Shown: piece after piece, positions 1 through 64,000 of the stretch | How positions within the stretch are numbered: position 1 is the first letter of the stretch | Layout: the number at the start of each line of letters is the position of its first letter | Notes under the pieces: generated by a model | What the model was told of the DNA's origin: nothing | Databases searched by the model: none | Seen by the model: the letters and a program-made list of their open reading frames with translations, nothing else | Made by a program: the position numbers and the translations under genes | DNA from: Actinoalloteichus fjordicus | GTDB taxonomy: Bacteria; Actinomycetota; Actinomycetes; Mycobacteriales; Pseudonocardiaceae | Assembly (NCBI RefSeq): GCF_001941625.1 | Contig: NZ_CP016076.1 | Span: 6,680,001 to 6,744,000, forward strand | Reading direction: 5' to 3' | DNA length: 64,000 nt

Positions 1-2437
1 AGACCGAGAGTTCCGAGTCGGCCAGCCGAGCGAGCAGCTCCACCGCATCCGCGTTCCCGGTGATCAGCAACTCGGTGCGGACACCGGCCGCCACCAACAG
101 TTCCTCGTCGGTCTCGGCGAGTACGGCCTCGGGAACCGGGTCGTAGAGCCCCGCGAGTTCACCAGCGCTCGGCAGCCGCCACTGCCTGGGCGGACGTCCG
201 GCAAGCGACGCGTAGCGGGCCAGCCACCAAGCGGTGTAGCCGGGTGCACGCACCGCCCGCCAGGTGGCGGGCTCCGCGCGCAGCAGCCGCAGCGCGGCGG
301 GCCAGGCATGGGCGGCGACGAGGTCGAGATCGCGCACCGCGATCAGTTCGGCAGGCGGCTCCGCATCGCCGTCGACGTCGGCCCACCAGAGTTCCTCGTC
401 GGCCAGGTCGTGATCGGGTCCGTCGGGTGACTCGACCGTCAGCACGCTGAAACCGCTGATCACGCCGACGCGACGCAGCACGTCCACCGGGATGCGGTCG
501 GCGACCGACGCGGCGAGCACGCCCAGCCCGGCGTCCTCGTCGAGCACCGAGGCCAGCGGGGCGTCGGGCAGCATCAACTCGTCGGCGGCCCGCAGCTCAC
601 CGGTCGTCGCGGGCAGGGGCAGCGATGCGAGCCAGGGCCTCGGGCCGTCCCCCGCCCTCGCGACCAGCCCAAGCACCAGGTCGACGAGCGCGGTGACCTC
701 GCCGCCCGCCTCGGCCTCGTCGAGTCCGATGAGCACGGCCTGTCGCACCGGATCGGAGTCCAGCAGATCCACCGGGCCCGCTCGCACGGCGCCGAGCGTC
801 TCCAGCAGGGGATGCACCGCGTCGGGGTGCGCGATCCGGAGGCCCGTCACGTCGACCACCGTCGTCTCGGTGAGCGCGGCCAGCTCCGGGTCGGGCAGCA
901 GCACGTCTCGAGGCCCGGTGACCGTGCGACCGTCCACCAGCGGCACAGGCAGCGCGCCCAACTCGTCGCGGCGGGTCGCGGGCCCCTCGGCGATCGGGAC
1001 CAGCGCGGTGTAGAGCCGCCGCCACCACCGGGGTTCGCGTCGCAGGCCGGACAGCTCCGCGACGACCTCGGCAGGCCCGAGTCGGCGCACGCCCAGCGCA
1101 GACAGCACCGCCGTGTGCCGAGCCTCGCCGAGGCCTGCGGACAACAGTCCGGGGATCACCTCGGCGAGCAGTTCGATCAGCTCGGGCGTGCCGTCCTCGA
1201 TCACCACGGCTCGGCGGGCGGTCACCTCGGCGCCGGTCGCGGCGGGCAGCCAGGCCGCCTCGCGCAGGGCGGGCAGCAGTCGATCTCGCAGCACCTCGTC
1301 CAGCTCGGAACGGGGGAAGCCCGGTGCGGGCACCACGGCGATCCGACGATCGGGCGCCAGCGCGGCGGGCAGCTCGGCATAGGTCTGTGCGGCGCGGTCC
1401 AGGACCGCGTCGAGCGCGGTGCCCGGCCGGACCCGCCTGCGGTCGGCTTCGAGCGGGACCGTGGCCAGCAGGCGTGCGGGCAGCGAGAGCAGGTCGTCGG
1501 TGGGGGTCGGCGCGTGCAGTCGATCGGCGGCCTGGGGTTCCGGCGTCCCGTCGGCATCCACCGGCAGTGCCCAGCAGACCGACCAGCGACGACGTCGCCG
1601 GGCCTCCGCCCCGGACTCGCCGAGCTCGTCCTCGGTCAACACTCCGTCGGAGCGTCTGCACAGCCAGTGCCGAGGCCCGGCGGGCCCGTGCACCGTCACG
1701 CGTCCGTCAGCGTGATCCTCGCGCCGCCACGACCGGTCCTCGATCTCGATCCTGACCAGTCCCGGCAGAGCCAACAGCAGGTCGGCGGCCTGCTCGGCAC
1801 AGGCCGAGAGCACGGCCGCGCCGTCGACCTCGGCGCGCAGGGGAAGGCGCACCTCGGTCTCGAAACCCGCGGGCGGCGGCTCCGCCGACTCGACCGGCCA
1901 GACCAGGCGCAGCACCGGGACGGTGTGGTCCCGCTCGGCGGACTCGGCTGCCAGTGCGGGTTCGCCCGCGACGATCGCGCCGGTCCGGGCGGCGGAGAAG
2001 ACCACCGATCCGGTGGACGAGATCACGGCGGGCTCTTCGCTGACCGCGAGCACGGCGGCGAAGCCGACACCGAAGCGCCCGACGCTCGTCTCGCCGCGCT
2101 TCGCGGAGGCCCGCAACGCGCTCAGCGCAGCCACCCCGTCTGCGGTGAGCGGCGTGCCGGTGTTGGCGGCCCGCAGCTCGGTGACTCCGTCGGCGCTGAT
2201 CAGGGCGAGACGCAGCGTCCCGCCGATGCCCGCCTCGACCGCAGCGTCCGCCGCATTCTGCGCGAGCTCGACCAGCAGCCGATCCCGATAGCCGCCGAAG
2301 CGCAGGTCGTCCTCGCTGTTGGCGTCCTCCCGAAACCGGGTCGGCGAGCTGCGCCAGGCGAGCAGGACGGACTCGCGCAGTCGCGCCGTGTCGAAGGGAT
2401 CGACCACCGGCTCCTGCGCCGGAGCTGCCTCCGTCAC
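1..2437 (-). CDS. Sacsin N-terminal ATP-binding-like domain protein (GHKL ATPase), C-terminus cut by window edge
   Basis: About 812 residues are visible with no stop before the window edge. The N-terminus carries a Hsp90/GHKL-type Bergerat fold: ELAQNAADA (N-box, about residue 40) and GRFGVGFAAVL (G-box, about residue 90), as in sacsin-like ATPases. The rest is a long alpha/beta region of unknown role. The start is a GTG that overlaps the TGA of the upstream DUF3027 gene by 4 bases (GTGA), so the two are probably translationally coupled. The substrate is unknown; Hsp90-like chaperone activity is only suggested by the fold. The family call is firm, the function is not. Confidence 0.85.
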   Translation of the reverse strand, partial: MTEAAPAQEPVVDPFDTARLRESVLLAWRSSPTRFREDANSEDDLRFGGYRDRLLVELAQNAADAAVEAGIGGTLRLALISADGVTELRAANTGTPLTADGVAALSALRASAKRGETSVGRFGVGFAAVLAVSEEPAVISSTGSVVFSAARTGAIVAGEPALAAESAERDHTVPVLRLVWPVESAEPPPAGFETEVRLPLRAEVDGAAVLSACAEQAADLLLALPGLVRIEIEDRSWRREDHADGRVTVHGPAGPRHWLCRRSDGVLTEDELGESGAEARRRRRWSVCWALPVDADGTPEPQAADRLHAPTPTDDLLSLPARLLATVPLEADRRRVRPGTALDAVLDRAAQTYAELPAALAPDRRIAVVPAPGFPRSELDEVLRDRLLPALREAAWLPAATGAEVTARRAVVIEDGTPELIELLAEVIPGLLSAGLGEARHTAVLSALGVRRLGPAEVVAELSGLRREPRWWRRLYTALVPIAEGPATRRDELGALPVPLVDGRTVTGPRDVLLPDPELAALTETTVVDVTGLRIAHPDAVHPLLETLGAVRAGPVDLLDSDPVRQAVLIGLDEAEAGGEVTALVDLVLGLVARAGDGPRPWLASLPLPATTGELRAADELMLPDAPLASVLDEDAGLGVLAASVADRIPVDVLRRVGVISGFSVLTVESPDGPDHDLADEELWWADVDGDAEPPAELIAVRDLDLVAAHAWPAALRLLRAEPATWRAVRAPGYTAWWLARYASLAGRPPRQWRLPSAGELAGLYDPVPEAVLAETDEELLVAAGVRTELLITGNADAVELLARLADSELSV

Positions 2438-3813
2438 GTGGTCGCGCCACCGTCGTCGGTGGACTGCGGATCGCTCGTCGCCTGCCCCGCACCCTGTTCG
2501 ACCGCGCCCGCCTTCTCGGCCTTCCCGGCCTTACGGGACTTCCGGGGCTTCGCTGTCTTCTCGGTCTTCGCTGCCTTGTCCTGCTCTGCCTCGTCGACCT
2601 TCCCGGTCTCCTCGGCCGGTTCGGCAGCCGAGGACCGGCCACGACGGGACCGGACTCGTCGGGGCCGTGCCGCGTCCCGCTGGGTGGGGGCGGCCGCTTC
2701 GCCCGTCTCGCCCGCCTGCGGCGCGGTGGCGGCCGCATCGGCGGAGGCGGTCGAGTCGGAGGCGGTGACGCCTGCCGCAGCCGAGTCGGCGGGACCGGAG
2801 TCCTGGACCTGGGGCCGAGCCTCGGCCTCGTCGACACGCGCGCTGTGCGACGGCTCGGTGACGACCGTGGACGCCTCGGCCCCTGTGTGCGCATCGACCT
2901 CGGTCGATGCGACGTCCGCCGCGACGGCATCGGCCGACTCGTCGGCGGCGCCGCCCTCGACGGCGGCCTGCGTGGCGTCGGAGTCACCGGAGTCAAGAGT
3001 CCGGACCGCACCCACCGGGATGAGCTCGACGCCCGCGTCGTCGAAGACGACCTCGGCGACCGGGACCGGCGAGGCGTTGTCCACCTCGGCGTCGGAATGC
3101 GCACCACAGCCGTACTCCGCGTGGACGATGCGGCCGTCGGCGGGTGCCATCTCGTTTCCGCACGCGCCGAAGGCCGCCCGCAGCGAACCGGCGAGTGGAA
3201 GGTAGAAACCGCAGGTCCCGCAGTGTGCGGGCGCGCTGCGGGCCATCTGTGCCTCTGGACCGAAGTCACTCTGGAACCAGCGTCGCGCCGTCTCCACCCT
3301 GCCATGTCGACCGAGGAGCCTGCGCCTGCCGAGGCCCAGCTCGCTGGCCACCTCCTCGACCGCGGGATCGTCGCTGGCCAGGTAGCCCGGTACCAGCCTC
3401 GGGTCGTCGGGAGCCGAGGGCAGCAGATCGCCGACTCCCAGGTCACCGGCCCGGACCCGCTGGTCCCATGGCAGCCACTCCGGCGCCACGAGTGCGTCCG
3501 GCCCCGGCAGCAGCACCACCTCGCTGACCGTCACCGGGGTGCCGGGGCCCGCGAAGGCGACCGTGACCGCCCACCGCCAGCCGACGTATCCGGCGTTGGT
3601 GGCGACGAACTGGTGGGTGGCAGAGGAGTCGTCCTCCGCCTGGATGCCGACGTGCTCGCCGACCCTCTCCTCACCTGCCTCCGACTGGGCCGCTGCCCTG
3701 GCCTGCTCGACTGCCTCGGCCAGAGCGGGGGCGGGCAGACGGGCAGACGTCGCATCCACGCCGACCTGACCGGAGGGGGGTTCCGGCACGAACCTCGGGG
3801 TGCTGGGAGACAT
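2434..3813 (-). CDS. DUF3027 domain protein
   Basis: 459 residues. The start is an ATG preceded by GGAGGGG; a longer in-frame extension upstream lacks a comparable ribosome site and overlaps the divergent gene. The N-terminal two thirds matches the actinobacterial DUF3027 family (VGWRWAVTVAF, WLPWDQRVRAGDLGVGDLLP). It includes a Cys cluster starting CGTCGFYLP (C198 and C201) and continuing with ACGNEM and YGCGAHSD, which could bind zinc. The C-terminal about 200 residues are low-complexity Ala/Glu/Asp/Thr, ending in a Lys/Arg/Ala-rich tail that resembles histone-like DNA-binding tails. The gene overlaps the sacsin-like ATPase by 4 bases. Function is unknown; nucleic-acid binding by the basic tail is inference. 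Confidence 0.88.
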   Translation of the reverse strand: MSPSTPRFVPEPPSGQVGVDATSARLPAPALAEAVEQARAAAQSEAGEERVGEHVGIQAEDDSSATHQFVATNAGYVGWRWAVTVAFAGPGTPVTVSEVVLLPGPDALVAPEWLPWDQRVRAGDLGVGDLLPSAPDDPRLVPGYLASDDPAVEEVASELGLGRRRLLGRHGRVETARRWFQSDFGPEAQMARSAPAHCGTCGFYLPLAGSLRAAFGACGNEMAPADGRIVHAEYGCGAHSDAEVDNASPVPVAEVVFDDAGVELIPVGAVRTLDSGDSDATQAAVEGGAADESADAVAADVASTEVDAHTGAEASTVVTEPSHSARVDEAEARPQVQDSGPADSAAAGVTASDSTASADAAATAPQAGETGEAAAPTQRDAARPRRVRSRRGRSSAAEPAEETGKVDEAEQDKAAKTEKTAKPRKSRKAGKAEKAGAVEQGAGQATSDPQSTDDGGATT

Positions 3814-3873
3814 CACCCCTCCGATTGTGCCGGACGTCTTCTGCTCGGCTTCGTCCCGTGCCACGCTGTCGGA

Positions 3874-4728
3874 GTGGGCCTGCATAGATCCGCCTTGTCG
3901 AAGACCGTCGTGATGATGCTCTGCGGCCTGCTGGTCGGCGGCTGCGGTGCGTTTCCGGAGGCACCAGCACAGGATGATCGACAGTCCGAGAGCGATCATG
4001 CCGATCAGGACGCTGCGCACTCGGGCAGGGTGCCACAGCGCTACGACGTCGAGGTCCTCGAAACCCGTCCGCACGATCGCACGGCCTTCACCCAGGGCTT
4101 CGAGATCGCGGACGACATCCTCTACGAGGGCACCGGACTGGTCGGGCAGTCGTCGCTGCGTGCGACCGACCCGATCACCGGCGAGGTGTTGAACCAGGAG
4201 GATCTGCCCAGCCCGCTCTTCGGCGAGGGAATCACCGTCGTCGACGATCGGATCTGGCAGTTGACCTGGCAGAACAACATCGCATTGTTACGTGATCGCG
4301 ACACGCTGGCCGAGATCGATCGATTCGAGTACCCCGGCGAGGGTTGGGGTCTCTGCCACGACGGCACCAGACTGGTGATGAGCGACGGCACCGATCAGCT
4401 CCAGTTCCGTGACCCGGAGAGCTTCGAGCTGCTCGGCTCGGTTCGGGTGCTCCAGGAGGGCGAGCCGCGCCATCAGCTCAACGAGCTGGAATGCGTCGGC
4501 GGCGAGGTGTGGTCCAACGTCTGGTTCAGCGACGACATCCTCCGGATCGACCCGGAGTCCGGCGAGGTGACCGGCGTGGTCGACGCCACCGGTCTTCTTC
4601 CCTCCGACCAGCAGCCGGGTGCCGACGTGCTCAACGGCATCGCCGCGATCCCGGACACCGACGAGTTCCTGTTGACGGGCAAACGCTGGCCGAGCACCTT
4701 CCGGGTCCGATTCGTTCCCGCAGAGTGA
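3874..4728 (+). CDS. Glutaminyl-peptide cyclotransferase, lipoprotein
   Basis: 284 residues from this GTG. It resembles the beta-propeller glutaminyl cyclase family (Glu_cyclase_2), which converts N-terminal Gln to pyroglutamate: HDRTAFTQGFE near the start, GLCHDGTRLVMSDGTD, and LNELECVGGEVWSNVW. The N-terminus has a short hydrophobic stretch ending in LVGGC, a lipobox, so the enzyme is probably anchored outside the membrane. The start is uncertain: a TTG at 3895 is also possible, and neither has a good ribosome site. It is divergent from the DUF3027 gene with only about 60 bases between them, so the two promoters share that space. Confidence 0.85.
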   Translation: MGLHRSALSKTVVMMLCGLLVGGCGAFPEAPAQDDRQSESDHADQDAAHSGRVPQRYDVEVLETRPHDRTAFTQGFEIADDILYEGTGLVGQSSLRATDPITGEVLNQEDLPSPLFGEGITVVDDRIWQLTWQNNIALLRDRDTLAEIDRFEYPGEGWGLCHDGTRLVMSDGTDQLQFRDPESFELLGSVRVLQEGEPRHQLNELECVGGEVWSNVWFSDDILRIDPESGEVTGVVDATGLLPSDQQPGADVLNGIAAIPDTDEFLLTGKRWPSTFRVRFVPAE

Positions 4729-4863
4729 TCGCGCCTGCGGCACGCGAGGGACGCGATGATCGACCGCAGGCGGCACGGTCGCGGACGATGATCAGGCGAC
4801 CGCGACCGATTCACTGCCGGAACCGGGTCCGCGAACCCGGTCGCGTACGGCAGGATTGAGCCC

Positions 4864-7206
4864 GTGCTGCGTTCCGATCCGCCAGAAGAGCCCGACCATC
4901 GTCGCGGCCGTGCCAGGCGGAAGGGCATGCTGCGTCCGAGTAGACGGACCGAGATCGAGCACCACGACGGGCCGAGTCGAGACGACGCGGCCGAGACCCG
5001 CTCGGCACGCGAGACGCCGACCCGCAGGCAGCCGCCGGTCCGGAGTCGCGATCGATACGAGCCGTCGCCCAGAAGGCGACGGCCTGCGCGTTACGCCGAC
5101 GAGTACGACCACGACGACCTGTCCTACCGAGAGGACTACGACCGGCGCGATGCACGGTCGGCACCCGATCGCGATGATCGACGCCGGGACGATCGCTACG
5201 AGGACGACCGCAGACGTGATCGGGACGAGGACGGCAGGTCCTACCGGGAGCACGATCGCCGGGATCGGCGTGACGACCGGCCCCGGTCCGACGAGCGGTA
5301 TGACGACCGGTACGCGGACGACTACGACGATCGGTACGACGACCGGCCTCGGCGCAGGACGGACGAGCCTCGAGGCCGGTCGCCTCGGGGCTCGGACCGG
5401 GCGGACGAGCGCCCCGCGTACGCCGACCGGCCGGACGACCGCGAGTGGGATGACGACCACCGAGACCATCACGGGGACGGGGACCGCGACCGCCGTCGCG
5501 CGCCCCGCCGGACCCGGCCGGATCACGACCGGCACCCGGACCGCCGCGACGCCGGTCGCGACGACTACCGCGACGACCATCGGGACGACTACCGATCCGA
5601 CGAGGACGACGAACCCCGCCGGGCCGCTTCCGGCACCCGGCGACTGCGCAGCCGGGACGAACCGGCCGACGAGGCCGAGCGCCCCGGCAGGCCTGTCGTG
5701 CCCGTCCACCGGACCGACGTCCCGCCCGATGACGCCCCCGACGATGCGGCAGAGCACGCGGAGCATCTCCGAGGCCCGAAGAAGCTGACCGTCACCCGCG
5801 TGGCGATGTATCGGAGCAGGCAGCTCACCGGCCAGGCCTTCCAGGCGTTCCGGCGGGCCGCGCACGCCGACGGCGCGGACAAGTCCGGGCTGAACCGGCT
5901 CACCTACGCCGTGATGATGAACTACGCGGTGGACGCCGCCATCGCGGTCGCACTGGCCAACACCCTGTTCTTCTCCGCGGCCACCGGCGAGAGTCGGGGC
6001 CGGGTCGCGCTCTACCTGCTGATCACCGTCGCGCCCTTCGCCCTGATCGCCCCGGTGATCGGGCCCGCGCTCGACCGGCTGCAACGCGGCAGGCGCATCG
6101 CCCTGGCGATGTCGTTCGCCACCCGCGTCACGCTGCTGGCGATGATGGCGGTCAACTTCGACAGCTGGCTGCTGTATCCGGCCGCCCTGGGCAGCATGGT
6201 GATGTCGAAGTCGTTCGGCGTCCTCAAGGGCGCGGTCACCCCGCGAGTGCTGCCCTCCGAGATCACGCTCGTCGAGACGAACGCCCGACTCAACATCTTC
6301 GGGCTGGCCGCAGGCGGGGTGTTCGGGGCGTTGGCCAGCGGCCTGGCGGCGGTGTTCGACTCCTCCGGCGCGCTGTGGTTCGCCGTGCTCCTCGCGGGGG
6401 CGGGCACCGTCCTGTGTCTGCGCATCCCGGCGTGGGTGGAGGTCACCGAGGGCGAGGTCCCCGCCTCGCTGAGCGCCGGCCCGCGTAAGGCACGCCGACA
6501 ACCCATGGGGCCGAGCGTGATCGTCGGTCTCTGGGGCAGCGGCACCGCGCGCACCCTGACCGGCTTCCTCACCTTCTTCGCGGCCTTCGTCGTGAAGGCG
6601 GAGACCGAGGAGTCCGCAGGCGTCCAGGTGATGCTGCTCGGATTGATCGTCGGCGCGGCCGGGCTCGGCAACTTCGTCGGCAACGGCGTCGGTGCCCGGC
6701 TGCGGATGGGCAGGCCGCACCAGGTCATCGTCGTCTCCGTGAGCGCGGCGCTGGCGACGACGGTGTTCGCGGCGATCGTGCCGGGCATCCTGACGGCGGC
6801 GCTGGTGGCCCTGGTCGGCTCGACCGCCAGCGCGCTGGCCAAGATCTCACTCGACTCCGTGGTCCAGCGGGAGACGTCGGAGGAGTCGCGGGCTTCTGCC
6901 TTCGGTCGCTCCGAGACAATCCTGCAACTCGCGTGGGTCTTCGGCGGCGTGCTCGGACTGCTGCTGCCGCCCTCGTACTGGATCGGTTTCACGGTGCTGT
7001 CGGTCCTGCTGGTGCTCGGCTTGGTGCAGACGGTGCTGGCAGGCAACGGCAGGTCGCTGCTGCCTTCTCGAGGATTCCGGCCCACGCAGCCCCCGCAGGG
7101 TCGGCGGGAGTCTCCCGGACGCCCGCAGCTCGGCCGGGGCCGGTCGGACGCCGCGACGCCGGGCTCCCCGTCGGCGGCGACCATCGAGGCACCGCCGGAC
7201 CGCTGA
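4864..7206 (+). CDS. MFS transporter with long Arg/Asp-rich N-terminal region
   Basis: 780 residues. Residues 1 to about 300 are an extremely polar, low-complexity tract dominated by Asp, Arg and Tyr (repeats like DDRYEDDRRRDRDED). From about residue 304 (GPKKLTVTRVAMYRSRQLTGQAF) a membrane region of 10-12 helices follows, with an MFS-type loop (GPALDRLQRGRR) after the second or third helix. MFS proteins next to DUF3027 and DUF2771 genes are common in actinomycetes. The substrate is unknown. GTG start; no strong ribosome site is visible. The charged N-terminus is probably cytoplasmic and disordered. Confidence 0.85.
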   Translation: MLRSDPPEEPDHRRGRARRKGMLRPSRRTEIEHHDGPSRDDAAETRSARETPTRRQPPVRSRDRYEPSPRRRRPARYADEYDHDDLSYREDYDRRDARSAPDRDDRRRDDRYEDDRRRDRDEDGRSYREHDRRDRRDDRPRSDERYDDRYADDYDDRYDDRPRRRTDEPRGRSPRGSDRADERPAYADRPDDREWDDDHRDHHGDGDRDRRRAPRRTRPDHDRHPDRRDAGRDDYRDDHRDDYRSDEDDEPRRAASGTRRLRSRDEPADEAERPGRPVVPVHRTDVPPDDAPDDAAEHAEHLRGPKKLTVTRVAMYRSRQLTGQAFQAFRRAAHADGADKSGLNRLTYAVMMNYAVDAAIAVALANTLFFSAATGESRGRVALYLLITVAPFALIAPVIGPALDRLQRGRRIALAMSFATRVTLLAMMAVNFDSWLLYPAALGSMVMSKSFGVLKGAVTPRVLPSEITLVETNARLNIFGLAAGGVFGALASGLAAVFDSSGALWFAVLLAGAGTVLCLRIPAWVEVTEGEVPASLSAGPRKARRQPMGPSVIVGLWGSGTARTLTGFLTFFAAFVVKAETEESAGVQVMLLGLIVGAAGLGNFVGNGVGARLRMGRPHQVIVVSVSAALATTVFAAIVPGILTAALVALVGSTASALAKISLDSVVQRETSEESRASAFGRSETILQLAWVFGGVLGLLLPPSYWIGFTVLSVLLVLGLVQTVLAGNGRSLLPSRGFRPTQPPQGRRESPGRPQLGRGRSDAATPGSPSAATIEAPPDR

Positions 7207-7375
7207 ACCGCGAAGGGCGTCCCCGGTGACGAGCGCGGTGAAGGCCTCCCGCCCGACTCGCGGACACTCGGCAGCGTCGTACCTGCCAGGTGAACCCGGC
7301 GGCTGACCTGCACCGCCACGGCGGCGAGCGACCACCCGGCCCGCCGCTGATCGACGGCGAACTAGGCTCCCTGTC

Positions 7376-7873
7376 GTGTCCCACGCCCCGCCGGTGAACA
7401 GGTCCCGGCTCGCCAGACTTGCCGTGACCATGCTGGCCGGCCTCGCGGTGGCGGGCTGCGCTGTCCCGGCGACGCCCAAGGTGACCTTCTACTCGAACCG
7501 GGAGACCGTCCACGTCGAGCCCGCACAGCTCTGTGACGCCCAGCTGACCGAGTGCTCGGTGAACGAGGGCGCGGTGGGCGTGCTGCGGGTCCCGCCCGGT
7601 GCGCCGCTCCAGATCTCGGTGCCCCATCACATCGGGGATACGCCGTGGCAGGTCGTGTTCCGCTACCGCGTCGACGGCGAGGTGGTCGACGGTCGCAGCG
7701 AGGTCTTCGCGCCCGACGAGCGGCTGGCCTACACCCTGCGGCTGCCCGAGGAGGACGCCCAGCTGGAAGCCCTGGAGGTGCAGCAGTTCGGCGCGGTCCT
7801 CGTCGAGGACCCCGAGAGCGGTGTCGGCTTCATCACCAGCGGCATCTGGGTGCTCTCGGTCGACGACCGCTGA
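7376..7873 (+). CDS. DUF2771 family lipoprotein
   Basis: 165 residues with a GTG start. The signal peptide (RLARLAVTMLAGLAVAGC) ends in a lipobox, so the protein should be lipidated and exported. The mature part, starting VPATPKVTFYSNRETVHVEPAQLC, fits the actinobacterial DUF2771 family, a small beta-rich domain of unknown role. It contains a second Cys pair (AQLCDAQLTEC) that could form a disulfide. The gene follows the MFS gene by about 170 bases on the same strand, the order found in related genomes, and is followed by a strong hairpin terminator. Confidence 0.85.
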   Translation: MSHAPPVNRSRLARLAVTMLAGLAVAGCAVPATPKVTFYSNRETVHVEPAQLCDAQLTECSVNEGAVGVLRVPPGAPLQISVPHHIGDTPWQVVFRYRVDGEVVDGRSEVFAPDERLAYTLRLPEEDAQLEALEVQQFGAVLVEDPESGVGFITSGIWVLSVDDR

Positions 7874-7930
7874 CCGGCCTGCCGTGGGCCTCGGCGGCTC
7901 GCCACACAGCCGGAGTCGCACAGTCGTGAC

Positions 7931-7963
7931 GAGAGACGGCGGCGAGGCATGCCGCCGTCTCTC
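7931..7963. terminator. Perfect 13-bp hairpin terminator
   Basis: GAGAGACGGCGGC (7931-7943) pairs with GCCGCCGTCTCTC (7951-7963) around a 7-base loop. It lies between the convergent DUF2771 and beta-helix genes, so it may end transcription from both sides. No clear T-tract, as is usual in actinomycetes. Confidence 0.75.
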
Positions 7964-8060
7964 GGGCTGCCGACCGGTCGCTGGTCGCCGAACCCTGCTC
8001 GCCAGGCTGGGGAACCCGGCCATCGCGCAGACCGACGCCCCCTGCCGCGACTGGAGCGGC

Positions 8061-9884
8061 TCAACCCGCCTGGCGCGACCGTCTTCCCGCCGAGGCCACG
8101 ATGTCGGCGCTCGCCGGATCGGCCGCCAGCGCCTGTTCGAAGCCCTCCTTCGGCAGCACGGTGTTCCCGGCGAGGATCACCGTGTCCGGCGGGTCGTCCT
8201 GGCCTGCGGGCTGGTCGTCCCAGAAGTTCCCGATGAACACGACGTCACGCAACGGCGGCGCCACCTCCAGCACCACCGGCGTGTCTCCGCGATGGACGAC
8301 GTTGCCCGCGATGGTCACCCAGGCGGCGCCGTAGTCGGTGTAGAGGCCGAAGTTGTAGGAGGTGAGCGTGTCCCGGATGACATTGCCCCTGATCACCGCT
8401 CCGCTGGCGAAGGACGAGCCCTGCGGCGCCGAGACGTAGACGCCGCCGCCGTCGGCGAGCACCGTCATCGTGTGGTGGATCAGGTTCGCGATGATGTGTG
8501 CCCCTCGAGCCTGCTCGCCGCCGGTGACGACCACGCCCGCATGCGGCACGTGATGCACCTCGTTGTGCCGTACGACGACGTCCTGCGTCTCGGCCAGCAG
8601 GATCGCCGGGGCGCCTCGGTACTCGGCGCCGATGTCGTGCACCAGGTTGTCCTCGACGAGACAGTCCCTTGCCTCGCGCAGCGTGATGCCGCTGCCGGAG
8701 ACGTCGTCGACGGTGTTGCCACGCACGATCACCTCCGCGCAGCCAGGACCGATCCCGAGCGCCCCCGCACCGAGCGCGGTGAAACGGTTCGCCGCCAGCA
8801 CGACACGCGCGGCGTGGGAGAACGCCACGTTCGCGGGCAGCTGCTCCGAGTCGACCGGCACGGTCACGCTGCCCATGCCCGCAGGCAGCACGACCTCCAT
8901 GACCTCGCCGCCGACGTAGTGCGTGTCGCCGTGATAGTGCAGGTGACCACCCGTCGTGCGGATGCCCGACCAGGCACCGTGGGCGAAGGTCAGCCCGCGC
9001 AGCGTCAGGTCGGCCAGCGGCCGTTCCGCCGTCCCGGAGCCGCTGATCAGCGTCTCCAGCACCGGGGCGATGACGACGGCGGCGTCCGGGCGCTCGTCTG
9101 GCCGAGGAAGGTAGTGCAGGACATGGCTGCCGGGAACGGAGCGATCGAGGACGAAGGTGCCGGGCTCGGTGAGGAAGGTGCGGCTGTTCTCCATCTCAGA
9201 CGGTCCGGCGAGCGGCTCCCAGCTCGACTCGCCGTCACCGCCGTTCCACTCGCCGACGTAGAGCCGTCGCGCCCAATCCCAGGCGGGCTGTGCCATGACG
9301 ATTCTCGTCGAACGGGCGTCGCCGGTGATCTGGGCGACCGCGCAGCGCGCCTGTGCCCACGGATAGATGCCGGTGTAGACGAACTCGATGCCGTCCGCAT
9401 CGGCCCATTCCTGCGGGAGCGGACTGTCCGTGACGTATCCAAACTCTGTTTTCGTCACAGACGATCCCGGCAGCCCGGCCGTGGAGACGGCGCGGCCGAT
9501 CCGGCGGCCGTCGCAGTAGAGCTGCCGAGGCTCGAGGTCTCCAATGGGAGCGGACCACGTGCCGTCGTCGGACCGCTCCCAGCCGGTGATCACCCGGCCG
9601 CCGCTGAGGACGACCTCTTCCTGTTCGGCGGTTCCGTAGCCGTGCGGCTGGTAGACCACCCGGTGGCCCCCGGTGCCGGAATCTCCCTGTCCGGCCTGGA
9701 AATCGAGGGTGTCATCCAGCAGATAGGTACCAGCCCGGAACTGCACCACCAGGTCTGCCGCCATCGTGGCGGTCCGCTCGCGCACGAGGCGCTGCGCGGC
9801 GGCAGGCGTCGCCAACGGCCGCTCCGGGGTGCCCGGCGAGCTGTCGCTGCCCCAGGGCGCGACGATGATCGTGGTGTCTGCCAT
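8061..9884 (-). CDS. Right-handed parallel beta-helix protein (pectate-lyase-like fold)
   Basis: 607 residues. The start ATG (MADTTIIVAPWGSD) has GGAGGACC at a good distance; a longer frame upstream runs into the promoter. The N-terminus (IIVAPWGSDSSPGTPERPLATPAAAQRLV) is typical of beta-helix carbohydrate-active proteins. The second half has repeated coils such as VIVRGNTVDDVSGSGI, CLVEDNLVHDIG and VVVRHNEVHHVPHAGVVVTGG. No signal peptide is seen, so it may act in the cytoplasm on imported sugar, or be exported by an unrecognised route. It is divergent from a TetR regulator with a palindrome between them, so it is probably that regulator's target. Substrate unknown. Confidence 0.85.
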   Translation of the reverse strand: MADTTIIVAPWGSDSSPGTPERPLATPAAAQRLVRERTATMAADLVVQFRAGTYLLDDTLDFQAGQGDSGTGGHRVVYQPHGYGTAEQEEVVLSGGRVITGWERSDDGTWSAPIGDLEPRQLYCDGRRIGRAVSTAGLPGSSVTKTEFGYVTDSPLPQEWADADGIEFVYTGIYPWAQARCAVAQITGDARSTRIVMAQPAWDWARRLYVGEWNGGDGESSWEPLAGPSEMENSRTFLTEPGTFVLDRSVPGSHVLHYLPRPDERPDAAVVIAPVLETLISGSGTAERPLADLTLRGLTFAHGAWSGIRTTGGHLHYHGDTHYVGGEVMEVVLPAGMGSVTVPVDSEQLPANVAFSHAARVVLAANRFTALGAGALGIGPGCAEVIVRGNTVDDVSGSGITLREARDCLVEDNLVHDIGAEYRGAPAILLAETQDVVVRHNEVHHVPHAGVVVTGGEQARGAHIIANLIHHTMTVLADGGGVYVSAPQGSSFASGAVIRGNVIRDTLTSYNFGLYTDYGAAWVTIAGNVVHRGDTPVVLEVAPPLRDVVFIGNFWDDQPAGQDDPPDTVILAGNTVLPKEGFEQALAADPASADIVASAGRRSRQAG

Positions 9885-9903
9885 GTCTGCTGGTCCTCCA
9901 TAG

Positions 9904-9933
9904 TTATGGCATATACTTCTGATTACACCATAA
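9904..9933. promoter_or_regulatory. Palindromic operator/promoter between beta-helix gene and tetR
   Basis: TTATGG (9904-9909) and CCATAA (9928-9933) form perfect 6-bp arms 18 bases apart in an AT-rich patch of an otherwise GC-rich region. A TATACT (9912-9917), a good -10 for the + strand, lies inside. The position between divergent genes fits a TetR operator; binding is inferred. Confidence 0.55.
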
Positions 9934-9983
9934 ACATCCACGCGGCAGTGCAGTCAAGTCGCAGCGGGCACGACGGAGGCAGG

Positions 9984-10850
9984 ATGGGGACGGACGAGGA
10001 TCGACCACTCGACCCGGACCACACGGTCGAGCTGCTCTGGAACACCGGTGCGGACCAGGTCACGGACGTACGGCTGAGCCTGTCGCGGATCGTGACGACC
10101 GCCGTCGACCTCGCCGACGCCGACGGCCTGGCGGAGTTGTCGATGCGCCGGATCGCGGAGCGCCTCGGCTACACGACGATGGCGCTCTATCGGCATGTGC
10201 CGGGCAAAGCCGAGCTCATCGACCTGATGCGCGACGCCGTCTACGCGGAGATCGAGGCCTCGGCAGGGGCCTCGGACTGGCGGTCGGGCCTCGCGGCCTG
10301 GGCCCGCGACAACCGCGACCTGCACCGTCGACACCGCTGGTTGGTGGACAGCACGGGAAGTCGCCGGGTGCCCGGACCGAACATCATGAGCAACTTCGAG
10401 CGGGTGCTCGCCATCGCCGCGAGCAGCAGGCTGCCGCCCGCCGAGGTGCTGGCGGTGGTCGACCTGATCGGCGGTTTCGTGGACAGTGCCGCGCGGAGCG
10501 AGCAGGAGGTCGAGAAGACGGAGCAGCGGACCGGACAGACCCATCAGCAGTGGTGGGAGGACCGGGACTCGCTGTACGAGCGCGTGGGCGACTACCCGAC
10601 GCTGCGCAGGCTCTGGGAGTCGGGCGGCTACGACCAGCCGGTGGACGCCTTCGAGTTCGGTCTCGAACGCACACTCGACGGAATCGAACTCCTCGTCCGG
10701 CGCCGTGACGAAAATCGTGATGGAAAGAAGCCGGTGCGCTGCGAGGTCTGTGGAGCGGTCATGCCGGAGCCGCGCCGGGGCAGGCCGAGGTCCTACTGTT
10801 CCCGTAGCTGCCAACAGCGGGCCTATCGCCGCAGGCAGTCATCGGAGTGA
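9984..10850 (+). CDS. TetR/AcrR regulator with C-terminal Cys-rich zinc-finger-like tail
   Basis: 288 residues. ATG start behind GGAGG. Residues about 30-80 form the TetR helix-turn-helix (LSMRRIAERLGYTTMALYRHVPGK). The middle is a TetR_C-like ligand domain (DWRSGLAAWARDNRDLHRRHRW; LIGGFVDSAAR). The last 35 residues carry four cysteines in the order CEVCG and YCSRSCQQRAYRRRQ, which looks like a small zinc site followed by a basic helix. Such tails occur on some actinobacterial TetR proteins. It probably represses itself and the divergent beta-helix gene through the palindrome at 9904-9933. The ligand is unknown. Confidence 0.88.
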   Translation: MGTDEDRPLDPDHTVELLWNTGADQVTDVRLSLSRIVTTAVDLADADGLAELSMRRIAERLGYTTMALYRHVPGKAELIDLMRDAVYAEIEASAGASDWRSGLAAWARDNRDLHRRHRWLVDSTGSRRVPGPNIMSNFERVLAIAASSRLPPAEVLAVVDLIGGFVDSAARSEQEVEKTEQRTGQTHQQWWEDRDSLYERVGDYPTLRRLWESGGYDQPVDAFEFGLERTLDGIELLVRRRDENRDGKKPVRCEVCGAVMPEPRRGRPRSYCSRSCQQRAYRRRQSSE

Positions 10851-10890
10851 GGTCTCGGCCCGGCCCCGGGTGTTCGTCAGCGGCCGGTGC

Positions 10891-11277
10891 TCAGGGCTCC
10901 AGCTCCCGAGCGACGGCGCGGACCAGTTCGGCGATCCGCTTGGTGTTCTTGCGGTCGGGGTACCGGCCGCGCCGCAGCTCCGGCTGAACGCTCGCCTCCA
11001 ACACCGTGATCATGTCCTCGATCAGCCCGTGCAGCTCCTCAGCGGGCCTGCGCCTCGCCTCGGCGACCGAGGGCGGTGCGTCCAGGATCTTCACGGACAG
11101 AGCCTGTGGACCACGGCGCCCCTCGGCCATGCCGAACTCGACTCGTTGGCCTGCCTTCAGGCCCTCGACCCCCGGCGGTAGCGCGGAGGCACGGACGTAG
11201 ACGTCCTCGCCTCCGTCCTGGGTCACGAAGCCGAATCCCTTCTCCGCGTCGTACCACTTGACCCTGCCGCTCGGCAC
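10891..11277 (-). CDS. Cold-shock domain protein with C-terminal extension
   Basis: 128 residues. The cold-shock domain fills residues 1-65: [20 protein letters not shown] contains RNP1 (KGFGFV) and DVYVRASAL replaces the usual RNP2 (VFVHxS). A helical C-terminal extension of about 60 residues follows ([20 protein letters not shown]); classic CspA proteins are only about 67 residues. This longer form is common in actinomycetes. The GTG at 11277 is preferred because MPSGRVKWY matches the family start and GTGAGG lies just upstream; another GTG at 11286 is possible. Likely RNA or single-stranded DNA binding. Confidence 0.88.
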
Positions 11278-11416
11278 TGTCCTCACCGTTCCTACTCGTC
11301 GTCGGGTCGCACCAGGCCAGTGGCAGGCACGACGAATCCCAGGGTAGAGGTTCCCTCAATCGAGGCGGCGCTCGCCGAGGGGATCGATCGACGTACGGCC
11401 GGGCTACGCTGGTCCG

Positions 11417-11623
11417 GTGAGCACGCAGGCGAGCAGAAGTCCCCTCTTCCCGTTGTCCCTGACGACCTTCGGCATCGGACTTCTCGCGGTCTTCGCGACG
11501 TTCGTGCTCTTCGCCCTCGGCTACTCGGATCAGCCGGTCTGGCTGAATGTGGCCTGCCTGCTGGCTCCGTTGGGAATGTTCTTCGGCGTGATCGCGATGC
11601 TTCGGCAGTCACGCCGCCGCTGA
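11417..11623 (+). CDS. Small membrane protein, two helices
   Basis: 68 residues with a GTG start. Two hydrophobic segments (LTTFGIGLLAVFATFVLFALG and VWLNVACLLAPLGMFFGVIAML) are separated by a short YSDQP turn, and the protein ends in RQSRRR. It is divergent from the cold-shock gene. Composition and codon use fit a real gene and similar small proteins sit here in relatives, but no function is known. Confidence 0.7.
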   Translation: MSTQASRSPLFPLSLTTFGIGLLAVFATFVLFALGYSDQPVWLNVACLLAPLGMFFGVIAMLRQSRRR

Positions 11624-11824
11624 GCAGTCGCGCGACGAGTCCCAGGCCCCGTGACGTCGCCGGGCGGCCCGCAGGCCGGCGCAGGACTCGCTCGGCGCCC
11701 GCCGACCGAGTCGGCCTGGCCTCGCAACGATCCGGCGTGACGATCACCGGTCCTCGGCGCCGTCGGGACGACCCCGCGCAGGCCCGGGTGCGGTGCAGCT
11801 CTCCGTGCCGACGACGCCGGAGGC

Positions 11825-12454
11825 TCAGCGAGCCGGGGCCGCGGGCGGGCTGGTCATCTCGCGGAGCAGGGCGGGCAGGCCGCTGAGGTCCGGCAGCACG
11901 ACGTCCGCGCCCGCCGCCGCCAGCTCCGCCGCCGAACACGGCCCGCTCGCCACGGCGACCGCCCGTGCGCCTGCGGCTCTGGCCCCCAGCACGTCGGCGA
12001 CGTGGTCTCCCACGTAGAGCCCGACGCCGTGTTCGGTCAGGACGGCGGCCTTGCCGACCCCGAACACTCCGCCCGCCAGGTGATCCACCTCCCAGCCGAA
12101 GGCCGCGAGGTGCAGCGCCGCGCTCGGCCGATGTTTGCCCGTGACCACGACGACCCGGCCGCCCAGCTCGCGGACCGCCGCCAACGACTCGGCCGCGCCC
12201 GGCATCGCCACCGTCTCCGGGACGACGTGTTCGAGATAGTCGGCCCGGTACCGGTCGACCACCGTCCGCACCTGTTGCGCCGAAAGGCCGTGCGCATGCA
12301 GCGCGTCTTCCAATGGCGGGCCCAGATTCTCAGCGAGACGCGCGCCGTCCACGTGGATGCCCGTCGCCTGCGAGAGAAACCGCATGATCCGGCGAATTCC
12401 CAGTCGCGGATCGATCAGCGTCATGTCGAGATCGAAGCCGATGACCGGACCCAT
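11825..12454 (-). CDS. HAD-family hydrolase (phosphoglycolate-phosphatase-like)
   Basis: 209 residues. HAD motif I is near the N-terminus (VIGFDLDMTLID, nucleophile Asp), motif II/III in VVVVTGKHRPSAALHLAAFG, and motif IV in GVGLYVGDHVADVLGARAAGA. The cap region (residues 20-80) is helical, as in PGP/Gph-type phosphatases. The substrate cannot be told from sequence. The ATG at 12454 is chosen with GGGGGA upstream; a GTG three bases earlier is possible. It is divergent from a TetR gene, with an inverted repeat between them. Confidence 0.85.
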   Translation of the reverse strand: MGPVIGFDLDMTLIDPRLGIRRIMRFLSQATGIHVDGARLAENLGPPLEDALHAHGLSAQQVRTVVDRYRADYLEHVVPETVAMPGAAESLAAVRELGGRVVVVTGKHRPSAALHLAAFGWEVDHLAGGVFGVGKAAVLTEHGVGLYVGDHVADVLGARAAGARAVAVASGPCSAAELAAAGADVVLPDLSGLPALLREMTSPPAAPAR

Positions 12455-12475
12455 CACGATCCCCCACTTTCTTGA

Positions 12476-12490
12476 CTACTCAACGAGTAG
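12476..12490. promoter_or_regulatory. Inverted repeat between HAD and tetR genes, candidate operator
   Basis: CTACTC AAC GAGTAG is a perfect 15-bp inverted repeat with a 3-base centre. It lies in the 80-bp gap between divergent genes, just upstream of the tetR -35 box, where a TetR-type autorepressor could bind. Inference from position. Confidence 0.5.
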
Positions 12491-12500
12491 CGTAGCCCAA

Positions 12501-12530
12501 TTGACATCCAGTCACGGTGCGTCAGAATAT
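12501..12530 (+). promoter_or_regulatory. Sigma-70-type promoter of tetR
   Basis: TTGACA (12501-12506) and GAATAT (12525-12530) are 18 bases apart, a near-consensus promoter. The -10 box ends only 4 bases before the annotated GTG, so the first transcribed base would lie inside the gene. Either translation starts further downstream (GTG 12559, GTG 12565 or ATG 12571) or another promoter is used. Confidence 0.6.
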
Positions 12531-12534
12531 CTAG

Positions 12535-13164
12535 GTGACCCCAGCCCCTCGGCTCACCGTGCGGGTGAAGATGTCGTTACGCGACAACCTCCTGTGCGGG
12601 GCCGCCGACCTGCTCGCCGAACGCGGCTTCGCGAGACTGCGAATGAGTGAGGTCGCAGCGATGGCGGGTGTGAGCAGACAGACCGTCTACAACGAATTCG
12701 GCGGCAAGGAAACTCTTGCCCACACCGTGGTCTTGAACCAGGCGCGGATCTGTCTGGAGCGGGTAGGACAGGCAATCAGGGGCGCTGATGATCCGGTTGC
12801 CGGAATTCGCGCGGCCGTCCGGCGGATACTGGAGATCTCGGCGAACGATCCGCTGCTCACCTCATTGCTCACCGGAATCGACCGAGAGGCGCTGCTGCCC
12901 TTCCTCCCGGTGCCCGATCTGCCGACGCTGCGCGCGTTGACGGAGCTGATCAGCCGCCAGCTGCACTCCCAGCTTCCGCAGCTACCGCCCGCCTCGACGA
13001 CCTTCTACGCCGACACCGTCGTCCGGCTGACCATCAGCCACCTGCTCATCCCCACCGCGACCACCGCCGAGGCCGCCGACGCGGTGACCGCGATCGCCGC
13101 CGCCGTCCTCAGCCCGCATCTCCCGATCGGCCAGCTGAAGCCTCGCCCCCTACGGCCTCGATGA
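12535..13164 (+). CDS. TetR family transcriptional regulator
   Basis: 209 residues from GTG 12535. The helix-turn-helix is MSEVAAMAGVSRQTVYNEFGGKETL at residues 39-63. The C-terminal ligand domain (DDPVAGIRAAVRRILEISANDPLLTSLL; TVVRLTISHLLIP) is like those of actinobacterial regulators of alkane or lipid metabolism. The true start may be the ATG at 12571, since the promoter's -10 abuts the annotated GTG. The divergent HAD gene and the palindrome between them suggest local control. Ligand and targets unknown. Confidence 0.87.
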   Translation: MTPAPRLTVRVKMSLRDNLLCGAADLLAERGFARLRMSEVAAMAGVSRQTVYNEFGGKETLAHTVVLNQARICLERVGQAIRGADDPVAGIRAAVRRILEISANDPLLTSLLTGIDREALLPFLPVPDLPTLRALTELISRQLHSQLPQLPPASTTFYADTVVRLTISHLLIPTATTAEAADAVTAIAAAVLSPHLPIGQLKPRPLRPR

Positions 13165-13232
13165 CCTGCGGCGGCCGCCCCGAGACGGCCACCGGGCGAC
13201 GCCTGGCTGAGTGAGGGCTCTACATTCTCCGC

Positions 13233-14018
13233 ATGGCGGTGGACGTGTACGTCGTGGACGCTTTCAGCGATCGACCCTTCGGGGGGAACCCCGCGGGCGT
13301 CGTACTGCTGCCGAGTTTCCGGGACCCGGAGTGGATGCAGGCCGTCGCCGCCGAACTGAGGCATTCCGAGACCGCCTTCGTCGAGGTCGACGGCCCCGCC
13401 GACGCGCCGAAGCCCCTGCGCTGGTTCACCCCCACCGTCGAGGTCGACCTCTGCGGTCACGCCACGCTGGCCACCGCGCACGTCCTCGGCGGCGATCAGG
13501 TCTTCGCGACCCGCAGCGGCGAACTGTCCTGTGTCGCCACCGAGGACGGCCGGATCGACATGGACTTCCCCGCCGATCCGACGACGGTGATCGCCGAGCC
13601 GCCCTCGGAGCTGTCCGCCGCGCTGGGCGGGGCGAGGGTGACCGCTGTCGCCTCGGGCGCATCGGATCTGCTGGTCGAGGTCGACTCCCCGGCAGCCGTC
13701 GCGGCCGTCCGCCCCGACCTCGCCGCCCTGGGCGCGCTGCCGCATCGCGGCGTGATCGTGACGGCGGCAGGAGGACGCGACGGCGTCGACTTCGTCAGTC
13801 GATGCTTCTTCCCGCGCGTCGGCGTTGAGGAGGACCCGGTGACGGGCTCGGCGCATCGGACCCTGGCGGCCTGGTGGTCCGAGCGGCTCGCGCTGACGGA
13901 ACTGGTCGCCGAGCAGCTCTCCGCGCGGGGCGGAACGGTCCGGGTCGCCGTGCGCGGCGACCGGGTCGGCATCTCGGGCCGCGCCACGACGGTGCTGCGG
14001 GGCAGTCTCTACAGCTGA
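13233..14018 (+). CDS. PhzF family isomerase-like protein
   Basis: 261 residues. It has the PhzF diaminopimelate-epimerase-like fold: VDAFSDRPFGGNPAGVV at the start, HSETAFV with the conserved catalytic-type Glu (about residue 47), LCGHATLATAHVL, and VEEDPVTGSAHRTLAAWW near the end. PhzF itself isomerises trans-2,3-dihydro-3-hydroxyanthranilate in phenazine synthesis, but most chromosomal homologues are housekeeping enzymes of unknown substrate. No other phenazine genes are nearby, so a phenazine role is not supported. The gene stands alone and converges on the HAD-IIA gene. Confidence 0.88.
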   Translation: MAVDVYVVDAFSDRPFGGNPAGVVLLPSFRDPEWMQAVAAELRHSETAFVEVDGPADAPKPLRWFTPTVEVDLCGHATLATAHVLGGDQVFATRSGELSCVATEDGRIDMDFPADPTTVIAEPPSELSAALGGARVTAVASGASDLLVEVDSPAAVAAVRPDLAALGALPHRGVIVTAAGGRDGVDFVSRCFFPRVGVEEDPVTGSAHRTLAAWWSERLALTELVAEQLSARGGTVRVAVRGDRVGISGRATTVLRGSLYS

Positions 14019-14061
14019 GCGGCCGGGCACTGCCCGCCGGAACCCGCCCGCCGGAGGCGTC

Positions 14062-14088
14062 GCGGTCCGTCCGGCCAAGACCGACCGC
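14062..14088. terminator. Hairpin between convergent phzF-like and HAD genes
   Basis: GCGGTCCGTC (14062-14071) pairs with GACCGACCGC (14079-14088) with one mismatch in ten around a 7-base loop. It could serve as a shared terminator. Confidence 0.5.
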
Positions 14089-14101
14089 CCGACCAGCAGG
14101 C

Positions 14102-15013
14102 TCAGTCGGCGGGGCCGTCCCCGCCGCCCAGACCGCGATCCGCGCTGAGGATCGTCCTGGCAGGCGAGTCCTCGGGGAACGGCAGATGCGCCGCACCGAC
14201 CAGTTCCGAGATCGACTCGATCACCCGCGTGGGCCGGAACGGGAAGCTGTCGGCGGTCGCGGGCCCGGAGATCCCGGTCATGACCAGGATGGTCTGCATC
14301 CCGGCCTCCATGCCCGCGCGGATGTCGGTGTCCATCCGATCGCCCACCATCAACGTGTTCTCCGAATGGGCGCCCAGCGCCCGCAGCGCCGACCGCATCA
14401 TCAGCGGGTTGGGCTTCCCGACGTAATACGGTGCCCGGCCGGTCGCCCGCTCGATGAGCGCGGCCACCGCTCCGGTGGCGGGAAGCTTCCCTTCACGGCT
14501 GGGTCCGGTCTCGTCGGGATTGGTCGCGATGAAGCGGGCGCCCGCCTCGAGCAGGCGAACGGCCTTGGTGATGGCGGTGAAGCTGTAGGTACGGGTCTCC
14601 CCGAGCACCACGTAGTCGGGGTCGCGATCCGTCAGCACGTAACCGACCTCGTGCAGCGCGGTGGTCAGGCCCGCCTCGCCGATCACGTAGGCCGAACCGC
14701 CGGGGCGTTGCGAGTCGAGGAAGCGAGCGGTGGCCAGTGCCGAGGTCCAGATCGACTTCTCCGGCACTTCGAGGCCGTTGGCCGACAACCGCGCCCGCAG
14801 GTCGCGCGGAGTGTAGATCGAGTTGTTGGTCAGCACCATGAAGTCGATCTCACGCTCGGCGAGCTCCGCGAGGAGTTGATCGGCCCCGGGGATGGGGTGC
14901 TCCTCGTGCACGAGGACCCCGTCCATGTCCAACAGGTAGTTCCAGCGTTCCTGACGAGTCTCCGCTGATCCGATCACCACTTCATGCTGCCCGCCCGACG
15001 GCGGAAGCGCCAT
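14102..15013 (-). CDS. HAD-IIA (NagD-like) sugar-phosphate/nucleotide phosphatase
   Basis: 303 residues. HAD motifs: YLLDMDGVLV (motif I), MVLTNNSIYTPRDL (motif II, NagD-type), GKPNPLMMRSAL (motif III Lys), and TLMVGDRMDTDIRAGMEAGM (motif IV). The C2B cap between motifs II and III is typical of the NagD/PNP-phosphatase class. It lies 18 bases after the HTH-TOBE gene on the same strand, so the two are probably co-transcribed. Substrate unknown. Confidence 0.88.
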   Translation of the reverse strand: MALPPSGGQHEVVIGSAETRQERWNYLLDMDGVLVHEEHPIPGADQLLAELAEREIDFMVLTNNSIYTPRDLRARLSANGLEVPEKSIWTSALATARFLDSQRPGGSAYVIGEAGLTTALHEVGYVLTDRDPDYVVLGETRTYSFTAITKAVRLLEAGARFIATNPDETGPSREGKLPATGAVAALIERATGRAPYYVGKPNPLMMRSALRALGAHSENTLMVGDRMDTDIRAGMEAGMQTILVMTGISGPATADSFPFRPTRVIESISELVGAAHLPFPEDSPARTILSADRGLGGGDGPAD

Positions 15014-15031
15014 CGGTGTCGGCCTGGTTCC

Positions 15032-15436
15032 CTAGCCGTTCTGGCGGGGGGTCTCCACGACGACATGGGTCGACTTGACCACGGCGACCGCCAGCACACC
15101 CGGCTCGAGGCCGAGCTCGGCCACCGCGTCGGCCGTCATCAGGGACACCACCCGGTGGGGCCCGCAGACCATCTCGACCTTCGCCGCCACCCGGTCGACC
15201 ACCACCTCGGTGACCAGGCCGACGAAGCGGTTGCGGGCGGAGCGGCCGACAGCGGAGGGATCGGGTGTCTCGCGAGCCTGGCCCGCGGCGAACGCGGCAA
15301 GCACCGCTCCCTCGATCACCATCCGACCCGACTCGTCGCGACCGGCGGACAGCTGACCGAGCTCGATCCAGCGGCGCACCGTGTCGTCGCTCACCCCCAA
15401 CAGGGAGGCGGACTCGGTGATGCGGTATCGGGGCAC
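15032..15436 (-). CDS. HTH plus TOBE domain protein, molybdate-type regulator or binding protein
   Basis: 134 residues, GTG start. Residues 1-50 form an excisionase/MerR-like helix-turn-helix (YRITESASLLGVSDDTVRRWIELGQL). Residues 68-130 form one TOBE domain (ARNRFVGLVTEVVVDRVAAKVEMVCGPHRVVSLMT), a fold that binds molybdate or tungstate. The combination suggests an oxyanion-responsive DNA-binding protein, unlike ModE in architecture but similar in logic. It is divergent from moaA with about 150 bases between, so control of Mo-cofactor synthesis is a reasonable inference. Confidence 0.87.
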   Translation of the reverse strand: MPRYRITESASLLGVSDDTVRRWIELGQLSAGRDESGRMVIEGAVLAAFAAGQARETPDPSAVGRSARNRFVGLVTEVVVDRVAAKVEMVCGPHRVVSLMTADAVAELGLEPGVLAVAVVKSTHVVVETPRQNG

Positions 15437-15584
15437 GAGATCGGACCTTACGTCACGACAGGCCGCGGGAGGCGGGTCTGGAGCCGCCGAGAGATGATCT
15501 TCACCACGGTCCCGGCCGCCGCCGAGGCCCGCATAGGCGTCGACGCCTGCGGAATCGACGCCGACGAGTGGTTAGTCTCGAGTC

Positions 15585-16655
15585 GTGAGTGCGGTGGAGC
15601 TGGGCATCCCGGTCGTTCCCGGCGCGACGGGCGGCACGGCGGGCGGCGAGCCGCGTCCGGCGGCCGACGGCCTGATCGACCGATACGGACGCACGGCCAC
15701 CGATCTGCGAGTGTCCTTGATCGACCGCTGCAATCTTCGCTGTTCATACTGCATGCCCGCCGAAGGTCTCGACTGGCTGGCCAAGAGCAGCCTGCTCGAC
15801 ACCGAGGAGCTTCGCCGACTCCTGCGGATCGCCGTCGAACGGCTCGGCGTCCGCGACGTGCGCTTCACCGGCGGGGAACCCCTGCTGCGCAAGGACCTGA
15901 CGGCGATCGTGGCCAATACCGCCCGACTGCGCCCGCGACCGAGAATCTCCCTGACGACCAACGGCATCGGGCTGAGGGCTCGGGCCGTGGAACTGGCCGA
16001 GGCAGGCCTCGACCGCATCAACGTCTCGCTCGACACCCTGCGCCCGGACCTCTTCCACACCATCACCCGCAGGCGACGGCTCGACGACGTGCTGGCGGGG
16101 CTGGCGGCGGCCAGTGCCGCGGGGCTGGACCCGGTGAAGATCAACGCGGTGCTGCTGCGCGGGGTCAACGACGACGAGGCACCCGACCTGCTGCGCTTCG
16201 CCCTGGACGGCGGATATCACCTCCGGTTCATCGAGCAGATGCCGTTGGACGCCCAACACGGCTGGCAGCGCTCCGAGATGATCACCGCCGAGGAGATCCT
16301 CCGGCTGCTACAGGAGCGTTTCACCCTGACCCCGCATCAGGCCGAGCGCGGCTCGGCGCCCGCCGAACGCTGGTCCGTCGACGGCGGGCCCGGCACGGTC
16401 GGCGTCATCGGCTCGGTGACCCGGCCGTTCTGCGCGGCCTGTGACCGCACCAGGCTCACGGCCGACGGACAACTTCGAAGCTGCCTGTTCTCCCAGACCG
16501 AGACCGACCTGCGCGGCCCCCTGCGGTCGGGGGCGGACGACGAGGAACTCGCCACGATCTGGCGGGCGGCGATGTGGGGGAAACCCGCCGGGCACGGCAT
16601 CGACGACGAGAGCTTCACGCAGCCCCGGCGGCCGATGAGCGCCATCGGCGGCTGA
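15585..16655 (+). CDS. moaA: GTP 3',8-cyclase MoaA
   Basis: 356 residues. A radical-SAM enzyme that, with MoaC, converts GTP to cyclic pyranopterin phosphate, the first step of Mo-cofactor synthesis. The SAM cluster motif is CNLRCSYC (Cys49, 53 and 56). GGEP follows in VRFTGGEPLLRKDL. The C-terminal cluster motif is FCAACDRTRLTADGQLRSCLF, and the chain ends in GG, needed for activity in known MoaA. GTG start with a TTAGTCT-like -10 close by, so the mRNA may be leaderless. moaD follows, and moaC and a MoaB-MoaE fusion lie 3 kb on. Confidence 0.96.
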   Translation: MSAVELGIPVVPGATGGTAGGEPRPAADGLIDRYGRTATDLRVSLIDRCNLRCSYCMPAEGLDWLAKSSLLDTEELRRLLRIAVERLGVRDVRFTGGEPLLRKDLTAIVANTARLRPRPRISLTTNGIGLRARAVELAEAGLDRINVSLDTLRPDLFHTITRRRRLDDVLAGLAAASAAGLDPVKINAVLLRGVNDDEAPDLLRFALDGGYHLRFIEQMPLDAQHGWQRSEMITAEEILRLLQERFTLTPHQAERGSAPAERWSVDGGPGTVGVIGSVTRPFCAACDRTRLTADGQLRSCLFSQTETDLRGPLRSGADDEELATIWRAAMWGKPAGHGIDDESFTQPRRPMSAIGG

Positions 16656-16799
16656 GCTGACCGGAATCGGCCGCGAGCGTCGGCGTCGCAGGCGAAGAGG
16701 CGCCGACGACCGGATGCTCTCGGCGCTTCGTGGTCAGGATGCGGAGACAAGCCGGTCGGCGAGTACGGACGCCGGTCGCCGAACGGAGGAGGGACATCG

Positions 16800-17069
16800 G
16801 TGGACAGCACCGACGAGATCACCGTGCACGTCCGGTACTTCGCCGGGGCGAGGGCCGCCGCCGAGGTCGCCGAGGAGTCGGTGTCGATGCACCGAGGCGC
16901 CTCGGTGCGCGAGACGCTCGCGCTGCTCGCCGACCGCCGGGGAGCCGGGCTGGCTCGGGTCCTGAGCGCATGCAGCTTCCTCGTGGACGGCGTGGCCGTG
17001 ACGAACCGGGAGCGACCGCTCACCGAGGCCGTCGTCCTGGACGTCCTGCCACCCTTCGCAGGCGGCTGA
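16800..17069 (+). CDS. moaD: Molybdopterin synthase small subunit MoaD
   Basis: 89 residues with the MoaD/ThiS ubiquitin-like fold: VHVRYFAGARAAAEVAEE at the start and VVLDVLPPFAGG at the end, closing on the diglycine that is thiocarboxylated to carry sulfur. GTG start with GGAGGAGGG 5 to 13 bases upstream. It partners the MoaE domain of the fusion protein encoded at 18775-19875. A small hairpin (16678-16708, 8-bp stem) lies between moaA and moaD. Confidence 0.9.
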   Translation: MDSTDEITVHVRYFAGARAAAEVAEESVSMHRGASVRETLALLADRRGAGLARVLSACSFLVDGVAVTNRERPLTEAVVLDVLPPFAGG

Positions 17070-17347
17070 CCGACCTTCACGCTGCTCTGTCGGCGAAGCG
17101 AAGCCAGCCTTTCGGGCCCGATGGATCACGAGTTGATCTCGCAGAGCGATCATCCATCACACTCTGTAGCACACAGTCGTCGGACCCGATTGGATCTTGC
17201 GCTGGCCGCAATATCTTGCTCTCCGTCACCGAAAGCCGGCCCGGCCTCCCCCACCGGTGTCCCTACTCTCACTCGAAGCTGTACAGCTACTCCCCGCATA
17301 TCAGAAAATCGCTCACAGTAAGCAGGGCATGGTGACCCATGCCTCAC

Positions 17348-18372
<1,025 letters not shown>

Positions 18373-18774
18373 TCCCTGCCGGGTCCGCTCCCCGCCGCCA
18401 TCCCCCGGGGGGCGGGGAGCGGACCCGATTCGGCCGTCACGACGACGGCCGGACCCGACGAGCAGCCACCCGCGCCCGAGTCGAGCAGGACTCCGCGTCA
18501 GCACCCGTCATCGGCGGGGCGCGCCGCTCCACACGGTCTCGACGGGAGCCGTCTCCCCGACCGCTCGAGCTCCGAGCAGACCTCGCCACGGCCGTGAACC
18601 GCAGAACCTGCGGCGAACGGCATCGATGATCATCGGCACCTGGGCAGGCCGGATCGACGGCGGTAGAGTTGCGTCGTGACCGAGCCGCTCCGCCTCCCGC
18701 GCGCCATCGCGACGCCGGACCGTGCAGCAGCCCGTCACCGTCACCACGCCCCGGGCCGCCGGCAGGCGACCGCC
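18373..18774. other. Intergenic region after rpf
   Basis: 402 bases with no supported gene. They hold the strong rpf terminator (18381-18426) and a second hairpin (CGGCCGTC 18431-18438 with GACGGCCG 18444-18451). A TAGAGT box stands in front of a GTG at 18676, a leaderless-gene pattern, but the frame behind it runs antisense through the MoaE coding region and looks like no known protein. Confidence 0.6.
18381..18426 (+). terminator. Perfect 16-bp hairpin terminator of rpf
   Basis: GGGTCCGCTCCCCGCC (18381-18396) is fully complementary to GGCGGGGAGCGGACCC (18411-18426) with a 14-base loop. It starts 9 bases after the rpf stop. Confidence 0.85.
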
Positions 18775-19875
18775 TCATGGGCAGTCGACCCACTCCTCCT
18801 CGCCGTCGACGAACACCTGGCGTTTCCAGATCGGCAGTCGTGCCTTGATCTCGTCGACCAGATCGGCGCAGGCCGTGAACGCCTCGGCGCGATGCGCGGC
18901 CGAGACCGCACAGACCAGGGCGAGGTCGCCGATCCCCAACAGGCCCAGCCGGTGCGTCACGGCAATCGCCCGCAGACCCGGATGTCTGGCGGCCACGTCG
19001 GCCGCCACCTGGCCCACCGTGTCGGGAGCGCTCGGATGCCCCACGTACTCCAGTTCGCGCACGCCCCGACCGCCGTCGTGATCACGCACGACGCCCCGGA
19101 AGCCCACCACCGCCCCCGCTGCGGCATCGCCCACCAGGGCCTCGTGATCGACGGCGGCCAGGTCCTCGTCAACGACCTCGGCGCGCACCACCAGCACGTT
19201 CCCGCCCGGCTTCTGCGCGGCTGAGGGTTCGACCGGTCCGGCGGAGCCTGCATCGACGGTCTCCGCCGCTGCCGGGTCTCCCCCGGCCGTGGCCGACCCC
19301 GCAGGAGCAGCAGGCCCCTGGTCTCCCGCAGCAGTGCCCGCGACGATCGACGCCCCGCCCGCCGCCCGTCCCGGTTGCGGATGATCGCCGCCCCGGAGCT
19401 GGTCCACCGCGTGGGCGAGCACACCCGCCAGCACGCCCAGTCCGTCGCGAACACCGCCCCGCGACCCGGGCAGGTTGACGATCAGCGTCCGGCCCGCGAC
19501 CCCGACCACGCCCCTGGAGAGCACGGCGGTGGGCACGGCGGGCAGCCCGGCCGAGCGGATCGCGTCCGCCACGCCGGGCACCTCGTAGTCCAGCAGTTCA
19601 CCGGTGACCTCGGGGGTGCGGTCGGTGGGGCTGATGCCGGTGCCGCCGGTCGTCACGACCACCGCCACGCCCGCCGCGACGGCGGCCCGGATCTGTGCAC
19701 CCACCGGCGTCCCGTCGGGCACGACCGCCGCGTCCGGCGTCTCGAAAGACCGCTCGCGCAGCCAGGCCACGATGATCGGCCCGGTGGTGTCGGCGTACAC
19801 GCCCGCGGCCGCGCGGTTGGACGCGGTGATCACCCTGGCCTGCCTGGTCTCGCCCGTCACTCCGGTCTGGTCCAT
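18775..19875 (-). CDS. Fused MoaB/Mog-type protein and molybdopterin synthase MoaE
   Basis: 366 residues in two domains. Residues 1-165 are MoaB/MogA-like, for molybdopterin adenylylation: ARVITASNRAAAGVYADTTGP, TTGGTGISPTDRTPE and IVNLPGSRGGVRDGL. After an Ala/Gly/Pro-rich linker (about 165-220), residues about 225-366 form MoaE, the large subunit of molybdopterin synthase: GAVVGFRGVVRDHDGG, HRLGLLGIGDLALVCAVSAAHR and IPIWKRQVFVDGEEEWV with its conserved Lys. The fusion joins non-consecutive steps of one pathway. ATG start; it overlaps moaC by 19 bases. Confidence 0.92.
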   Translation of the reverse strand: MDQTGVTGETRQARVITASNRAAAGVYADTTGPIIVAWLRERSFETPDAAVVPDGTPVGAQIRAAVAAGVAVVVTTGGTGISPTDRTPEVTGELLDYEVPGVADAIRSAGLPAVPTAVLSRGVVGVAGRTLIVNLPGSRGGVRDGLGVLAGVLAHAVDQLRGGDHPQPGRAAGGASIVAGTAAGDQGPAAPAGSATAGGDPAAAETVDAGSAGPVEPSAAQKPGGNVLVVRAEVVDEDLAAVDHEALVGDAAAGAVVGFRGVVRDHDGGRGVRELEYVGHPSAPDTVGQVAADVAARHPGLRAIAVTHRLGLLGIGDLALVCAVSAAHRAEAFTACADLVDEIKARLPIWKRQVFVDGEEEWVDCP

Positions 19876-20327
19876 GTCCCCGTCTTCCCGCCGTCCTTGC
19901 GCTCCACCCGGATCTGGTCCAGCACCGCGGCCGGGTCGACCGCCTTGATCATGTCGTGCAGGGCGAGCCCCGCGACGGCGACGGCGGTCAGGGCCTCCAT
20001 CTCGACCCCGGTGCGGTCCGTGGTGCGGACCGTCGCGCTGATGCGCACCTCGACCCCCGCAGGCTGCAGCTCCACGGTCACCCCGGACAGGGCGATCGGA
20101 TGACAGAGCGGAACGAGGTCCGGCGTGCGTTTGGCGCCCATGATCCCGGCGATGCGCGCGGTGGCGAGCGCGTCGCCCTTGGGCAGGGTGCCGGCGGCGA
20201 GCAGGTCCACCACCGCCTCGGTGGTGCGCAGCACTCCGGTGGCGGTGGCGGTCCTGGCGGAGACCTCCTTGGCGGAGACGTCGACCATGCGGGCCGCGCC
20301 GCCACGATCCAGATGCGGTAGCTCCAT
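19857..20327 (-). CDS. moaC: Cyclic pyranopterin monophosphate synthase MoaC
   Basis: 156 residues. MoaC converts the MoaA product to cyclic pyranopterin monophosphate. Family signatures: HLDRGGAARMVDVSAKEVSARTA at the start, AGIMGAKRTPDLVPLCHPIAL and GVEMEALTAVAVAGLALHDMIKAVD. It overlaps the MoaB-MoaE fusion gene, so the two should be one transcript. The ATG at 20327 gives the usual family length; a longer frame upstream is not supported. Confidence 0.95.
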   Translation of the reverse strand: MELPHLDRGGAARMVDVSAKEVSARTATATGVLRTTEAVVDLLAAGTLPKGDALATARIAGIMGAKRTPDLVPLCHPIALSGVTVELQPAGVEVRISATVRTTDRTGVEMEALTAVAVAGLALHDMIKAVDPAAVLDQIRVERKDGGKTGTWTRPE

Positions 20328-20557
20328 GCCCGGTGATGCTAGGCGGGCTGGTCGGGTGCTCGTGCCCGCAGGGCGGCAACGGGACCGGAACGGACGGCCT
20401 CGCGAGCCGGATTCCGCGAGCAGTCCGAGTCGCGCCGGGTCACGGGTCGCGCGACAGACCCGGCGGAACGGCTCGCACGGCCGACGAGACACGTCGAACG
20501 GCGGGGCGTCAGCCTGGCTCCCGAGCGAGGAGGCCGCCGGTGTCCGCCTGCGGGTGG

Positions 20558-21186
20558 TCAGTCGCCGCCGATGTGCGTCCGCCACGGCCCCATCGCGACG
20601 AGCCAGTGCGGGACCAGCCGGACGGGGAAGGACGCGTCGGTCTCAAAGACGTCCGTGCCGAAGACCTGGGCGACCTCGTGATAGCCGCCGTCCGCCAGCC
20701 GAAGCTCCACGATCCCGGGCTTCTCCGGGTCGGGACTCACGATCCAGTAAGACTCGACGCCGAACCGGGCGTACTCGACGCGCTTGGTGTGATGGTCTCG
20801 GAACACGCTCTCGGCGAGACGACCTCGACGGCGAGCAGCGGCGGACGGGTCAGACCGGGGTGCTCGAGGTCGTCCGCTCGAATCACCGACAGATCCGGGA
20901 TGCGGTGGTGGGTCCGATCGGCGTTGAGGTCGATCCCCAGGCCGCGGAGGACCGCATGCTCGTCAGGAGCGAGCCTCCCCAGCTGAAACATCAATCGAGA
21001 CTCGATGAGCGAATGTGTGGTGACTGGTGCCCGCGACATCTCCAGCCGCCCGTCGACGAGCTCGTACCGGCCGCCGTCGTCCGACAGCGTTCGAAGGTCG
21101 TCGACGGTCAGCGGCTGGTCCGCGATCCCGTCTGCCGGAAGCCCATGGCAGCCGTTCTGCCCCCGGTTCAGCACGGTCACGAGCAT
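20558..21186 (-). pseudogene. Uma2 family endonuclease-like gene split by a frameshift
   Basis: Two overlapping frames together make one Uma2-family protein (PD-(D/E)XK fold). The first encodes PLTVDDLRTLSDDGGRYELVDG through IPDLSVIRADDLEH and LLAVEVVSP. The second resumes at SVFRDHHTKRVEYARFG with ESYWIVSPDPEKPGIVEL. The break is near 20810-20820, where one missing base would restore the frame right after the VEVVSP motif. It could be a true lesion or a sequencing error. Uma2 proteins are abundant and of unclear function in actinomycetes. It stands alone downstream of the malic enzyme. Confidence 0.75.
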
Positions 21187-21232
21187 GACAGAGCAGCCGC
21201 TGCCACTAATGAGTCACCCAGCAGCGAACCGG

Positions 21233-21261
21233 CCGGGGCGGGACGGCATCGCCCGCCCCGG
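21233..21261 (-). terminator. Hairpin terminator of malic enzyme gene
   Basis: CCGGGGCGGG (21233-21242) pairs perfectly with CCCGCCCCGG (21252-21261) around 9 bases, starting about 10 bases past the stop of the minus-strand malic enzyme gene. Confidence 0.75.
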
Positions 21262-21270
21262 TGTCCGCCC

Positions 21271-22656
21271 TCAGCCCTCCTCGGCCGCCCGCCGCACTGC
21301 CTCGGCCACCGCAGGGGCCACCGTCGTGTCGAAGACGCTGGGCACGATGAAGGAGGCGTTCAGGCGCTCCCCGTCGGCCACGTCGGCGATGGCGTCGGCG
21401 GCGGCCAGCAGCATCGAGTCGGTGATGCTGTGTGCCTGGGCGTCGAGCATCCCCCGGAAGAAGCCGGGGAAGGCCAGCACGTTGTTGATCTGGTTCGGGT
21501 AGTCGCTGCGGCCGGTGGCCACCACGGCGGCGTGCTGCTGGGCCTCCAGCGGGTCGATCTCCGGGTCCGGGTTGGCCAGGGCGAAGACGATCGCCGAGTC
21601 CGCCATCGTCGCGACCTGCTCCGCACCGAACAGGTTCGGTGCCGACACCCCGATGAACACGTCGGCGCCGACGAGCGCGTCATGCAGCGAGCCGCTGCGG
21701 TTCTCCGTGTTGGTGTGCTCGGCGATCCACTGCAGGTGGTCGCCCAGCCCTTCCCGCTCCGGATGCACGATGCCGTCGATGTCCACCGCGAGCACGTCGC
21801 CCGGCTTGTCCCGCAGGAGCAGCCGGATGATCGCCGAACCCGCCGCTCCGACGCCGCAGACCACCACCCGGCAGTCGCCGAGGTCTTTGCCGACGACCCG
21901 CAGCGCGTTGCGCAGGGCTCCCAGCACGACGATGGCCGTGCCGTGCTGGTCGTCGTGGAAGACGGGGATGTCGAGCTTCTCGCGCAGCCTGCGCTCGATC
22001 TCGAAGCACCTCGGCGCGGCGATGTCCTCCAGGTTGATGCCGCCGTACACGGGAGCGAGCAGCTCCACCGTGCGGATGATCTCCTCGGTGTCCTGGGTGT
22101 CCAGGCAGACCGGCCAGGCGTCGACGTCGGCGAACTTCTTGAACAGCGCCGCCTTGCCCTCCATCACGGGCAGCGCGGCCGCCGGACCGATGTTGCCCAG
22201 GCCCAGCACCGCCGAGCCGTCGGTGACCACGGCGACGGTGTTGCGCTTGATCGTCAGCCTGCGGGCGTCGTCGGGATTGGCGGCGATGGCCTGGCAGATC
22301 CGGGCGACGCCCGGCGTGTAGGCACGGGACAGGTCGTCTCGGTTGCGCAGCGCGACCTTCGAACGCACCTCCAGCTTGCCGCCGAGGTGCATCAGGAAGG
22401 TCCGGTCGGAGACCTTGCGCACGGCGACGCCGGGCAGCGCGTCCAGCGTGGAGGTGATGTCGGTGACGTGCTCCGCCGACAGGGTGTTGCAGGTGATGTC
22501 GATGACGACTCGGTCGGTGTGCGACTCGACGACGTCCAGCGCGGTGATCACACCGCCGACCCGGCCGACGGCGCTGGTGAGGTCACCCGCCGCGCTGGAC
22601 GACGGCGGGGTCTCGACGCGCACCGTGATGGCATAGCCGGGGCCGGGAACCGGCAT
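21271..22656 (-). CDS. NAD-dependent malic enzyme with N-terminal ACT domain
   Basis: 461 residues. It oxidatively decarboxylates malate to pyruvate, linking the TCA cycle to pyruvate. Residues 1-75 look like an ACT regulatory domain ([35 protein letters not shown]). The malic domain follows: [56 protein letters not shown], then the NAD-binding [10 protein letters not shown]. The ATG at 22656 has AGGGAGGT at the right distance; an earlier start at 22674 is weaker. The ACT domain suggests control by an amino acid or similar ligand. Confidence 0.93.
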
Positions 22657-22745
22657 GACGACCTCCCTGGTCAACGCTGTTCTAGCAGGGGGAACAGCCT
22701 AACCAGACGATTCCCGGCGCCCACAGCCCGGCCGGTGGAGACGAA

Positions 22746-22931
22746 CTACCTGTTGATCACCGTGACCGGGTGCTCGTAGTGCACCGCGCCCTCAGCCAGC
22801 GGAAACTCGGTCTCGCCGAAGGGGGACGGCGCTCCGGCCGTCGCCGCCCTCAGCTCGGACACCGCATGCCCGCCCTCGGGCACCTGCGGCCAGCTCGGGT
22901 CGATGCGGTCCTTACGGGCTGCCTTGGCCAC
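22746..22931 (-). CDS. Small conserved protein of unknown function
   Basis: 61 residues starting AKAARKDRIDPSWPQVPEGGHAVSELRAATAG after a GTG with AGGAGGAG just upstream. It has a basic start, no membrane segment and no Cys. The strong ribosome site and steady codon use support a real gene. It is divergent from the helicase-associated gene. No function is known. Confidence 0.7.
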   Translation of the reverse strand: MAKAARKDRIDPSWPQVPEGGHAVSELRAATAGAPSPFGETEFPLAEGAVHYEHPVTVINR

Positions 22932-23075
22932 GGCTCCTCCTGAGATTCGATCCGACGACCTCACCGACCTGCCGCACGCATCCGCATGGCATGGCCCCGC
23001 CTCGGCGGCGTGCCCGGGCGGAGTGTCGGAAAGGACTCCCCTCAGTCTGCCGCATCGCGAAGTATCGTGGTGAGG

Positions 23076-25367
23076 ATGCCCGGCACCTCACTGGCCGACT
23101 GGTTGCGTGACCAGGACGACTCGATGCTCGCCGCACTGCTGCGCGCCCGACCGGACCTGGCCACCCCGGCTCCGCCCGACACGACGGTCCTCGCCACCCG
23201 CGCGGGCATCGGGATCTCCGTGGCCCGAGCCTGCGAGGAACTCGACACCTTCAGCCTCGCGGTGCTGGAGGCGCTGCTCGTCGCGGACGCCGACCAGCAG
23301 CCCGTTCCGGAGAAGTCGATCCTCGAGCTATTCGGCGGCGGAGTCTCCGCGGACCGGGTCCGGGAGGGGCTGGCAGTCCTGCGGGCCAGGGCGCTGGCCT
23401 GGGGAGCCGACCCGACGCTGTCGGTGGTCCCGACCGCACGCGAGGTGATCGGCCCGTTCCCCGCCGGGCTGGGCAGGTCTGCTCCACACCTGGACCGCCA
23501 GGACCTCCCCGCCGTCGTGGCGGGCCTGTCCGAGGCCGAACGCAGGCTGTTGGAGGCCCTGGCCGCCGGGGCACCGGTGGGCCAGACGAAGGACGCCGGA
23601 ACGATGGTGCCGCCCGACCGGGCACGCACCCCGGTCCAGCGGCTGCTGGCCGCCGGGCTGCTGCTGCGCCGCGACGCCGAGACGGTGGAACTGCCCAGGC
23701 AACTCGGCCTCCTGCTGCGTGGCGAGCACCCCCTCGGCCCGGTCCGACTGGACGAGCCGGAACTCGACACGGTGCGCCGCAGCGCCGCCGACTCCGACGC
23801 CGCTGCGGCGGGCGAGGCCCTGGAGCTGTGTCGCCATGTCGAGACGCTGTTGCGCCTGTGGTCGACCGAGCCGCCGCCGGTGCTGCGCTCGGGCGGCCTC
23901 GGCGTCCGCGAGCTGCGGCGAGCGGCCCGCGCCCTGGAGTGCACCGAGCCGCGTGCCACCTTGATCATCGAACTGGTGGTCGCCGCAGGCCTCGTCGCCG
24001 CGAGCGACGACACGGAGCCGCACTGGCTGCTCACCGTCGCCGCCGACACCTGGACGGCCTCCCACTCCGAGCAGCGCTGGGCCACGCTGGCGCTCGCCTG
24101 GCTCGACATGCCCCGGCTCCCCGCGCTGGCGGGCAGCCGGGACGACCGGGAGCGGCTGCTCTCGGTGCTCGCCGAGGAGCTGCGCAGGCCTCGTGCGCCG
24201 CTGGCCCGCAGGCGGGCCCTCGACGAGCTGGGGACGCTTCCCGCGAACACCGCCCTGCGGTCCGACGACTCACTCGTCGAGCTGCTCGCCTGGCGGGCGC
24301 CTCGGCAGGGCGGTCGTTTACGAGACGAGCAGGTCCGGTGGGCGCTCAGCGAGGCCGCGGCCGTCGGCGTCAGCGCGTTGGGCAGGCTCTCCTCCGCAGG
24401 GCGGGCGCTGCTCTCCGACGGGCAGGCGGAGGCGGCCAGACTGATGGGCGCGGCGATGCCCCCGCCACTGGACCACATCCTGGTGCAGGCCGATCTGACA
24501 GTGATCGCGCCGGGCCCGCTGGAGTCCGACCTCGCCTCGGACATGGCACTGGTCGCCGACGTGGAGTCGGCGGGCAGCGCCACCGTGTACCGGGTCGGCG
24601 AGGCAAGCGTGCGACGCGCGCTCGATGCGGGCCGCAGCGCCACCGAACTGCACGATCTGTTCGCGGAACGCTCCAGAACGCCGATTCCGCAGTCGTTGAC
24701 CTATCTGATCGACGACGTGGCTCGCAGACACGGCAGGCTGCGTGGCGGCTCGGCGGGCTCGTTCCTGCGCTGCGAGGATCCGGTGCTGCTCACCGAGGTG
24801 CTCGGCAGGCCGGAGGCCGCGCAGTTCGAGCTGCGACGTCTCGCGCCTACGGTGCTGGTGAGCCCGCTGCCGCTGGCCGAACTGCTGGACGGTCTGCGCG
24901 GAGCGGGACTGGCTCCGGTGGCCGAGGGTCTGGACGGGCGGCTGCTGGATCTACGCCCGGCGGGCCGCAGGCTCTCCCGACGCGCCGGGACCGGCCGCCG
25001 GGTCGTGTCGCCGGGTCCGATCGACGAGGAGCGCCTCGCCGAGGTGGTCACCGGGATTCGGATCGGGGATCGGACCTCGGGGGTGCGGCGTGGCGCCTCG
25101 GCCTCGACCGCGTCCGAGGGGCATCGGATCTCGCCGACCTTCACGCTGTTGCAGGACGCGGTGAGTTCCCGCCACCAGCTGTGGATCGGCTTCGTCGACT
25201 CACACGGCGTCGCGACCCAGCGGATCATCGATCCGGTGAGCATCAGCGGCGGGTTCCTGGAGGGTTTCGATCAGAGCGTGGGAGCCGTGCAGCGCTATCC
25301 GCTGCATCGCATCAGCACGGCGGCCCTCGTCGAAGGCTCGGCAGACGCGGCGGGCGCCGCAGACTGA
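23076..25367 (+). CDS. Helicase-associated (XPB/Ssl2-type C-terminal) domain protein with WYL-like end
   Basis: 763 residues. It belongs to the actinobacterial helicase C-terminal/XPB_DRB-associated family: start SLADWLRDQDDSMLAALLRARPDL, a winged-helix array in the middle, then PPPLDHILVQADLTVIAPGPLE and LAPTVLVSPLPLAELLDGLRGAGL. No Walker motifs are present, so it is not itself a helicase. The last about 60 residues (HQLWIGFVDSHGVATQRIIDP through VQRYPLHRIS) resemble a WYL ligand domain. The XPB helicase at 35685 is the likely partner in DNA repair. ATG chosen; GTGs lie 6 and 9 bases upstream. Confidence 0.85.
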   Translation: MPGTSLADWLRDQDDSMLAALLRARPDLATPAPPDTTVLATRAGIGISVARACEELDTFSLAVLEALLVADADQQPVPEKSILELFGGGVSADRVREGLAVLRARALAWGADPTLSVVPTAREVIGPFPAGLGRSAPHLDRQDLPAVVAGLSEAERRLLEALAAGAPVGQTKDAGTMVPPDRARTPVQRLLAAGLLLRRDAETVELPRQLGLLLRGEHPLGPVRLDEPELDTVRRSAADSDAAAAGEALELCRHVETLLRLWSTEPPPVLRSGGLGVRELRRAARALECTEPRATLIIELVVAAGLVAASDDTEPHWLLTVAADTWTASHSEQRWATLALAWLDMPRLPALAGSRDDRERLLSVLAEELRRPRAPLARRRALDELGTLPANTALRSDDSLVELLAWRAPRQGGRLRDEQVRWALSEAAAVGVSALGRLSSAGRALLSDGQAEAARLMGAAMPPPLDHILVQADLTVIAPGPLESDLASDMALVADVESAGSATVYRVGEASVRRALDAGRSATELHDLFAERSRTPIPQSLTYLIDDVARRHGRLRGGSAGSFLRCEDPVLLTEVLGRPEAAQFELRRLAPTVLVSPLPLAELLDGLRGAGLAPVAEGLDGRLLDLRPAGRRLSRRAGTGRRVVSPGPIDEERLAEVVTGIRIGDRTSGVRRGASASTASEGHRISPTFTLLQDAVSSRHQLWIGFVDSHGVATQRIIDPVSISGGFLEGFDQSVGAVQRYPLHRISTAALVEGSADAAGAAD

Positions 25368-25562
25368 GGCCGTGTCACGCCGCCGCAGTGTCGGCTGTCG
25401 GCCGCATCAGGCCGGGCGATCGTGCGTCGCCGCCGTTCGTCTCGACGAACGCACGGCCCGAAGGCCAGGAGGACGCCAGTCCCGGCTGCGCGGCTCGCCG
25501 CCCCCAGCCGGGTCGCCCCAAGACGGGTCGACCCGAGCGGCGGACTGCCTCGGCACTGCGCG

Positions 25563-25611
25563 GGCCGGCGTGACGGCGGCTCCGACGAGCGGAGCGGGCG
25601 TCACGCCGGCC
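25563..25611 (-). terminator. Long hairpin terminator of the cvn operon
   Basis: GGCCGGCGTGACG (25563-25575) pairs perfectly with CGTCACGCCGGCC (25599-25611), with an inner GCTCCG/CGGAGC stem. It lies 8 bases past the cvnD stop. Confidence 0.8.
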
Positions 25612-25619
25612 TGCGATCG

Positions 25620-26231
25620 TCATCCGGTGGCGCGAACCGCCATCCACTGCCGCATCGCGTGCTCGACCAGCGTGATCAATGCCTGCTTGGTCGAGTCCCG
25701 ATTCCGTGCGTCACACACCACGATCGGCACGCTCTCATCGATCGTCAACGCCTCACGGACGTCCTCGATCCGGTGATGCAGCACGCCGTCGAAGCAGTTC
25801 AACGCCACGACGTACGGCAGCTCACGGTCGTCGAAGAAGTCGATCGAGGCGAAGGCGTCGGCCAGTCTTCTGCTGTCCACCAGCACGACGGCGCCGATCG
25901 CACCCTTCACCAAGTCGTCCCACATGAACCAGAACCTGTGCTGGCCGGGCGTGCCGAACAGATAAAGGATCAGGTCGCTGTCCAGCGAGACACGACCGAA
26001 GTCCATCGCCACCGTGGTGGTGACCTTGCCAGGGGTGGCGCTCAGGTCGTCGACACCCACACTGGCCTCGGTCATCACCGCCTCGGTGGTCAGCGGCACG
26101 ATCTCGGAGACCGAGCCGACGAACGTCGTCTTACCAACCCCGAAGCCACCCGCCACGACGATCTTCGTCGACGTGGTGGCGTGCTTGCTGGCGGCCGGAG
26201 TCCGCTGGGGTTCAGAGCCTGCGAAGCCCAC
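25620..26231 (-). CDS. cvnD: CvnD-type small GTPase of the conservon
   Basis: 203 residues. Walker A is GGFGVGKTTFV near residue 28; the switch/G3 region reads LFGTPGQHRFWFMWDDL instead of DxxGQ; base-recognition candidates are in VALNCFDG and VVCDARNRD. This matches the ATP/GTP-binding protein of Streptomyces conservons, which resemble eukaryotic G-protein receptor complexes and control development. It starts inside the end of cvnC (20-base overlap) and is last in the cvnABCD operon. Confidence 0.92.
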   Translation of the reverse strand: MGFAGSEPQRTPAASKHATTSTKIVVAGGFGVGKTTFVGSVSEIVPLTTEAVMTEASVGVDDLSATPGKVTTTVAMDFGRVSLDSDLILYLFGTPGQHRFWFMWDDLVKGAIGAVVLVDSRRLADAFASIDFFDDRELPYVVALNCFDGVLHHRIEDVREALTIDESVPIVVCDARNRDSTKQALITLVEHAMRQWMAVRATG

Positions 26232-26838
26232 TGAGCACCCTTTCCAGGAACGCGAGTGACGGCCCGTCCCCCATCACAAGACCGCTGTTGTGGACGAGAA
26301 CCAAGCCGAGACTGGCCATGTCGCCGATCAGCACACGAACCACGCCGAGAGGAAGACGCAGATGCGCCGCGATCTCGGCGACAGAACGGGTTTCGATGCA
26401 CAGACCGCAGATGGAACGGTGTTCGGCCAGCGACATCGAGTTCCGCTCTCGACCACGGTCACTCGTGGAGATCAACGCCTCGATGGGGAGATCATAATCC
26501 GGCCGGGTTCGGCCGCCTGTCCTGGCATAGGGACGGACCAGCGACCCGGTCTCCACCAGCGGATCCCGGCTGCTGTCGTCGTCTGGCTCGTACTCGGGCC
26601 AGCTCTGCTCGACCTCCTGGACCGGAGCCGAGGAGAAGTCGTCGAAGTCGCCGGACATGCTCGTCCCGAGCAGATCGGCGCCGGGCCCGCCGAACAGCGC
26701 CCGATCGGCGCCGCCCATCAGGTAGTCGGCGTCCGGGTCGCTCTGACCATCCCGCCCTCGACCGTAGAAGCCGTCGAAGTCGAGCTGGCCTGCCCACTCG
26801 CCGGCACGGCCGTCGCCGAAACCAGGTCCAGAGGTCAT
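26212..26838 (-). CDS. cvnC: CvnC-type DUF742 protein
   Basis: 208 residues. The C-terminal half (about 95-208) is the DUF742 winged-helix domain: SLVRPYARTGGRTRPDYDLPIEALIST, HRSICGLCIETRSVAEIAAHLRLPLGVVRVLIGDM. The N-terminal 95 residues are acidic and Gly-rich with no clear fold; most CvnC proteins lack so long a leader, which is an oddity. ATG start. It is third in the operon and overlaps cvnD. Confidence 0.92.
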   Translation of the reverse strand: MTSGPGFGDGRAGEWAGQLDFDGFYGRGRDGQSDPDADYLMGGADRALFGGPGADLLGTSMSGDFDDFSSAPVQEVEQSWPEYEPDDDSSRDPLVETGSLVRPYARTGGRTRPDYDLPIEALISTSDRGRERNSMSLAEHRSICGLCIETRSVAEIAAHLRLPLGVVRVLIGDMASLGLVLVHNSGLVMGDGPSLAFLERVLSGLRRL

Positions 26839-26875
26839 TGCCCATCACTCCGTCGAGGTAAGTGCGCCTGTGGGT

Positions 26876-27298
26876 TCACCGGCGAATCACACCCTGTAGT
26901 TGAGCACGTAGCTCCGGCGTGAGCTGCTGGCCGACGCGCTCGACCAGCAAGGTCATCTCGTACGCGACGAGTCCGATGTCACAGTTCGGCGCGGCCAAGA
27001 CGGACAGGCAGGAGCCGTCGCTGATGGACATCAGGAACAGGAACCCCCGTTCCATCTCCACCACCGTCTGTGCGACCTCGCCTGCCTCGAACACGCGGGC
27101 AGCACCCTGGGTGAGGCTGATCAGCCCGGAGGCGACGGCAGAGAGCTGCTCCGCACGATCCCGGGGAAGCCCGTGGGATCCGGCAAGGAGCAGGCCGTCT
27201 GCTGAGACGACCACGGCGTGCGCGACACCAGGTACGCGACGAACGAAGTCAGTGATCAACCAACCGAAGGAACCTGGTTGCTGGGCGGACGCGGTCAC
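26876..27298 (-). CDS. cvnB: CvnB-type roadblock/LC7 protein
   Basis: 140 residues forming one roadblock/LC7 domain: [31 protein letters not shown], then [39 protein letters not shown]. In conservons this protein acts as GTPase-activating or scaffolding partner of CvnD and binds the CvnA sensor. The GTG start overlaps the cvnA stop by 4 bases (GTGA), indicating coupling. Confidence 0.94.
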
Positions 27299-30200
27299 TC
27301 CTGCTCCTCGTCGTGGCGGCTAGCGGACTGATGGGATGGATCTGTGGAACTACCGGGACCGGCCAGGGCGTCAACCCTGTGGTGCCTGCCCTTCCGCAGT
27401 CCTTGTTGGAAGTTCGACATCTTGCCTCGAATCATCTCTGCCGACCGGGGAGGCGCATCCGACTGCTCGGGTGCGGCCTGCCGCTGCGTCTTAGTCTGCG
27501 GCGCGACCGAGCCGGGCATCAACTTGGCCTTCGGCACGCGCTTTGGCAAGCCTGCCTGCGTCACGCCTTCCGGAGTCTGAGCGAGCACCGTCTTGGCTGC
27601 CTCCCAACCATCGTCACCTGCGGAATGCCATCCCTGGCCCTCCGACGGCGCCGCCGCAGGCCGCTCCGGCCGCGCCGGCTGGCGGCGAGTGGGAGACGGC
27701 GGCGGGGTGGCGGGAGGCTGCGAGTCCGCGACCGGCGGCGTACGCCCGGCACCGGGCGCCGCCTGCCGCTGGGGTGCCTGCTCCTCCTGAGCGGGCTGCG
27801 GACGCCTGCGGGAGGCGACCGGCGGCGGGGTGGCCGCCTCGCGTCGGGGCGGAGCCTGCGGCGGCGCAGTCGGGGGAACGCCGTTCCTCGACGGAGCCGC
27901 CGGGGCCGGGGTGTTCCTGGCCGAACTCTTGGACGCGGCGCCCTTCTGCCGCGCCGCCTGAGCACCGGCACCGTTGGCGGGCTGGTCCTGCGGAGTGCCG
28001 CCGTCGCCCGCCTGGAACCACTGGGACAGGACGGCCTCGTAGATCGGCAGTCGCTCCGTCGGCGCATCGAAGTCGGTCTGCGCCTTCGGCGCCTCCGAGG
28101 AGCGACCGTCCGCGATGGCCGCACGCGACACGCCGCCCTGCGAACGGTCGTTCTGCCGCGGGGCGGCCTCGGCCTGCGGGTGGTCCTGCTGCGGGAACTG
28201 AGCCTCCCACTCGTCCTCGTCCGGCTCCTGGGCCTCGTCCATGTCGGCGGCGGTGAAGTACGCCGTGTCCTCAGGAGCCGGTCGTCCGGCGGCGGGCCTG
28301 CCCTGCTGCGGCTGCTCGTCCTCGGCGGGGTCTCGGTAACCGCCGCGCAGCTCCGACTCGGCCGATTCGCCGTAGAAGCCGAAGTAGTCCGTGGAGTCGG
28401 CCCTGGCGATGTCGCTCAATGCCGGGTCGCTCGGCAGCTGCTCGCCGAACGGCTCCATCGGGCCGGGCTCGGGCGCCACCGACGGCAGTGCAGGCAGCGA
28501 GCCCGCCCCGGAGGCGGGTCCGCCGTGATCGTTGACCACGGTCGGCAGCGCGAGGTTCTCCCTCGGCGCCGCCAGTGCCTGCGTGCCGGTCTGGCCGCCG
28601 CCGCGCAGCGAGGTCGGCCGCACCACCAGGATCGACGGCACCACGACCAGGGCGATGATGCCGCCCTCCAGGTACTCGCTGCGCAGTCGGACGCGGATCT
28701 CGTGTCGCTTGGCGAGCTGTGCGACCACGTACAGGCCCATGCGGCGGGAGACCCCGACGTCGACCCTCGGCGGGTTGGCGAGCCGTTCGTTGACCTCGGC
28801 GAGCTCGTCGTCGGCCATGCCGACGCCTCGGTCCGTGATCTCGATGATCAGCTCGTTCTTCCTGCTGTGCGCGGTGCGCACCGTGACCTTGGTCTGCGGG
28901 TCCGACAACGCGGTGGCGTTGTCGAGCAGCTCGGCGATGAGGTGGACGAGGTCGTTGACCGCTCGACCCTGCACCATCAGCTCCGGCGTGGCCGAAACCG
29001 TGACGCGGGCATACTGCTCGACCTCGGAGACCGAGGCACCGAGGATGTCGGTGACCGGAACCGGCCGCGCCATCCGCCGCGTCGTCTCGGTGCCCGCGAG
29101 AACCAGCAGGTTCTCACTGTTACGCCGCATCCGGGTGGCGAGGTGGTCCAGCTCGAACAGGTTCGCGAGCTGATCGGGGTCCTGCTCGTCGCGCTCCAGC
29201 CGGTCGATCAGGCCGAGCTGCCGTTCCACCAGGGTCTGGCTGCGGCGGGAGAGGTTGACGAACATCGCGTTGACGTTGGCGCGAAGCAGGGCCTGCTCGG
29301 CCGCCAACCGGACGGCTTCGTTGTGCACCGCGTCGAAGGCCCGCGCGAGCTGGCCGATCTCCTCGCGAGTGTGGATGTCGACGCTTTGCACGGTGACCTT
29401 GGGAATGTCGTTCTCGGTCTCGCGCATCTGGGCGATGACCGAGGGCAGTCGCTCGTGCGCCACTTCCAGCGCCGTCTTCCGCAGCACCCGCAGCGGACGC
29501 AGCATCGACCGGGCGACGAGCAGCATCAGCACCAGCGCGCCGACGAGGAAGCCCAACACCAGGGCCGCGTCCCGGAAGGCGGTCATCCTGGCCTGGTCGG
29601 CCAGCGACTCTCCGCGCGCCCGCAGGTCTTCCTGGAGATCCAGCTCGACCTCACGAGTCAGGCCGATCGTGGTGCTGGCCGACTGGTCCCACAGCACCGA
29701 GTTCAGCCCCAGCGGGATGCCGTTCTGGTGCCGGACCAGGGTGATCCCCTTGATGCTGTTCACGTCGTCGACCGCAGGGCCTGCGACGGTGTCGCTGTAG
29801 AGGTTGGCCTCACTCGGGCTGGCGATGGCGTAGAACTCGTTGACCGCCGCCGAGAACTGCGCGTTGGAGGCCTGGAGCTGCTGGAACTGGATCTCCCGCA
29901 GCTCGTCCCGATGCCCGGCGGCCAACAGGGTCGCCCGTTGCTGAGCGATCTCCTCCTTGGCCCTGGCCAGTGCCTCCGTCGCCCTCGCTGGAGCGCTGAC
30001 GGCGCTGTCGGTGATCGACGCGACGATGTCCCGGTTCATCTGCAACAGGAACTGGATGATGCTCGTGTAGGTCTTGATCGCCGCCGTCTCGGAGTACTCC
30101 GTCTCCCGGACGGCGCCACGCAGGCCCGCCAGGCCGCCGAGGCGCTCCAGCGCCCTGGTGCGACTGGTGATCACCTGGGTGTCGAAGTCGTCGAGCTGCC

Positions 30201-30663
30201 CGAGGCTGTCCCGCAGCCGTTGGACGTCCTGATCAACCCGGACGACCTGCTCGTCGACCGGCTGACCACCGCCCTGCCTGCCCCTGGCGATGTAGGACGA
30301 TGCGACGTCCCGTTCGCGCTGGAGCTCGTGGATCAGGTCGGTGCTGCGCTCGACGACGTCGAAGCCCCGGACGTTGCGGGCGTACTCGTCGGCCGCGTCG
30401 ATCTGGTCGAAGACTCGGAGCTGGCCTAAGAAGAGGGCGGCCAGCGTCGGGAGCAGCAGAACCGCGACGAGCTTGGTGCGCAGGCGCCAGTTCCGTAGCT
30501 GCCATCGGGCGCTGCGGGTCCCGCCGGACCCCTGACTGCTCTGCGAGGAGGCCTCAGCGGCCTCACTTGATGCCGCCGTCTCCTGGCGGTCTTCCACTCC
30601 TTCGCTCTCCAGTTCGAGCGGAGCGGGCTTTCTGCCCTGCGAAGGCTTTTCGGGGCGTGCCAC
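27295..30663 (-). CDS. cvnA: CvnA-type sensor histidine-kinase-like protein
   Basis: 1122 residues. Two membrane segments ([17 protein letters not shown] at about 65-85; [22 protein letters not shown] at about 360-380) flank an extracytoplasmic helical nitrate-sensing (NIT) domain. A HAMP-like region and a GHKL ATPase domain follow ([36 protein letters not shown]). No phospho-accepting His box was seen, as in other CvnA. The last about 420 residues are Pro/Gln/Arg/Ala-rich and likely disordered. GTG 30663 is preferred over a TTG at 30681. A perfect LexA-type box lies 37 bases upstream. Confidence 0.92.
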
Positions 30664-30699
30664 GACTAGCAGACCCTCCAACTCGGGCAGGCGGAGAAA

Positions 30700-30715
30700 T
30701 CGAACGAGTGTTCGA
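30700..30715. promoter_or_regulatory. Perfect LexA/SOS box upstream of cvnA
   Basis: TCGAACGAGTGTTCGA is an exact match to the actinobacterial LexA consensus TCGAAC-N4-GTTCGA. It lies 37-52 bases before the cvnA GTG, in promoter range. LexA repression of the conservon is inferred from the motif alone. Confidence 0.75.
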
Positions 30716-31124
30716 CCTCGGACCTTGACTTGGTGCCCGACGGCGCGGAGACCGACCGATGCCCGGGGAGGAACGCCCCCGCGTCCCCGGCATCGGACTC
30801 TCGACGCAAGCCGCCGTCTCGCGGGTCGGGTCGACCATCGGTCGAACTCGCCGGACCCGCATCGATCACAGCGAAGGCCTGGAACAGCGAAGTCATCGAC
30901 TCCGCCCTCGCCCTGGCCGTCACCACCGGACTCGCCATCACGCTCCCTGGTCAGTTCAGCAGACTGCCGTGATCATGCCCGCCGGGAAGGTCGAACAGAC
31001 CACCCCATCAGGCGGCCAGCCGAAACTATACTCACACAACGCGACCCATTGCGTCCCCCGCCCGTAAAGGAAATGCACCCATTCGGCGGTACTAGATCGT
31101 AACTTAGACCAGGTCACACACGGG

Positions 31125-31153
31125 TTGTTAAGGCTGTTCCCGCCGTTTAGGGT
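31125..31153 (+). promoter_or_regulatory. Promoter of the ABC importer operon
   Basis: TTGTTA (31125-31130) and TAGGGT (31148-31153) are exactly 17 bases apart, with the start codon 43 bases downstream of the -10. Confidence 0.7.
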
Positions 31154-31195
31154 GGCCCCACTCAGCAATAGAGTTGGCTTCCTTAAGGAGGGGGC

Positions 31196-32236
31196 ATGGC
31201 CCCACGTGTGGGCTCCGGTGCGCCGGCCACCAAACTCGCCAGACCCGCCAGAGTCGCCACCGCCATCATGGCGACGGCAACTCTGTTCGCTACCAGCGCC
31301 TGCGGACTGCTCGATGGTTCCGCTGGTCAGGAGGAGAGCAGCGGCGACGGCGGAAACGGCGTCGTGGAGCAGGAGGTCATCCGACTGGGACTACTCCCGG
31401 TCGTCGATGTCGCCTCTGTGCACATCGCCATCGAAGACGGATTCTTCGAGGAAGAGGGCGTCGAGATCGAGCTCACGTCCATTCAGGGTGCCGCGGCGGC
31501 GATGCCCGGTCTGGAGGCAGGTGAACTCGACATCGTCTTCGGTAACTGGGTGTCGATCTTCGCCGCGCATTCGGCACTGGGCAACATCAAGCTCGTCGCC
31601 GACAGCTACTACGCGCTGCCCAACACCTGGATGGTCATGACCACCCCGGACAGCGGGCTCACCCAGCCGGAAGACCTGATGGGCCGGACCATCGGCGTCA
31701 CCAGCCAGGGCAGCCTGGCCGAGGTGACCATCAAGTCGGTGCTGCGGGCCAACGACCTCGACCCGGACAACGTCAGCTTCGTCGAGATGGGCTACCCCGA
31801 CATGGCGGCGGCGCTGGACTCGGGCCAGGTCGACGCGGCGCTGATGGCCGAGCCCTTCATCACCAACGCGGAGCTGGAGATCGGCGCGGTGCCGGTCTTC
31901 GACGCCGCCTCCGGCCCCACCGAGGAGATCCCGATCGCGGGCTTCGCGGCCAAGGACGAGTGGGCTGCGGAGAACCCGCAGACCGTCGCGGCCTTCCAGC
32001 GCGCCTTCTCCCGTGGTCAGGAGGTCGCCAGCTCCGACCGCGAGCGCGTCGAGCAGATGGTTCAGGAGTACGCGAGCATCGAGCCGGAGACCGCGTCGCT
32101 GCTGAACCTCGGCGGCTGGCCGACGACGCTGGAGGCGTCCAGGCTGCAGCGCATCCCCAACCTGATGCTGGAGTACGAACTGATCGACGAGCCGATCGAG
32201 GCCGAGTCGATGATCCTCTCGCAGCCGCGAAACTGA
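31196..32236 (+). CDS. ABC importer substrate-binding lipoprotein (SsuA/TauA/THI5-like)
   Basis: 346 residues. The signal peptide ends at a lipobox (LFATSAC). The mature protein has the NMT1/SsuA-like type II binding fold: IRLGLLPVVDVASVHIAIEDGFFEEEGVEIEL, ELDIVFGNWVSIFAAH, EDLMGRTIGVTSQGSLAEV and GQVDAALMAEPFITNAE. Known members bind sulfonates, nitrate or thiamine precursors; the ligand here cannot be assigned. ATG with AAGGAGGGGG upstream. First gene of an operon with two permeases and an ATPase. Confidence 0.9.
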   Translation: MAPRVGSGAPATKLARPARVATAIMATATLFATSACGLLDGSAGQEESSGDGGNGVVEQEVIRLGLLPVVDVASVHIAIEDGFFEEEGVEIELTSIQGAAAAMPGLEAGELDIVFGNWVSIFAAHSALGNIKLVADSYYALPNTWMVMTTPDSGLTQPEDLMGRTIGVTSQGSLAEVTIKSVLRANDLDPDNVSFVEMGYPDMAAALDSGQVDAALMAEPFITNAELEIGAVPVFDAASGPTEEIPIAGFAAKDEWAAENPQTVAAFQRAFSRGQEVASSDRERVEQMVQEYASIEPETASLLNLGGWPTTLEASRLQRIPNLMLEYELIDEPIEAESMILSQPRN

Positions 32237-32240
32237 CCTG

Positions 32241-33008
32241 ATGCGTTCGGTTCTTCGCGGCCTGGTCGGGCTGGCCGGCTTTCTCGCCCTGTGCGAGATC
32301 GTCGGCCGGTCCGGCCTGGTCCCCTCGTACTATCTGCCCCCGCCCTCGGTGGTCCTCACCACGCTCGGCGGCCTGCTCGTCGATCAGAGCTTCCTGATGC
32401 ACGTCGTCGCGACCGTGCTGGCCTGGCTGATCGCGATGGGCATCGCCGTCGGCATCGCGGTGCCCGCCGGACTGCTGCTCGGCAGCGTCAAGGCGGTGCG
32501 GGTCGCGACTCGCTCGGTCATCGAGTTCCTGCGGCCCATCCCGTCGGTGGCGTTGATCCCGCTGGCGCTGGTCCTGCTGGGCACCGGCCCGGAGACGAAG
32601 ATCGCTCTCGCGGTCTACGCCGCGATCTGGCCGATCATGTTCAACACCATCTACGCGCTGGACGAGATGGACTCGATGATGATCGACACCGCGCGGTCGT
32701 TCCGGCTGGGCAGGCTTCGCACGCTGGCCACGGTGGCACTGCCCAACTCGGCGCCGTTCATCGCGACGGGCATCCGGGTGGCGGCCTCCATCGCGTTGAT
32801 CCTGGTCATCAGTACCGAACTGCTCGCAGGCGGCAGGGTAGGCCTCGGCGTGTTCATCCTCGAGGCGAGTTCCAGCGTGGGTCGGATGGACGTCGTCCTG
32901 GCGGGCACCGTGGTCGCGGGCGCCGTCGGCTATCTGACGAATGAACTGCTGGAGCGGGCCCAACGACGCTGGCTCGGCTGGGACAACACCGTCGAGGCCG
33001 TCCGGTGA
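32241..33008 (+). CDS. ABC importer permease (SsuC/TauC type)
   Basis: 255 residues with about six membrane helices. The BPD_transp_1 coupling region reads ARSFRLGRLRTLATVALPNSAPFIATGIRVAASIAL (EAA-like loop). N-terminal YLPPPSVVLTTLGGLL and FLRPIPSVALIPLALVLLG are typical of sulfonate/nitrate/taurine permeases. It starts 4 bases after the binding-protein stop. A second, different permease follows, so the channel is probably a heterodimer. Confidence 0.92.
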   Translation: MRSVLRGLVGLAGFLALCEIVGRSGLVPSYYLPPPSVVLTTLGGLLVDQSFLMHVVATVLAWLIAMGIAVGIAVPAGLLLGSVKAVRVATRSVIEFLRPIPSVALIPLALVLLGTGPETKIALAVYAAIWPIMFNTIYALDEMDSMMIDTARSFRLGRLRTLATVALPNSAPFIATGIRVAASIALILVISTELLAGGRVGLGVFILEASSSVGRMDVVLAGTVVAGAVGYLTNELLERAQRRWLGWDNTVEAVR

Positions 33009-33048
33009 GGCGTGGGCAGAGTGGAATTCACCGTCAATTCACGAATTC

Positions 33049-33073
33049 GCCTTCTCCGACGATTCGAGAAGGC
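33049..33073 (+). promoter_or_regulatory. Hairpin between the two permease genes
   Basis: GCCTTCTC (33049-33056) pairs with GAGAAGGC (33066-33073), 9-base loop, in the 172-base gap inside the operon. It may be an mRNA stability or attenuation element. Confidence 0.45.
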
Positions 33074-33180
33074 CTGCCGGACCGGGACGGCGATGAGCAG
33101 AGGCAGGGCCGGTCGATGAGGGCGCCCACGAGTCCGACATCACATCGATGGTCGGCGTCGCAGCAGGCGGAGGTGAGCAG

Positions 33181-34005
33181 GTGACCGCGTCGGCGCTCGC
33201 ACTCAAGGGCTTCGCCCAACGCTGGGTCGTCTTCGTCGGGCTCATCCTGGTGTGGGAGGTCGCCGCCCGCCTCGGCGAGAGCGTCTTCTTCCCGCCGCCG
33301 ACCGAGATCGGCGCGACGGCGGTCGGCCTCTGGTTCTCCGGGCCCGCAGGCCAGCTCTTCCTCAGTGACACCGTGCTGGGCGACATCGTGCCCAGCGTGG
33401 TCCGGATGCTGAGCGCCTGGCTGGTCGCGGGCGTGATCGGGGTGTCGCTCGGCCTCGTGCTCGGGCGGTCGCGCACCGCGATGGACTACGTCGGTCCGCT
33501 GTTCTCCTTCGCGCGAGCGATTCCCTCGCCCGCGCTGGTCCCGGTGTTCCTGGCCCTGTTCTCGATCGGCACGCCCATGCAGATGGCGACGATCATCTTC
33601 GGCGTCGTCTGGCCCGTGCTGCTCAACGCCGTCGACGGTGCGCAGGCAGTGGACAAGACCAAGGTCGAGACGGCCAAGTCCTTCCGCATCCCGTACTGGC
33701 AGTGGATGGGCATGGTCGTGCTGCCCTCGGCAGGCCCCAAGATCTTCGCCGGGCTGCGGGTCGCACTGTCACTGTCGTTGGTGCTGATGGTCATCTCGGA
33801 GCTGGTCGGTGCGATCAACGGCATCGGTTACCAGCTGATCGCCGCGCAACGACTGTTCCGGTTCGACGAGACCTGGGCGTGGATCGTCCTGCTCGGGGTA
33901 CTCGGCTACGTCTTCAACACGGTTCTCCTCGCGGTGGAACGCCGCGTACTGGGGTGGCAGCAGGCGCAAGGCGCAGGCACGAGCCTGGCCAGGACAGGAG
34001 GGTGA
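33181..34005 (+). CDS. Second ABC importer permease (SsuC/TauC type)
   Basis: 274 residues, about six membrane helices. Signatures: VFFPPPTEIGATAVGLW, FARAIPSPALVPVFLALFSIG and the EAA-like loop ETAKSFRIPYWQWMGMVVLPSAGPKIFAGLRVALSLSLV. GTG 33181 is chosen because GGAGGTGAG lies just upstream; a longer frame from 33148 has no such site. It overlaps no gene and is followed one base later by the ATPase gene. Confidence 0.9.
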   Translation: MTASALALKGFAQRWVVFVGLILVWEVAARLGESVFFPPPTEIGATAVGLWFSGPAGQLFLSDTVLGDIVPSVVRMLSAWLVAGVIGVSLGLVLGRSRTAMDYVGPLFSFARAIPSPALVPVFLALFSIGTPMQMATIIFGVVWPVLLNAVDGAQAVDKTKVETAKSFRIPYWQWMGMVVLPSAGPKIFAGLRVALSLSLVLMVISELVGAINGIGYQLIAAQRLFRFDETWAWIVLLGVLGYVFNTVLLAVERRVLGWQQAQGAGTSLARTGG

Positions 34006-34006
34006 C

Positions 34007-34849
34007 ATGACGACGATGTTGCAGGTGACCGATCTCGGTCACACCTATGGAGGCGACGCGGGCTACACGGCCATCGACGACCTCTCCTTCACGGTGAACA
34101 CCGGCGAACTGGTCTGCATCGTCGGCCCTTCCGGCTGCGGCAAGTCGACGCTGTTGCGCGCGGTGTCCGGGCTGCACCGCCCCAGCCGAGGGACGGTGCG
34201 GTTGCAGGACGACCCGGTGAACGGCGTCCCCGAGGACCTCGCCGTCGTGTTCCAGGACTACAGCCGGTCGCTCTTTCCCTGGCTGACCGTGGCGGGCAAT
34301 GTGGAGTTCCCGCTGCGCAGCCGGGGTATTCCGGCCGCACAGCGCAAGGAGCGCGCCGCCGAGGCGCTCGAAGCCGTCGGGCTCTCTGCCGCCGCGGCGA
34401 AGTACCCTCGGCAGCTCTCCGGCGGCATGCAGCAGCGGGTCTCCATCGCCAGGGCACTGGCGTGCAGGCCCGCCCTGCTGCTGATGGACGAGCCCTTCGC
34501 CTCGGTGGACGCCCAGACCAGGGCCGAACTGGAGGACCTGCTGTTGAAGGTCCAGCGCGAACAGGACACCACGGTGCTGCTGGTCACCCACGACATCGAC
34601 GAGAGCGTGTACCTGGCGCACCGGGTCCTGGTGCTGTCCACCGCGCCCGCGTCGGTGGTCGCCGACCTCCCGGTCGACCTCCCGCCGGAACGGGATCAGA
34701 TCACCACCAAGGAGGACCCTCGCTTCATCGAGCTGCGTGGCGAGGTCGCGCGGCTGCTGCGCCGCCCCGAGAACGTGCCGGTCGTGGCGGACGCCGAGGG
34801 CGCGGCCGACTCGGTCGACGTCGAGCCCGTGGTCGCGGCGAAGTCCTGA
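34007..34849 (+). CDS. ABC importer ATPase (SsuB/TauB type)
   Basis: 280 residues. Walker A GPSGCGKSTLL, Q-loop VVFQDYSRSLFPWLTV, signature LSGGMQQRVSIARAL, Walker B LLLMDEPFASVD, and switch His in LVTHDIDESVYLAHRV. The Q-loop and D-loop details fit nitrate/sulfonate/taurine importers. The ATG follows the permease stop by one base. The last about 25 residues are an Ala/Val/Asp-rich tail. A strong terminator follows. Confidence 0.93.
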   Translation: MTTMLQVTDLGHTYGGDAGYTAIDDLSFTVNTGELVCIVGPSGCGKSTLLRAVSGLHRPSRGTVRLQDDPVNGVPEDLAVVFQDYSRSLFPWLTVAGNVEFPLRSRGIPAAQRKERAAEALEAVGLSAAAAKYPRQLSGGMQQRVSIARALACRPALLLMDEPFASVDAQTRAELEDLLLKVQREQDTTVLLVTHDIDESVYLAHRVLVLSTAPASVVADLPVDLPPERDQITTKEDPRFIELRGEVARLLRRPENVPVVADAEGAADSVDVEPVVAAKS

Positions 34850-35435
34850 CCCGACGCGGCTAGCACGGCAGGCCCGTTCGGCCCGCTCGACACGGCAGGC
34901 TCCTCGACACGTCGTGACGGTCCGGGCCGGTCGTCCGCGCAGGCCAGGCGCGGGTGCTCCGCCGTCCAGGCAGGAAGGCCCGGTGTGCTGCCACACCGGG
35001 CCTTCGCATTCCTCGCCGCGCCGACCCGGCGCCTCGACGTGACACGGATCGCAGTGTCCGTCGCCGTAGCGGGCGTCCCTCGACGCAGCACCACACACCT
35101 GCGCGGCCGACGAACGGGCCTCTCCACCGGGTGCCACGGGCGTCACGGCGACCGGCCCGGTCACGCACACCGGCCGCCCGGCTCCGATTCACGACACCGG
35201 TCGGCAGGCCCAGCCCTCGAAGCCGACGTCGTGCGCGCCGTCGGCACGTCGACCAGGCCCGATCCCGGCTCGGCGCACGGCTGGGACGCTCCGGGCGGCG
35301 TGGCCACCTGGCACACTCGGGCGAGGCAGCCGGGCCGAGCACGGATCGAGATCGACGGCCGGACTCGGACCGGCCCGCCACCTGCGGACACCCTCGCCGC
35401 GAGCAGGCGGCCGACCCCACGCGGAGCAGGCCTGA
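34850..35435. other. Intergenic region upstream of the MITE-like element
   Basis: About 590 bases with no supported gene. They hold the importer terminator (34974-35005). The rest is GC-rich with short overlapping frames on both strands that lack ribosome sites. Confidence 0.6.
34974..35005 (+). terminator. Perfect 14-bp hairpin terminator of the ABC importer
   Basis: GAAGGCCCGGTGTG (34974-34987) pairs with CACACCGGGCCTTC (34992-35005) around a 4-base loop, about 125 bases past the ATPase stop. Confidence 0.8.
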
Positions 35436-35600
35436 GAGCCTGTCTTCGGTCCCCCTGGAGTCGTGAGCGGGGATCAGCGTGGATGAGCTGCCAGGCGGAA
35501 GCAGGAGACATGACGGAGTCATGTCTCCTGACGACGACAACGCCGCAGATCGCCGCTGCCTGCCCCGCGCAACAGGAAAGCGGGGATCAAAGACAGGCTC
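35436..35600. mobile_element. MITE-like element, copy A (165 bp)
   Basis: Bounded by GAGCCTGTCTTCGGTCCCC (left) and GGGGATCAAAGACAGGCTC (right), imperfect terminal inverted repeats, and flanked by TGA on both sides as a likely 3-bp target duplication. It carries no gene. An internal 13-bp hairpin (35502-35530) has a 3-base loop. Its right end, read in reverse, matches about 40 bases of the left end of copy B at 55303. The TNA-type target suggests mobilisation by an IS5-like transposase elsewhere. Confidence 0.65.
35502..35530. repeat. 13-bp hairpin inside MITE copy A
   Basis: CAGGAGACATGAC and GTCATGTCTCCTG are perfectly complementary around GGA. It is absent from copy B, so it is a separate insertion or part of a longer ancestor. 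Confidence 0.6.
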
Positions 35601-35684
35601 TGAGAACAGTCGAGCGGGAAGAACGGGCCTGGACAGGCACACTGGACAAGCGCACTGACCGCCAGAGCAAGGAGCACGAACGCG

Positions 35685-37346
35685 GTGACCGACGGCCCAC
35701 TGATCGTCCAGTCAGACAAGACGCTGCTGCTGGAGATCGACCACGCCCGATCGAACGACGCGCGGATCGCCATCGCGCCCTTCGCCGAGTTGGAACGCGC
35801 GCCGGAGCACGTGCACACGTATCGGATCACGCCGCTGGCGCTGTGGAACGCCAGGGCGGCGGGCCATGACGCCGAGCAGGTCGTCGACGTCCTCGTCCGA
35901 TACTCGCGGTATCCCGTTCCGCAGCCGCTGCTGGTCGACGTCGTCGACACGATGGGCCGGTTCGGCAGGCTACGGCTCGTCAACAGCCCGGTGCACGGCC
36001 TGGTCCTGGAGTCGCTCGACCGAGCCGTGCTCACCGAGGTCCTGCGGAACAAGAAGATCGCTCCGATGCTCGGCGATCGGGTCGACGACGACGTCACCGT
36101 CGTGCATCCCAGCGAGCGCGGCAGGCTGAAGCAGGCCCTGCTCAAGATCGGCTGGCCCGCCGAGGACCTCGCGGGTTACGTCGACGGCGAGGCCCATCCC
36201 ATCTCGCTGGCCCAGGACGGCTGGCAGCTTCGCGACTACCAGCGACAGGCCGTCGACGCCTTCTGGGCGGGCGGATCGGGCGTCGTGGTGCTGCCGTGCG
36301 GAGCGGGCAAGACGCTCGTCGGCGCTGCGGCGATGGCCGAGGCAAGCGCCACGACGCTGATCCTGGTCACCAACACGGTGGCGGGCAGGCAGTGGAAGCG
36401 CGAGCTGATCGCGCGGACCTCGCTGACCGAGGACGAGATCGGCGAGTACTCGGGGGAGCGCAAGGAGATCCGGCCGGTCACCATCGCCACGTACCAGGTG
36501 ATCACCCGCAAGTCCAAGGGCGAGTATCGGAACCTGGAACTGTTCGACTCCCGCGACTGGGGCCTGGTCCTCTACGACGAGGTGCACCTGCTGCCCGCGC
36601 CGGTCTTCCGGATGACCGCCGACCTCCAGTCCCGTCGCAGGCTCGGGCTCACCGCGACCCTGGTCCGAGAGGACGGCCGCGAAGGCGACGTCTTCTCGCT
36701 GATCGGCCCGAAGCGCTACGACGCGCCGTGGAAGGACATCGAGGCGCAGGGCTGGATCGCGCCTGCCGACTGCACGGAGGTCCGCGTCACGCTGACCGAG
36801 TCGGAGCGCCTGGCCTATGCCACGGCGGACCCGGAGGAGCGCTACAAGGTGTGCGCCACGGCGCGGACCAAGGTGCCGGTCGTGCAGGCGATCCTCGATC
36901 GGCATCCCGACGAGCCCTCGCTGGTCATCGGCGCCTACCTCGATCAGCTCGACGAGCTGGGCGAGGCGTTGAACGCGCCCGTGATTCAGGGATCGACCAA
37001 GAACAAGGAGCGGGAGGCCCTGTTCGAGGCGTTCCGGAAGGGCGAGCTGCGCACGCTGGTCGTGTCCAAGGTGGCCAACTTCTCCATCGACCTCCCCGAG
37101 GCCTCGGTCGCTATTCAGGTCTCCGGCACGTTCGGCTCGAGGCAGGAGGAGGCCCAGCGGCTCGGCCGGGTCATGCGGCCGAAGGAGGACGGCAGGCAGG
37201 CGCACTTCTACTCGGTGATCTCGCGGGACACCCTGGACACCGACTACGCGGCACACCGGCAGCGCTTCCTCGCCGAGCAGGGCTACGCCTATCGGATCGT
37301 GGACGCCGACGACCTGCTCGGGCCGTCGCTGCCGGACATCGCCTGA
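35685..37346 (+). CDS. DNA repair helicase XPB
   Basis: 553 residues. SF2 helicase motifs: Walker A LPCGAGKTLVG (about 206), ITRKSKGEY, DEVH box YDEVHLLPAPVF (D298), motif III GLTATLVREDG, and motif VI QRLGRVMRPKEDGRQ. N-terminal damage-recognition-like region (LIVQSDKTLLLEIDH through DTMGRFGRLRL). XPB unwinds DNA 3' to 5'; bacterial XPB occurs mainly in actinomycetes. Its associated C-terminal-domain protein is encoded at 23076. GTG start about 85 bases downstream of the MITE copy, which could affect its promoter. Confidence 0.95.
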   Translation: MTDGPLIVQSDKTLLLEIDHARSNDARIAIAPFAELERAPEHVHTYRITPLALWNARAAGHDAEQVVDVLVRYSRYPVPQPLLVDVVDTMGRFGRLRLVNSPVHGLVLESLDRAVLTEVLRNKKIAPMLGDRVDDDVTVVHPSERGRLKQALLKIGWPAEDLAGYVDGEAHPISLAQDGWQLRDYQRQAVDAFWAGGSGVVVLPCGAGKTLVGAAAMAEASATTLILVTNTVAGRQWKRELIARTSLTEDEIGEYSGERKEIRPVTIATYQVITRKSKGEYRNLELFDSRDWGLVLYDEVHLLPAPVFRMTADLQSRRRLGLTATLVREDGREGDVFSLIGPKRYDAPWKDIEAQGWIAPADCTEVRVTLTESERLAYATADPEERYKVCATARTKVPVVQAILDRHPDEPSLVIGAYLDQLDELGEALNAPVIQGSTKNKEREALFEAFRKGELRTLVVSKVANFSIDLPEASVAIQVSGTFGSRQEEAQRLGRVMRPKEDGRQAHFYSVISRDTLDTDYAAHRQRFLAEQGYAYRIVDADDLLGPSLPDIA

Positions 37347-37418
37347 CGGCTGCGGACCGGGCGGGGAACCTCCGGCGACGACCGCGCGGCGCGGACCGAA
37401 GCGGCGGGCGGCGGGCGG

Positions 37419-38609
37419 TCAGCCGTCGTGACGGACCAGGCCGTCCTCGGCCGCTCCCCGACTGAGCACGATCTCCTCGATCCGCGTCGCGGCCGCGTCG
37501 TAGGCCGGGCTCGGCTCGGCGGTGGTGAGATCCACCAGCCGGACGGGCGGTCCGAGATCGACCAGCGTCGGGACGAAGGACGCCTCCGCGACGGCCCAGT
37601 CGTCCTCGGGAGTCCGCTCGAACGTGAAGTGGGCGGCCACACCCTCCTCGGTGATGCCGCGTGGCTCGGCATGCCGGGCCACGCTGTTGCCGAGCCCGTA
37701 GGCGACCCAGGTGTCCCCGATCTTCTCGAAGGGCTGCACCACGTGGGCGTGGTGCCCGATGATCAGGTCGATCGCCGGGTCGCCCGCCAGCTGCTCGGCG
37801 AGTTCGATCTGGGACTCGCTCGGCTCGTGCTGGTACTCCACGCCCCAGTGCAGGCTGGCGACGACCACGTCCGCGCCCGCCTCCTCGGCGGCCCGCGCGC
37901 CCGCCAGGATCTCGTCGGCGTCCAGCAGGTTCGACATCCACGGCTTGTCCGGCGGCAGGCTCGTGCCGGTGTTGAAGCCGAAGGTGTGCGACACGTGACC
38001 GACCTGCACGCCGTCGACGTCCCGGACCAGCGGAGTCGTCGCCTCCTCCTCGGTTCTGGCCGCGCCCGTCTGATCGATGCCGACCTCGTCGAGCCGGTCC
38101 AGGGTGCGCACGACGCCCTCCTCCCCCTGATCCACCGTGTGATTGGACGCCGTGGTGCAGACGTCGTAACCCGCTGCGGCGAGGCCGTCGGCGACCTCGG
38201 GCGGCGCGCTGAACAACGGCCAGCCCAAGAACGGGCCCTCTGGAGCCGCGAGCGGCACCTCCAGGTGACATAACCCCACGTCGGCGGCGGACAGCAGCGG
38301 TTCGAGTCCGGCGAACAACGGGGCGAAGTCCCGTCCACCGCCCGACTCGGCACCGTCCAGCTCGGCCTGTTCGGTGAGTGGGGGGTGGATCAGGACGTCT
38401 CCGGTCGCGACCAGAGAGAAGGAGTCCTGCGGCCCGGCGTCCGATGTCGACTCCTGTGCCGACTCGCCGGGCGCCTCGCCCACAGGTCGCGTCGGCGTGG
38501 CCACGACCGGGCTCCCGACGCACCCGGCCGCCATCGTCGCCACCATGCCTAAGGCCACCACAGTGGCCACACGAAAGTGTTGATCGCGAGCGTCGAAGCC
38601 ACTAAACAT
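37419..38609 (-). CDS. CapA family metallophosphatase-like lipoprotein
   Basis: 396 residues. The N-terminus (VVALGMVATMAAGC) is a lipoprotein signal. The PGA_cap domain follows: FSLVATGDVLIHPPL, GLCHLEVPLAAPEGP, DVCTTASNHTVDQGEEGVVRTLDRL, VVVASLHWGVEYQHEPSESQIELAEQLA and DLIIGHHAHVVQPFE. These carry the conserved Asp, Asn and His set of the calcineurin-like fold. CapA homologues act in poly-gamma-glutamate capsule production in Bacillus; in actinomycetes the role is open. Converges on XPB. Confidence 0.9.
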   Translation of the reverse strand: MFSGFDARDQHFRVATVVALGMVATMAAGCVGSPVVATPTRPVGEAPGESAQESTSDAGPQDSFSLVATGDVLIHPPLTEQAELDGAESGGGRDFAPLFAGLEPLLSAADVGLCHLEVPLAAPEGPFLGWPLFSAPPEVADGLAAAGYDVCTTASNHTVDQGEEGVVRTLDRLDEVGIDQTGAARTEEEATTPLVRDVDGVQVGHVSHTFGFNTGTSLPPDKPWMSNLLDADEILAGARAAEEAGADVVVASLHWGVEYQHEPSESQIELAEQLAGDPAIDLIIGHHAHVVQPFEKIGDTWVAYGLGNSVARHAEPRGITEEGVAAHFTFERTPEDDWAVAEASFVPTLVDLGPPVRLVDLTTAEPSPAYDAAATRIEEIVLSRGAAEDGLVRHDG

Positions 38610-38670
38610 GTACTGAAAGTAGCGCTAACACCCAAATCGAGCAGAAGGGCCATTCGGGCTATCGCCCAGA

Positions 38671-38689
38671 TCGACTAGTCGACTATCAT
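38671..38689 (+). promoter_or_regulatory. Palindrome and -10 box between capA and the 131-residue protein gene
   Basis: TCGACTAGTCGA (38671-38682) is a perfect 12-bp palindrome, followed at once by TATCAT (38684-38689), a possible -10 box about 47 bases before the next start. Candidate operator. Confidence 0.45.
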
Positions 38690-38735
38690 GATCCACGCCG
38701 CCGCTAACACTGAGTCACCAGTGAGGTGAGCGACC

Positions 38736-39131
38736 ATGGCGCCCACTCGAAGCTTCCTCTTCTACCGGCGAGTCCGGGGACGAGACACCGTCTACGGACC
38801 CTGCACGAATCAGGTGGAGCTGAGCGAGGATCGCCGCAGGCTGTACCTGCGGCTGGCCTCCACCGCGCGGTTCGCCGTGACGCTCGACTGGCGAGGGGTG
38901 TTCTCGCTGATCGAGGCGCTGGAGACCGACACGACGCTCGGCGTGCCCTGTGTGCACGAGGAACACGGACCGATCGCCCTGCTGGTCGAGGTCTACAAGC
39001 GGAAGATGGCGCTCTCGCTGACCGTCGAGGACAGCCCCATCACGGTCGTCTTCGACTCGCGGGAGCTGGCCGAGCTGGTGGATCACCTGCGCAACGGGAT
39101 GCGCTACCTCGAAGGAACCCGGACAGGGTGA
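38736..39131 (+). CDS. Conserved protein of unknown function
   Basis: 131 residues. It starts PTRSFLFYRRVRGRDTVYGPCTNQVELSEDRRRL and includes LVEVYKRKMALSLTVEDSPITVVFDSREL; mixed alpha/beta, no signal peptide and no membrane segment. ATG start with GAGGTGAG at a good distance. Family not recognised. It stands alone between capA (divergent) and a PspC gene. Confidence 0.75.
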   Translation: MAPTRSFLFYRRVRGRDTVYGPCTNQVELSEDRRRLYLRLASTARFAVTLDWRGVFSLIEALETDTTLGVPCVHEEHGPIALLVEVYKRKMALSLTVEDSPITVVFDSRELAELVDHLRNGMRYLEGTRTG

Positions 39132-39227
39132 CGGGGAGAAACCCTGACGGGTCCGCAGAGCGGGCTAGGGGTCGATCTCGGGTGTCCGCCCGATGGCCTC
39201 GGGCCGCCGCCGAGCGAAGCTTGAGCC

Positions 39228-39455
39228 ATGACAGAACACAGACTGGTCACCGACGCGAAGTCCCGGCTTCGAAGAATCCGTCGTAGCAGGCAGGATCGGA
39301 TGCTCGCAGGCGTGAGCGGCGGCCTCGGCACGGCCCTCGGCGTCGACCCGGCGCTGGTCCGCATCGGCTTCGTCGTGCTCAGCATCATCGGCCTCGGCCT
39401 CGGCGTGGCCGCCTACGCCGTCTGCTGGCTGATCATCCCGGAGGAGGACTACTGA
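39228..39455 (+). CDS. PspC domain protein
   Basis: 75 residues made up of one PspC domain: RQDRMLAGVSGGLGTALGVDPALVRIGFVVLSII GL then a membrane helix and CWLIIPEEDY. PspC proteins are inner-membrane partners in envelope stress responses. ATG start without a strong ribosome site. Its end overlaps the remnant of the hexosaminidase pseudogene on the other strand. Confidence 0.9.
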   Translation: MTEHRLVTDAKSRLRRIRRSRQDRMLAGVSGGLGTALGVDPALVRIGFVVLSIIGLGLGVAAYAVCWLIIPEEDY

Positions 39456-40610
39456 TGCGGCCCGCCTCGCTGCCGGAGTCTCGGCCCGCCGCCGAGGTGC
39501 GCGCCCGCGGCAGACCCACGATCACAGGGCGAGTCCGCCGCGAAAGCGGTCCGTCCAGCGGTCGCTGCTCCACGCCCACGGCGGCCTGGCTCGGCAGCCG
39601 ATCTCGTTCCCGCCGCATCAGGAACTCCGGCCCGTCCCGGTCCGCTGCGCTCCACACCGCCTCGGCCGCTGCGGCCGGGCTCGGGAACGCCGCGTAGTCG
39701 ACTCGACGCGGACCGTCCAGACATCTCCGACCAGATCCGGGCCGGTGCACCGAGAATCCGGACGGCATCGGCCATCGGCAGTCCTGCGGGCAGCGGCTCG
39801 TAGCGATAGACGTCCGCGAGGGTGTGCACCCATCGCTCCGGAATCGGCTCCCGCTCGTCCGTCGACTGCCGTTGATCGAGGTACCACCGCATCTCCGGGC
39901 ACAGCACCACGTCGAAAGCCCGCCTCGGCGGCGAGTCTGCCCGCCTCCTCGCCGCGCCAGGACCCGACCACCATGAACCATGAACTCGACTGACTCGTCG
40001 AGCGCCCGGCATCGACGATCTCGTCCCAGCCCAACACCCGCCGCCCCCGCGAACGCAGGCGGGCGGCAGGCTCCCGAAGCACTCTGCCGGTCGGTGCGGT
40101 CAACACCGGACAGCGCGAGTCGCGGCACCTCGCTCACTGTTCTCCCGCTGCTCGGTGGTCACCTCGTCGCCGCCGATGCAGATCCATTCACCGGGCCCGA
40201 CAGCAGGCAACTGTTCGAAGCCGTTTCTCGACGAACCGCAGGCTGTCGTCCGTTGCCCGCAGCCCGGCTCGTCCGCACCCCGACCAACGCAGACGACTCC
40301 CGGCTCCGGACAGGCGCGGTCGGGGCGCGGCGGCGACCGTGCACTCGATCGCGAGCGTGGCCAGAGTCGCCGCGTAGGTGCCGATCTCCCGAGATCCTGC
40401 GGCGTGCAACAGCCCCGCCTACCGGGGCCGAACCCGGCGGGGCCGACGGCGGCGAGAGCCCAAGGGTCTGCCCGAACACCGAGCTGAGCCCGTGGGGACG
40501 ATCCCGGTGCCCACTCCGGACGAGAGAGCGGCCTCCGGAGAGAGCACGAGCGTCCCGCCGTCGGACCGAGCCGGTCGGGGCCGGGACACCAGTGCGCCGC
40601 AGCGATCGTC
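39433..40610 (-). pseudogene. Decayed GH20 beta-N-acetylhexosaminidase
   Basis: Pieces of one GH20 enzyme occur in order in different frames: GGTLVLSPEAALSS (N-terminal domain), ATDDSLRFVEKRL, WICIGGDEVTTEQR with the catalytic Asp-Glu pair, GRRVLGWDEIVDAG, FMVVGSWRGEEAGRLAA, FDVVLCPEMRWYLDQRQSTDE, VYRYEPLPAGLP, ILGAPARIWSEM, and RRVDYAAFPSPAAAAEAVWS with RPLDGP. At least three frameshifts and a shortened interior (about 1.15 kb against about 1.6 kb expected) show decay. It lies just downstream of cutC and a DasR-like site. Confidence 0.72.
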
Positions 40611-40618
40611 GGGCGCGG

Positions 40619-41293
40619 TCACTGGTGCACCAGCTCCACCCAGCGACGCACGGCATCGGCCTCGATCGGCGAGTGCCAGTCCCGGCGGACGGCACCGCCG
40701 ACGTGGAAGCGGCGGACGCCTCGCTCCCGCAGCCGCGCGACGTGGGCGGCGCGCAGGCCGCCGCCCACCAGCAGCAGCTCGTCGGCGGGAGCCAAGGCGT
40801 CGACGAAGTCGATCAGCTCCGGCCAGTCCCGCTCGACCCCGGCAGGGCCGCCTGCGGTGAGCACCGCGTCGCAGCCGAGCGCCTCGGCCTGGGCCCACGC
40901 GGCCCGCCGGTCCGTCGCGTTGTCCACCGCGCGATGAAAGGTCCAGCGGCAGCCGTCCAGCTCGGCCAGCAGAGTCAGACAGGCGGCCTCGTCCACTCGG
41001 CCGTGCACCGTGAGGAAGCCCAGCACGAACTCCTCCACGCCCGCGTCTCGCAGCTCACCCGCCGAACGACGCAGCCCGTCCAGGTCGTGCGGGAGGAAGC
41101 CTGCCGCGTCCCGAAGCATCACGCGCGCGGGCAGATCGGTGGCGGCCAGCACGCTGCGCACCGTGGCGACGTCGGGGGTCAGCCCGTCCGCCGCCATGTT
41201 CGCGACGAGTTCCAGCCGGTCGGCTCCCCCGGCCTGCGCAGCCTCCGCGTCCACCGCGTCGAGCGCGATGACCTCCAGCAGTCCATCGGCCAC
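40619..41293 (-). CDS. cutC: CutC family protein
   Basis: 224 residues with the CutC TIM-barrel: LLEVIALDAVDAEAAQAGGADRLELVANMAADGLTP, RVMLRDAAGFLP, FVLGFLTVHGRVD, WTFHRAVDNATD, VLTAGGPAGVERDWPELI and FHVGGAVR. Named for copper homeostasis, but the true activity is unproven. GTG 41293 has GAGGGGAC upstream; the much longer frame from 41650 has no support. A DasR-like site lies about 60 bases upstream and the hexosaminidase remnant follows, hinting at a past link with amino-sugar use. Confidence 0.88.
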   Translation of the reverse strand: MADGLLEVIALDAVDAEAAQAGGADRLELVANMAADGLTPDVATVRSVLAATDLPARVMLRDAAGFLPHDLDGLRRSAGELRDAGVEEFVLGFLTVHGRVDEAACLTLLAELDGCRWTFHRAVDNATDRRAAWAQAEALGCDAVLTAGGPAGVERDWPELIDFVDALAPADELLLVGGGLRAAHVARLRERGVRRFHVGGAVRRDWHSPIEADAVRRWVELVHQ

Positions 41294-41351
41294 TCGCTTC
41301 GTCCCCTCTGCTCTGGCGCGGGTGCGCCGCCCACCGACCAGCCTAGCGGTG

Positions 41352-41362
41352 TGGTCTAGACC
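41352..41362. promoter_or_regulatory. DasR-like (dre) operator upstream of cutC
   Basis: TGGTCTAGACC matches the core of the Streptomyces DasR site (TGGTCTAGACCA), controlling N-acetylglucosamine genes. It lies 59-69 bases before the cutC start, overlapping the likely promoter. Only the core matches; binding is inferred. Confidence 0.6.
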
Positions 41363-41946
41363 TCTTTGGCGGAATGGGCGGGTGGACACGGCGCGTCGGC
41401 GACTGCGGTCGGACCGCCGAGCGCCGTTCCCCCGAGGACTGGTGTGGCAGTCGACGGTCGACGGCATGGCCTGCTTCCCGACTGACGGTCGCGGCTGAGG
41501 ACCCGACGGGGAACCGCGATCCCCACCCTGTCGGGTCGCAGCCGCGTCGGCCGAGTCCGGCTGCCCGGCCGAGCCGGGAGGGGCGGTCTCACGGGCAGGC
41601 GAATCGTGCCCATCGCGGCAGAATCTCGGTGATCCTCGACAGTCCGGCAACCTCCCCGGAACCCCGGCTGAACTGGACAGACAGGTCCACCGTCGAGATC
41701 GGACCCACCCTCCGACGGAAAGAGTTCAAAAAAGTTTGCCCGCAGATGTATCTGGCGGCCGGTCGCTCCCTCCTGTCTCACAGGTCGTTCACACGGCCGG
41801 TGGGGGGAAGCCGCGGATCGCGGTGGCAGGGGGAGCGGCAGGAGTTCGCTTGGGGGAGCGAATGCCACACGCCGTTCGGCTGCCGTGGTCCGCGGCGCGG
41901 TCCCTTCGCGGATGGCTGGGGGTGTGAAGGGGCGGGGGGGGGGCAC

Positions 41947-41995
41947 GGCTGCCGACGGGTGGGGCGCACGGGGGACGCCCCACCCGTCGGCAGCC
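41947..41995. terminator. Perfect 20-bp hairpin
   Basis: GGCTGCCGACGGGTGGGGCG (41947-41966) is fully complementary to the 20 bases at 41976-41995, 9-base loop. It is the strongest hairpin in the window, yet no confident gene ends beside it, so it may end a small transcript. Confidence 0.75.
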
Positions 41996-42143
41996 GCCTG
42001 AACATCTCCCGAACGATCGTGCGTACTGGGGGCAGTTCGCACTGATGATCACGCACGACATCTGTTCAGTAGCGCTGCGCCGGACGGGCACCGTTCCAAG
42101 ATCGCCTGCGTCTTACCGGCCAGCCGACCAAGGGAGAAACAGC

Positions 42144-42341
42144 GTGACCAGTTCCGAGAAGCAGCAGAAGGTCGACATCGAGGAGTTCGAGGCGGAGTTC
42201 CCGCCGGTCCAGGAGGACGCCGCAGGCGAGGCCGGTGCGGCGACCGAGACCGAGGAGCGGCCCGGCCGGGTGCCACCCCGCAAGCCGACCCCTGGCGGGG
42301 GCATTCAGGACCCGGTGAGCGAGCCCGGCAAGCTCAACTGA
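42144..42341 (+). CDS. Small acidic peptide linked to sigma/CHAT module
   Basis: 65 residues, GTG start with AGGGAGAAA upstream. The N-terminal half is strongly acidic (VDIEEFEAEFPPVQEDAAGEA) and the C-terminal half is Pro/Gly-rich (PGRVPPRKPTPGGGIQDPV), ending EPGKLN. No Cys, no membrane helix. A terminator separates it from the sigma gene. It is not a recognised RiPP precursor. Its place just before a sigma factor and a caspase-like CHAT gene makes it a possible substrate or regulator, which is inference. Confidence 0.65.
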   Translation: MTSSEKQQKVDIEEFEAEFPPVQEDAAGEAGAATETEERPGRVPPRKPTPGGGIQDPVSEPGKLN

Positions 42342-42424
42342 CCAACTGGTTTCTGTGATCAGTGCCACTAGTCCATTCGTGTGGCCGATGTATCTGGTTG
42401 AGATGTTGTCGCTCTTATCTACAT

Positions 42425-42462
42425 AGGCCGGTTCCGCCCCTACTGCGGGCCGGAACCGGCCT
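42425..42462 (+). terminator. Hairpin terminator after the 65-residue peptide gene
   Basis: AGGCCGGTTCCG pairs perfectly with CGGAACCGGCCT across a 14-base loop, followed by TTG. It lies between the peptide gene and the sigma operon, so read-through may set the ratio of the two. Confidence 0.7.
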
Positions 42463-42516
42463 TGCGGCGTCCTGGCTGAGACGATGGCGGACTGGGGGTC
42501 GGAAGGGGGAAGCAGC

Positions 42517-43119
42517 GTGAACCACACGCGGGCGGGCCAGTCAGAGCTGTCCTGGCATGAACTCGACGGCTATGAACGGCATGAGGCCTGTCTGATCGCG
42601 GCACGCGCGGGCGACCGCGATGCGCTGAATGCGCTGGTCACCGATCTGACCCCGTTGGTCTGGCGCGTCGCCAGGGCACGGGGTCTCAGTACTCCGGTGG
42701 CGGAAGACGTGGTGCAGACGGTCTGGCTGCTGCTACTCCGCAGCCTGCACTCGCTGGAAGACCCACGAGCGTTGGCAGCCTGGCTGATCACGACGACCCG
42801 GCGGGAAGCCATCCGATCCCTCCGTGGCGACCGAGACCCTTCATTGCCTGCCGACGTACTCGACGACCTACCCACGCAGCACCACCTGCCAGAGCCTGAG
42901 GCGCTGCGTCACGATCGTGATCGACAGCTCTGGGCGGCCTTTCATCGGCTGTCTGCGCGCTGCCAAGAGGTGCTGAGCCTGACGGTGTTGGCAGGCCGCG
43001 TGGAGTACCAGGGCGTCGCGGACGCACTGCAGATACCTCGAGGAAGTGTGGGACCGACGAGAGGCCGCTGTCTGACGCAGTTGCGGTCTCTGCTCACTGT
43101 GGAAGGAGGCTCACCATGA
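42517..43119 (+). CDS. ECF-type RNA polymerase sigma factor (copy 1)
   Basis: 200 residues. Region 2 is LVWRVARARGLSTPVAEDVVQTVWLLLLRSL; region 4 is LWAAFHRLSARCQEVLSL through IPRGSVGPTRGRCLTQLRSLL. The SVGPTRxRCLxxLR end is shared with the second sigma factor at 62902. The GTG at 42517 has GGAAGGGGGA 7 bases upstream and is preferred over the ATG at 42484. The stop overlaps the next gene's ATG by 4 bases. Probably controls its own operon; no anti-sigma factor of a known type is adjacent. Confidence 0.88.
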   Translation: MNHTRAGQSELSWHELDGYERHEACLIAARAGDRDALNALVTDLTPLVWRVARARGLSTPVAEDVVQTVWLLLLRSLHSLEDPRALAAWLITTTRREAIRSLRGDRDPSLPADVLDDLPTQHHLPEPEALRHDRDRQLWAAFHRLSARCQEVLSLTVLAGRVEYQGVADALQIPRGSVGPTRGRCLTQLRSLLTVEGGSP

Positions 43120-43628
43120 GTCCGACCGGGTACGGCTCCGGGCACCCCCCGGGCGGCGAAGATCCAGTTGACTCGTTTTATCAAGGAGACGTACTGCTGG
43201 CCGAGCTGGGCCAACTCTTGGACTACACCGAACCAGTGCCTGCAGGTCTGATCGAGCGGGCACAGTTCGCCATCGAACTGGATAACCTTGACGTGGAGGT
43301 CGGCCGTTGGGTCCGCCCTAAGGCGCTTGCTGGGGTGCGCGGTGAGGAGCCCAGCACGATGACCTTCACGGTCGGCGACCTCACACTGATGTTGACGCTT
43401 GCCCCCAGCGGTTCAGGTCATCGCTTCGACGGCTGGCTCGTGCCCGGCGGTCCACACATCGTGGAGGTGCGCGTCGCCGGGTACGAGTCCAGCAGGATCG
43501 CAGCCGACGAAGGGGGCCGGTTCGCCCTCGACATAGTGCCGAAAGGAACGACTCAGATCCTGGTCCATCTGAGTACGGTCGAGGGCAGGCCCGGCCGAAC
43601 CATCGCTACTCCCAGCATCGTCTTGTGA
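43116..43628 (+). CDS. Beta-sandwich (carboxypeptidase-regulatory-like) partner of sigma factor
   Basis: 170 residues. A short helical N-terminal segment (LLAELGQLLDYTEPVPAGLIERAQFAIELDNLDVEVGRW) is followed by a beta-rich part (TFTVGDLTLMLTLAPSG; VEVRVAGYESSRIAADEGGRFALDIVPKG), like carboxypeptidase-regulatory domains. Its ATG overlaps the sigma stop (ATGA). The same pair recurs at 62902-64000. Lack of a membrane segment argues against a classic anti-sigma, but translational coupling suggests direct interaction. Confidence 0.75.
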   Translation: MSPTGYGSGHPPGGEDPVDSFYQGDVLLAELGQLLDYTEPVPAGLIERAQFAIELDNLDVEVGRWVRPKALAGVRGEEPSTMTFTVGDLTLMLTLAPSGSGHRFDGWLVPGGPHIVEVRVAGYESSRIAADEGGRFALDIVPKGTTQILVHLSTVEGRPGRTIATPSIVL

Positions 43629-43741
43629 CATGACCACGGTGGGCGTGATACCGCAGGCTCACCGACGAAGCGGCGCGGGGATCGGGTGGGCCACACCACA
43701 CTGGTAGGGTCCGCTTCGCCCTTGTCCTTGCTACCGGAGCA

Positions 43742-46549
43742 ATGCAGACGGTGACTGGTCATGACAACCAAGTCAGGCTCCTGCGCCGAGCCGAAGGGCT
43801 GCGGACTGCTGCTGCGTCTGCCGCGTCGGCATACCGCCCAGCCGAGGCCAGTCGGCTCCTGCGCCATGCTCTGCGGCTCCTGGACAGCGGCGAGGCGAAG
43901 GGCCGCCTCGACGAGAATCTCACAGTAGCGTTCAACCGACTGCGAATTCGGCTGCTAGTCAGTCTGGCATATTCTCAGGACGCGACACGGAGCAACCGTC
44001 ACGGGTTGAGCATTCTGCGCTCTGCGCAATCCTTGATAAAGGCCCTTCCCGACGCCGGGCAACGCGCTCTGTTCCAAGCTATCGTCGACATCCAGCACGG
44101 ATCGATGCTTTCTCAGGCCGGCCAGAACGAGCTGGCGATAGACCGCCTCGATCAAGCTGTCACACTCCTTGAACAGACGGAGAGCGCAGACCTGGAAGAG
44201 GTGTCTCTCCTCCCTCGCGCCCTACTCAACCGCGCGCTTGCCTTCATCAGGGCAGAGGACCCCAAATCCGCCGTCAGGGATCTCGAACGGTGCCTGGCCT
44301 TGGCCGAAGCCAGCGGGTTGCCACTCATCATCGCGAAAGCCCAGCATAACCTGGGCGCCCTGTCGTTGAGAATGGGATCGATCCCAGAATCGATCCGCTA
44401 TTACGAACAGGCAAACCTGAGCTACAGCAACGTGGCTCCGAACCTGCTTCCCCATATCCAGATGGACCAGGCCGAGGCCCTGTTGGCAGGCGGCCTCGCC
44501 GAGGAGGCGGCGAAATACCTGGATGAGGCTTTACCTGTTCTGGCGCATGGCCGCGTACGACAGAATCTCGGCGAAGCCGAGAGTTTTCGCGCCATCGCAG
44601 CGTTGCTACTCGGCGATTCGACCACCGCCCGCAGGCTCGCGGCCTCTGCAGAACGACGAATGCTACGGCGCGGCAACCTCAGCTGGGCACGAATGGCCGC
44701 TCTCACGCGACTACGCGCCGACACCGCCACAGCCTTCCGCACCGGCCAGGTCAGTGCAGGGCTCCACCGACGCGCATTGCGGCTCGCTGACCGGCTGACG
44801 GAACTGAAGCTCACCGACGAATCCGGGGTGGCCCGATCGTTGGCGGTGCGGGCAGCACTCCGACTGGGCAGGCTCGACGTGGCGGCGGCAGAACTGGCGC
44901 GGGTTCCCCGTCCCCGGCAGATCACTCCGATCGACCACCGGATGCTCCTGCGGCTCTCGCGGGCCGAGCTGGCCGTGATGCAGGGCGATCGACGGCGGGC
45001 CCTCGCCCAGGCGCGCGCCGGTCTGGCGGAGTTGGGGCGGATTCGCGACCGGATGGGCGGGCTCGACCTGGTCAGCGGCACCGCCGTGCACGGCAGGGAA
45101 CTCGGTGAACTGGCGATCCGGCTGGTCCTCGACCCCACCCGTGGCCGGGTCGATGCGGGCAGGCTCTTCAGTTGGTTGGAACGGACGCGAGCACAGGTGT
45201 ACCGGTATCAACCGCAGCCGCCCATCGCGGACCCGGTGCTCGCCGAGCGAGTCGACGACTATCGCGTGCTGAGCAAGGAGTTGCAGCAGGCCCGGCTGGA
45301 CGGCCGGAACCCCGGCGAGCTGGCGACTCGCCATGCCGCCCTCCAGCGGGAGATCACCCGGCTCGGGTGGCAGTCGAACCTGTGGGGCAGCCCTACCCCC
45401 ATCGCCACGCTCGCCGACGTGGCTCGGCACCTCGGTGATCGGGCGTTGGTGAGCTTCGCCGTCTCCGACGGGAATGCGGTGGCGGTGGTGATCGTCGAGG
45501 GTCGAGCCCGGCTGGTCCGGCTCGGGCCCGCAGTGGAGATCATGGCCGCCGCCCGTGAGCTGCACGCCGACCTCGACGCGCTCGCTCCGGACCACCTGTC
45601 CGGCCCCCTGGTCGCGGTGATCGCGGGTTCGGCACGCCGCCGCGCCGAACGGCTGGACGAGAAGCTGCTCAGCCCATTGGTCGGTCTTCTCCAACACCGT
45701 GAGCTGATCATCATTCCCACCGGGGCGCTGTACGCGGTCGCGTGGGGGACGCTGCCTTCGATGCACGGCCGGTCCCTGACGGTGGCGCCCTCCGCGACGG
45801 CATGGCTGACTGCCGACCAGAGAGCCGAGCACGGTCCCGACCATGTACCCCCCGGACGGGCGGCTTCCGAGGTCCCGAAAGACCACGTCACCGAAACGAC
45901 TGCCGGGCACGCCGCCGGGCCGAGCGCAGGCCGAGCCGTGGATCAGAGCTGGCAGGCCGCGCCGGGCAGCCGAAACGGTCGGGCCGACGGGACGCGCGGC
46001 GGCGGCACGGACGACGGTCACGTCGTCCTGATCAGCGGCCCGGATCTGCTCGGCGCTGTGGGTGAGGTCGCCGGGCTCCGCACGCACCATCCGGACGCCC
46101 GGGTGCTGGCGGGTCGACAGGCGACCGTCGGAGCGGTCCTCGAAGCGCTCGACGGAGCCCGGCTGGCCCATGTGGCCGCGCATGGTGCACACGAGTCCGA
46201 GAACGCGATGTTCTCTCGGCTCGAACTCACCGACGGGTCGCTGTTCGCGCATGAGACGGCACGGCTGCGCCGTGCGCCGGAACGGGTGGTGCTCGCCGCC
46301 TGTGAGCTGGCGCTCAACCGCATCCGGCCCGGCGACGAGGCGTTGGGCTTCGCGGGCGCCTTACTGGCCAGCGGGTCCCGCACCGTGATCGCCGCGACGA
46401 GCAAGGTCGGCGATCAGGCGGCCGCCGACACGATGGCCGAGTTCCACGGACTGCTCGTCCAGGGACGCCCGCCCGCTGCGGCGCTGGCCGAGGCCGTCGC
46501 CCGCGAGCCGCTGCGGCGCCCCTTCGTCTGCCTAGGCTCCGGCACCTGA
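43742..46549 (+). CDS. TPR and CHAT (caspase-like) domain protein
   Basis: 935 residues. Residues 1 to about 450 are helical repeats of TPR type (RALLNRALAFIRAEDPKSAVRDLERCLALAEASG; AQHNLGALSLRMGSIPESIRYYEQAN). The C-terminal CHAT domain (about 560-935) has the caspase-type dyad: His814 in HVAAHGAHESENAMFSRLEL and Cys854 in VVLAACELALNRI. Both are intact, so it may be an active protease. A low-complexity insertion of about 70 residues (about 695-760) interrupts the domain. Third gene after the sigma and beta-sandwich genes. Target unknown. Confidence 0.9.
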   Translation: MQTVTGHDNQVRLLRRAEGLRTAAASAASAYRPAEASRLLRHALRLLDSGEAKGRLDENLTVAFNRLRIRLLVSLAYSQDATRSNRHGLSILRSAQSLIKALPDAGQRALFQAIVDIQHGSMLSQAGQNELAIDRLDQAVTLLEQTESADLEEVSLLPRALLNRALAFIRAEDPKSAVRDLERCLALAEASGLPLIIAKAQHNLGALSLRMGSIPESIRYYEQANLSYSNVAPNLLPHIQMDQAEALLAGGLAEEAAKYLDEALPVLAHGRVRQNLGEAESFRAIAALLLGDSTTARRLAASAERRMLRRGNLSWARMAALTRLRADTATAFRTGQVSAGLHRRALRLADRLTELKLTDESGVARSLAVRAALRLGRLDVAAAELARVPRPRQITPIDHRMLLRLSRAELAVMQGDRRRALAQARAGLAELGRIRDRMGGLDLVSGTAVHGRELGELAIRLVLDPTRGRVDAGRLFSWLERTRAQVYRYQPQPPIADPVLAERVDDYRVLSKELQQARLDGRNPGELATRHAALQREITRLGWQSNLWGSPTPIATLADVARHLGDRALVSFAVSDGNAVAVVIVEGRARLVRLGPAVEIMAAARELHADLDALAPDHLSGPLVAVIAGSARRRAERLDEKLLSPLVGLLQHRELIIIPTGALYAVAWGTLPSMHGRSLTVAPSATAWLTADQRAEHGPDHVPPGRAASEVPKDHVTETTAGHAAGPSAGRAVDQSWQAAPGSRNGRADGTRGGGTDDGHVVLISGPDLLGAVGEVAGLRTHHPDARVLAGRQATVGAVLEALDGARLAHVAAHGAHESENAMFSRLELTDGSLFAHETARLRRAPERVVLAACELALNRIRPGDEALGFAGALLASGSRTVIAATSKVGDQAAADTMAEFHGLLVQGRPPAAALAEAVAREPLRRPFVCLGSGT

Positions 46550-46713
46550 GCCTGAGCAGCAGGGTGAGTGCCTTCCGGAACTGCCGATGCGGCACGCGAG
46601 TGCTCCTCGATCAACCGATCGGCGAGTCAGCCTCGGCGGACTCGTCCTGGAGCAGCTCCGCCGATGCACTGCGGGACGGCGAGGTTTTCGGACGTCACGG
46701 GGACACAGCCGAC

Positions 46714-46759
46714 AAGAAGGCGGCCCCGCGAATCTGCCGAAACGCGGAGCCGCCTTCTT
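46714..46759. terminator. Bidirectional terminator between CHAT gene and groEL
   Basis: AAGAAGGCGGC (46714-46724) pairs with GCCGCCTTCTT (46749-46759), with an inner CCGCG/CGCGG stem. The flanking A/T runs suit both converging genes. Confidence 0.85.
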
Positions 46760-46791
46760 CGTGTCGTGCTGTCGTGCGCGTCAGCGATGGA

Positions 46792-48546
<1,755 letters not shown>

Positions 48547-48562
48547 TCACCGACCCGACCTC

Positions 48563-48587
48563 TGGCACTCAAGTGTAATGAGTGCCA
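48563..48587. promoter_or_regulatory. CIRCE operator 1 upstream of groEL
   Basis: TGGCACTC-N9-GAGTGCCA is a perfect inverted repeat differing from consensus CIRCE (TTAGCACTC-N9-GAGTGCTAA) only in the outer bases. It lies about 150 bases upstream of groEL. Confidence 0.85.
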
Positions 48588-48595
48588 ACCCGTGT

Positions 48596-48622
48596 TTAGC
48601 ACTCCGGGGGGTCGAGTGCAAG
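48596..48622. promoter_or_regulatory. CIRCE operator 2 upstream of groEL
   Basis: TTAGCACTC-N9-GAGTGCAAG: the left arm is an exact consensus match; the right arm differs at two positions. Tandem CIRCE sites are known in other actinobacterial groEL genes. Confidence 0.8.
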
Positions 48623-48679
48623 GTGATTGATCGTCGGTCACCCGGCCGCGAGACGCATCGCACCTCGTCAGAGGAGTTC

Positions 48680-49996
48680 TCAGTGTTCGGCGGCGTGGTG
48701 GTGCGCTGCCTGCTCCTGACGGTCGACGACTCCGCCGACGGCGTCCGTCCGCTCCACGCCCGCCTCGGCGCGGAGCCCCTGATCGTCTGCCTCGGCGCCG
48801 TTGATCAACACGATGACGAGCACCGTGACCGCCAGCACCACCGCACCGACCAGGATCGGCAGCACCCATCTGTTGCCGCCGCCGCGCTGACCGGTGAAGC
48901 TCGCCGCCGACTGGGCGGGCGAGGGCGGGCGCAGGCGCATCGGCTCGGCCATCGGCGCGCCGCCCACGTACTGCTGGCCCGCCCCCGGCGTCGCCGGGAA
49001 GCTCTGCTGGCCCCAGGCTGCGCCCTGTGAAGTCGGACCCGGTGAAGTCAGACCCTGCGGTGCCGAACCCTGTGGTGCGGCGCCCGGCGGAAGTCCGGCG
49101 CCGGACAGCGCGGGGCGCGAGCCGGTGTCGGGCTGCGCAGGCGCGGGCGGTTGGTCGGGTCGCGGCGTCGACGCGAGCGCGGTGCGCGCGGTGGCGATCA
49201 GCTCGCGACAGTTCGCGTAGCGCTGCTTGGGGTCCTTGTTCATCCCTCGGCGCAGCACCTCGTCGATGGCGGGCGGCAACGCGACCACGGACGTGACCGA
49301 GGGCACCGGCTTGGCGAGGTGGCCCTCGATGACCTCGGAGACCTGACCCCGGTACGGCGGCCTTCCGGTCAGGCAGGCGAACAGCACACAGGCCAGCGAG
49401 TAGGCGTCGGTCCTCGGGTCGACCGGCTCTCCCCGCAGGTGCTCCGGCGCCGCGTAGGTCGGCGAGCCGAGGAAGTCGCCGCCCTGGGTGCGGTGGCCCG
49501 TCGCACCGCGCCGCGTCAGCCCGAAGTCGGCGAGGTAGACGTGCTCGCCGGAGGACTCGCGGCTGGTGACCAGGACGTTGGCCGGCTTGATGTCCAGGTG
49601 CACCAGCCCTCGACCGTTGAGCATGTCCAGCGCCTCGGCGACCTGGCCGAGCAGGTCGAGACAACGCGTGGGCGAGAGCGGACCGTCCTTGATCTTCTCG
49701 GCCAGATCGGCGCCGTCGACGAGGCGCATGGCGATGTAGAGCAGTCCGTCGACCTCGCCGAAGTCGTACAGCGGAACGACGTGCGCGTGATCGATCGCGG
49801 AGGTGTTGCGAGCCTCGTCGACGAAGCGTTCTCGGAACTCGCCGTCACCTGACAGATGCTCTGCGATCACTTTCAGCGCGACTTTGCGACCCAGGCGTTC
49901 ATCGGTCGCTCGATACATCACGCTCATGCCGCCACGGCCTAGCACGCCGGTGATCCGATAATGGCCCAGACGACGTCCGGTGAGGTCCTCCGACAC
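48680..49996 (-). CDS. Serine/threonine protein kinase, membrane-anchored
   Basis: 438 residues. Kinase domain 1-270: glycine loop [12 protein letters not shown], Lys42, Glu61, catalytic loop [11 protein letters not shown] (Asp135, Asn140), ADFG (Asp157), and [23 protein letters not shown]. The usual HRD is HLD, making it a non-RD kinase, which often needs no activation-loop phosphate. A Pro/Gln/Gly-rich linker leads to one membrane helix ([21 protein letters not shown]) and a short tail of about 40 residues outside; no PASTA repeats. GTG start. Divergent region shared with the groEL operators on its stop side. Confidence 0.93.
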
Positions 49997-50103
49997 GCAA
50001 CGCAGCCTAACGCTCGGTGTATGTGATTCGTGGGCGGTCGACGAAGCCGATCACCGCCATCGACGTGCAGCCTCGCAGAGGGCAACGGTGATACGGCCGA
50101 CCG

Positions 50104-50742
50104 TCAGTGGCTCACCGTACGCGCGTTCCTGGTCTGAGTGAGAATCTGTGCCGGTCCGGCGAAATCCGCGACCAGTCCCTCACCGCTGCGCATCGACTGC
50201 GTTCCGGATTGGCTGAGCGCACGGACTCGCACCTGAGTCCCTTCGCGGAAGGCCGCGATGTGTCCGGTGTCCAAGGTCACCGCCTCCCCCGCCTTCAGGT
50301 TCACCACGTCCAGCATCCCGAAGCAGGCCAACAACAGCGTTCCCGCGCCGAGCGCGTGCAGCAGGAAGCCGTCGTCCGAGCCGAGCACCGCTCGCAGTAG
50401 CGGCGACTGCCCGGCGAGGCCGACGGTGGCCGACGTCGCAAGCCAGGCATCGCGATGGACGCACCAGCCGGGCGGACCCGCCAGTTCCAGCGTGTGCAGC
50501 TCCCCGGCTCTGTTCGGCGTGACGTCGACCCAGCCGCCCAGGGCAGGGGCGGCGAACTCCGCCGCAGCGGGCCCGCCGCCGAGCTGTCTGTTGGCGGGCT
50601 TGGCCGCACCGACCTTCGGCCGGACGGCCATGCCGTAGCTCGTCGCCATCATCGCCCCGACCCGGGTCCTGATCTGCTCGCCGGGGCCGAGCACGAGCCT
50701 CGCCACCCCGAACGACGGCGTGTGGCGGGTCACGACCTGCAC
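50104..50742 (-). CDS. AIM24 family protein
   Basis: 212 residues. The AIM24/TIGR00266 beta-sandwich fold is indicated by LVLGPGEQIRTRVGAMMATSYG, SPLLRAVLGSDDGFLLHALGAGTLLLACFG and VNLKAGEAVTLDTGHIAAFREG. Related proteins are found in mitochondria and many bacteria; the biochemical role is unknown. GTG start with AGGAGGTAAGC directly upstream, one of the best ribosome sites here. Divergent from moeA. Confidence 0.88.
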   Translation of the reverse strand: MQVVTRHTPSFGVARLVLGPGEQIRTRVGAMMATSYGMAVRPKVGAAKPANRQLGGGPAAAEFAAPALGGWVDVTPNRAGELHTLELAGPPGWCVHRDAWLATSATVGLAGQSPLLRAVLGSDDGFLLHALGAGTLLLACFGMLDVVNLKAGEAVTLDTGHIAAFREGTQVRVRALSQSGTQSMRSGEGLVADFAGPAQILTQTRNARTVSH

Positions 50743-50941
50743 CGCTTACCTCCTGTGTACAGCCGGTTGGGGTCCCGCGACCCGTTCACCGCGAGCAGGC
50801 CCTCGGCCCTGCGGCGTCCGGCGGGCGCGGCGACGTCGTCTCGGGTCCCGCCACGCCGACCGCACCTCGACGGCCGCAGAACCTGGCACCGGCGTCGGCC
50901 AGACAGGTCGGCTGGCAGTGTGGCATGTGGCAGACGGCAGG

Positions 50942-52219
50942 ATGACCGGTGTGACGACGCAACCGAACCGGACGTCCGGCCTGATGCCCGTCTCCGCCCA
51001 TCAGGCCGAGGTGGCGAGCCTGATGGATAGGACCGAGATTCGGCGCCGTCCGCTCATCGAGTGTCTCGGACTGGCGCTGGCCGAGGACCTGACCGCGCCG
51101 ATCCCGCTGCCCCCGTTCGACAACTCCGCGATGGACGGCTATGCGGTGCACGCAGCCGACGCCGCCTCGGCAGGCGCCGAGAGCCCGGTGACGCTGCCGG
51201 TCGCCGAGGACGTCCCGGCGGGCCGGGGCGACGCGCCGCCGCTGCGATGCGGCGAGGCACACCGGATCATGACCGGGGCCCTGCTGTCCGACGGTGCAAA
51301 CGCGGTGATCCCGGTGGAGTCGACTGACGCGGGCGTCGACCAGGTCACGATCTTCTCCTCGACCACGACGGGCAGACACCTGCGACGAGCGGGCGAAGAC
51401 GTCGGCGTCGGAGACGTGGTGGCCAGGGCCGGTGATCGGTTGAGCCCGGCCCGGCTCGGCGTTGCGGCGGCCCTGGGCATCGCCGAGTTGTCGGTGCACC
51501 GCAGGCCCCGCGTCCTGGTGCTGTCCACCGGTTCGGAGTTGACCGAGCCGGGCAGCCCGCTGGCTCCGGGCCGGATTTACGAATCCAACGGGGTGATGCT
51601 GGCCGCTGCCGTGCTGGAGGCGGGCGGCGAGCCCACCCGACTGCGCATCGTGCCCGACGACGTCGCCGAGTTCCGGGCGGCGGTGGAGCCCCGGCTCGGC
51701 GACGTCGACCTGCTGTTGACCTCCGGCGGAGTGAGCGCGGGGGCCTATGAGGTGGTGAAGGACGCCCTGGCCGATCAGGGCGTGGAGTTCCGCAAGATCG
51801 CGATGCAGCCGGGGATGCCGCAGGGCGCCGGGCGGTATCGCGGGGTGCCCGTGGTCACGTTGCCGGGGAATCCGGTGAGCGCGCTGGTGTCCTTCGAGGT
51901 GTTCGTCCGGCCCGCGCTGTTGGCTGCGGCGGGCTTCCGCGAGGTGCTGCGGCCGAGGACGTCGGCGACGCTGGAGGGCGCCGCGCTCCGATCCCCGTCG
52001 GACAAGCGGCAGTATCGGCGAGGGCGCTATCACTTCGACACCGGTTCCGTCCGGGTGCTCGGCGCGCCCGGCTCGCATCTGCTGTCCGCGATGGCGGCAT
52101 CGAACTGCCTGTTGGAGATCCCGCCCGAGACGACCATGGTGGAGCCGGGCGCCCAGGTGACGGTGTGGCTGCTCGACGAGCCGCAGAACAGTGCGGTGCC
52201 GCCGTCCGCCGGACAGTAG
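50942..52219 (+). CDS. moeA: Molybdopterin molybdotransferase MoeA
   Basis: 425 residues. MoeA inserts molybdate into adenylylated molybdopterin, the last step of Mo-cofactor synthesis. Signatures: PLPPFDNSAMDGYAVHAAD, EDVPAGRGDAPPLRCGEAHRIMTGALL, VLVLSTGSELTEPGSPL, LLLTSGGVSAGAYEVVKD and VVTLPGNPVSALVSFEVFVRP. ATG at 50942 gives the family length; the AIM24 start is on the other strand 200 bases away. It is 30 kb from the other Mo-cofactor genes. Confidence 0.94.
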   Translation: MTGVTTQPNRTSGLMPVSAHQAEVASLMDRTEIRRRPLIECLGLALAEDLTAPIPLPPFDNSAMDGYAVHAADAASAGAESPVTLPVAEDVPAGRGDAPPLRCGEAHRIMTGALLSDGANAVIPVESTDAGVDQVTIFSSTTTGRHLRRAGEDVGVGDVVARAGDRLSPARLGVAAALGIAELSVHRRPRVLVLSTGSELTEPGSPLAPGRIYESNGVMLAAAVLEAGGEPTRLRIVPDDVAEFRAAVEPRLGDVDLLLTSGGVSAGAYEVVKDALADQGVEFRKIAMQPGMPQGAGRYRGVPVVTLPGNPVSALVSFEVFVRPALLAAAGFREVLRPRTSATLEGAALRSPSDKRQYRRGRYHFDTGSVRVLGAPGSHLLSAMAASNCLLEIPPETTMVEPGAQVTVWLLDEPQNSAVPPSAGQ

Positions 52220-52229
52220 AGTCGGCCGC

Positions 52230-52496
52230 ATGGGCGTGCTCTCCTGGATCTTCTTCGGTGCGATAGCGGGCTGGGCGGCCAACGTCGTGGTCGGCGGGAA
52301 GGACCGCAGACCGCAAGGCTGTCTGGTCAGTGTTCTGGTCGGCGTGGTCGGTGCGGCGTTGGGTGGGCTCGGTTATCAGTTGATCACCGGGCAGGAGATC
52401 GGCTTCCAGTTCAACTTCGCGAGTCTCGGTGTCGCCATTCTCGGCGCAATCGTGCTTCTGGTGCTGATTCGCCTGGTCAGCGGCCGACGGCATTGA
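52230..52496 (+). CDS. GlsB/YeaQ/YmgE family membrane protein
   Basis: 88 residues with three hydrophobic segments: LSWIFFGAIAGWAANVVVGG, CLVSVLVGVVGAALGGLGYQLI and LGVAILGAIVLLVLIRLV. This matches transglycosylase-associated (GlsB/YeaQ) small membrane proteins, often stress-induced; function unproven. ATG 10 bases after the moeA stop, so likely co-transcribed. Confidence 0.88.
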   Translation: MGVLSWIFFGAIAGWAANVVVGGKDRRPQGCLVSVLVGVVGAALGGLGYQLITGQEIGFQFNFASLGVAILGAIVLLVLIRLVSGRRH

Positions 52497-52956
52497 TCGA
52501 CTTCCCGACGAGGCGATGACCGGCCGTACCGGTTCCATCACGCCTCGGCAATGATCACTAGCCGCGGTCGGGATCACCGTGAAATGATCGTGGTGAGCAG
52601 CCAGCCGAGAACATCGACCTGTCACCGCATCGTTCACTCGGGCCGGATCGTCGCCGTCGTTCATCCGACGTGGTGACCGGGGTTGCACCACCGCTGCTCG
52701 TCCGAATGTTCACCGGCCGAGAACAGGCCGTCACAGCCGAGAATGGACCGTGTGCCGTCGGGGGGTGCACGGTCCGTTTTCGGTTGTGGGCACAAGGACC
52801 CCGCCGCAGGGACATCGCCACGACGCGGCAGCCGCGCTCGGTGCGCGGCCCTCAGCTCTGCGGCAACCGGCAGGCCCGGACCCGAAGTCGCCGTCGCCGC
52901 ATCGCATTCGCCCACGATGCGGCCCGCCTGCGGCCGGACGACCGTAGGGTGGACCC
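52497..52956. other. Intergenic region before the Cdc48-like gene
   Basis: 460 bases without a supported gene. An imperfect hairpin about 52507-52550 follows the GlsB gene, and an intrinsic terminator (52745-52779) follows. Overlapping frames on both strands look like noise. Confidence 0.6.
52745..52779 (+). terminator. Intrinsic terminator with T-tract
   Basis: GGACCGTG (52745-52752) pairs with CACGGTCC (52768-52775), followed by GTTTT, a rare classic U-tract in this GC-rich DNA. It lies 250 bases after the GlsB stop, so it may end a longer transcript or a small RNA. Confidence 0.6.
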
Positions 52957-55302
52957 GTGATCACGCTGACCACGAGACTCTCGCCATCCGCGTTGGACAC
53001 CCGCCGAGGCGTCGTCCGTCTGCACCGCGAGGTGCTCGACGCGCTGGGCCTGCACGCCTGGGACGCCGTCCGGCTCACCGGCGCCAGGGTGACGGCCGCG
53101 CTGGCAGCCGCCATCGAGCCGGGGACCGCGGGCAACACCGGGCCCGGTGTGGTGCTGGTCGACGACGTGACCTTGGCCAACCTCGGACTCACCGAGGGCT
53201 CCGAGGTGGTGGTGGCCCCGGTCGAGGTGAGTGCGGGCCGGTCGGTCACGGTGGCGGGCTCGCGCCTCGCGACGGCCGCGCTGTCGCCGGAGACGGTCCG
53301 ACTCGCGCTCATCGGCAAGGTGATCAGCCAGGGCGACTCGGTGTCCCTGCTGCCGCAGGACCTCGCGCCGCCCGCCGGGGCGAACGTCAGTGACGCACGC
53401 CGCCGCCTCTCCGGTGCCATCGGCCTGACCTGGACGAACGAACTGCTGACCATCACCTCGGTCGATCCGCCCGGCGCGATCGCCGTGCAGCCCTCGACGG
53501 TGGTGTCCTGGCGAGCCGGTTCGGGCGCGGCCGCGGCCGCAGGCGTCGCGCAGCCGGTGGCCGCAGCCGCCGGGTTCGCCCCCGCCGGTGTCGGCTCGCC
53601 CGGCCTGCGCACGGTGCCCGCCCGGAACGGGACGTCGAGTTCGGCGGACGGGACCATCGACGGCGTCGTCGTCTCCCCGTCCGAACAGGAGTCCGGCGAA
53701 CGTTCCCAACCGCCCGCGATAGCCGACCTCGTCGGCGCCCAGAGCGCGGCGAAGCTGCTGGGCGAATGGCTTCGGCTGACCATCAACCGGCCGGAGCTGC
53801 TGGCGAAGTTGGGCGCACAACCTCGGCTCGGCGTCCTGGTCACCGGTCCCGAGGGCGTCGGCAAGGCCACGCTGGTGCGGTCCGTGACCACGAGCGTGCA
53901 CGCCGATCTCGTCGAGCTGGCCGCCCCGAGCGTCGTCGCGATCGAGGCAGGCGCGGCCTCGCAGCTGGTGCACGACGCGACGGCGGCGGTCCGTGCTGCG
54001 GCGCAGCAGGGCAGGTCGGTGGTGCTGCTGCTCACCGACGCGGAGTCGCTGCTGCCCGCGACCGACCCGCCGCCGCTGGCGACGGTCGTCCTCGACGCGC
54101 TCCGAGGCATCAGCGGGCTTCCCAAGGTGACGCTCATCGCGACGAGCTCCCATCCCGAGTCGGTCGACCCCCGGCTGCGGGCGGCCGACCTGCTCGACCG
54201 CGAACTGAGCCTCGCGCCACCCGACGCGCGCACCAGGACCGAACTGCTGCGGATGCTGCTGCGGGACGTCCCCTCGTCCGACGACGTCGACCTGTCGGTG
54301 ATCGCCGAACGCACCCCGGGGTTCGTGGCGGCCGACCTGGTCGCCCTGCGCCGAGACGCGGCGGTGCAGGCTGCGCTGCGGCACCCGGAGGCCGACTCCG
54401 GCGAGGACGACGGGCCGCGCATCGAGCAGCAGGACCTGCTCGACGCCCTGCGCACGGTCCGCCCCATCGCGATGTCCACCACCGACTCGCTCCAGACCGG
54501 CGGTCTGACCCTGGACGACGTCGGGGACATGGCCGAGACCAAGCAGTCGCTGACCGAGGCGGTCCTCTGGCCGTTGCAGTACCCGGACTCCTTCGCCCGG
54601 CTCGGGGTGCGGCCGCCGCGCGGCGTGCTGCTGTACGGGCCGCCCGGGTGCGGGAAGACCTTCCTCGTCCGGGCGTTGGCGGGCACCGGGGCGCTCAACG
54701 TGCTGTCCGTCAAGGGCGCCGAGCTGCTGGACAAGTGGGTGGGCGAGTCGGAACGAGCCGTGCGCGAGCTGTTCCACCGCGCGGCCGAGGCGGCCCCGGC
54801 GCTGGTGTTCCTCGACGAGGTCGACGCACTGGCCCCGCGCCGAGGGCAGTCGGGAGACAGCGGGGTGGCCGACCGGGTGGTGGCGGCGCTGCTGACCGAG
54901 ATCGACGGTGTGGAGCCGATGCGGGAGGTCGTGGTCGTCGCGGCGACGAACCGGCCCGAGCTGATCGACCCGGCGCTGCTGCGACCCGGCAGACTGGAGC
55001 GCCTGGTCTACGTGCCGCCGCCGGACGCCGACGCGCGAACGGCCATCCTCGAGTCGGCGGCGAAGAACACGCCGTTGGCCGAGGACGTCGACCTCACGGC
55101 GCTCGCGGCCGGGCTGTCGGGATACTCGGCGGCGGACTGCACGGCGTTGATCCGCGAGGCCGCTTTGACGGCGATGCGCGAGGACCTCGCGGCCGCCGAG
55201 GTGACCTCGGCGCATCTGGACACGGCGCGCCAAGGCGTCCGCCCCTCGCTGGACCCGGCTCAGCTCGCCTCGCTGGAGGCGTACGCCGCAGCGCAGCACT
55301 GA
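52957..55302 (+). CDS. Cdc48/VCP-like double AAA ATPase
   Basis: 781 residues. The N-terminal about 180 residues form a double-psi barrel like Cdc48 N-domains ([38 protein letters not shown]). The first AAA domain has a weak Walker A (GPEGVGKAT, about 297) and a Walker B changed to [13 protein letters not shown], so it may bind but not hydrolyse ATP. The second is canonical: [11 protein letters not shown] (561), [11 protein letters not shown] (Asp620), and [17 protein letters not shown]. Such proteins unfold substrates. GTG start; stop codon TGA is part of the MITE copy B target. Confidence 0.9.
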
Positions 55303-55362
55303 GAGCCTGTCTTTGATCCCCACTGTCCTGTTGCGCGGGGCCAGGGGACCAAAGACAGGCTC
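55303..55362. mobile_element. MITE-like element, copy B (60 bp)
   Basis: GAGCCTGTCTTTGATCCCC at the left and GGGGACCAAAGACAGGCTC at the right are 19-bp terminal inverted repeats with one mismatch, flanked by TGA on both sides. The left TGA is the stop codon of the ATPase gene. About 40 bases of the left end match the reversed right end of copy A (35436-35600). It may now serve as terminator of the ATPase gene. Confidence 0.7.
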
Positions 55363-55504
55363 TGAGACCGCAGGCCCGGCCGACCCGGTGGGCGTGGCCC
55401 GTTCGACTGCGCCGTCGCAGCGGCGGCGCAGCCCGACGGATCCACGCCCGTCGGCAGGCCGGGTCGATCCGAGGCGCCCGCCACCGGGTAGCGTCCTCGG
55501 ATTG

Positions 55505-56599
55505 ATGTACCGAGTCCTGTATTCCCTGGTCCTGAGCCGAGTGCCCGCCGAGGCGGCCCACCGGCTGAGTTTCGGTGCGCTGCGGATACTGGCGGCCGTG
55601 CCCGGCGTCCGTGCGCTGCTGCGTCGGTGGCTGTCGCCCCGTGATCCCGCATTGCGGGTCCGCGCCCTCGGCCTCGACCTGCCCGGCCCGCTCGGCCTGG
55701 CGGCAGGCTTCGACAAGGACGGGCGAGGAGCCGACGCGCTGGGCGCGCTGGGCTTCGGATTCGTCGAGATCGGCACGGTGACCGGACAGGCCCAGCCGGG
55801 CAATCCCGAACCCCGGCTGTTCCGTCTCCCGGCGGATCGAGCACTGGTGAACCGGATGGGCTTCAACAACGCGGGCTCCGACGTCGCGGCAGGCACCCTT
55901 CGCCGCAGGCCGACGCCACACGAGACGGTCGTCGGCGTCAACATCGGCAAGACCAAGGTCGTCGAGGAGGCCGAGGCCGCCGCCGACTACGTGCGCAGCG
56001 CGCAACGCCTCGGGGGCCTCGCGGATTACGTCGTCGTCAACGTCAGTTCGCCGAACACACCGGGCCTGCGGAACCTCCAGGCGGTGGAGCAACTGCGTCC
56101 GCTGCTGATCGCCGTGCGCACCGCGCTGGACGAGACGACTCGGCGCCGAGTCCCGTTGCTGGTGAAGATCGCCCCGGACCTGTCCGACACCGACGTCGAC
56201 GCGGTGGCCGAACTGGCGTTGGAACTAGGCCTGGACGGGATCATCGCCACCAACACGACCATCTCGCGGGAGGGCCTGCGGACCGCCGAGGCCGAGGTCG
56301 CGAGGCTGGGCGCAGGCGGTCTCTCCGGGGCGCCGGTCAAGGCCCGATCCCTTGCGGTGCTGCGCAGGCTCCGGGCGAAGGTCGGCGATCGACTGGTGTT
56401 GATCGCCGTGGGCGGCATCGAGACCGCCGACGACGTCTGGGAGCGCATCACCGCCGGAGCGACGCTGGCGCAGTCCTACACCGGGTTGATCTACGGCGGC
56501 CCGCTGTGGCCGCGTCGGATCCACCGGGACCTGGCCAGGAAGGTGCGGGCGGCCGGGCTGGCGAGCATCGGCGACGCGGTGGGGACGGACCGGGGCTGA
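55505..56599 (+). CDS. pyrD: Quinone-dependent dihydroorotate dehydrogenase (class 2)
   Basis: 364 residues. It oxidises dihydroorotate to orotate in pyrimidine synthesis, passing electrons to the quinone pool. Signatures: [82 protein letters not shown] and [21 protein letters not shown]. The N-terminal helical segment ([20 protein letters not shown]) is the membrane-associating part of class 2 enzymes. ATG start about 140 bases after MITE copy B. Confidence 0.95.
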
Positions 56600-56880
56600 G
56601 GCGGCTGAAGCCGATCCCGGGGAGCTGATCGGCTGACGTTGATCGGCCCGCGTCGACGCGCAGGCACGGTCGTCTCGGTGCTGATCGTCGCGGTGCCGAT
56701 CGTCTAGCGAGCGACTCTCCCCGACAGCACGTCGGGCTTCGGGGTGTCTCCTCACCCGTCCGGGTGCAGTTCCTTGACGGTCTCCGCAACGGGCCAGCCA
56801 CCATGGATCACTGACCGTGATCACCAAGGGGGCGACCCTGTGACCGTGCCGCCACCGCCGCCGAGGCCCGGACGGCGCCC

Positions 56881-57414
56881 ATGACCTCTATGCCCGAGGT
56901 CATCGCCCGACTCCGCGCCGCCCTCACCGGCCTACGACCCGACGAACTCCGCGAGATCCACCACCACCTCACCGACAACCTCCAACCTCTCCTCACCCAA
57001 CTCGCCACCGAGACCACCAACCCCGACCTCGCCGCCACCCCCGAACTCCTCGCGAACGCCCTCACCGCCATCGGCAACGCCGCCGACCTCTACGACCACG
57101 CCACCCACCTCACCCACTCCTACATCGCCGACCACGACACCGAACCCGCAATCTCCGTCGCCGCAACGGGCCGGACGACGGAGTCCGCACCACCGCACGA
57201 GAAGGCCGCCCCGGCCCAACCAGGCCGCTGGAAGGGCAAGACCGCCACGGAACATGCTCGGACCAATGGCGAGGACATCGGTCGAAAGGCGCCTGGATCC
57301 AAGAAGTACGCGACGCGGGAGGTACGTAGCGTGGCAGAGCTTGACGAGATATTTATGGAGCTTTCCCGCAGCGGTGAGAAAATTGACCTCCCCCACCTAC
57401 AAGGGGGACGATGA
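56881..57414 (+). CDS. Polymorphic-toxin-like protein, N-terminal and middle part
   Basis: 177 residues. Residues 1-85 are helical (VIARLRAALTGLRPDELREIHHHLTDNLQ; ALTAIGNAADLYDHATHLTHSYIADH), like helical leader domains of small actinobacterial secreted toxins. After a Pro/Ala linker comes GRKAPGSKKYATREVRSVAELDEIFMELSRSGEKIDLPHL, the start of a toxin domain. It then ends at TGA after GGR, overlapping the next frame, which carries the rest of that domain. The first part uses C-ending codons heavily; the second is lower in GC, suggesting transfer. Confidence 0.75.
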   Translation: MTSMPEVIARLRAALTGLRPDELREIHHHLTDNLQPLLTQLATETTNPDLAATPELLANALTAIGNAADLYDHATHLTHSYIADHDTEPAISVAATGRTTESAPPHEKAAPAQPGRWKGKTATEHARTNGEDIGRKAPGSKKYATREVRSVAELDEIFMELSRSGEKIDLPHLQGGR

Positions 57415-57548
57415 CAAGGCTTCCCGACGGGACCAAGATCGGTTACCGAACCAAGGCTTCGACATCGCCCGACCCAACGATTGACATCACGACAGAAAAG
57501 ATGGAGAAGTTGAAGATCCATGTCAACCGGGAGAAATGGTGTTTGTAA
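57411..57548 (+). CDS. Toxin C-terminal part in a separate overlapping frame
   Basis: 45 residues beginning MTRLPDGTKIGYRTKASTSPDPTIDITTEK and ending with KLKIHVNREKW. This is the usual end of a small polymorphic toxin domain (LPDGTxxGxR...TIDI...KIHV), which in homologues follows directly on the AELDxLxxEL segment. Here it starts at an ATG overlapping the previous stop (ATGA). A run of five G (57403-57407 region) just before suggests one lost base, or true coupling of two polypeptides. Confidence 0.6.
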   Translation: MTRLPDGTKIGYRTKASTSPDPTIDITTEKMEKLKIHVNREKWCL

Positions 57549-57910
57549 TCAACGATGAAATTCTCGAAGGGGTCATGGAAGTCGTCGAGGACGACTACCT
57601 CGACATGACTGACATCATGTCGCTCCTCCGCGAGCAGACCGACGACGTTCCCTCCCTGCTACGCATCGCCGCCATCGTCGCCGAGCATGTAGTCATCACC
57701 GGCAGAGTCGTACCAGGCGACCTCACCGACGAAGGCCTCATCCCCTGGCCGACCTCACCCCGAGACTCGGCCGCGCGAATAGTCGCGGAAGCGAATTCCC
57801 AAGCCGACGAAGAGCGGGAGGTGTATCCGGGAGATATCGCCTGGTTTGACCTGCCCCGACGTGTCGCGGCCAGAGCGGCGGGAGACGATCCTGCTGCGCC
57901 GCGCGCGTGA
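57536..57910 (+). CDS. Immunity-like protein, copy 1
   Basis: 124 residues. DEILEGVMEVVEDDYLDMTDIMSLL, VVPGDLTDEGLIPWP, and EREVYPGDIAWFDLPRR match a common actinobacterial acidic protein type found beside small toxins (DDYxxxxDI...GxLTxDGLxPW...GxIxWFDL). It overlaps the toxin tail by 13 bases, an arrangement typical of toxin/immunity pairs. It probably neutralises that toxin. Low GC codons relative to the chromosome. Confidence 0.7.
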   Translation: MVFVINDEILEGVMEVVEDDYLDMTDIMSLLREQTDDVPSLLRIAAIVAEHVVITGRVVPGDLTDEGLIPWPTSPRDSAARIVAEANSQADEEREVYPGDIAWFDLPRRVAARAAGDDPAAPRA

Positions 57911-58398
57911 CCTCTTCTCAACTGACTCCCGACCACACAGTCGAACAGCTCCATCGACCCGACATCGATATCAACACCGCCACTGGCAAGCTCAAAATCC
58001 ACGTGGATATGGACAATCGGGAGCCCACTAGGATGATCGACAGCGAGATAATCGAGGGCGTCATGGAGGCCGCCGAGGACGACTACCTGGACCTGACCGA
58101 TATCATGCATTTCACCCATCGCCTGACCGCCAGCCAAGCTGAGGCGCTACGAATGGCAGCGGCCATCGCGAGCCACCTTATTCGCGCTGGCCGGATAACG
58201 CCGGGAGACCTGACCGACGACGGCCTCGTTCCCTGGCAGATGTCACCGGAAGAATCCGCGCAACGCATCACCGCCGAAGCCGAATCCTGGGACGAACCGA
58301 ACAGAATCGTCTACCCCGGCGAGATCGCCTGGTTCGACCTCCCCTGGCGTATCGCGGCGAGAGCGGCAGGAGAGGACCCTGCGGCGCCCCGCACGTGA
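57907..58398 (+). CDS. Immunity-like protein, copy 2, with toxin tail fused at N-terminus
   Basis: 163 residues. The last about 120 (MIDSEIIEGVMEAAEDDYLDLTDIMHF through YPGEIAWFDLPWRIAARAAGEDPAAP) are a paralogue of copy 1. The first 40 contain RPDIDINTATGKLKIHVDMDNRE, which is the end of a toxin domain fused in frame. The GTG start overlaps the copy 1 stop by 4 bases. An internal ATG at 58033 would give the immunity part alone. Records an older toxin/immunity unit that lost its toxin. Confidence 0.72.
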   Translation: MTSSQLTPDHTVEQLHRPDIDINTATGKLKIHVDMDNREPTRMIDSEIIEGVMEAAEDDYLDLTDIMHFTHRLTASQAEALRMAAAIASHLIRAGRITPGDLTDDGLVPWQMSPEESAQRITAEAESWDEPNRIVYPGEIAWFDLPWRIAARAAGEDPAAPRT

Positions 58399-58452
58399 CG
58401 ACCCCGCCCACTGACTCCCGACCGCAGGAACAACACGCGAACAGGTGGTCTC

Positions 58453-58707
58453 ATGCACTCCGCCGGTTACCTTCTCGATCGGCTGACGACCGTGGCCTCG
58501 GACCTGCCGGTTCCCCGATTGACGGCGAACCGGACGGCAGGCGTCGGCGCCGCTGCGGAGCTTCGCGAGGCCTGGCAGGGCAGTGTGGACGAACGGGCGT
58601 GGGAAGCCGTCGGTGCACTGAGCCGGGCGGCCGAGGAGTTGGAGTCCGCGTTCCTGCTCCTGGTTCGGCTCGACGAGTCCGTGCGGGCCTATGCCACGGT
58701 CCTCTGA
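58453..58707 (+). CDS. Small helical protein of the toxin cassette
   Basis: 84 residues, helical throughout (LLDRLTTVASDLPVP; VDERAWEAVGALSRAAEELESAFLLLVRLDESVRAYATVL). Its layout resembles the N-terminal helical domain of the toxin at 56881. Such proteins often travel with small polymorphic toxins as partners or leaders. ATG start with AACAGGTGG upstream, same strand as the cassette. Function not established. Confidence 0.65.
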   Translation: MHSAGYLLDRLTTVASDLPVPRLTANRTAGVGAAAELREAWQGSVDERAWEAVGALSRAAEELESAFLLLVRLDESVRAYATVL

Positions 58708-58799
58708 CCAGAGTCGACACCGCCTGCCGCAGCAGCCCCCACGCCCAGGACCGGGGCCCGACCCACCAGACCTGGCGGGCCGGGCCATCGCGGTAGGGA

Positions 58800-61223
58800 C
58801 TACTCCGTCCGCAGCTCTTCCGGCCGAGTTGCCCGCCGCAGGCTGGACAGCGTGCACAGGGTCACGATCACCGTGACGATCAGGGCGGCCAAGGCCATCA
58901 AGCCGATTCCCGTCAGGCTGAATCGCGGAACCTGCTCAGAGGGCAGGAGTGTCAGCACCGCCATCGTGACCCCGATCACCGCTGCGATCACCAGCCCGGC
59001 CGCCACCGGGATCACCGTCTGCAGCAGCACGGAGATCGCCAGGGTTCGGCGCGGCGCTCCTACTGCGGAGATCACCGCCAACGGCCTCCGTCGCTCCCCG
59101 ATCTGCTCGATCGCCACCACCAGCAGGCTGCTGCCGATCAGGGAGAAGGTCAGCACTCCGGCCACCAGTAGCGCAAGCAGAATGGTGTCGAGCGTCTGCT
59201 GTTCCGCACTGACGCTCGTCGTGGGCAGCGCCCGGCCGAGGTCGGCGACCTGCGCGAGGGCATCGACATCGGACACCGCGATGAGGGCCGCCTCGGCGGC
59301 GTCACGGTCAGTGGGGTCGACGGCGATGATCAGACGTTGGTGGAGGAGGTCCAGGGGAGGCAGTTCCCCTGCCGCCTCGGGAGTGAGCAGTACTGCAGGG
59401 GCATCGTAGTCCATCCAGAAAAAGCGTTCCTGACTCCAGGGGATCGATTGTGCATCCGCCGGAATGGTGAATTCCGAGCGCCCGTAGTCCGGGTTGTTCT
59501 CCGCCTGGAAATGCTCCCCCACGATCGGCGCAACCCCGTCAGGACGGTCCTGACCTTCCTGGTCAGTCAAGACGAAGGAATCCCCCGGCTCGCAGAAGGG
59601 CAGGGCGTTCAGCTTCGCGAGCTGCTCGCAGTCGGCGACGACAGCCTGGTCCCGTCGCTGATATCCACCAACGTCCTGCATCAGGTTGATCGTCCAGCCG
59701 ACGAACATGTCGTCGACGGCAGGTTCGGCTGCTAAGGCGGCGACCAGGTCCTGAAAGCTGGGTTCGGTGGAGTCGTCAAGGTCCGAGTACACGGAGAAGA
59801 GCCCTCGTTCACTCTGGGGAATCAGATGATCCGAGTGATCAGCGGATTCGAGCCGCTCGGCGCGGGCCGCCTCGTTCGCGCGGACCTCCGCCTGCGAGGT
59901 GGCCACGATCGTCTGTAATCCGATCATGCCTGCCAGGATCACCGCGACTCCGCTGACTGCGCGGGCCGCCGTGCCGGAATCCAGCTGAAGCCTGCGCACC
60001 GCGAGCTGCCAGGGCAGCGGGCCTCCGCGCAGCCGGGCGACCGCCCGCTCCACCAGCCAGGGAAGCAGGGCGGGCACCCCGATGAGCAACAACGCCACGG
60101 ACAGGCTGAAGAGCGCCGCCGACTCGACCGAATCGGACGCCCATCGAGGGTTGGCGTAGACCATGCCGACCGCGCCTGCGACGACCGGCACGAGGCGCCA
60201 CCAGAGCCTCCGGCGGACGGGCCGGGTCCGGCGGACCACCCCCAACGGTTCGATGACCGTCCGCCGCATCGCCGCGACGGCCGTCGTCACCGCGACGGCA
60301 GGCAGCCCGATGACGATGGCGAGCACCGCCCACCAGGCGGGGACCAGGTCCGAGGCGAAGACCCCGAACTCCAGGATGCTGATCTGCTCCAGCAGAACGC
60401 GAGCAGGGAAGAACGCCAGGAAGCCGACGATCAACCCGCCGACGGCGCCGAGGAGTGCTTCGCCTGCTGCGATCCGCCGGACCTGCCCGGCGTCCGCGCC
60501 GACGAGACGCAGCGCCGCCAGCCGTCGGTCGCGGGCGGCCTCGGCCAGTCGGGTGCTGCTCGCCACGAACACGACGACGGGCACCACCATGACGGCGACG
60601 CCGACCAGCAGGATGATCATCGCCGTCGGTGTGATCTGACCGAAGCCGACCCAGCCGTCGAGATTGAATCCACGCACAGCGGTGTCGGGACTGCGGTCGC
60701 TGAGCTGATCGGTGCCGACGTAGGCGATGACCTCATGCGGGTCCAGCAGGCCGTCGCGGCCGATCACGCCGACGACCTCGTCGCCGAGACGCCGGCTCAG
60801 TCCCGCGCCGTCCGGCGAGTTCAGCAGTTCGGCGAGGGCGGGCGAGGCGACGATCTCACCCGGTCCGGGAAGCCGTTCGACTCCGGGCGGCGGCTCCGGG
60901 CTGTTTCCGGCGACGTCGACGAAGAAGGCTCGAAACTGTGTTCCACCGTGGTCGATGTGGTTCTCATAGATGTGAAGCGCCGTGCTGGGATCGGTGATCT
61001 CGAAGCCTCGGTCGGCCGCCCGTGCGGACTCCCGCGCGGCACGCTGCTCGACCACCGAGCCCGCCGAGGCCAGCAGTAACAGCACCGCCACGCCGAGGCC
61101 CGCGCCGATCGCGGTCAGCGAGATGCGGCCCCAGGGGGTCCGACTGCCCCCGACAGCCAGTCGGACCCCCAGGGCCAGGTCTTGGGCCCATCGGCGCAGC
61201 ACGCCGCGTCGGTCACCGTTCAT
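58800..61223 (-). CDS. FtsX-type ABC exporter permease
   Basis: 807 residues. About ten membrane helices in two FtsX units: first around 35-55 (LTAIGAGLGVAVLLLLASAG) and 200-310 (MIILLVGVAVMVVPVVVFVASSTRLAEAARDRRLAALRLVGA), second around 640-800 (VAGVLTFSLIGSSLLVVAIEQIGERRRPLAVISAVGAPRR). A large extracytoplasmic domain lies between. MacB/LolE-like; substrate unknown, possibly peptide antibiotics or lipoproteins. The start overlaps the ATPase stop (ATGA-like, 4 bases). Last gene of the PadR operon. Confidence 0.92.
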   Translation of the reverse strand: MNGDRRGVLRRWAQDLALGVRLAVGGSRTPWGRISLTAIGAGLGVAVLLLLASAGSVVEQRAARESARAADRGFEITDPSTALHIYENHIDHGGTQFRAFFVDVAGNSPEPPPGVERLPGPGEIVASPALAELLNSPDGAGLSRRLGDEVVGVIGRDGLLDPHEVIAYVGTDQLSDRSPDTAVRGFNLDGWVGFGQITPTAMIILLVGVAVMVVPVVVFVASSTRLAEAARDRRLAALRLVGADAGQVRRIAAGEALLGAVGGLIVGFLAFFPARVLLEQISILEFGVFASDLVPAWWAVLAIVIGLPAVAVTTAVAAMRRTVIEPLGVVRRTRPVRRRLWWRLVPVVAGAVGMVYANPRWASDSVESAALFSLSVALLLIGVPALLPWLVERAVARLRGGPLPWQLAVRRLQLDSGTAARAVSGVAVILAGMIGLQTIVATSQAEVRANEAARAERLESADHSDHLIPQSERGLFSVYSDLDDSTEPSFQDLVAALAAEPAVDDMFVGWTINLMQDVGGYQRRDQAVVADCEQLAKLNALPFCEPGDSFVLTDQEGQDRPDGVAPIVGEHFQAENNPDYGRSEFTIPADAQSIPWSQERFFWMDYDAPAVLLTPEAAGELPPLDLLHQRLIIAVDPTDRDAAEAALIAVSDVDALAQVADLGRALPTTSVSAEQQTLDTILLALLVAGVLTFSLIGSSLLVVAIEQIGERRRPLAVISAVGAPRRTLAISVLLQTVIPVAAGLVIAAVIGVTMAVLTLLPSEQVPRFSLTGIGLMALAALIVTVIVTLCTLSSLRRATRPEELRTE

Positions 61224-61948
61224 CGGGCGAACTCCTCCGCCTTGATCTCCCCCGACCGGGTCATGCCGTCGCGGACGATGACCTCGCGGTCGGCGAAGGC
61301 GGCGACGGTGGGTTCGTGGGTCACCAGCACCACGGCGGCGTCGGTCTCCCGTGCCGTCTCGGTGAGCAGGGTCATGACCTGCTCGCCCTGCAACGTGTCG
61401 AGCGCGCCGGTCGGCTCGTCGGCGAAGATCACCTTCGGACGCGCGACCAGCGCCCGTGCGATCGCCACCCGCTGCCCCTGGCCGCCGGAGATCTCACCGG
61501 GCCGGTGGTCGGCGATGTGTGCGACGTCGAGACGGTCGAGCCACCCCTTGGCGTCGACGGCGGCCTGTCTGCCCTTGACACCGCACAGCCGCAGCGGCAG
61601 CGCCACGTTCTCGACGATCGACAGCTCCGGCACGAGCTGCCCGAACTGGAAGACGAAGCCGAACTCGCTGCGCCGCAGCGCGCTGCGCTCGACGTCGGTC
61701 ATCGCGGTCACCTCACGCCCGGCGAAGGTCACCGACCCGGACTTCGGGCTGAGAATGCCCGCCAGGCAGTGCAGCAGGGTGGACTTGCCGGAACCGGACG
61801 TGCCCATCACGGCGACGATCTCGCCGGGACAGACCGACAGCCCCGCTCCCCGCAGGGCACGGGTCTGGCCGAAGTCCAGGTGCAGGTCGGCGCCGGTGAG
61901 GATCGGTGCACCCGAGGTCGAATCGGGCTGGTCGGACGCGGTGGTCAT
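61220..61948 (-). CDS. ABC exporter ATPase (MacB/LolD type)
   Basis: 242 residues. Walker A GTSGSGKSTLLHCLAG, Q-loop FVFQFGQLVPELSIVENVALP, signature ISGGQGQRVAIARALV (a Gly for the usual Gln-Gln), Walker B VIFADEPTGALD, and VTHEPTVAAFAD. ATG 61948 has AAGGAGATT at a good distance and overlaps the PadR stop; a longer frame from 62002 is not supported. Works with the FtsX permease. Confidence 0.94.
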   Translation of the reverse strand: MTTASDQPDSTSGAPILTGADLHLDFGQTRALRGAGLSVCPGEIVAVMGTSGSGKSTLLHCLAGILSPKSGSVTFAGREVTAMTDVERSALRRSEFGFVFQFGQLVPELSIVENVALPLRLCGVKGRQAAVDAKGWLDRLDVAHIADHRPGEISGGQGQRVAIARALVARPKVIFADEPTGALDTLQGEQVMTLLTETARETDAAVVLVTHEPTVAAFADREVIVRDGMTRSGEIKAEEFAR

Positions 61949-62469
61949 GACTGAATCTCCTTGGCCAGCGGCCCGAGACGGGAAGCGGCGAGGTCGAGCC
62001 ACTTCAGGTCGGCTTCAAGGTGCAGGAGCGCGAAGTCGAGGACGATGTGGTCCGTGACCTCCGCGCCGCGCTTCCGGCGGGTGAGGTCGCGCATCACCGC
62101 CAGGTGAGCGGCCCGCTGCGCGTCCAGCAGAAGGGTGGCGTCCCGCCCGGACATCAGGGCGAGGACGACCTTGGTGTAGAGCTTGTTCTGGAGATAGGAG
62201 TCCGGCTTCTCCGGCGTCTCCAACCAGGCGGTGACCTGCGCCAGGCCCGCCTCGGTAATGGCGTAGCGCTTACGTTCCGGCCCGTCGCCCGCCTCGATGC
62301 CGTCGATCTCCACCAGGCCGTCGCGGAGCAGCCGCGCGAGGGTCGAGTAGACCTGCCCGTAGTGCAGCGCACGGTCCCGACCGAAGCGTTCGTCATAAGC
62401 GCGCTTGAGGTCGTACCCGTGCCTCGGCCCGTTCTCGAGCAACCCGAGAAGGGTCTGGCTGATTGACAT
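61945..62469 (-). CDS. PadR family transcriptional repressor
   Basis: 174 residues. PadR winged helix: SISQTLLGLLENGPRHGYDLKRAYDERFGRDRALHYGQVYSTLARLLRDGLVEIDG, then a helical dimerisation part (HLEADLKWLDLAASRL). The ATG at 62469 matches the family start; the longer frame to 62484 lies in the operator. First gene of an operon with an exporter ATPase and permease. PadR repressors often respond to drugs or phenolics, releasing an exporter. Confidence 0.92.
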   Translation of the reverse strand: MSISQTLLGLLENGPRHGYDLKRAYDERFGRDRALHYGQVYSTLARLLRDGLVEIDGIEAGDGPERKRYAITEAGLAQVTAWLETPEKPDSYLQNKLYTKVVLALMSGRDATLLLDAQRAAHLAVMRDLTRRKRGAEVTDHIVLDFALLHLEADLKWLDLAASRLGPLAKEIQS

Positions 62470-62901
62470 GGTCACACAGTACACCGGGTGTATACACCTG
62501 AGCTATACACCCGGTGTTCTTTGCGCGGCCCGCGCCGAGGACGAAGGCAGGCACCCGCCTCAGCAGGCGTAAAGGCAGCAGCACTGCCCGGCCGGATCGG
62601 CATCGACGCGGCAGCCTCGGGAAGGCTCCGCCACCAGGACTCGCGCACCGATCGCCACCACTCGCGCGTGCTCGACGATCAGGTCGTCCGCCTCGACTCC
62701 TGACGGGAGACCCCTCGACACATGACGGCGGTCAGTCGTGCGGTGGACCGGCGGCACGCGGGCAGCCATCACCCGGCCCAGTGATCCGCACGCGGGCGCC
62801 GCTCACCCCTTCGGGCGTTCTCAGTCGATCAACGGAGCCCGTCCCACCTGCGAAGGCTCCAAGCGCGGACTCAGCGGACGACGACATCGGAGGTAGGAGA
62901 C
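62470..62901. other. Region between the padR promoter and second sigma gene
   Basis: 432 bases. The padR operator is at 62481-62517. A minus-strand frame (62560-62769, about 69 residues, ending in QCCCLYAC) has fairly gene-like codon use but a weak ribosome site and no recognised family. Confidence 0.5.
62481..62517. promoter_or_regulatory. PadR operator
   Basis: ACACCGGGTGTATA (62481-62494) and TATACACCCGGTGT (62504-62517) are perfect 14-bp inverted repeats 9 bases apart, and GGTGTATACACC (62487-62498) is itself a palindrome. They lie 12 bases upstream of padR over its likely promoter, as expected for autorepression. Confidence 0.75.
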
Positions 62902-63681
62902 GTGCGACCCCACTCATCGACGGGAGACGTCGAGCGGCTGGTGCTGCGTGCCATGGACGGCGACCGGACGGCCTGGCAGGACCTGGTTCGGCGCTACTCG
63001 CGACTGATCTGGGCGGTCGCCAGAGCACACCGACTGCCCAACGCCGATGCCATGGACGTCTGCCAGGCCACCTGGCTGCGGCTCACCGAACGGCTGGCCT
63101 CGTTGCGGGAGCCGAAGAAGCTCCCCGGCTGGCTCATGACCACGGCCCGCCGCGAGTCACTGCGCATGGTGGCCCTGCGACGTCGCGAACAGACCTGGGA
63201 AGAACACCCCGCAGAGCCGAGACAGGCCGATCGGCCGATGGAGGAGACGCCGGAGAACGTCGTCCTGCTCGCCGAACAGGACCGCGCGCTGTGGCAGGCG
63301 TTCAACAGGCTGCCCGCCCGATGCCGCAGGCTGCTGCGCGCGATGGCCTTTCATCCCGACTGGACGTACGCCCAGGTCGGGGAGGCGATGAACATGCCTG
63401 CCAACAGCGTCGGTCCGACCAGGAACCGGTGTCTCGCCCGGCTTCGCGCGCTGGTGGGCCCGGCCACTGCACGGTCGGCCCGCTCGAGCGAGTCTGCGGC
63501 AGGAGGGCGGGTCCCCCACCGCGACGCAGCTGCTCCCGGGGACGCAGGCGAAGGACGTCCCGGTCTCGTCCGACACGACGACCCGGCGCCCGCCCCCGAT
63601 GCGGCCCGGACCGCCGTCGGCCTCGGAGCACCGGGACCGGGATCAGGCCCCGTCGCGCCCGACACGGTGCGGTCCGAGTGA
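62902..63681 (+). CDS. ECF-type RNA polymerase sigma factor (copy 2)
   Basis: 259 residues. Region 2 LIWAVARAHRLPNADAMDVCQATWLRLTERL; region 4 LWQAFNRLPARCRRLLRAM through MPANSVGPTRNRCLARLRALV. It parallels copy 1 at 42517 closely at both ends. The last about 75 residues are an Arg/Ala/Pro-rich tail not seen in copy 1. GTG start with AGGTAGGAG upstream. Its stop overlaps the next gene by 4 bases (GTGA), the same coupling as in copy 1. Confidence 0.87.
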   Translation: MRPHSSTGDVERLVLRAMDGDRTAWQDLVRRYSRLIWAVARAHRLPNADAMDVCQATWLRLTERLASLREPKKLPGWLMTTARRESLRMVALRRREQTWEEHPAEPRQADRPMEETPENVVLLAEQDRALWQAFNRLPARCRRLLRAMAFHPDWTYAQVGEAMNMPANSVGPTRNRCLARLRALVGPATARSARSSESAAGGRVPHRDAAAPGDAGEGRPGLVRHDDPAPAPDAARTAVGLGAPGPGSGPVAPDTVRSE

Positions 63682-64000
63682 ACGAGGGCGATCAGGGCCT
63701 GCTGAGCAGACTCGCCGCCCTCTTCGACGAGCTGGACCCGCCGCCGCCCTCGGTAGGTCGTCGGGCAGCGGCCGCCTTCTCCCTCGTCGGCCTGCGGCGG
63801 CAGGCAGGCCGCGCACCTGCCAAGTCGCCGGTCCCGAGCAGGCAGGCGGCCGACACCCGGTCGAGCCAGCGAGCCGCCGATCCGGCCGCGCCTGCGGTCG
63901 TCGGGCACCACCCGGGCCCGGCAGGCACCGATGCCCGCCGTCATGCGGGCACGACACCGACCTCAGAGACGCCGCAGCCTCCGCAGCGCCTCATCGAGGA
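63678..64000 (+). CDS. Partner protein of sigma factor copy 2, cut by window edge
   Basis: 107 residues are visible from GTG 63678, no stop before the edge. LLSRLAALFDELDPPPPSVGRRAAAAFSLVGLRRQ parallels LLAELGQLLDYTEPVPAGLIERAQFAIELD of the partner in copy 1. The rest so far is a Pro/Ala/Arg-rich linker. A beta-sandwich domain and a CHAT gene are expected beyond the edge if the module is complete. Confidence 0.7.
   Translation, partial: MNEGDQGLLSRLAALFDELDPPPPSVGRRAAAAFSLVGLRRQAGRAPAKSPVPSRQAADTRSSQRAADPAAPAVVGHHPGPAGTDARRHAGTTPTSETPQPPQRLIE

Follow-up and report, generated by a model that had tools for sequence, protein, structure and literature searches.

An ECF sigma factor locus of Actinoalloteichus fjordicus encoding a TPR-CHAT protein and a candidate peptide client

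Sigma factors of the ECF54 group are encoded in the context of CHAT, subtilase, and carboxypeptidase domains, and section 3.3 of PMC8999054 (Int J Mol Sci 2022) proposes proteolytic control for them. Type III-E Craspase loci (Csx29/Csx30/CASP-sigma) bring together a TPR-CHAT protein, an ECF-like sigma factor, and a partner, as outlined in PMC10028731, while CalpL, CalpT, and CalpS, a protease, an anti-sigma factor, and an ECF sigma factor, are presented in PMC11417357 as a three-part signaling unit. EACC2-caspase systems with an ECF sigma factor and a TPR protein are also listed (eLife 2021, PMC8195603). The locus described here resembles the first three; its likeness to ECF54, as that group is portrayed in PMC8999054, is one of gene context, with an ECF sigma factor lacking a classical anti-sigma factor and a CHAT protein nearby.

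The window, the whole 64,000-nucleotide stretch of the A. fjordicus chromosome that was analyzed, contains an array of four + strand genes encoding a short peptide, an ECF sigma factor, a beta-sandwich protein, and a TPR-CHAT protein. A preliminary description had placed and read these four genes, and all were found as it gave them; its view that they form one module is supported by comparative analysis. The array is conserved in relatives and is the version found in Pseudonocardiaceae of an actinobacterial locus that occurs class-wide and comprises an ECF sigma factor, a beta-sandwich partner, a TPR-CHAT protease, and a "client". Beta-sandwich homologs occur in 34 of 60 genomes of a set of relatives and in 89 of 393 of a class-wide set (the window's own genome is counted in both) and nearly always adjoin a sigma gene, so the array is more than a chance association. 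The order sigma/beta-sandwich/CHAT is common among relatives, and the beta-sandwich, CHAT, and S8 subtilase genes occur together in 41/60 class-wide loci, the full set not being called in 19/60. Among seven loci viewed, groEL lies 3' in six and a cutC-like gene 5' in five, which gives the array the look of a resident chromosomal locus. The Amycolatopsis and Prauserella loci have neighbors that differ from this set. A PADLOC search with the four proteins returned a single match, of the sigma factor to Cas6 (E 0.027); absence from that library is compatible with a defense role, and a conflict or cell-death function of the module is possible.

The peptide gene (42144..42341, +) encodes 65 residues and is acidic (14 D/E vs 7 K/R); we propose its product as the client of the CHAT protein. 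In an alignment of three congeners its best-kept parts are the N-terminus and a C-terminal core, GGGIQDPVSEPGKLN (42294..42338, +), and comparable cores are found elsewhere. Conservation of the peptide with the module, on which the preliminary description had made its proposal depend, holds in both congeners searched, where the peptide is present at the same place with 58% and 56% identity; dN/dS for the three congener pairings is 0.42, 0.42, and 0.69. A sequence search of 60 genomes found no peptide outside the genus, the other matches being weak and scattered. The peptide as a family definable by sequence search was accordingly rejected, and since such searches fail outside the genus, its wider kin are recognized only by position, make-up, and core. 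A short gene occupies the client position in other genera too.

The sigma gene extends over 42518..43119 (+, 200 aa from GTG) or 42484..43119 (+, 211 aa from ATG). From sequence comparison the GTG appears the more likely start, because the ATG is out of frame in one congener (L064) and the GTG and the purine-rich stretch preceding it are kept. The product matches Pfam Sigma70_r2 (1.7e-12) and the sigma70-ECF model (2.3e-19; 69.6 bits, cut-off 42.9; residues 46-203); Pfam region 2 is above its cut-off and region 4 below (12.8 of 24.1), and a test for regions 2 and 4 only placed it among ECF sigma factors. The beta-sandwich gene (43116..43628, +, 170 aa) overlaps the sigma gene by 4 nt, bearing out the translational coupling claimed earlier. 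The same overlap occurs in 124 of 163 pairs, and 160/163 have a gap or overlap within 30 nt. An AlphaFold2 model predicts a helix-hairpin (helices 18-37 and 45-56) followed by a beta-sandwich (strands from 80 to 164), with residues 58-76 at low confidence. A fold search with residues 79-170 only gave an FN3/Ig/CBM56-like arrangement, which is common and not diagnostic (best Z 8.7), and a profile search of solved chains gave three weak matches (E at least 0.55), none of them annotated as anti-sigma. The protein is probably a regulator of the sigma factor with which it is co-translated, and may act as an anti-sigma factor.

The TPR-CHAT gene (43742..46549, +) encodes 935 aa with a match to CHAT (PF12770; 2.3e-29, 103.2 bits vs a cut-off of 24), placing it in that family. 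It is predicted to comprise 21 TPR-type helices (6-463) and a separase-like protease half (about 557-935). The catalytic dyad reported earlier is intact, with His814 encoded at 46181..46183 (+) and Cys854 at 46301..46303 (+); among 118 aligned homologs, His is present in 109 (8 gaps, 1 Q) and Cys in 107 (11 gaps). In structure searches the closest fold to the protease half is separase (Z 27.9, 2.8 Å, 308 residues), and matches also include Csx29 (Z 23.6) and the peptide-binding TPR proteins Rap (Z 20.9) and NprR (Z 20.1).

A bipartite ECF-type candidate promoter, TGTATCY-N16-CTCYT, has exactly two matches in the 7.12-Mb genome, one 5' of the peptide gene (TGTATCT-N16-CTCCT, 41747..41774, +) and one 5' of the sigma operon (TGTATCT-N16-CTCTT, 42389..42416, +); the reversed pattern used as a control has one, and a wide sigma regulon was rejected for this strict motif on these figures. 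With one mismatch allowed, 0.14 matches were expected in the window and two found. Both copies are retained in both congeners. One extra strict match common to both congeners falls within a called coding frame (L288, L289). The strict site precedes the sigma gene in 56 of 83 loci in sense vs 0/83 in antisense. It is present in 22 of the 60 genomes, 12 of which have at least one site within 5 kb of a beta-sandwich gene, the remaining sites lying elsewhere. A relaxed class-wide form, GTATCH-N15-17-CTC, precedes sigma or S8 genes in 31/60 loci in sense and 3/60 in antisense; in sense it precedes none of 17 beta-sandwich and none of 47 CHAT genes. The antisense sites before 8/47 CHAT genes are provisionally taken for those of a divergent S8 gene. 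L291 and L294 likewise carry the relaxed site, 5' of their S8 genes. A looser TGTATCH-N16-CTC gives 10 genome matches vs 5 in the control, so a few further sigma targets are possible. We infer that the sigma factor is matched to the promoter. A hairpin of 15 pairs (42426..42461, +) lies just 3' of copy 2, close to where the sigma transcript is expected to begin, and is kept in three congeners with two pairs changed on both sides; in controls limited to these three sequences, 46/500 shuffles score as well, one measure is equaled by 500/500, and a slide by -1 gives higher covariation.

The tight sigma/beta-sandwich pair lacks an adjacent CHAT gene in 32 of 75 scorable loci, so the pair needs no CHAT alongside. 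The idea that Lentzea, some Saccharothrix, and others had lost CHAT together with the peptide was rejected: every one of the 20 genomes checked has a TPR-CHAT relative somewhere, including 16 in which CHAT does not adjoin the pair, so the CHAT-client unit was relocated rather than lost. Remnants beside the sigma gene fit decay of an old copy; L111 has a broken peptide frame and CHAT fragments, L117 keeps the core with a TTG start only, and L146 has a degenerate core. A client is present in 42/43 loci with adjacent CHAT vs 9/32 without, a comparison that is not a clean test because the peptides had already been viewed when the core pattern was defined, that leaves out eight contig-edge loci, and in which L181 and L117 are scored client-less despite a core-bearing frame and the L115 match is probably due to chance. 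Seven of these nine loci are papain-bearing, five of them also with a core peptide.

We fetched 20 further CHAT loci, viewing 3 kb 5' and 0.5 kb 3'. In 18 there is no sigma/beta-sandwich pair in the viewed stretch (L304 includes a sigma-like gene for which no partner was called). A client gene lies 5' of CHAT in 17 of the 18, namely 14 peptides (including L303) and the S8 genes of L291, L294, and L306, the last 838 nt away; L308 has none. The other two, L307 and L309, contain both the pair and an S8 gene. Previously viewed relocated loci carry peptides (L273, L274, L275, L277) or an S8 gene (L276). As several loci come from one genus and all are kin, these counts do not represent independent events. 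The strict promoter is absent at all relocated loci examined (L273-L277, L290-L309), so these pairs are not obviously under control of the sigma factor. Judged by eye, 7/18 second-locus peptides contain a tandem core (L274, L277, L292, L295, L296, L297, L299), such as four copies of NGGPYKPLDEP in L277, and 11/18 do not; peptide repeats also occur in Amycolatopsis (TGNWEPNTPPP) and Kutzneria (NGGIPHAE). The peptides of L275 and L300-L304 are Cys/His-rich, unlike the rest.

The second client form is an S8 subtilase. Two were tested against PF00082 (45.2 bits in L091 and 86.2 in L086, cut-off 21.8), the remainder being assigned with a model derived from six loci of this kind; removal of near-identical sequences left 71, of which 68 have the His motif. 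A short tandem repeat occurs in the 70-residue stretch preceding the catalytic Asp in 31 of 35 long-type S8 proteins, a class that leans toward repeats because it is defined by score to the model from six S8 proteins, five of them repeat-bearing. Other stretches of the long-type proteins have repeats in 2/26, 3/34, 3/35, 2/35, 0/35, and 0/35 cases, and other S8 proteins in 2/33. Repeat units are almost the same throughout a gene and vary from lineage to lineage. S8 proteins in loci with divergent CHAT (L226-L236, L242) have no repeats, and L207 encodes a repeat-bearing subtilase without adjacent CHAT, its CHAT gene lying about 4 kb on. On a CHAT tree of 81 of 112 rows (redundant and divergent rows dropped, one row unlabeled, ten labels set by hand, and that of L150 resting on a doubtful 66-aa call), one branch (SH-aLRT 90) splits 51 peptide-type from 29 S8-type rows, and the swap requires one change vs a shuffled mean of about 24; the direction of this swap may be from subtilase to peptide.

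The usual location of CHAT beside a short peptide or a repeat-linker protease suggests a dedicated enzyme-target pair. We lean, at slightly better than even confidence, toward a two-part circuit built on the observed gene order, promoter copies, client-CHAT linkage, repeats and their position, and intact dyad, as well as on predicted folds. One part would be the ECF sigma factor, with the co-translated beta-sandwich protein as its partner and probable regulator; the sigma factor would read a private promoter before its own operon and the peptide gene, forming a local positive loop. The other would be the separase-like TPR-CHAT cysteine protease and a client carrying a fast-diverging, often tandem core, placed either in the linker that joins the N-terminal region of an S8 subtilase to its catalytic domain or, mostly in Pseudonocardiaceae and as in the window, in a stand-alone peptide. 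CHAT would use its TPR or protease half to recognize the core and probably cuts it, which in the subtilase form would free an active second protease and in the peptide form would consume or release the peptide. The client cores compared have no fixed residue where a strict cutting site could be, so binding without cutting is possible. A more elaborate version, tentative and in our view more doubtful than probable, is a lock-and-key arrangement in which CHAT cuts a lineage-specific tandem core in the linker of a dormant subtilase, giving a two-step caspase-to-subtilisin cascade; Pseudonocardiaceae would have lost this executioner once and kept the peptide as a substrate or securin-like brake, with one sigma factor whose strict regulon is the locus itself.

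Securin is the partner of separase, and the peptide could be a disordered pseudo-substrate keeping the separase-like CHAT in an inactive state until a signal triggers removal of the peptide. The closest fold of the protease half, the short, acidic, and co-encoded client, and the single promoter type for the peptide and the CHAT operon, as an enzyme and its brake might share, are all in keeping with this idea, but the comparable core in the subtilase linker suits a substrate better than an inhibitor, and we consider it unlikely. Equally unlikely, in our estimate, is that CHAT cuts the beta-sandwich anti-sigma factor and so frees the sigma factor, the peptide gene being just another member of the sigma regulon. 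In Craspase, Csx30, which inhibits an ECF-like sigma factor, is cleaved by Csx29 (PMC10028731), and CalpL cuts the anti-sigma factor CalpT (PMC11417357); the beta-sandwich protein has N-terminal helices and a distinct C-terminal domain, with a weakly predicted linker between them, and the common gene order would suit such a role. Against this, the pair often persists without CHAT alongside, CHAT lies on the other strand in some loci (L226-L236), and where CHAT is located apart from the pair it is accompanied by its client rather than by a beta-sandwich gene. The preliminary description had offered both options, CHAT freeing or destroying a sigma partner and CHAT acting on the peptide; the former is not our first choice, and the latter is favored because a peptide or subtilase gene adjoins CHAT even where no sigma/beta-sandwich pair is near. 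That description covered neither the promoter pair nor the subtilase clients or repeats.

A neutral explanation, in which the repeats are slippage expansions of a linker and the peptide is a small product, RiPP-like or otherwise, with no relation to CHAT action, would account for near-identical units within each gene, for differences between lineages, and for the several peptides without a tandem core. We judge it quite improbable, as the long-type subtilase repeats sit in one place and repeats recur in unrelated proteins beside CHAT; moreover, no modification enzyme was recognized by eye among the neighboring genes, and the peptide matched no NCBIfam family. The enzyme-client circuit remains our preferred reading. 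If CHAT cuts the linker repeats, the locus would encode a CRISPR-free protease cascade with a built-in transcription loop, spread across a bacterial class, and would supply a natural series of enzyme/core pairs for reading CHAT specificity. The two client forms constitute matched natural experiments, in which one enzyme family has either a subtilase or a peptide as its output.

Compared with Craspase, the window TPR-CHAT protein has an overall fold similar to that of Csx29 (Z 23.6, 485 aligned residues) but with an rmsd of 11.7 Å, and it scores 16.8 bits against the NCBIfam Csx29 model NF041237, for which 300 are required. There is no CRISPR array in 36000-52000, where a search for repeats of at least 22 nt at most 200 nt apart gave three two-copy families only, and no Cas genes were recognized by eye among genes called in 36-52 kb. 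The presumed target linked to a CHAT of the window type is a peptide or subtilase. CalpL differs in being a Lon protease with a SAVED sensor, linked to CRISPR, according to PMC11417357, and the EACC2-caspase systems have another domain make-up, including EACC2 and TRADD-N, in the account of PMC8195603. Separase and securin are paralleled by the CHAT half that superposes on separase and by the co-encoded acidic partner; the window protein is, however, bacterial and 935 aa long. A literature search, whose terms did not extend to the repeats or promoter, found no description of the peptide client, linker repeats, or promoter in the portions of text it returned. As far as that search goes, the peptide as a proposed CHAT client, the subtilase form with linker repeats, and the promoter pair are new; the peptide client, linker repeats, client swap, and promoter are absent from the ECF54 account in PMC8999054, whereas the occurrence of CHAT, subtilase, and carboxypeptidase domains next to ECF54 sigma factors is already known from it. 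The window module has CHAT and the beta-sandwich protein and no subtilase, and we infer that the ECF54 "carboxypeptidase" corresponds to the beta-sandwich protein. The comparison thus turns a one-line remark on ECF54 gene context into a concrete and testable enzyme-client pair.

The preliminary description had placed an acidic peptide, an ECF sigma factor, a beta-sandwich protein, and a TPR-CHAT protein in a row, and this arrangement holds: all four genes are present in that order on the + strand, encoding the peptide (65 aa; 42144-42341), the sigma factor (starting at 42484 or, more likely, 42518 and ending at 43119), the beta-sandwich protein (170 aa; 43116-43628), and the TPR-CHAT protein (935 aa; 43742-46549). 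By our reading of the proteins, a cutC-like gene lies upstream of the module, and groEL and a Ser/Thr kinase gene lie downstream. A small PspC-domain protein is also encoded upstream (39228-39455), with look-alike genes upstream in three fetched loci of homologues (L085, L121, and L130). The genome (G000; 7.12 Mb in a single contig, with the window at 6680001-6744000) contains a second, weaker CHAT protein at 4332631-4333434 (L002; 30.6 bits), beside which no client, i.e., a neighboring short peptide or S8 subtilase proposed as the CHAT target, was recognized within the 3.8 kb seen.

Homologs of the beta-sandwich protein occur in 34 of 60 genomes of relatives and 89 of 393 genomes of the class, the source genome being counted in each set. 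The sigma gene nearly always adjoins the beta-sandwich gene; the two overlap by 4 nt in 124 of 163 pairs and are ≤30 nt apart in 160. Among the 60 class-wide loci fetched, 41 jointly contain beta-sandwich, TPR-CHAT, and S8 subtilase genes, while the remaining 19 are mostly sigma and beta-sandwich alone. Typical loci of this family are also found in records titled Rhodococcus rhodnii (L149) and Candidatus Melainabacteria (L167), whose labels look wrong or bins mixed. In family f32 (L278-L280, L285-L287), sigma/beta-sandwich and CHAT/subtilase occupy separate chromosomal places, the subtilase is divergent from CHAT, and a nearby gene reads like a HAD phosphatase.

In Pseudonocardiaceae loci with an adjacent CHAT, a short gene 5' of sigma encodes a core together with a body that is acidic or rich in Pro. 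The core is GGGIQDPVSEPGKLN in the window peptide, GGMPDPFSPPP in Gandjariella, repeated NGGIPHAET in Kutzneria, GHHQTHS in Saccharothrix, and DGNWEPNGTKPPVN or repeated TGNWEPNTPPP in Amycolatopsis. When CHAT is adjacent, 42 of 43 loci have a client (peptide or papain), versus 9 of 32 otherwise, a post-hoc count over related loci that omits 8 edge loci of 83 and uses a core pattern drawn up after data inspection. Loss of CHAT where the sigma/beta-sandwich pair stands alone was rejected, as a CHAT relative occurs elsewhere in all 20 genomes searched, 16 of which have no CHAT beside the pair. We therefore extended the client test to 20 more CHAT loci. At 18 of them the stretch seen contains no pair. 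A client lies 5' of CHAT at 17 of the 18, a peptide at 14 (one, in L303, recognized only on re-reading) and a subtilase at three; L308 is the only one with none. The other two (L307, L309) contain both pair and subtilase, and the earlier CHAT loci L273-L277 contain four peptides and one subtilase. By eye, the core is in tandem in 7 of the 18 peptides from the pair-less and earlier loci and is a single NGGPY in L290 and L293; the rest are of other make-up. Because clients persist beside CHAT without the pair, the client accompanies CHAT, not sigma, with the proviso that several loci share one genus and are not independent.

Some Amycolatopsis and Prauserella loci also carry a papain-like protease and a chagasin-like inhibitor; Pfam, applied to L148 alone, gives PF00112 (1.4e-33) and PF09394 (5.3e-15). 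In L148 (7052-9286), and similarly in L122, L154, L165, L170, L174, and L175, these two and a repeat or GW-rich protein are encoded before the sigma operon. No signal peptide was seen by eye in the papain-like protease, and in L148-like loci it shares with the repeat protein look-alike C-terminal GW-rich domains of about 70 residues.

In a tree of 81 CHATs, one branch (SH-aLRT 90, not starred) splits 51 peptide (or peptide plus papain) rows from 29 subtilase rows, and the rows nearest the peptide-type CHATs (L276, L291, L294) come from same-family loci with a subtilase. Under a midpoint root, used for drawing only, a single swap from subtilase to peptide would be the simplest history. Many subtilases contain near-perfect tandem units of their own, with exact copies of GYGDGV (seven, L191), NPHGRT (four, L193), NPFSRT (three, L194), GNPLTR (four, L200), SNPFHA (five, L211), and GAPFTR (seven, L220). 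Of 35 long-type S8 enzymes, 31 have a repeated four-letter word within the 70 residues preceding the catalytic Asp, as do 2 of 33 other S8 enzymes; the long-type class (score >250 to a model from six S8, five repeat-bearing) leans towards repeats. Other windows of the same long-type enzymes have such a word in 0 to 3 of 26-35, and this position effect is independent of the class definition. Repeats both at the catalytic-domain border of the subtilase and in stand-alone peptides, with the same protease family adjoining, would be expected of a recognition or cutting site. L091 and L093 have two subtilases and two TPR-CHAT genes per module, the core being single in one subtilase and threefold in the other. 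In L226-L236 and L242, CHAT is on the strand opposite a shorter subtilase; tandem repeats are absent from these subtilases, several of which have a CCPGDEPVPVP-like stretch.

Word counts upstream of sigma yielded TGTATC, in sense in 86 of 114 regions and on the other strand in 3. The full site, TGTATCY-N16-CTCYT, is found in sense in 56 of 83 loci versus 0 of 83 in antisense, and in nine named genera plus that of the window, though the few Kibdelosporangium, Actinosynnema, Actinocrispum, and Solihabitans loci yielded none. The genome has exactly two full sites (one for a reversed-pattern control), at window positions 41747, before the peptide gene, and 42389, before the sigma gene; both congeners keep the two, with one or two extra matches elsewhere. 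Of the 60 class-wide loci, 31 have a relaxed form, GTATCH-N15-17-CTC, in sense before sigma or subtilase, versus 3 in antisense. It was found in sense before 0 of 17 beta-sandwich and 0 of 47 CHAT genes, and in antisense before 8 of the 47. At the relocated CHAT-client loci the strict site was not found (0/5 and 0/20), and in L291 and L294 a relaxed site precedes the S8 gene. From placement and conservation, we infer that the site is a promoter of the linked sigma factor. The sigma/beta-sandwich pair is probably a separable regulator, which would act through its own promoter type to express the client and CHAT operon. Just 3' of the second site, a hairpin of 15 pairs (42426-42461) is kept in three congeners, with weak covariation (two pairs changed on both sides, three sequences only); it could stabilize or attenuate the sigma message.

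CHAT and client probably constitute an enzyme and its target. CHAT was modeled at a mean pLDDT of 79.9, with low values adjoining the His814/Cys854 dyad (815-834 and 855-868). In this model the protease half resembles separase (Z 27.9, 2.8 A, 308 aligned), and the TPR half falls within the range of TPR proteins that bind peptides or motifs (LGN, Z 25.4; Rap, Z 20.9; NprR, Z 20.1). CHAT may recognize the client and cut it, which we consider more likely than mere binding or inhibition; a securin-like brake, with the client inhibiting CHAT, seems less likely. A Craspase-like cut by CHAT in the beta-sandwich protein is also rather unlikely, albeit compatible with the other readings. The CHAT model matches Csx29 with Z 23.6, but at an rmsd of 11.7 A. 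The model of the beta-sandwich protein (mean 73.4) shows two helices followed by a weak linker and a sandwich of common fold; that this protein binds sigma is conjecture, drawn from the layout and the translational coupling. Foldseek also paired the CHAT model with DdvA, a transmembrane anti-sigma factor (8rw5, E 8e-9, at a large rmsd), a curious connection for a TPR-CHAT protein.

Related arrangements are on record: TPR-CHAT control of a sigma factor is described in CRISPR (PMC10028731), as are protease/anti-sigma/sigma units (PMC11417357), and the genomic context of ECF54 sigma factors is noted to include carboxypeptidase, subtilase, and CHAT domains (PMC8999054). The class-wide gene set agrees with that ECF54 context as far as it is given there, and this kind of locus is therefore already known. 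The peptide client, linker repeats, client swap, and promoter had no match in the literature searched, with terms that named neither repeats nor promoter, and by that literature they are new here. Because its context is known but these features were not met, the window locus is counted as a variant, without subtilase, of the known ECF54-type neighborhood.
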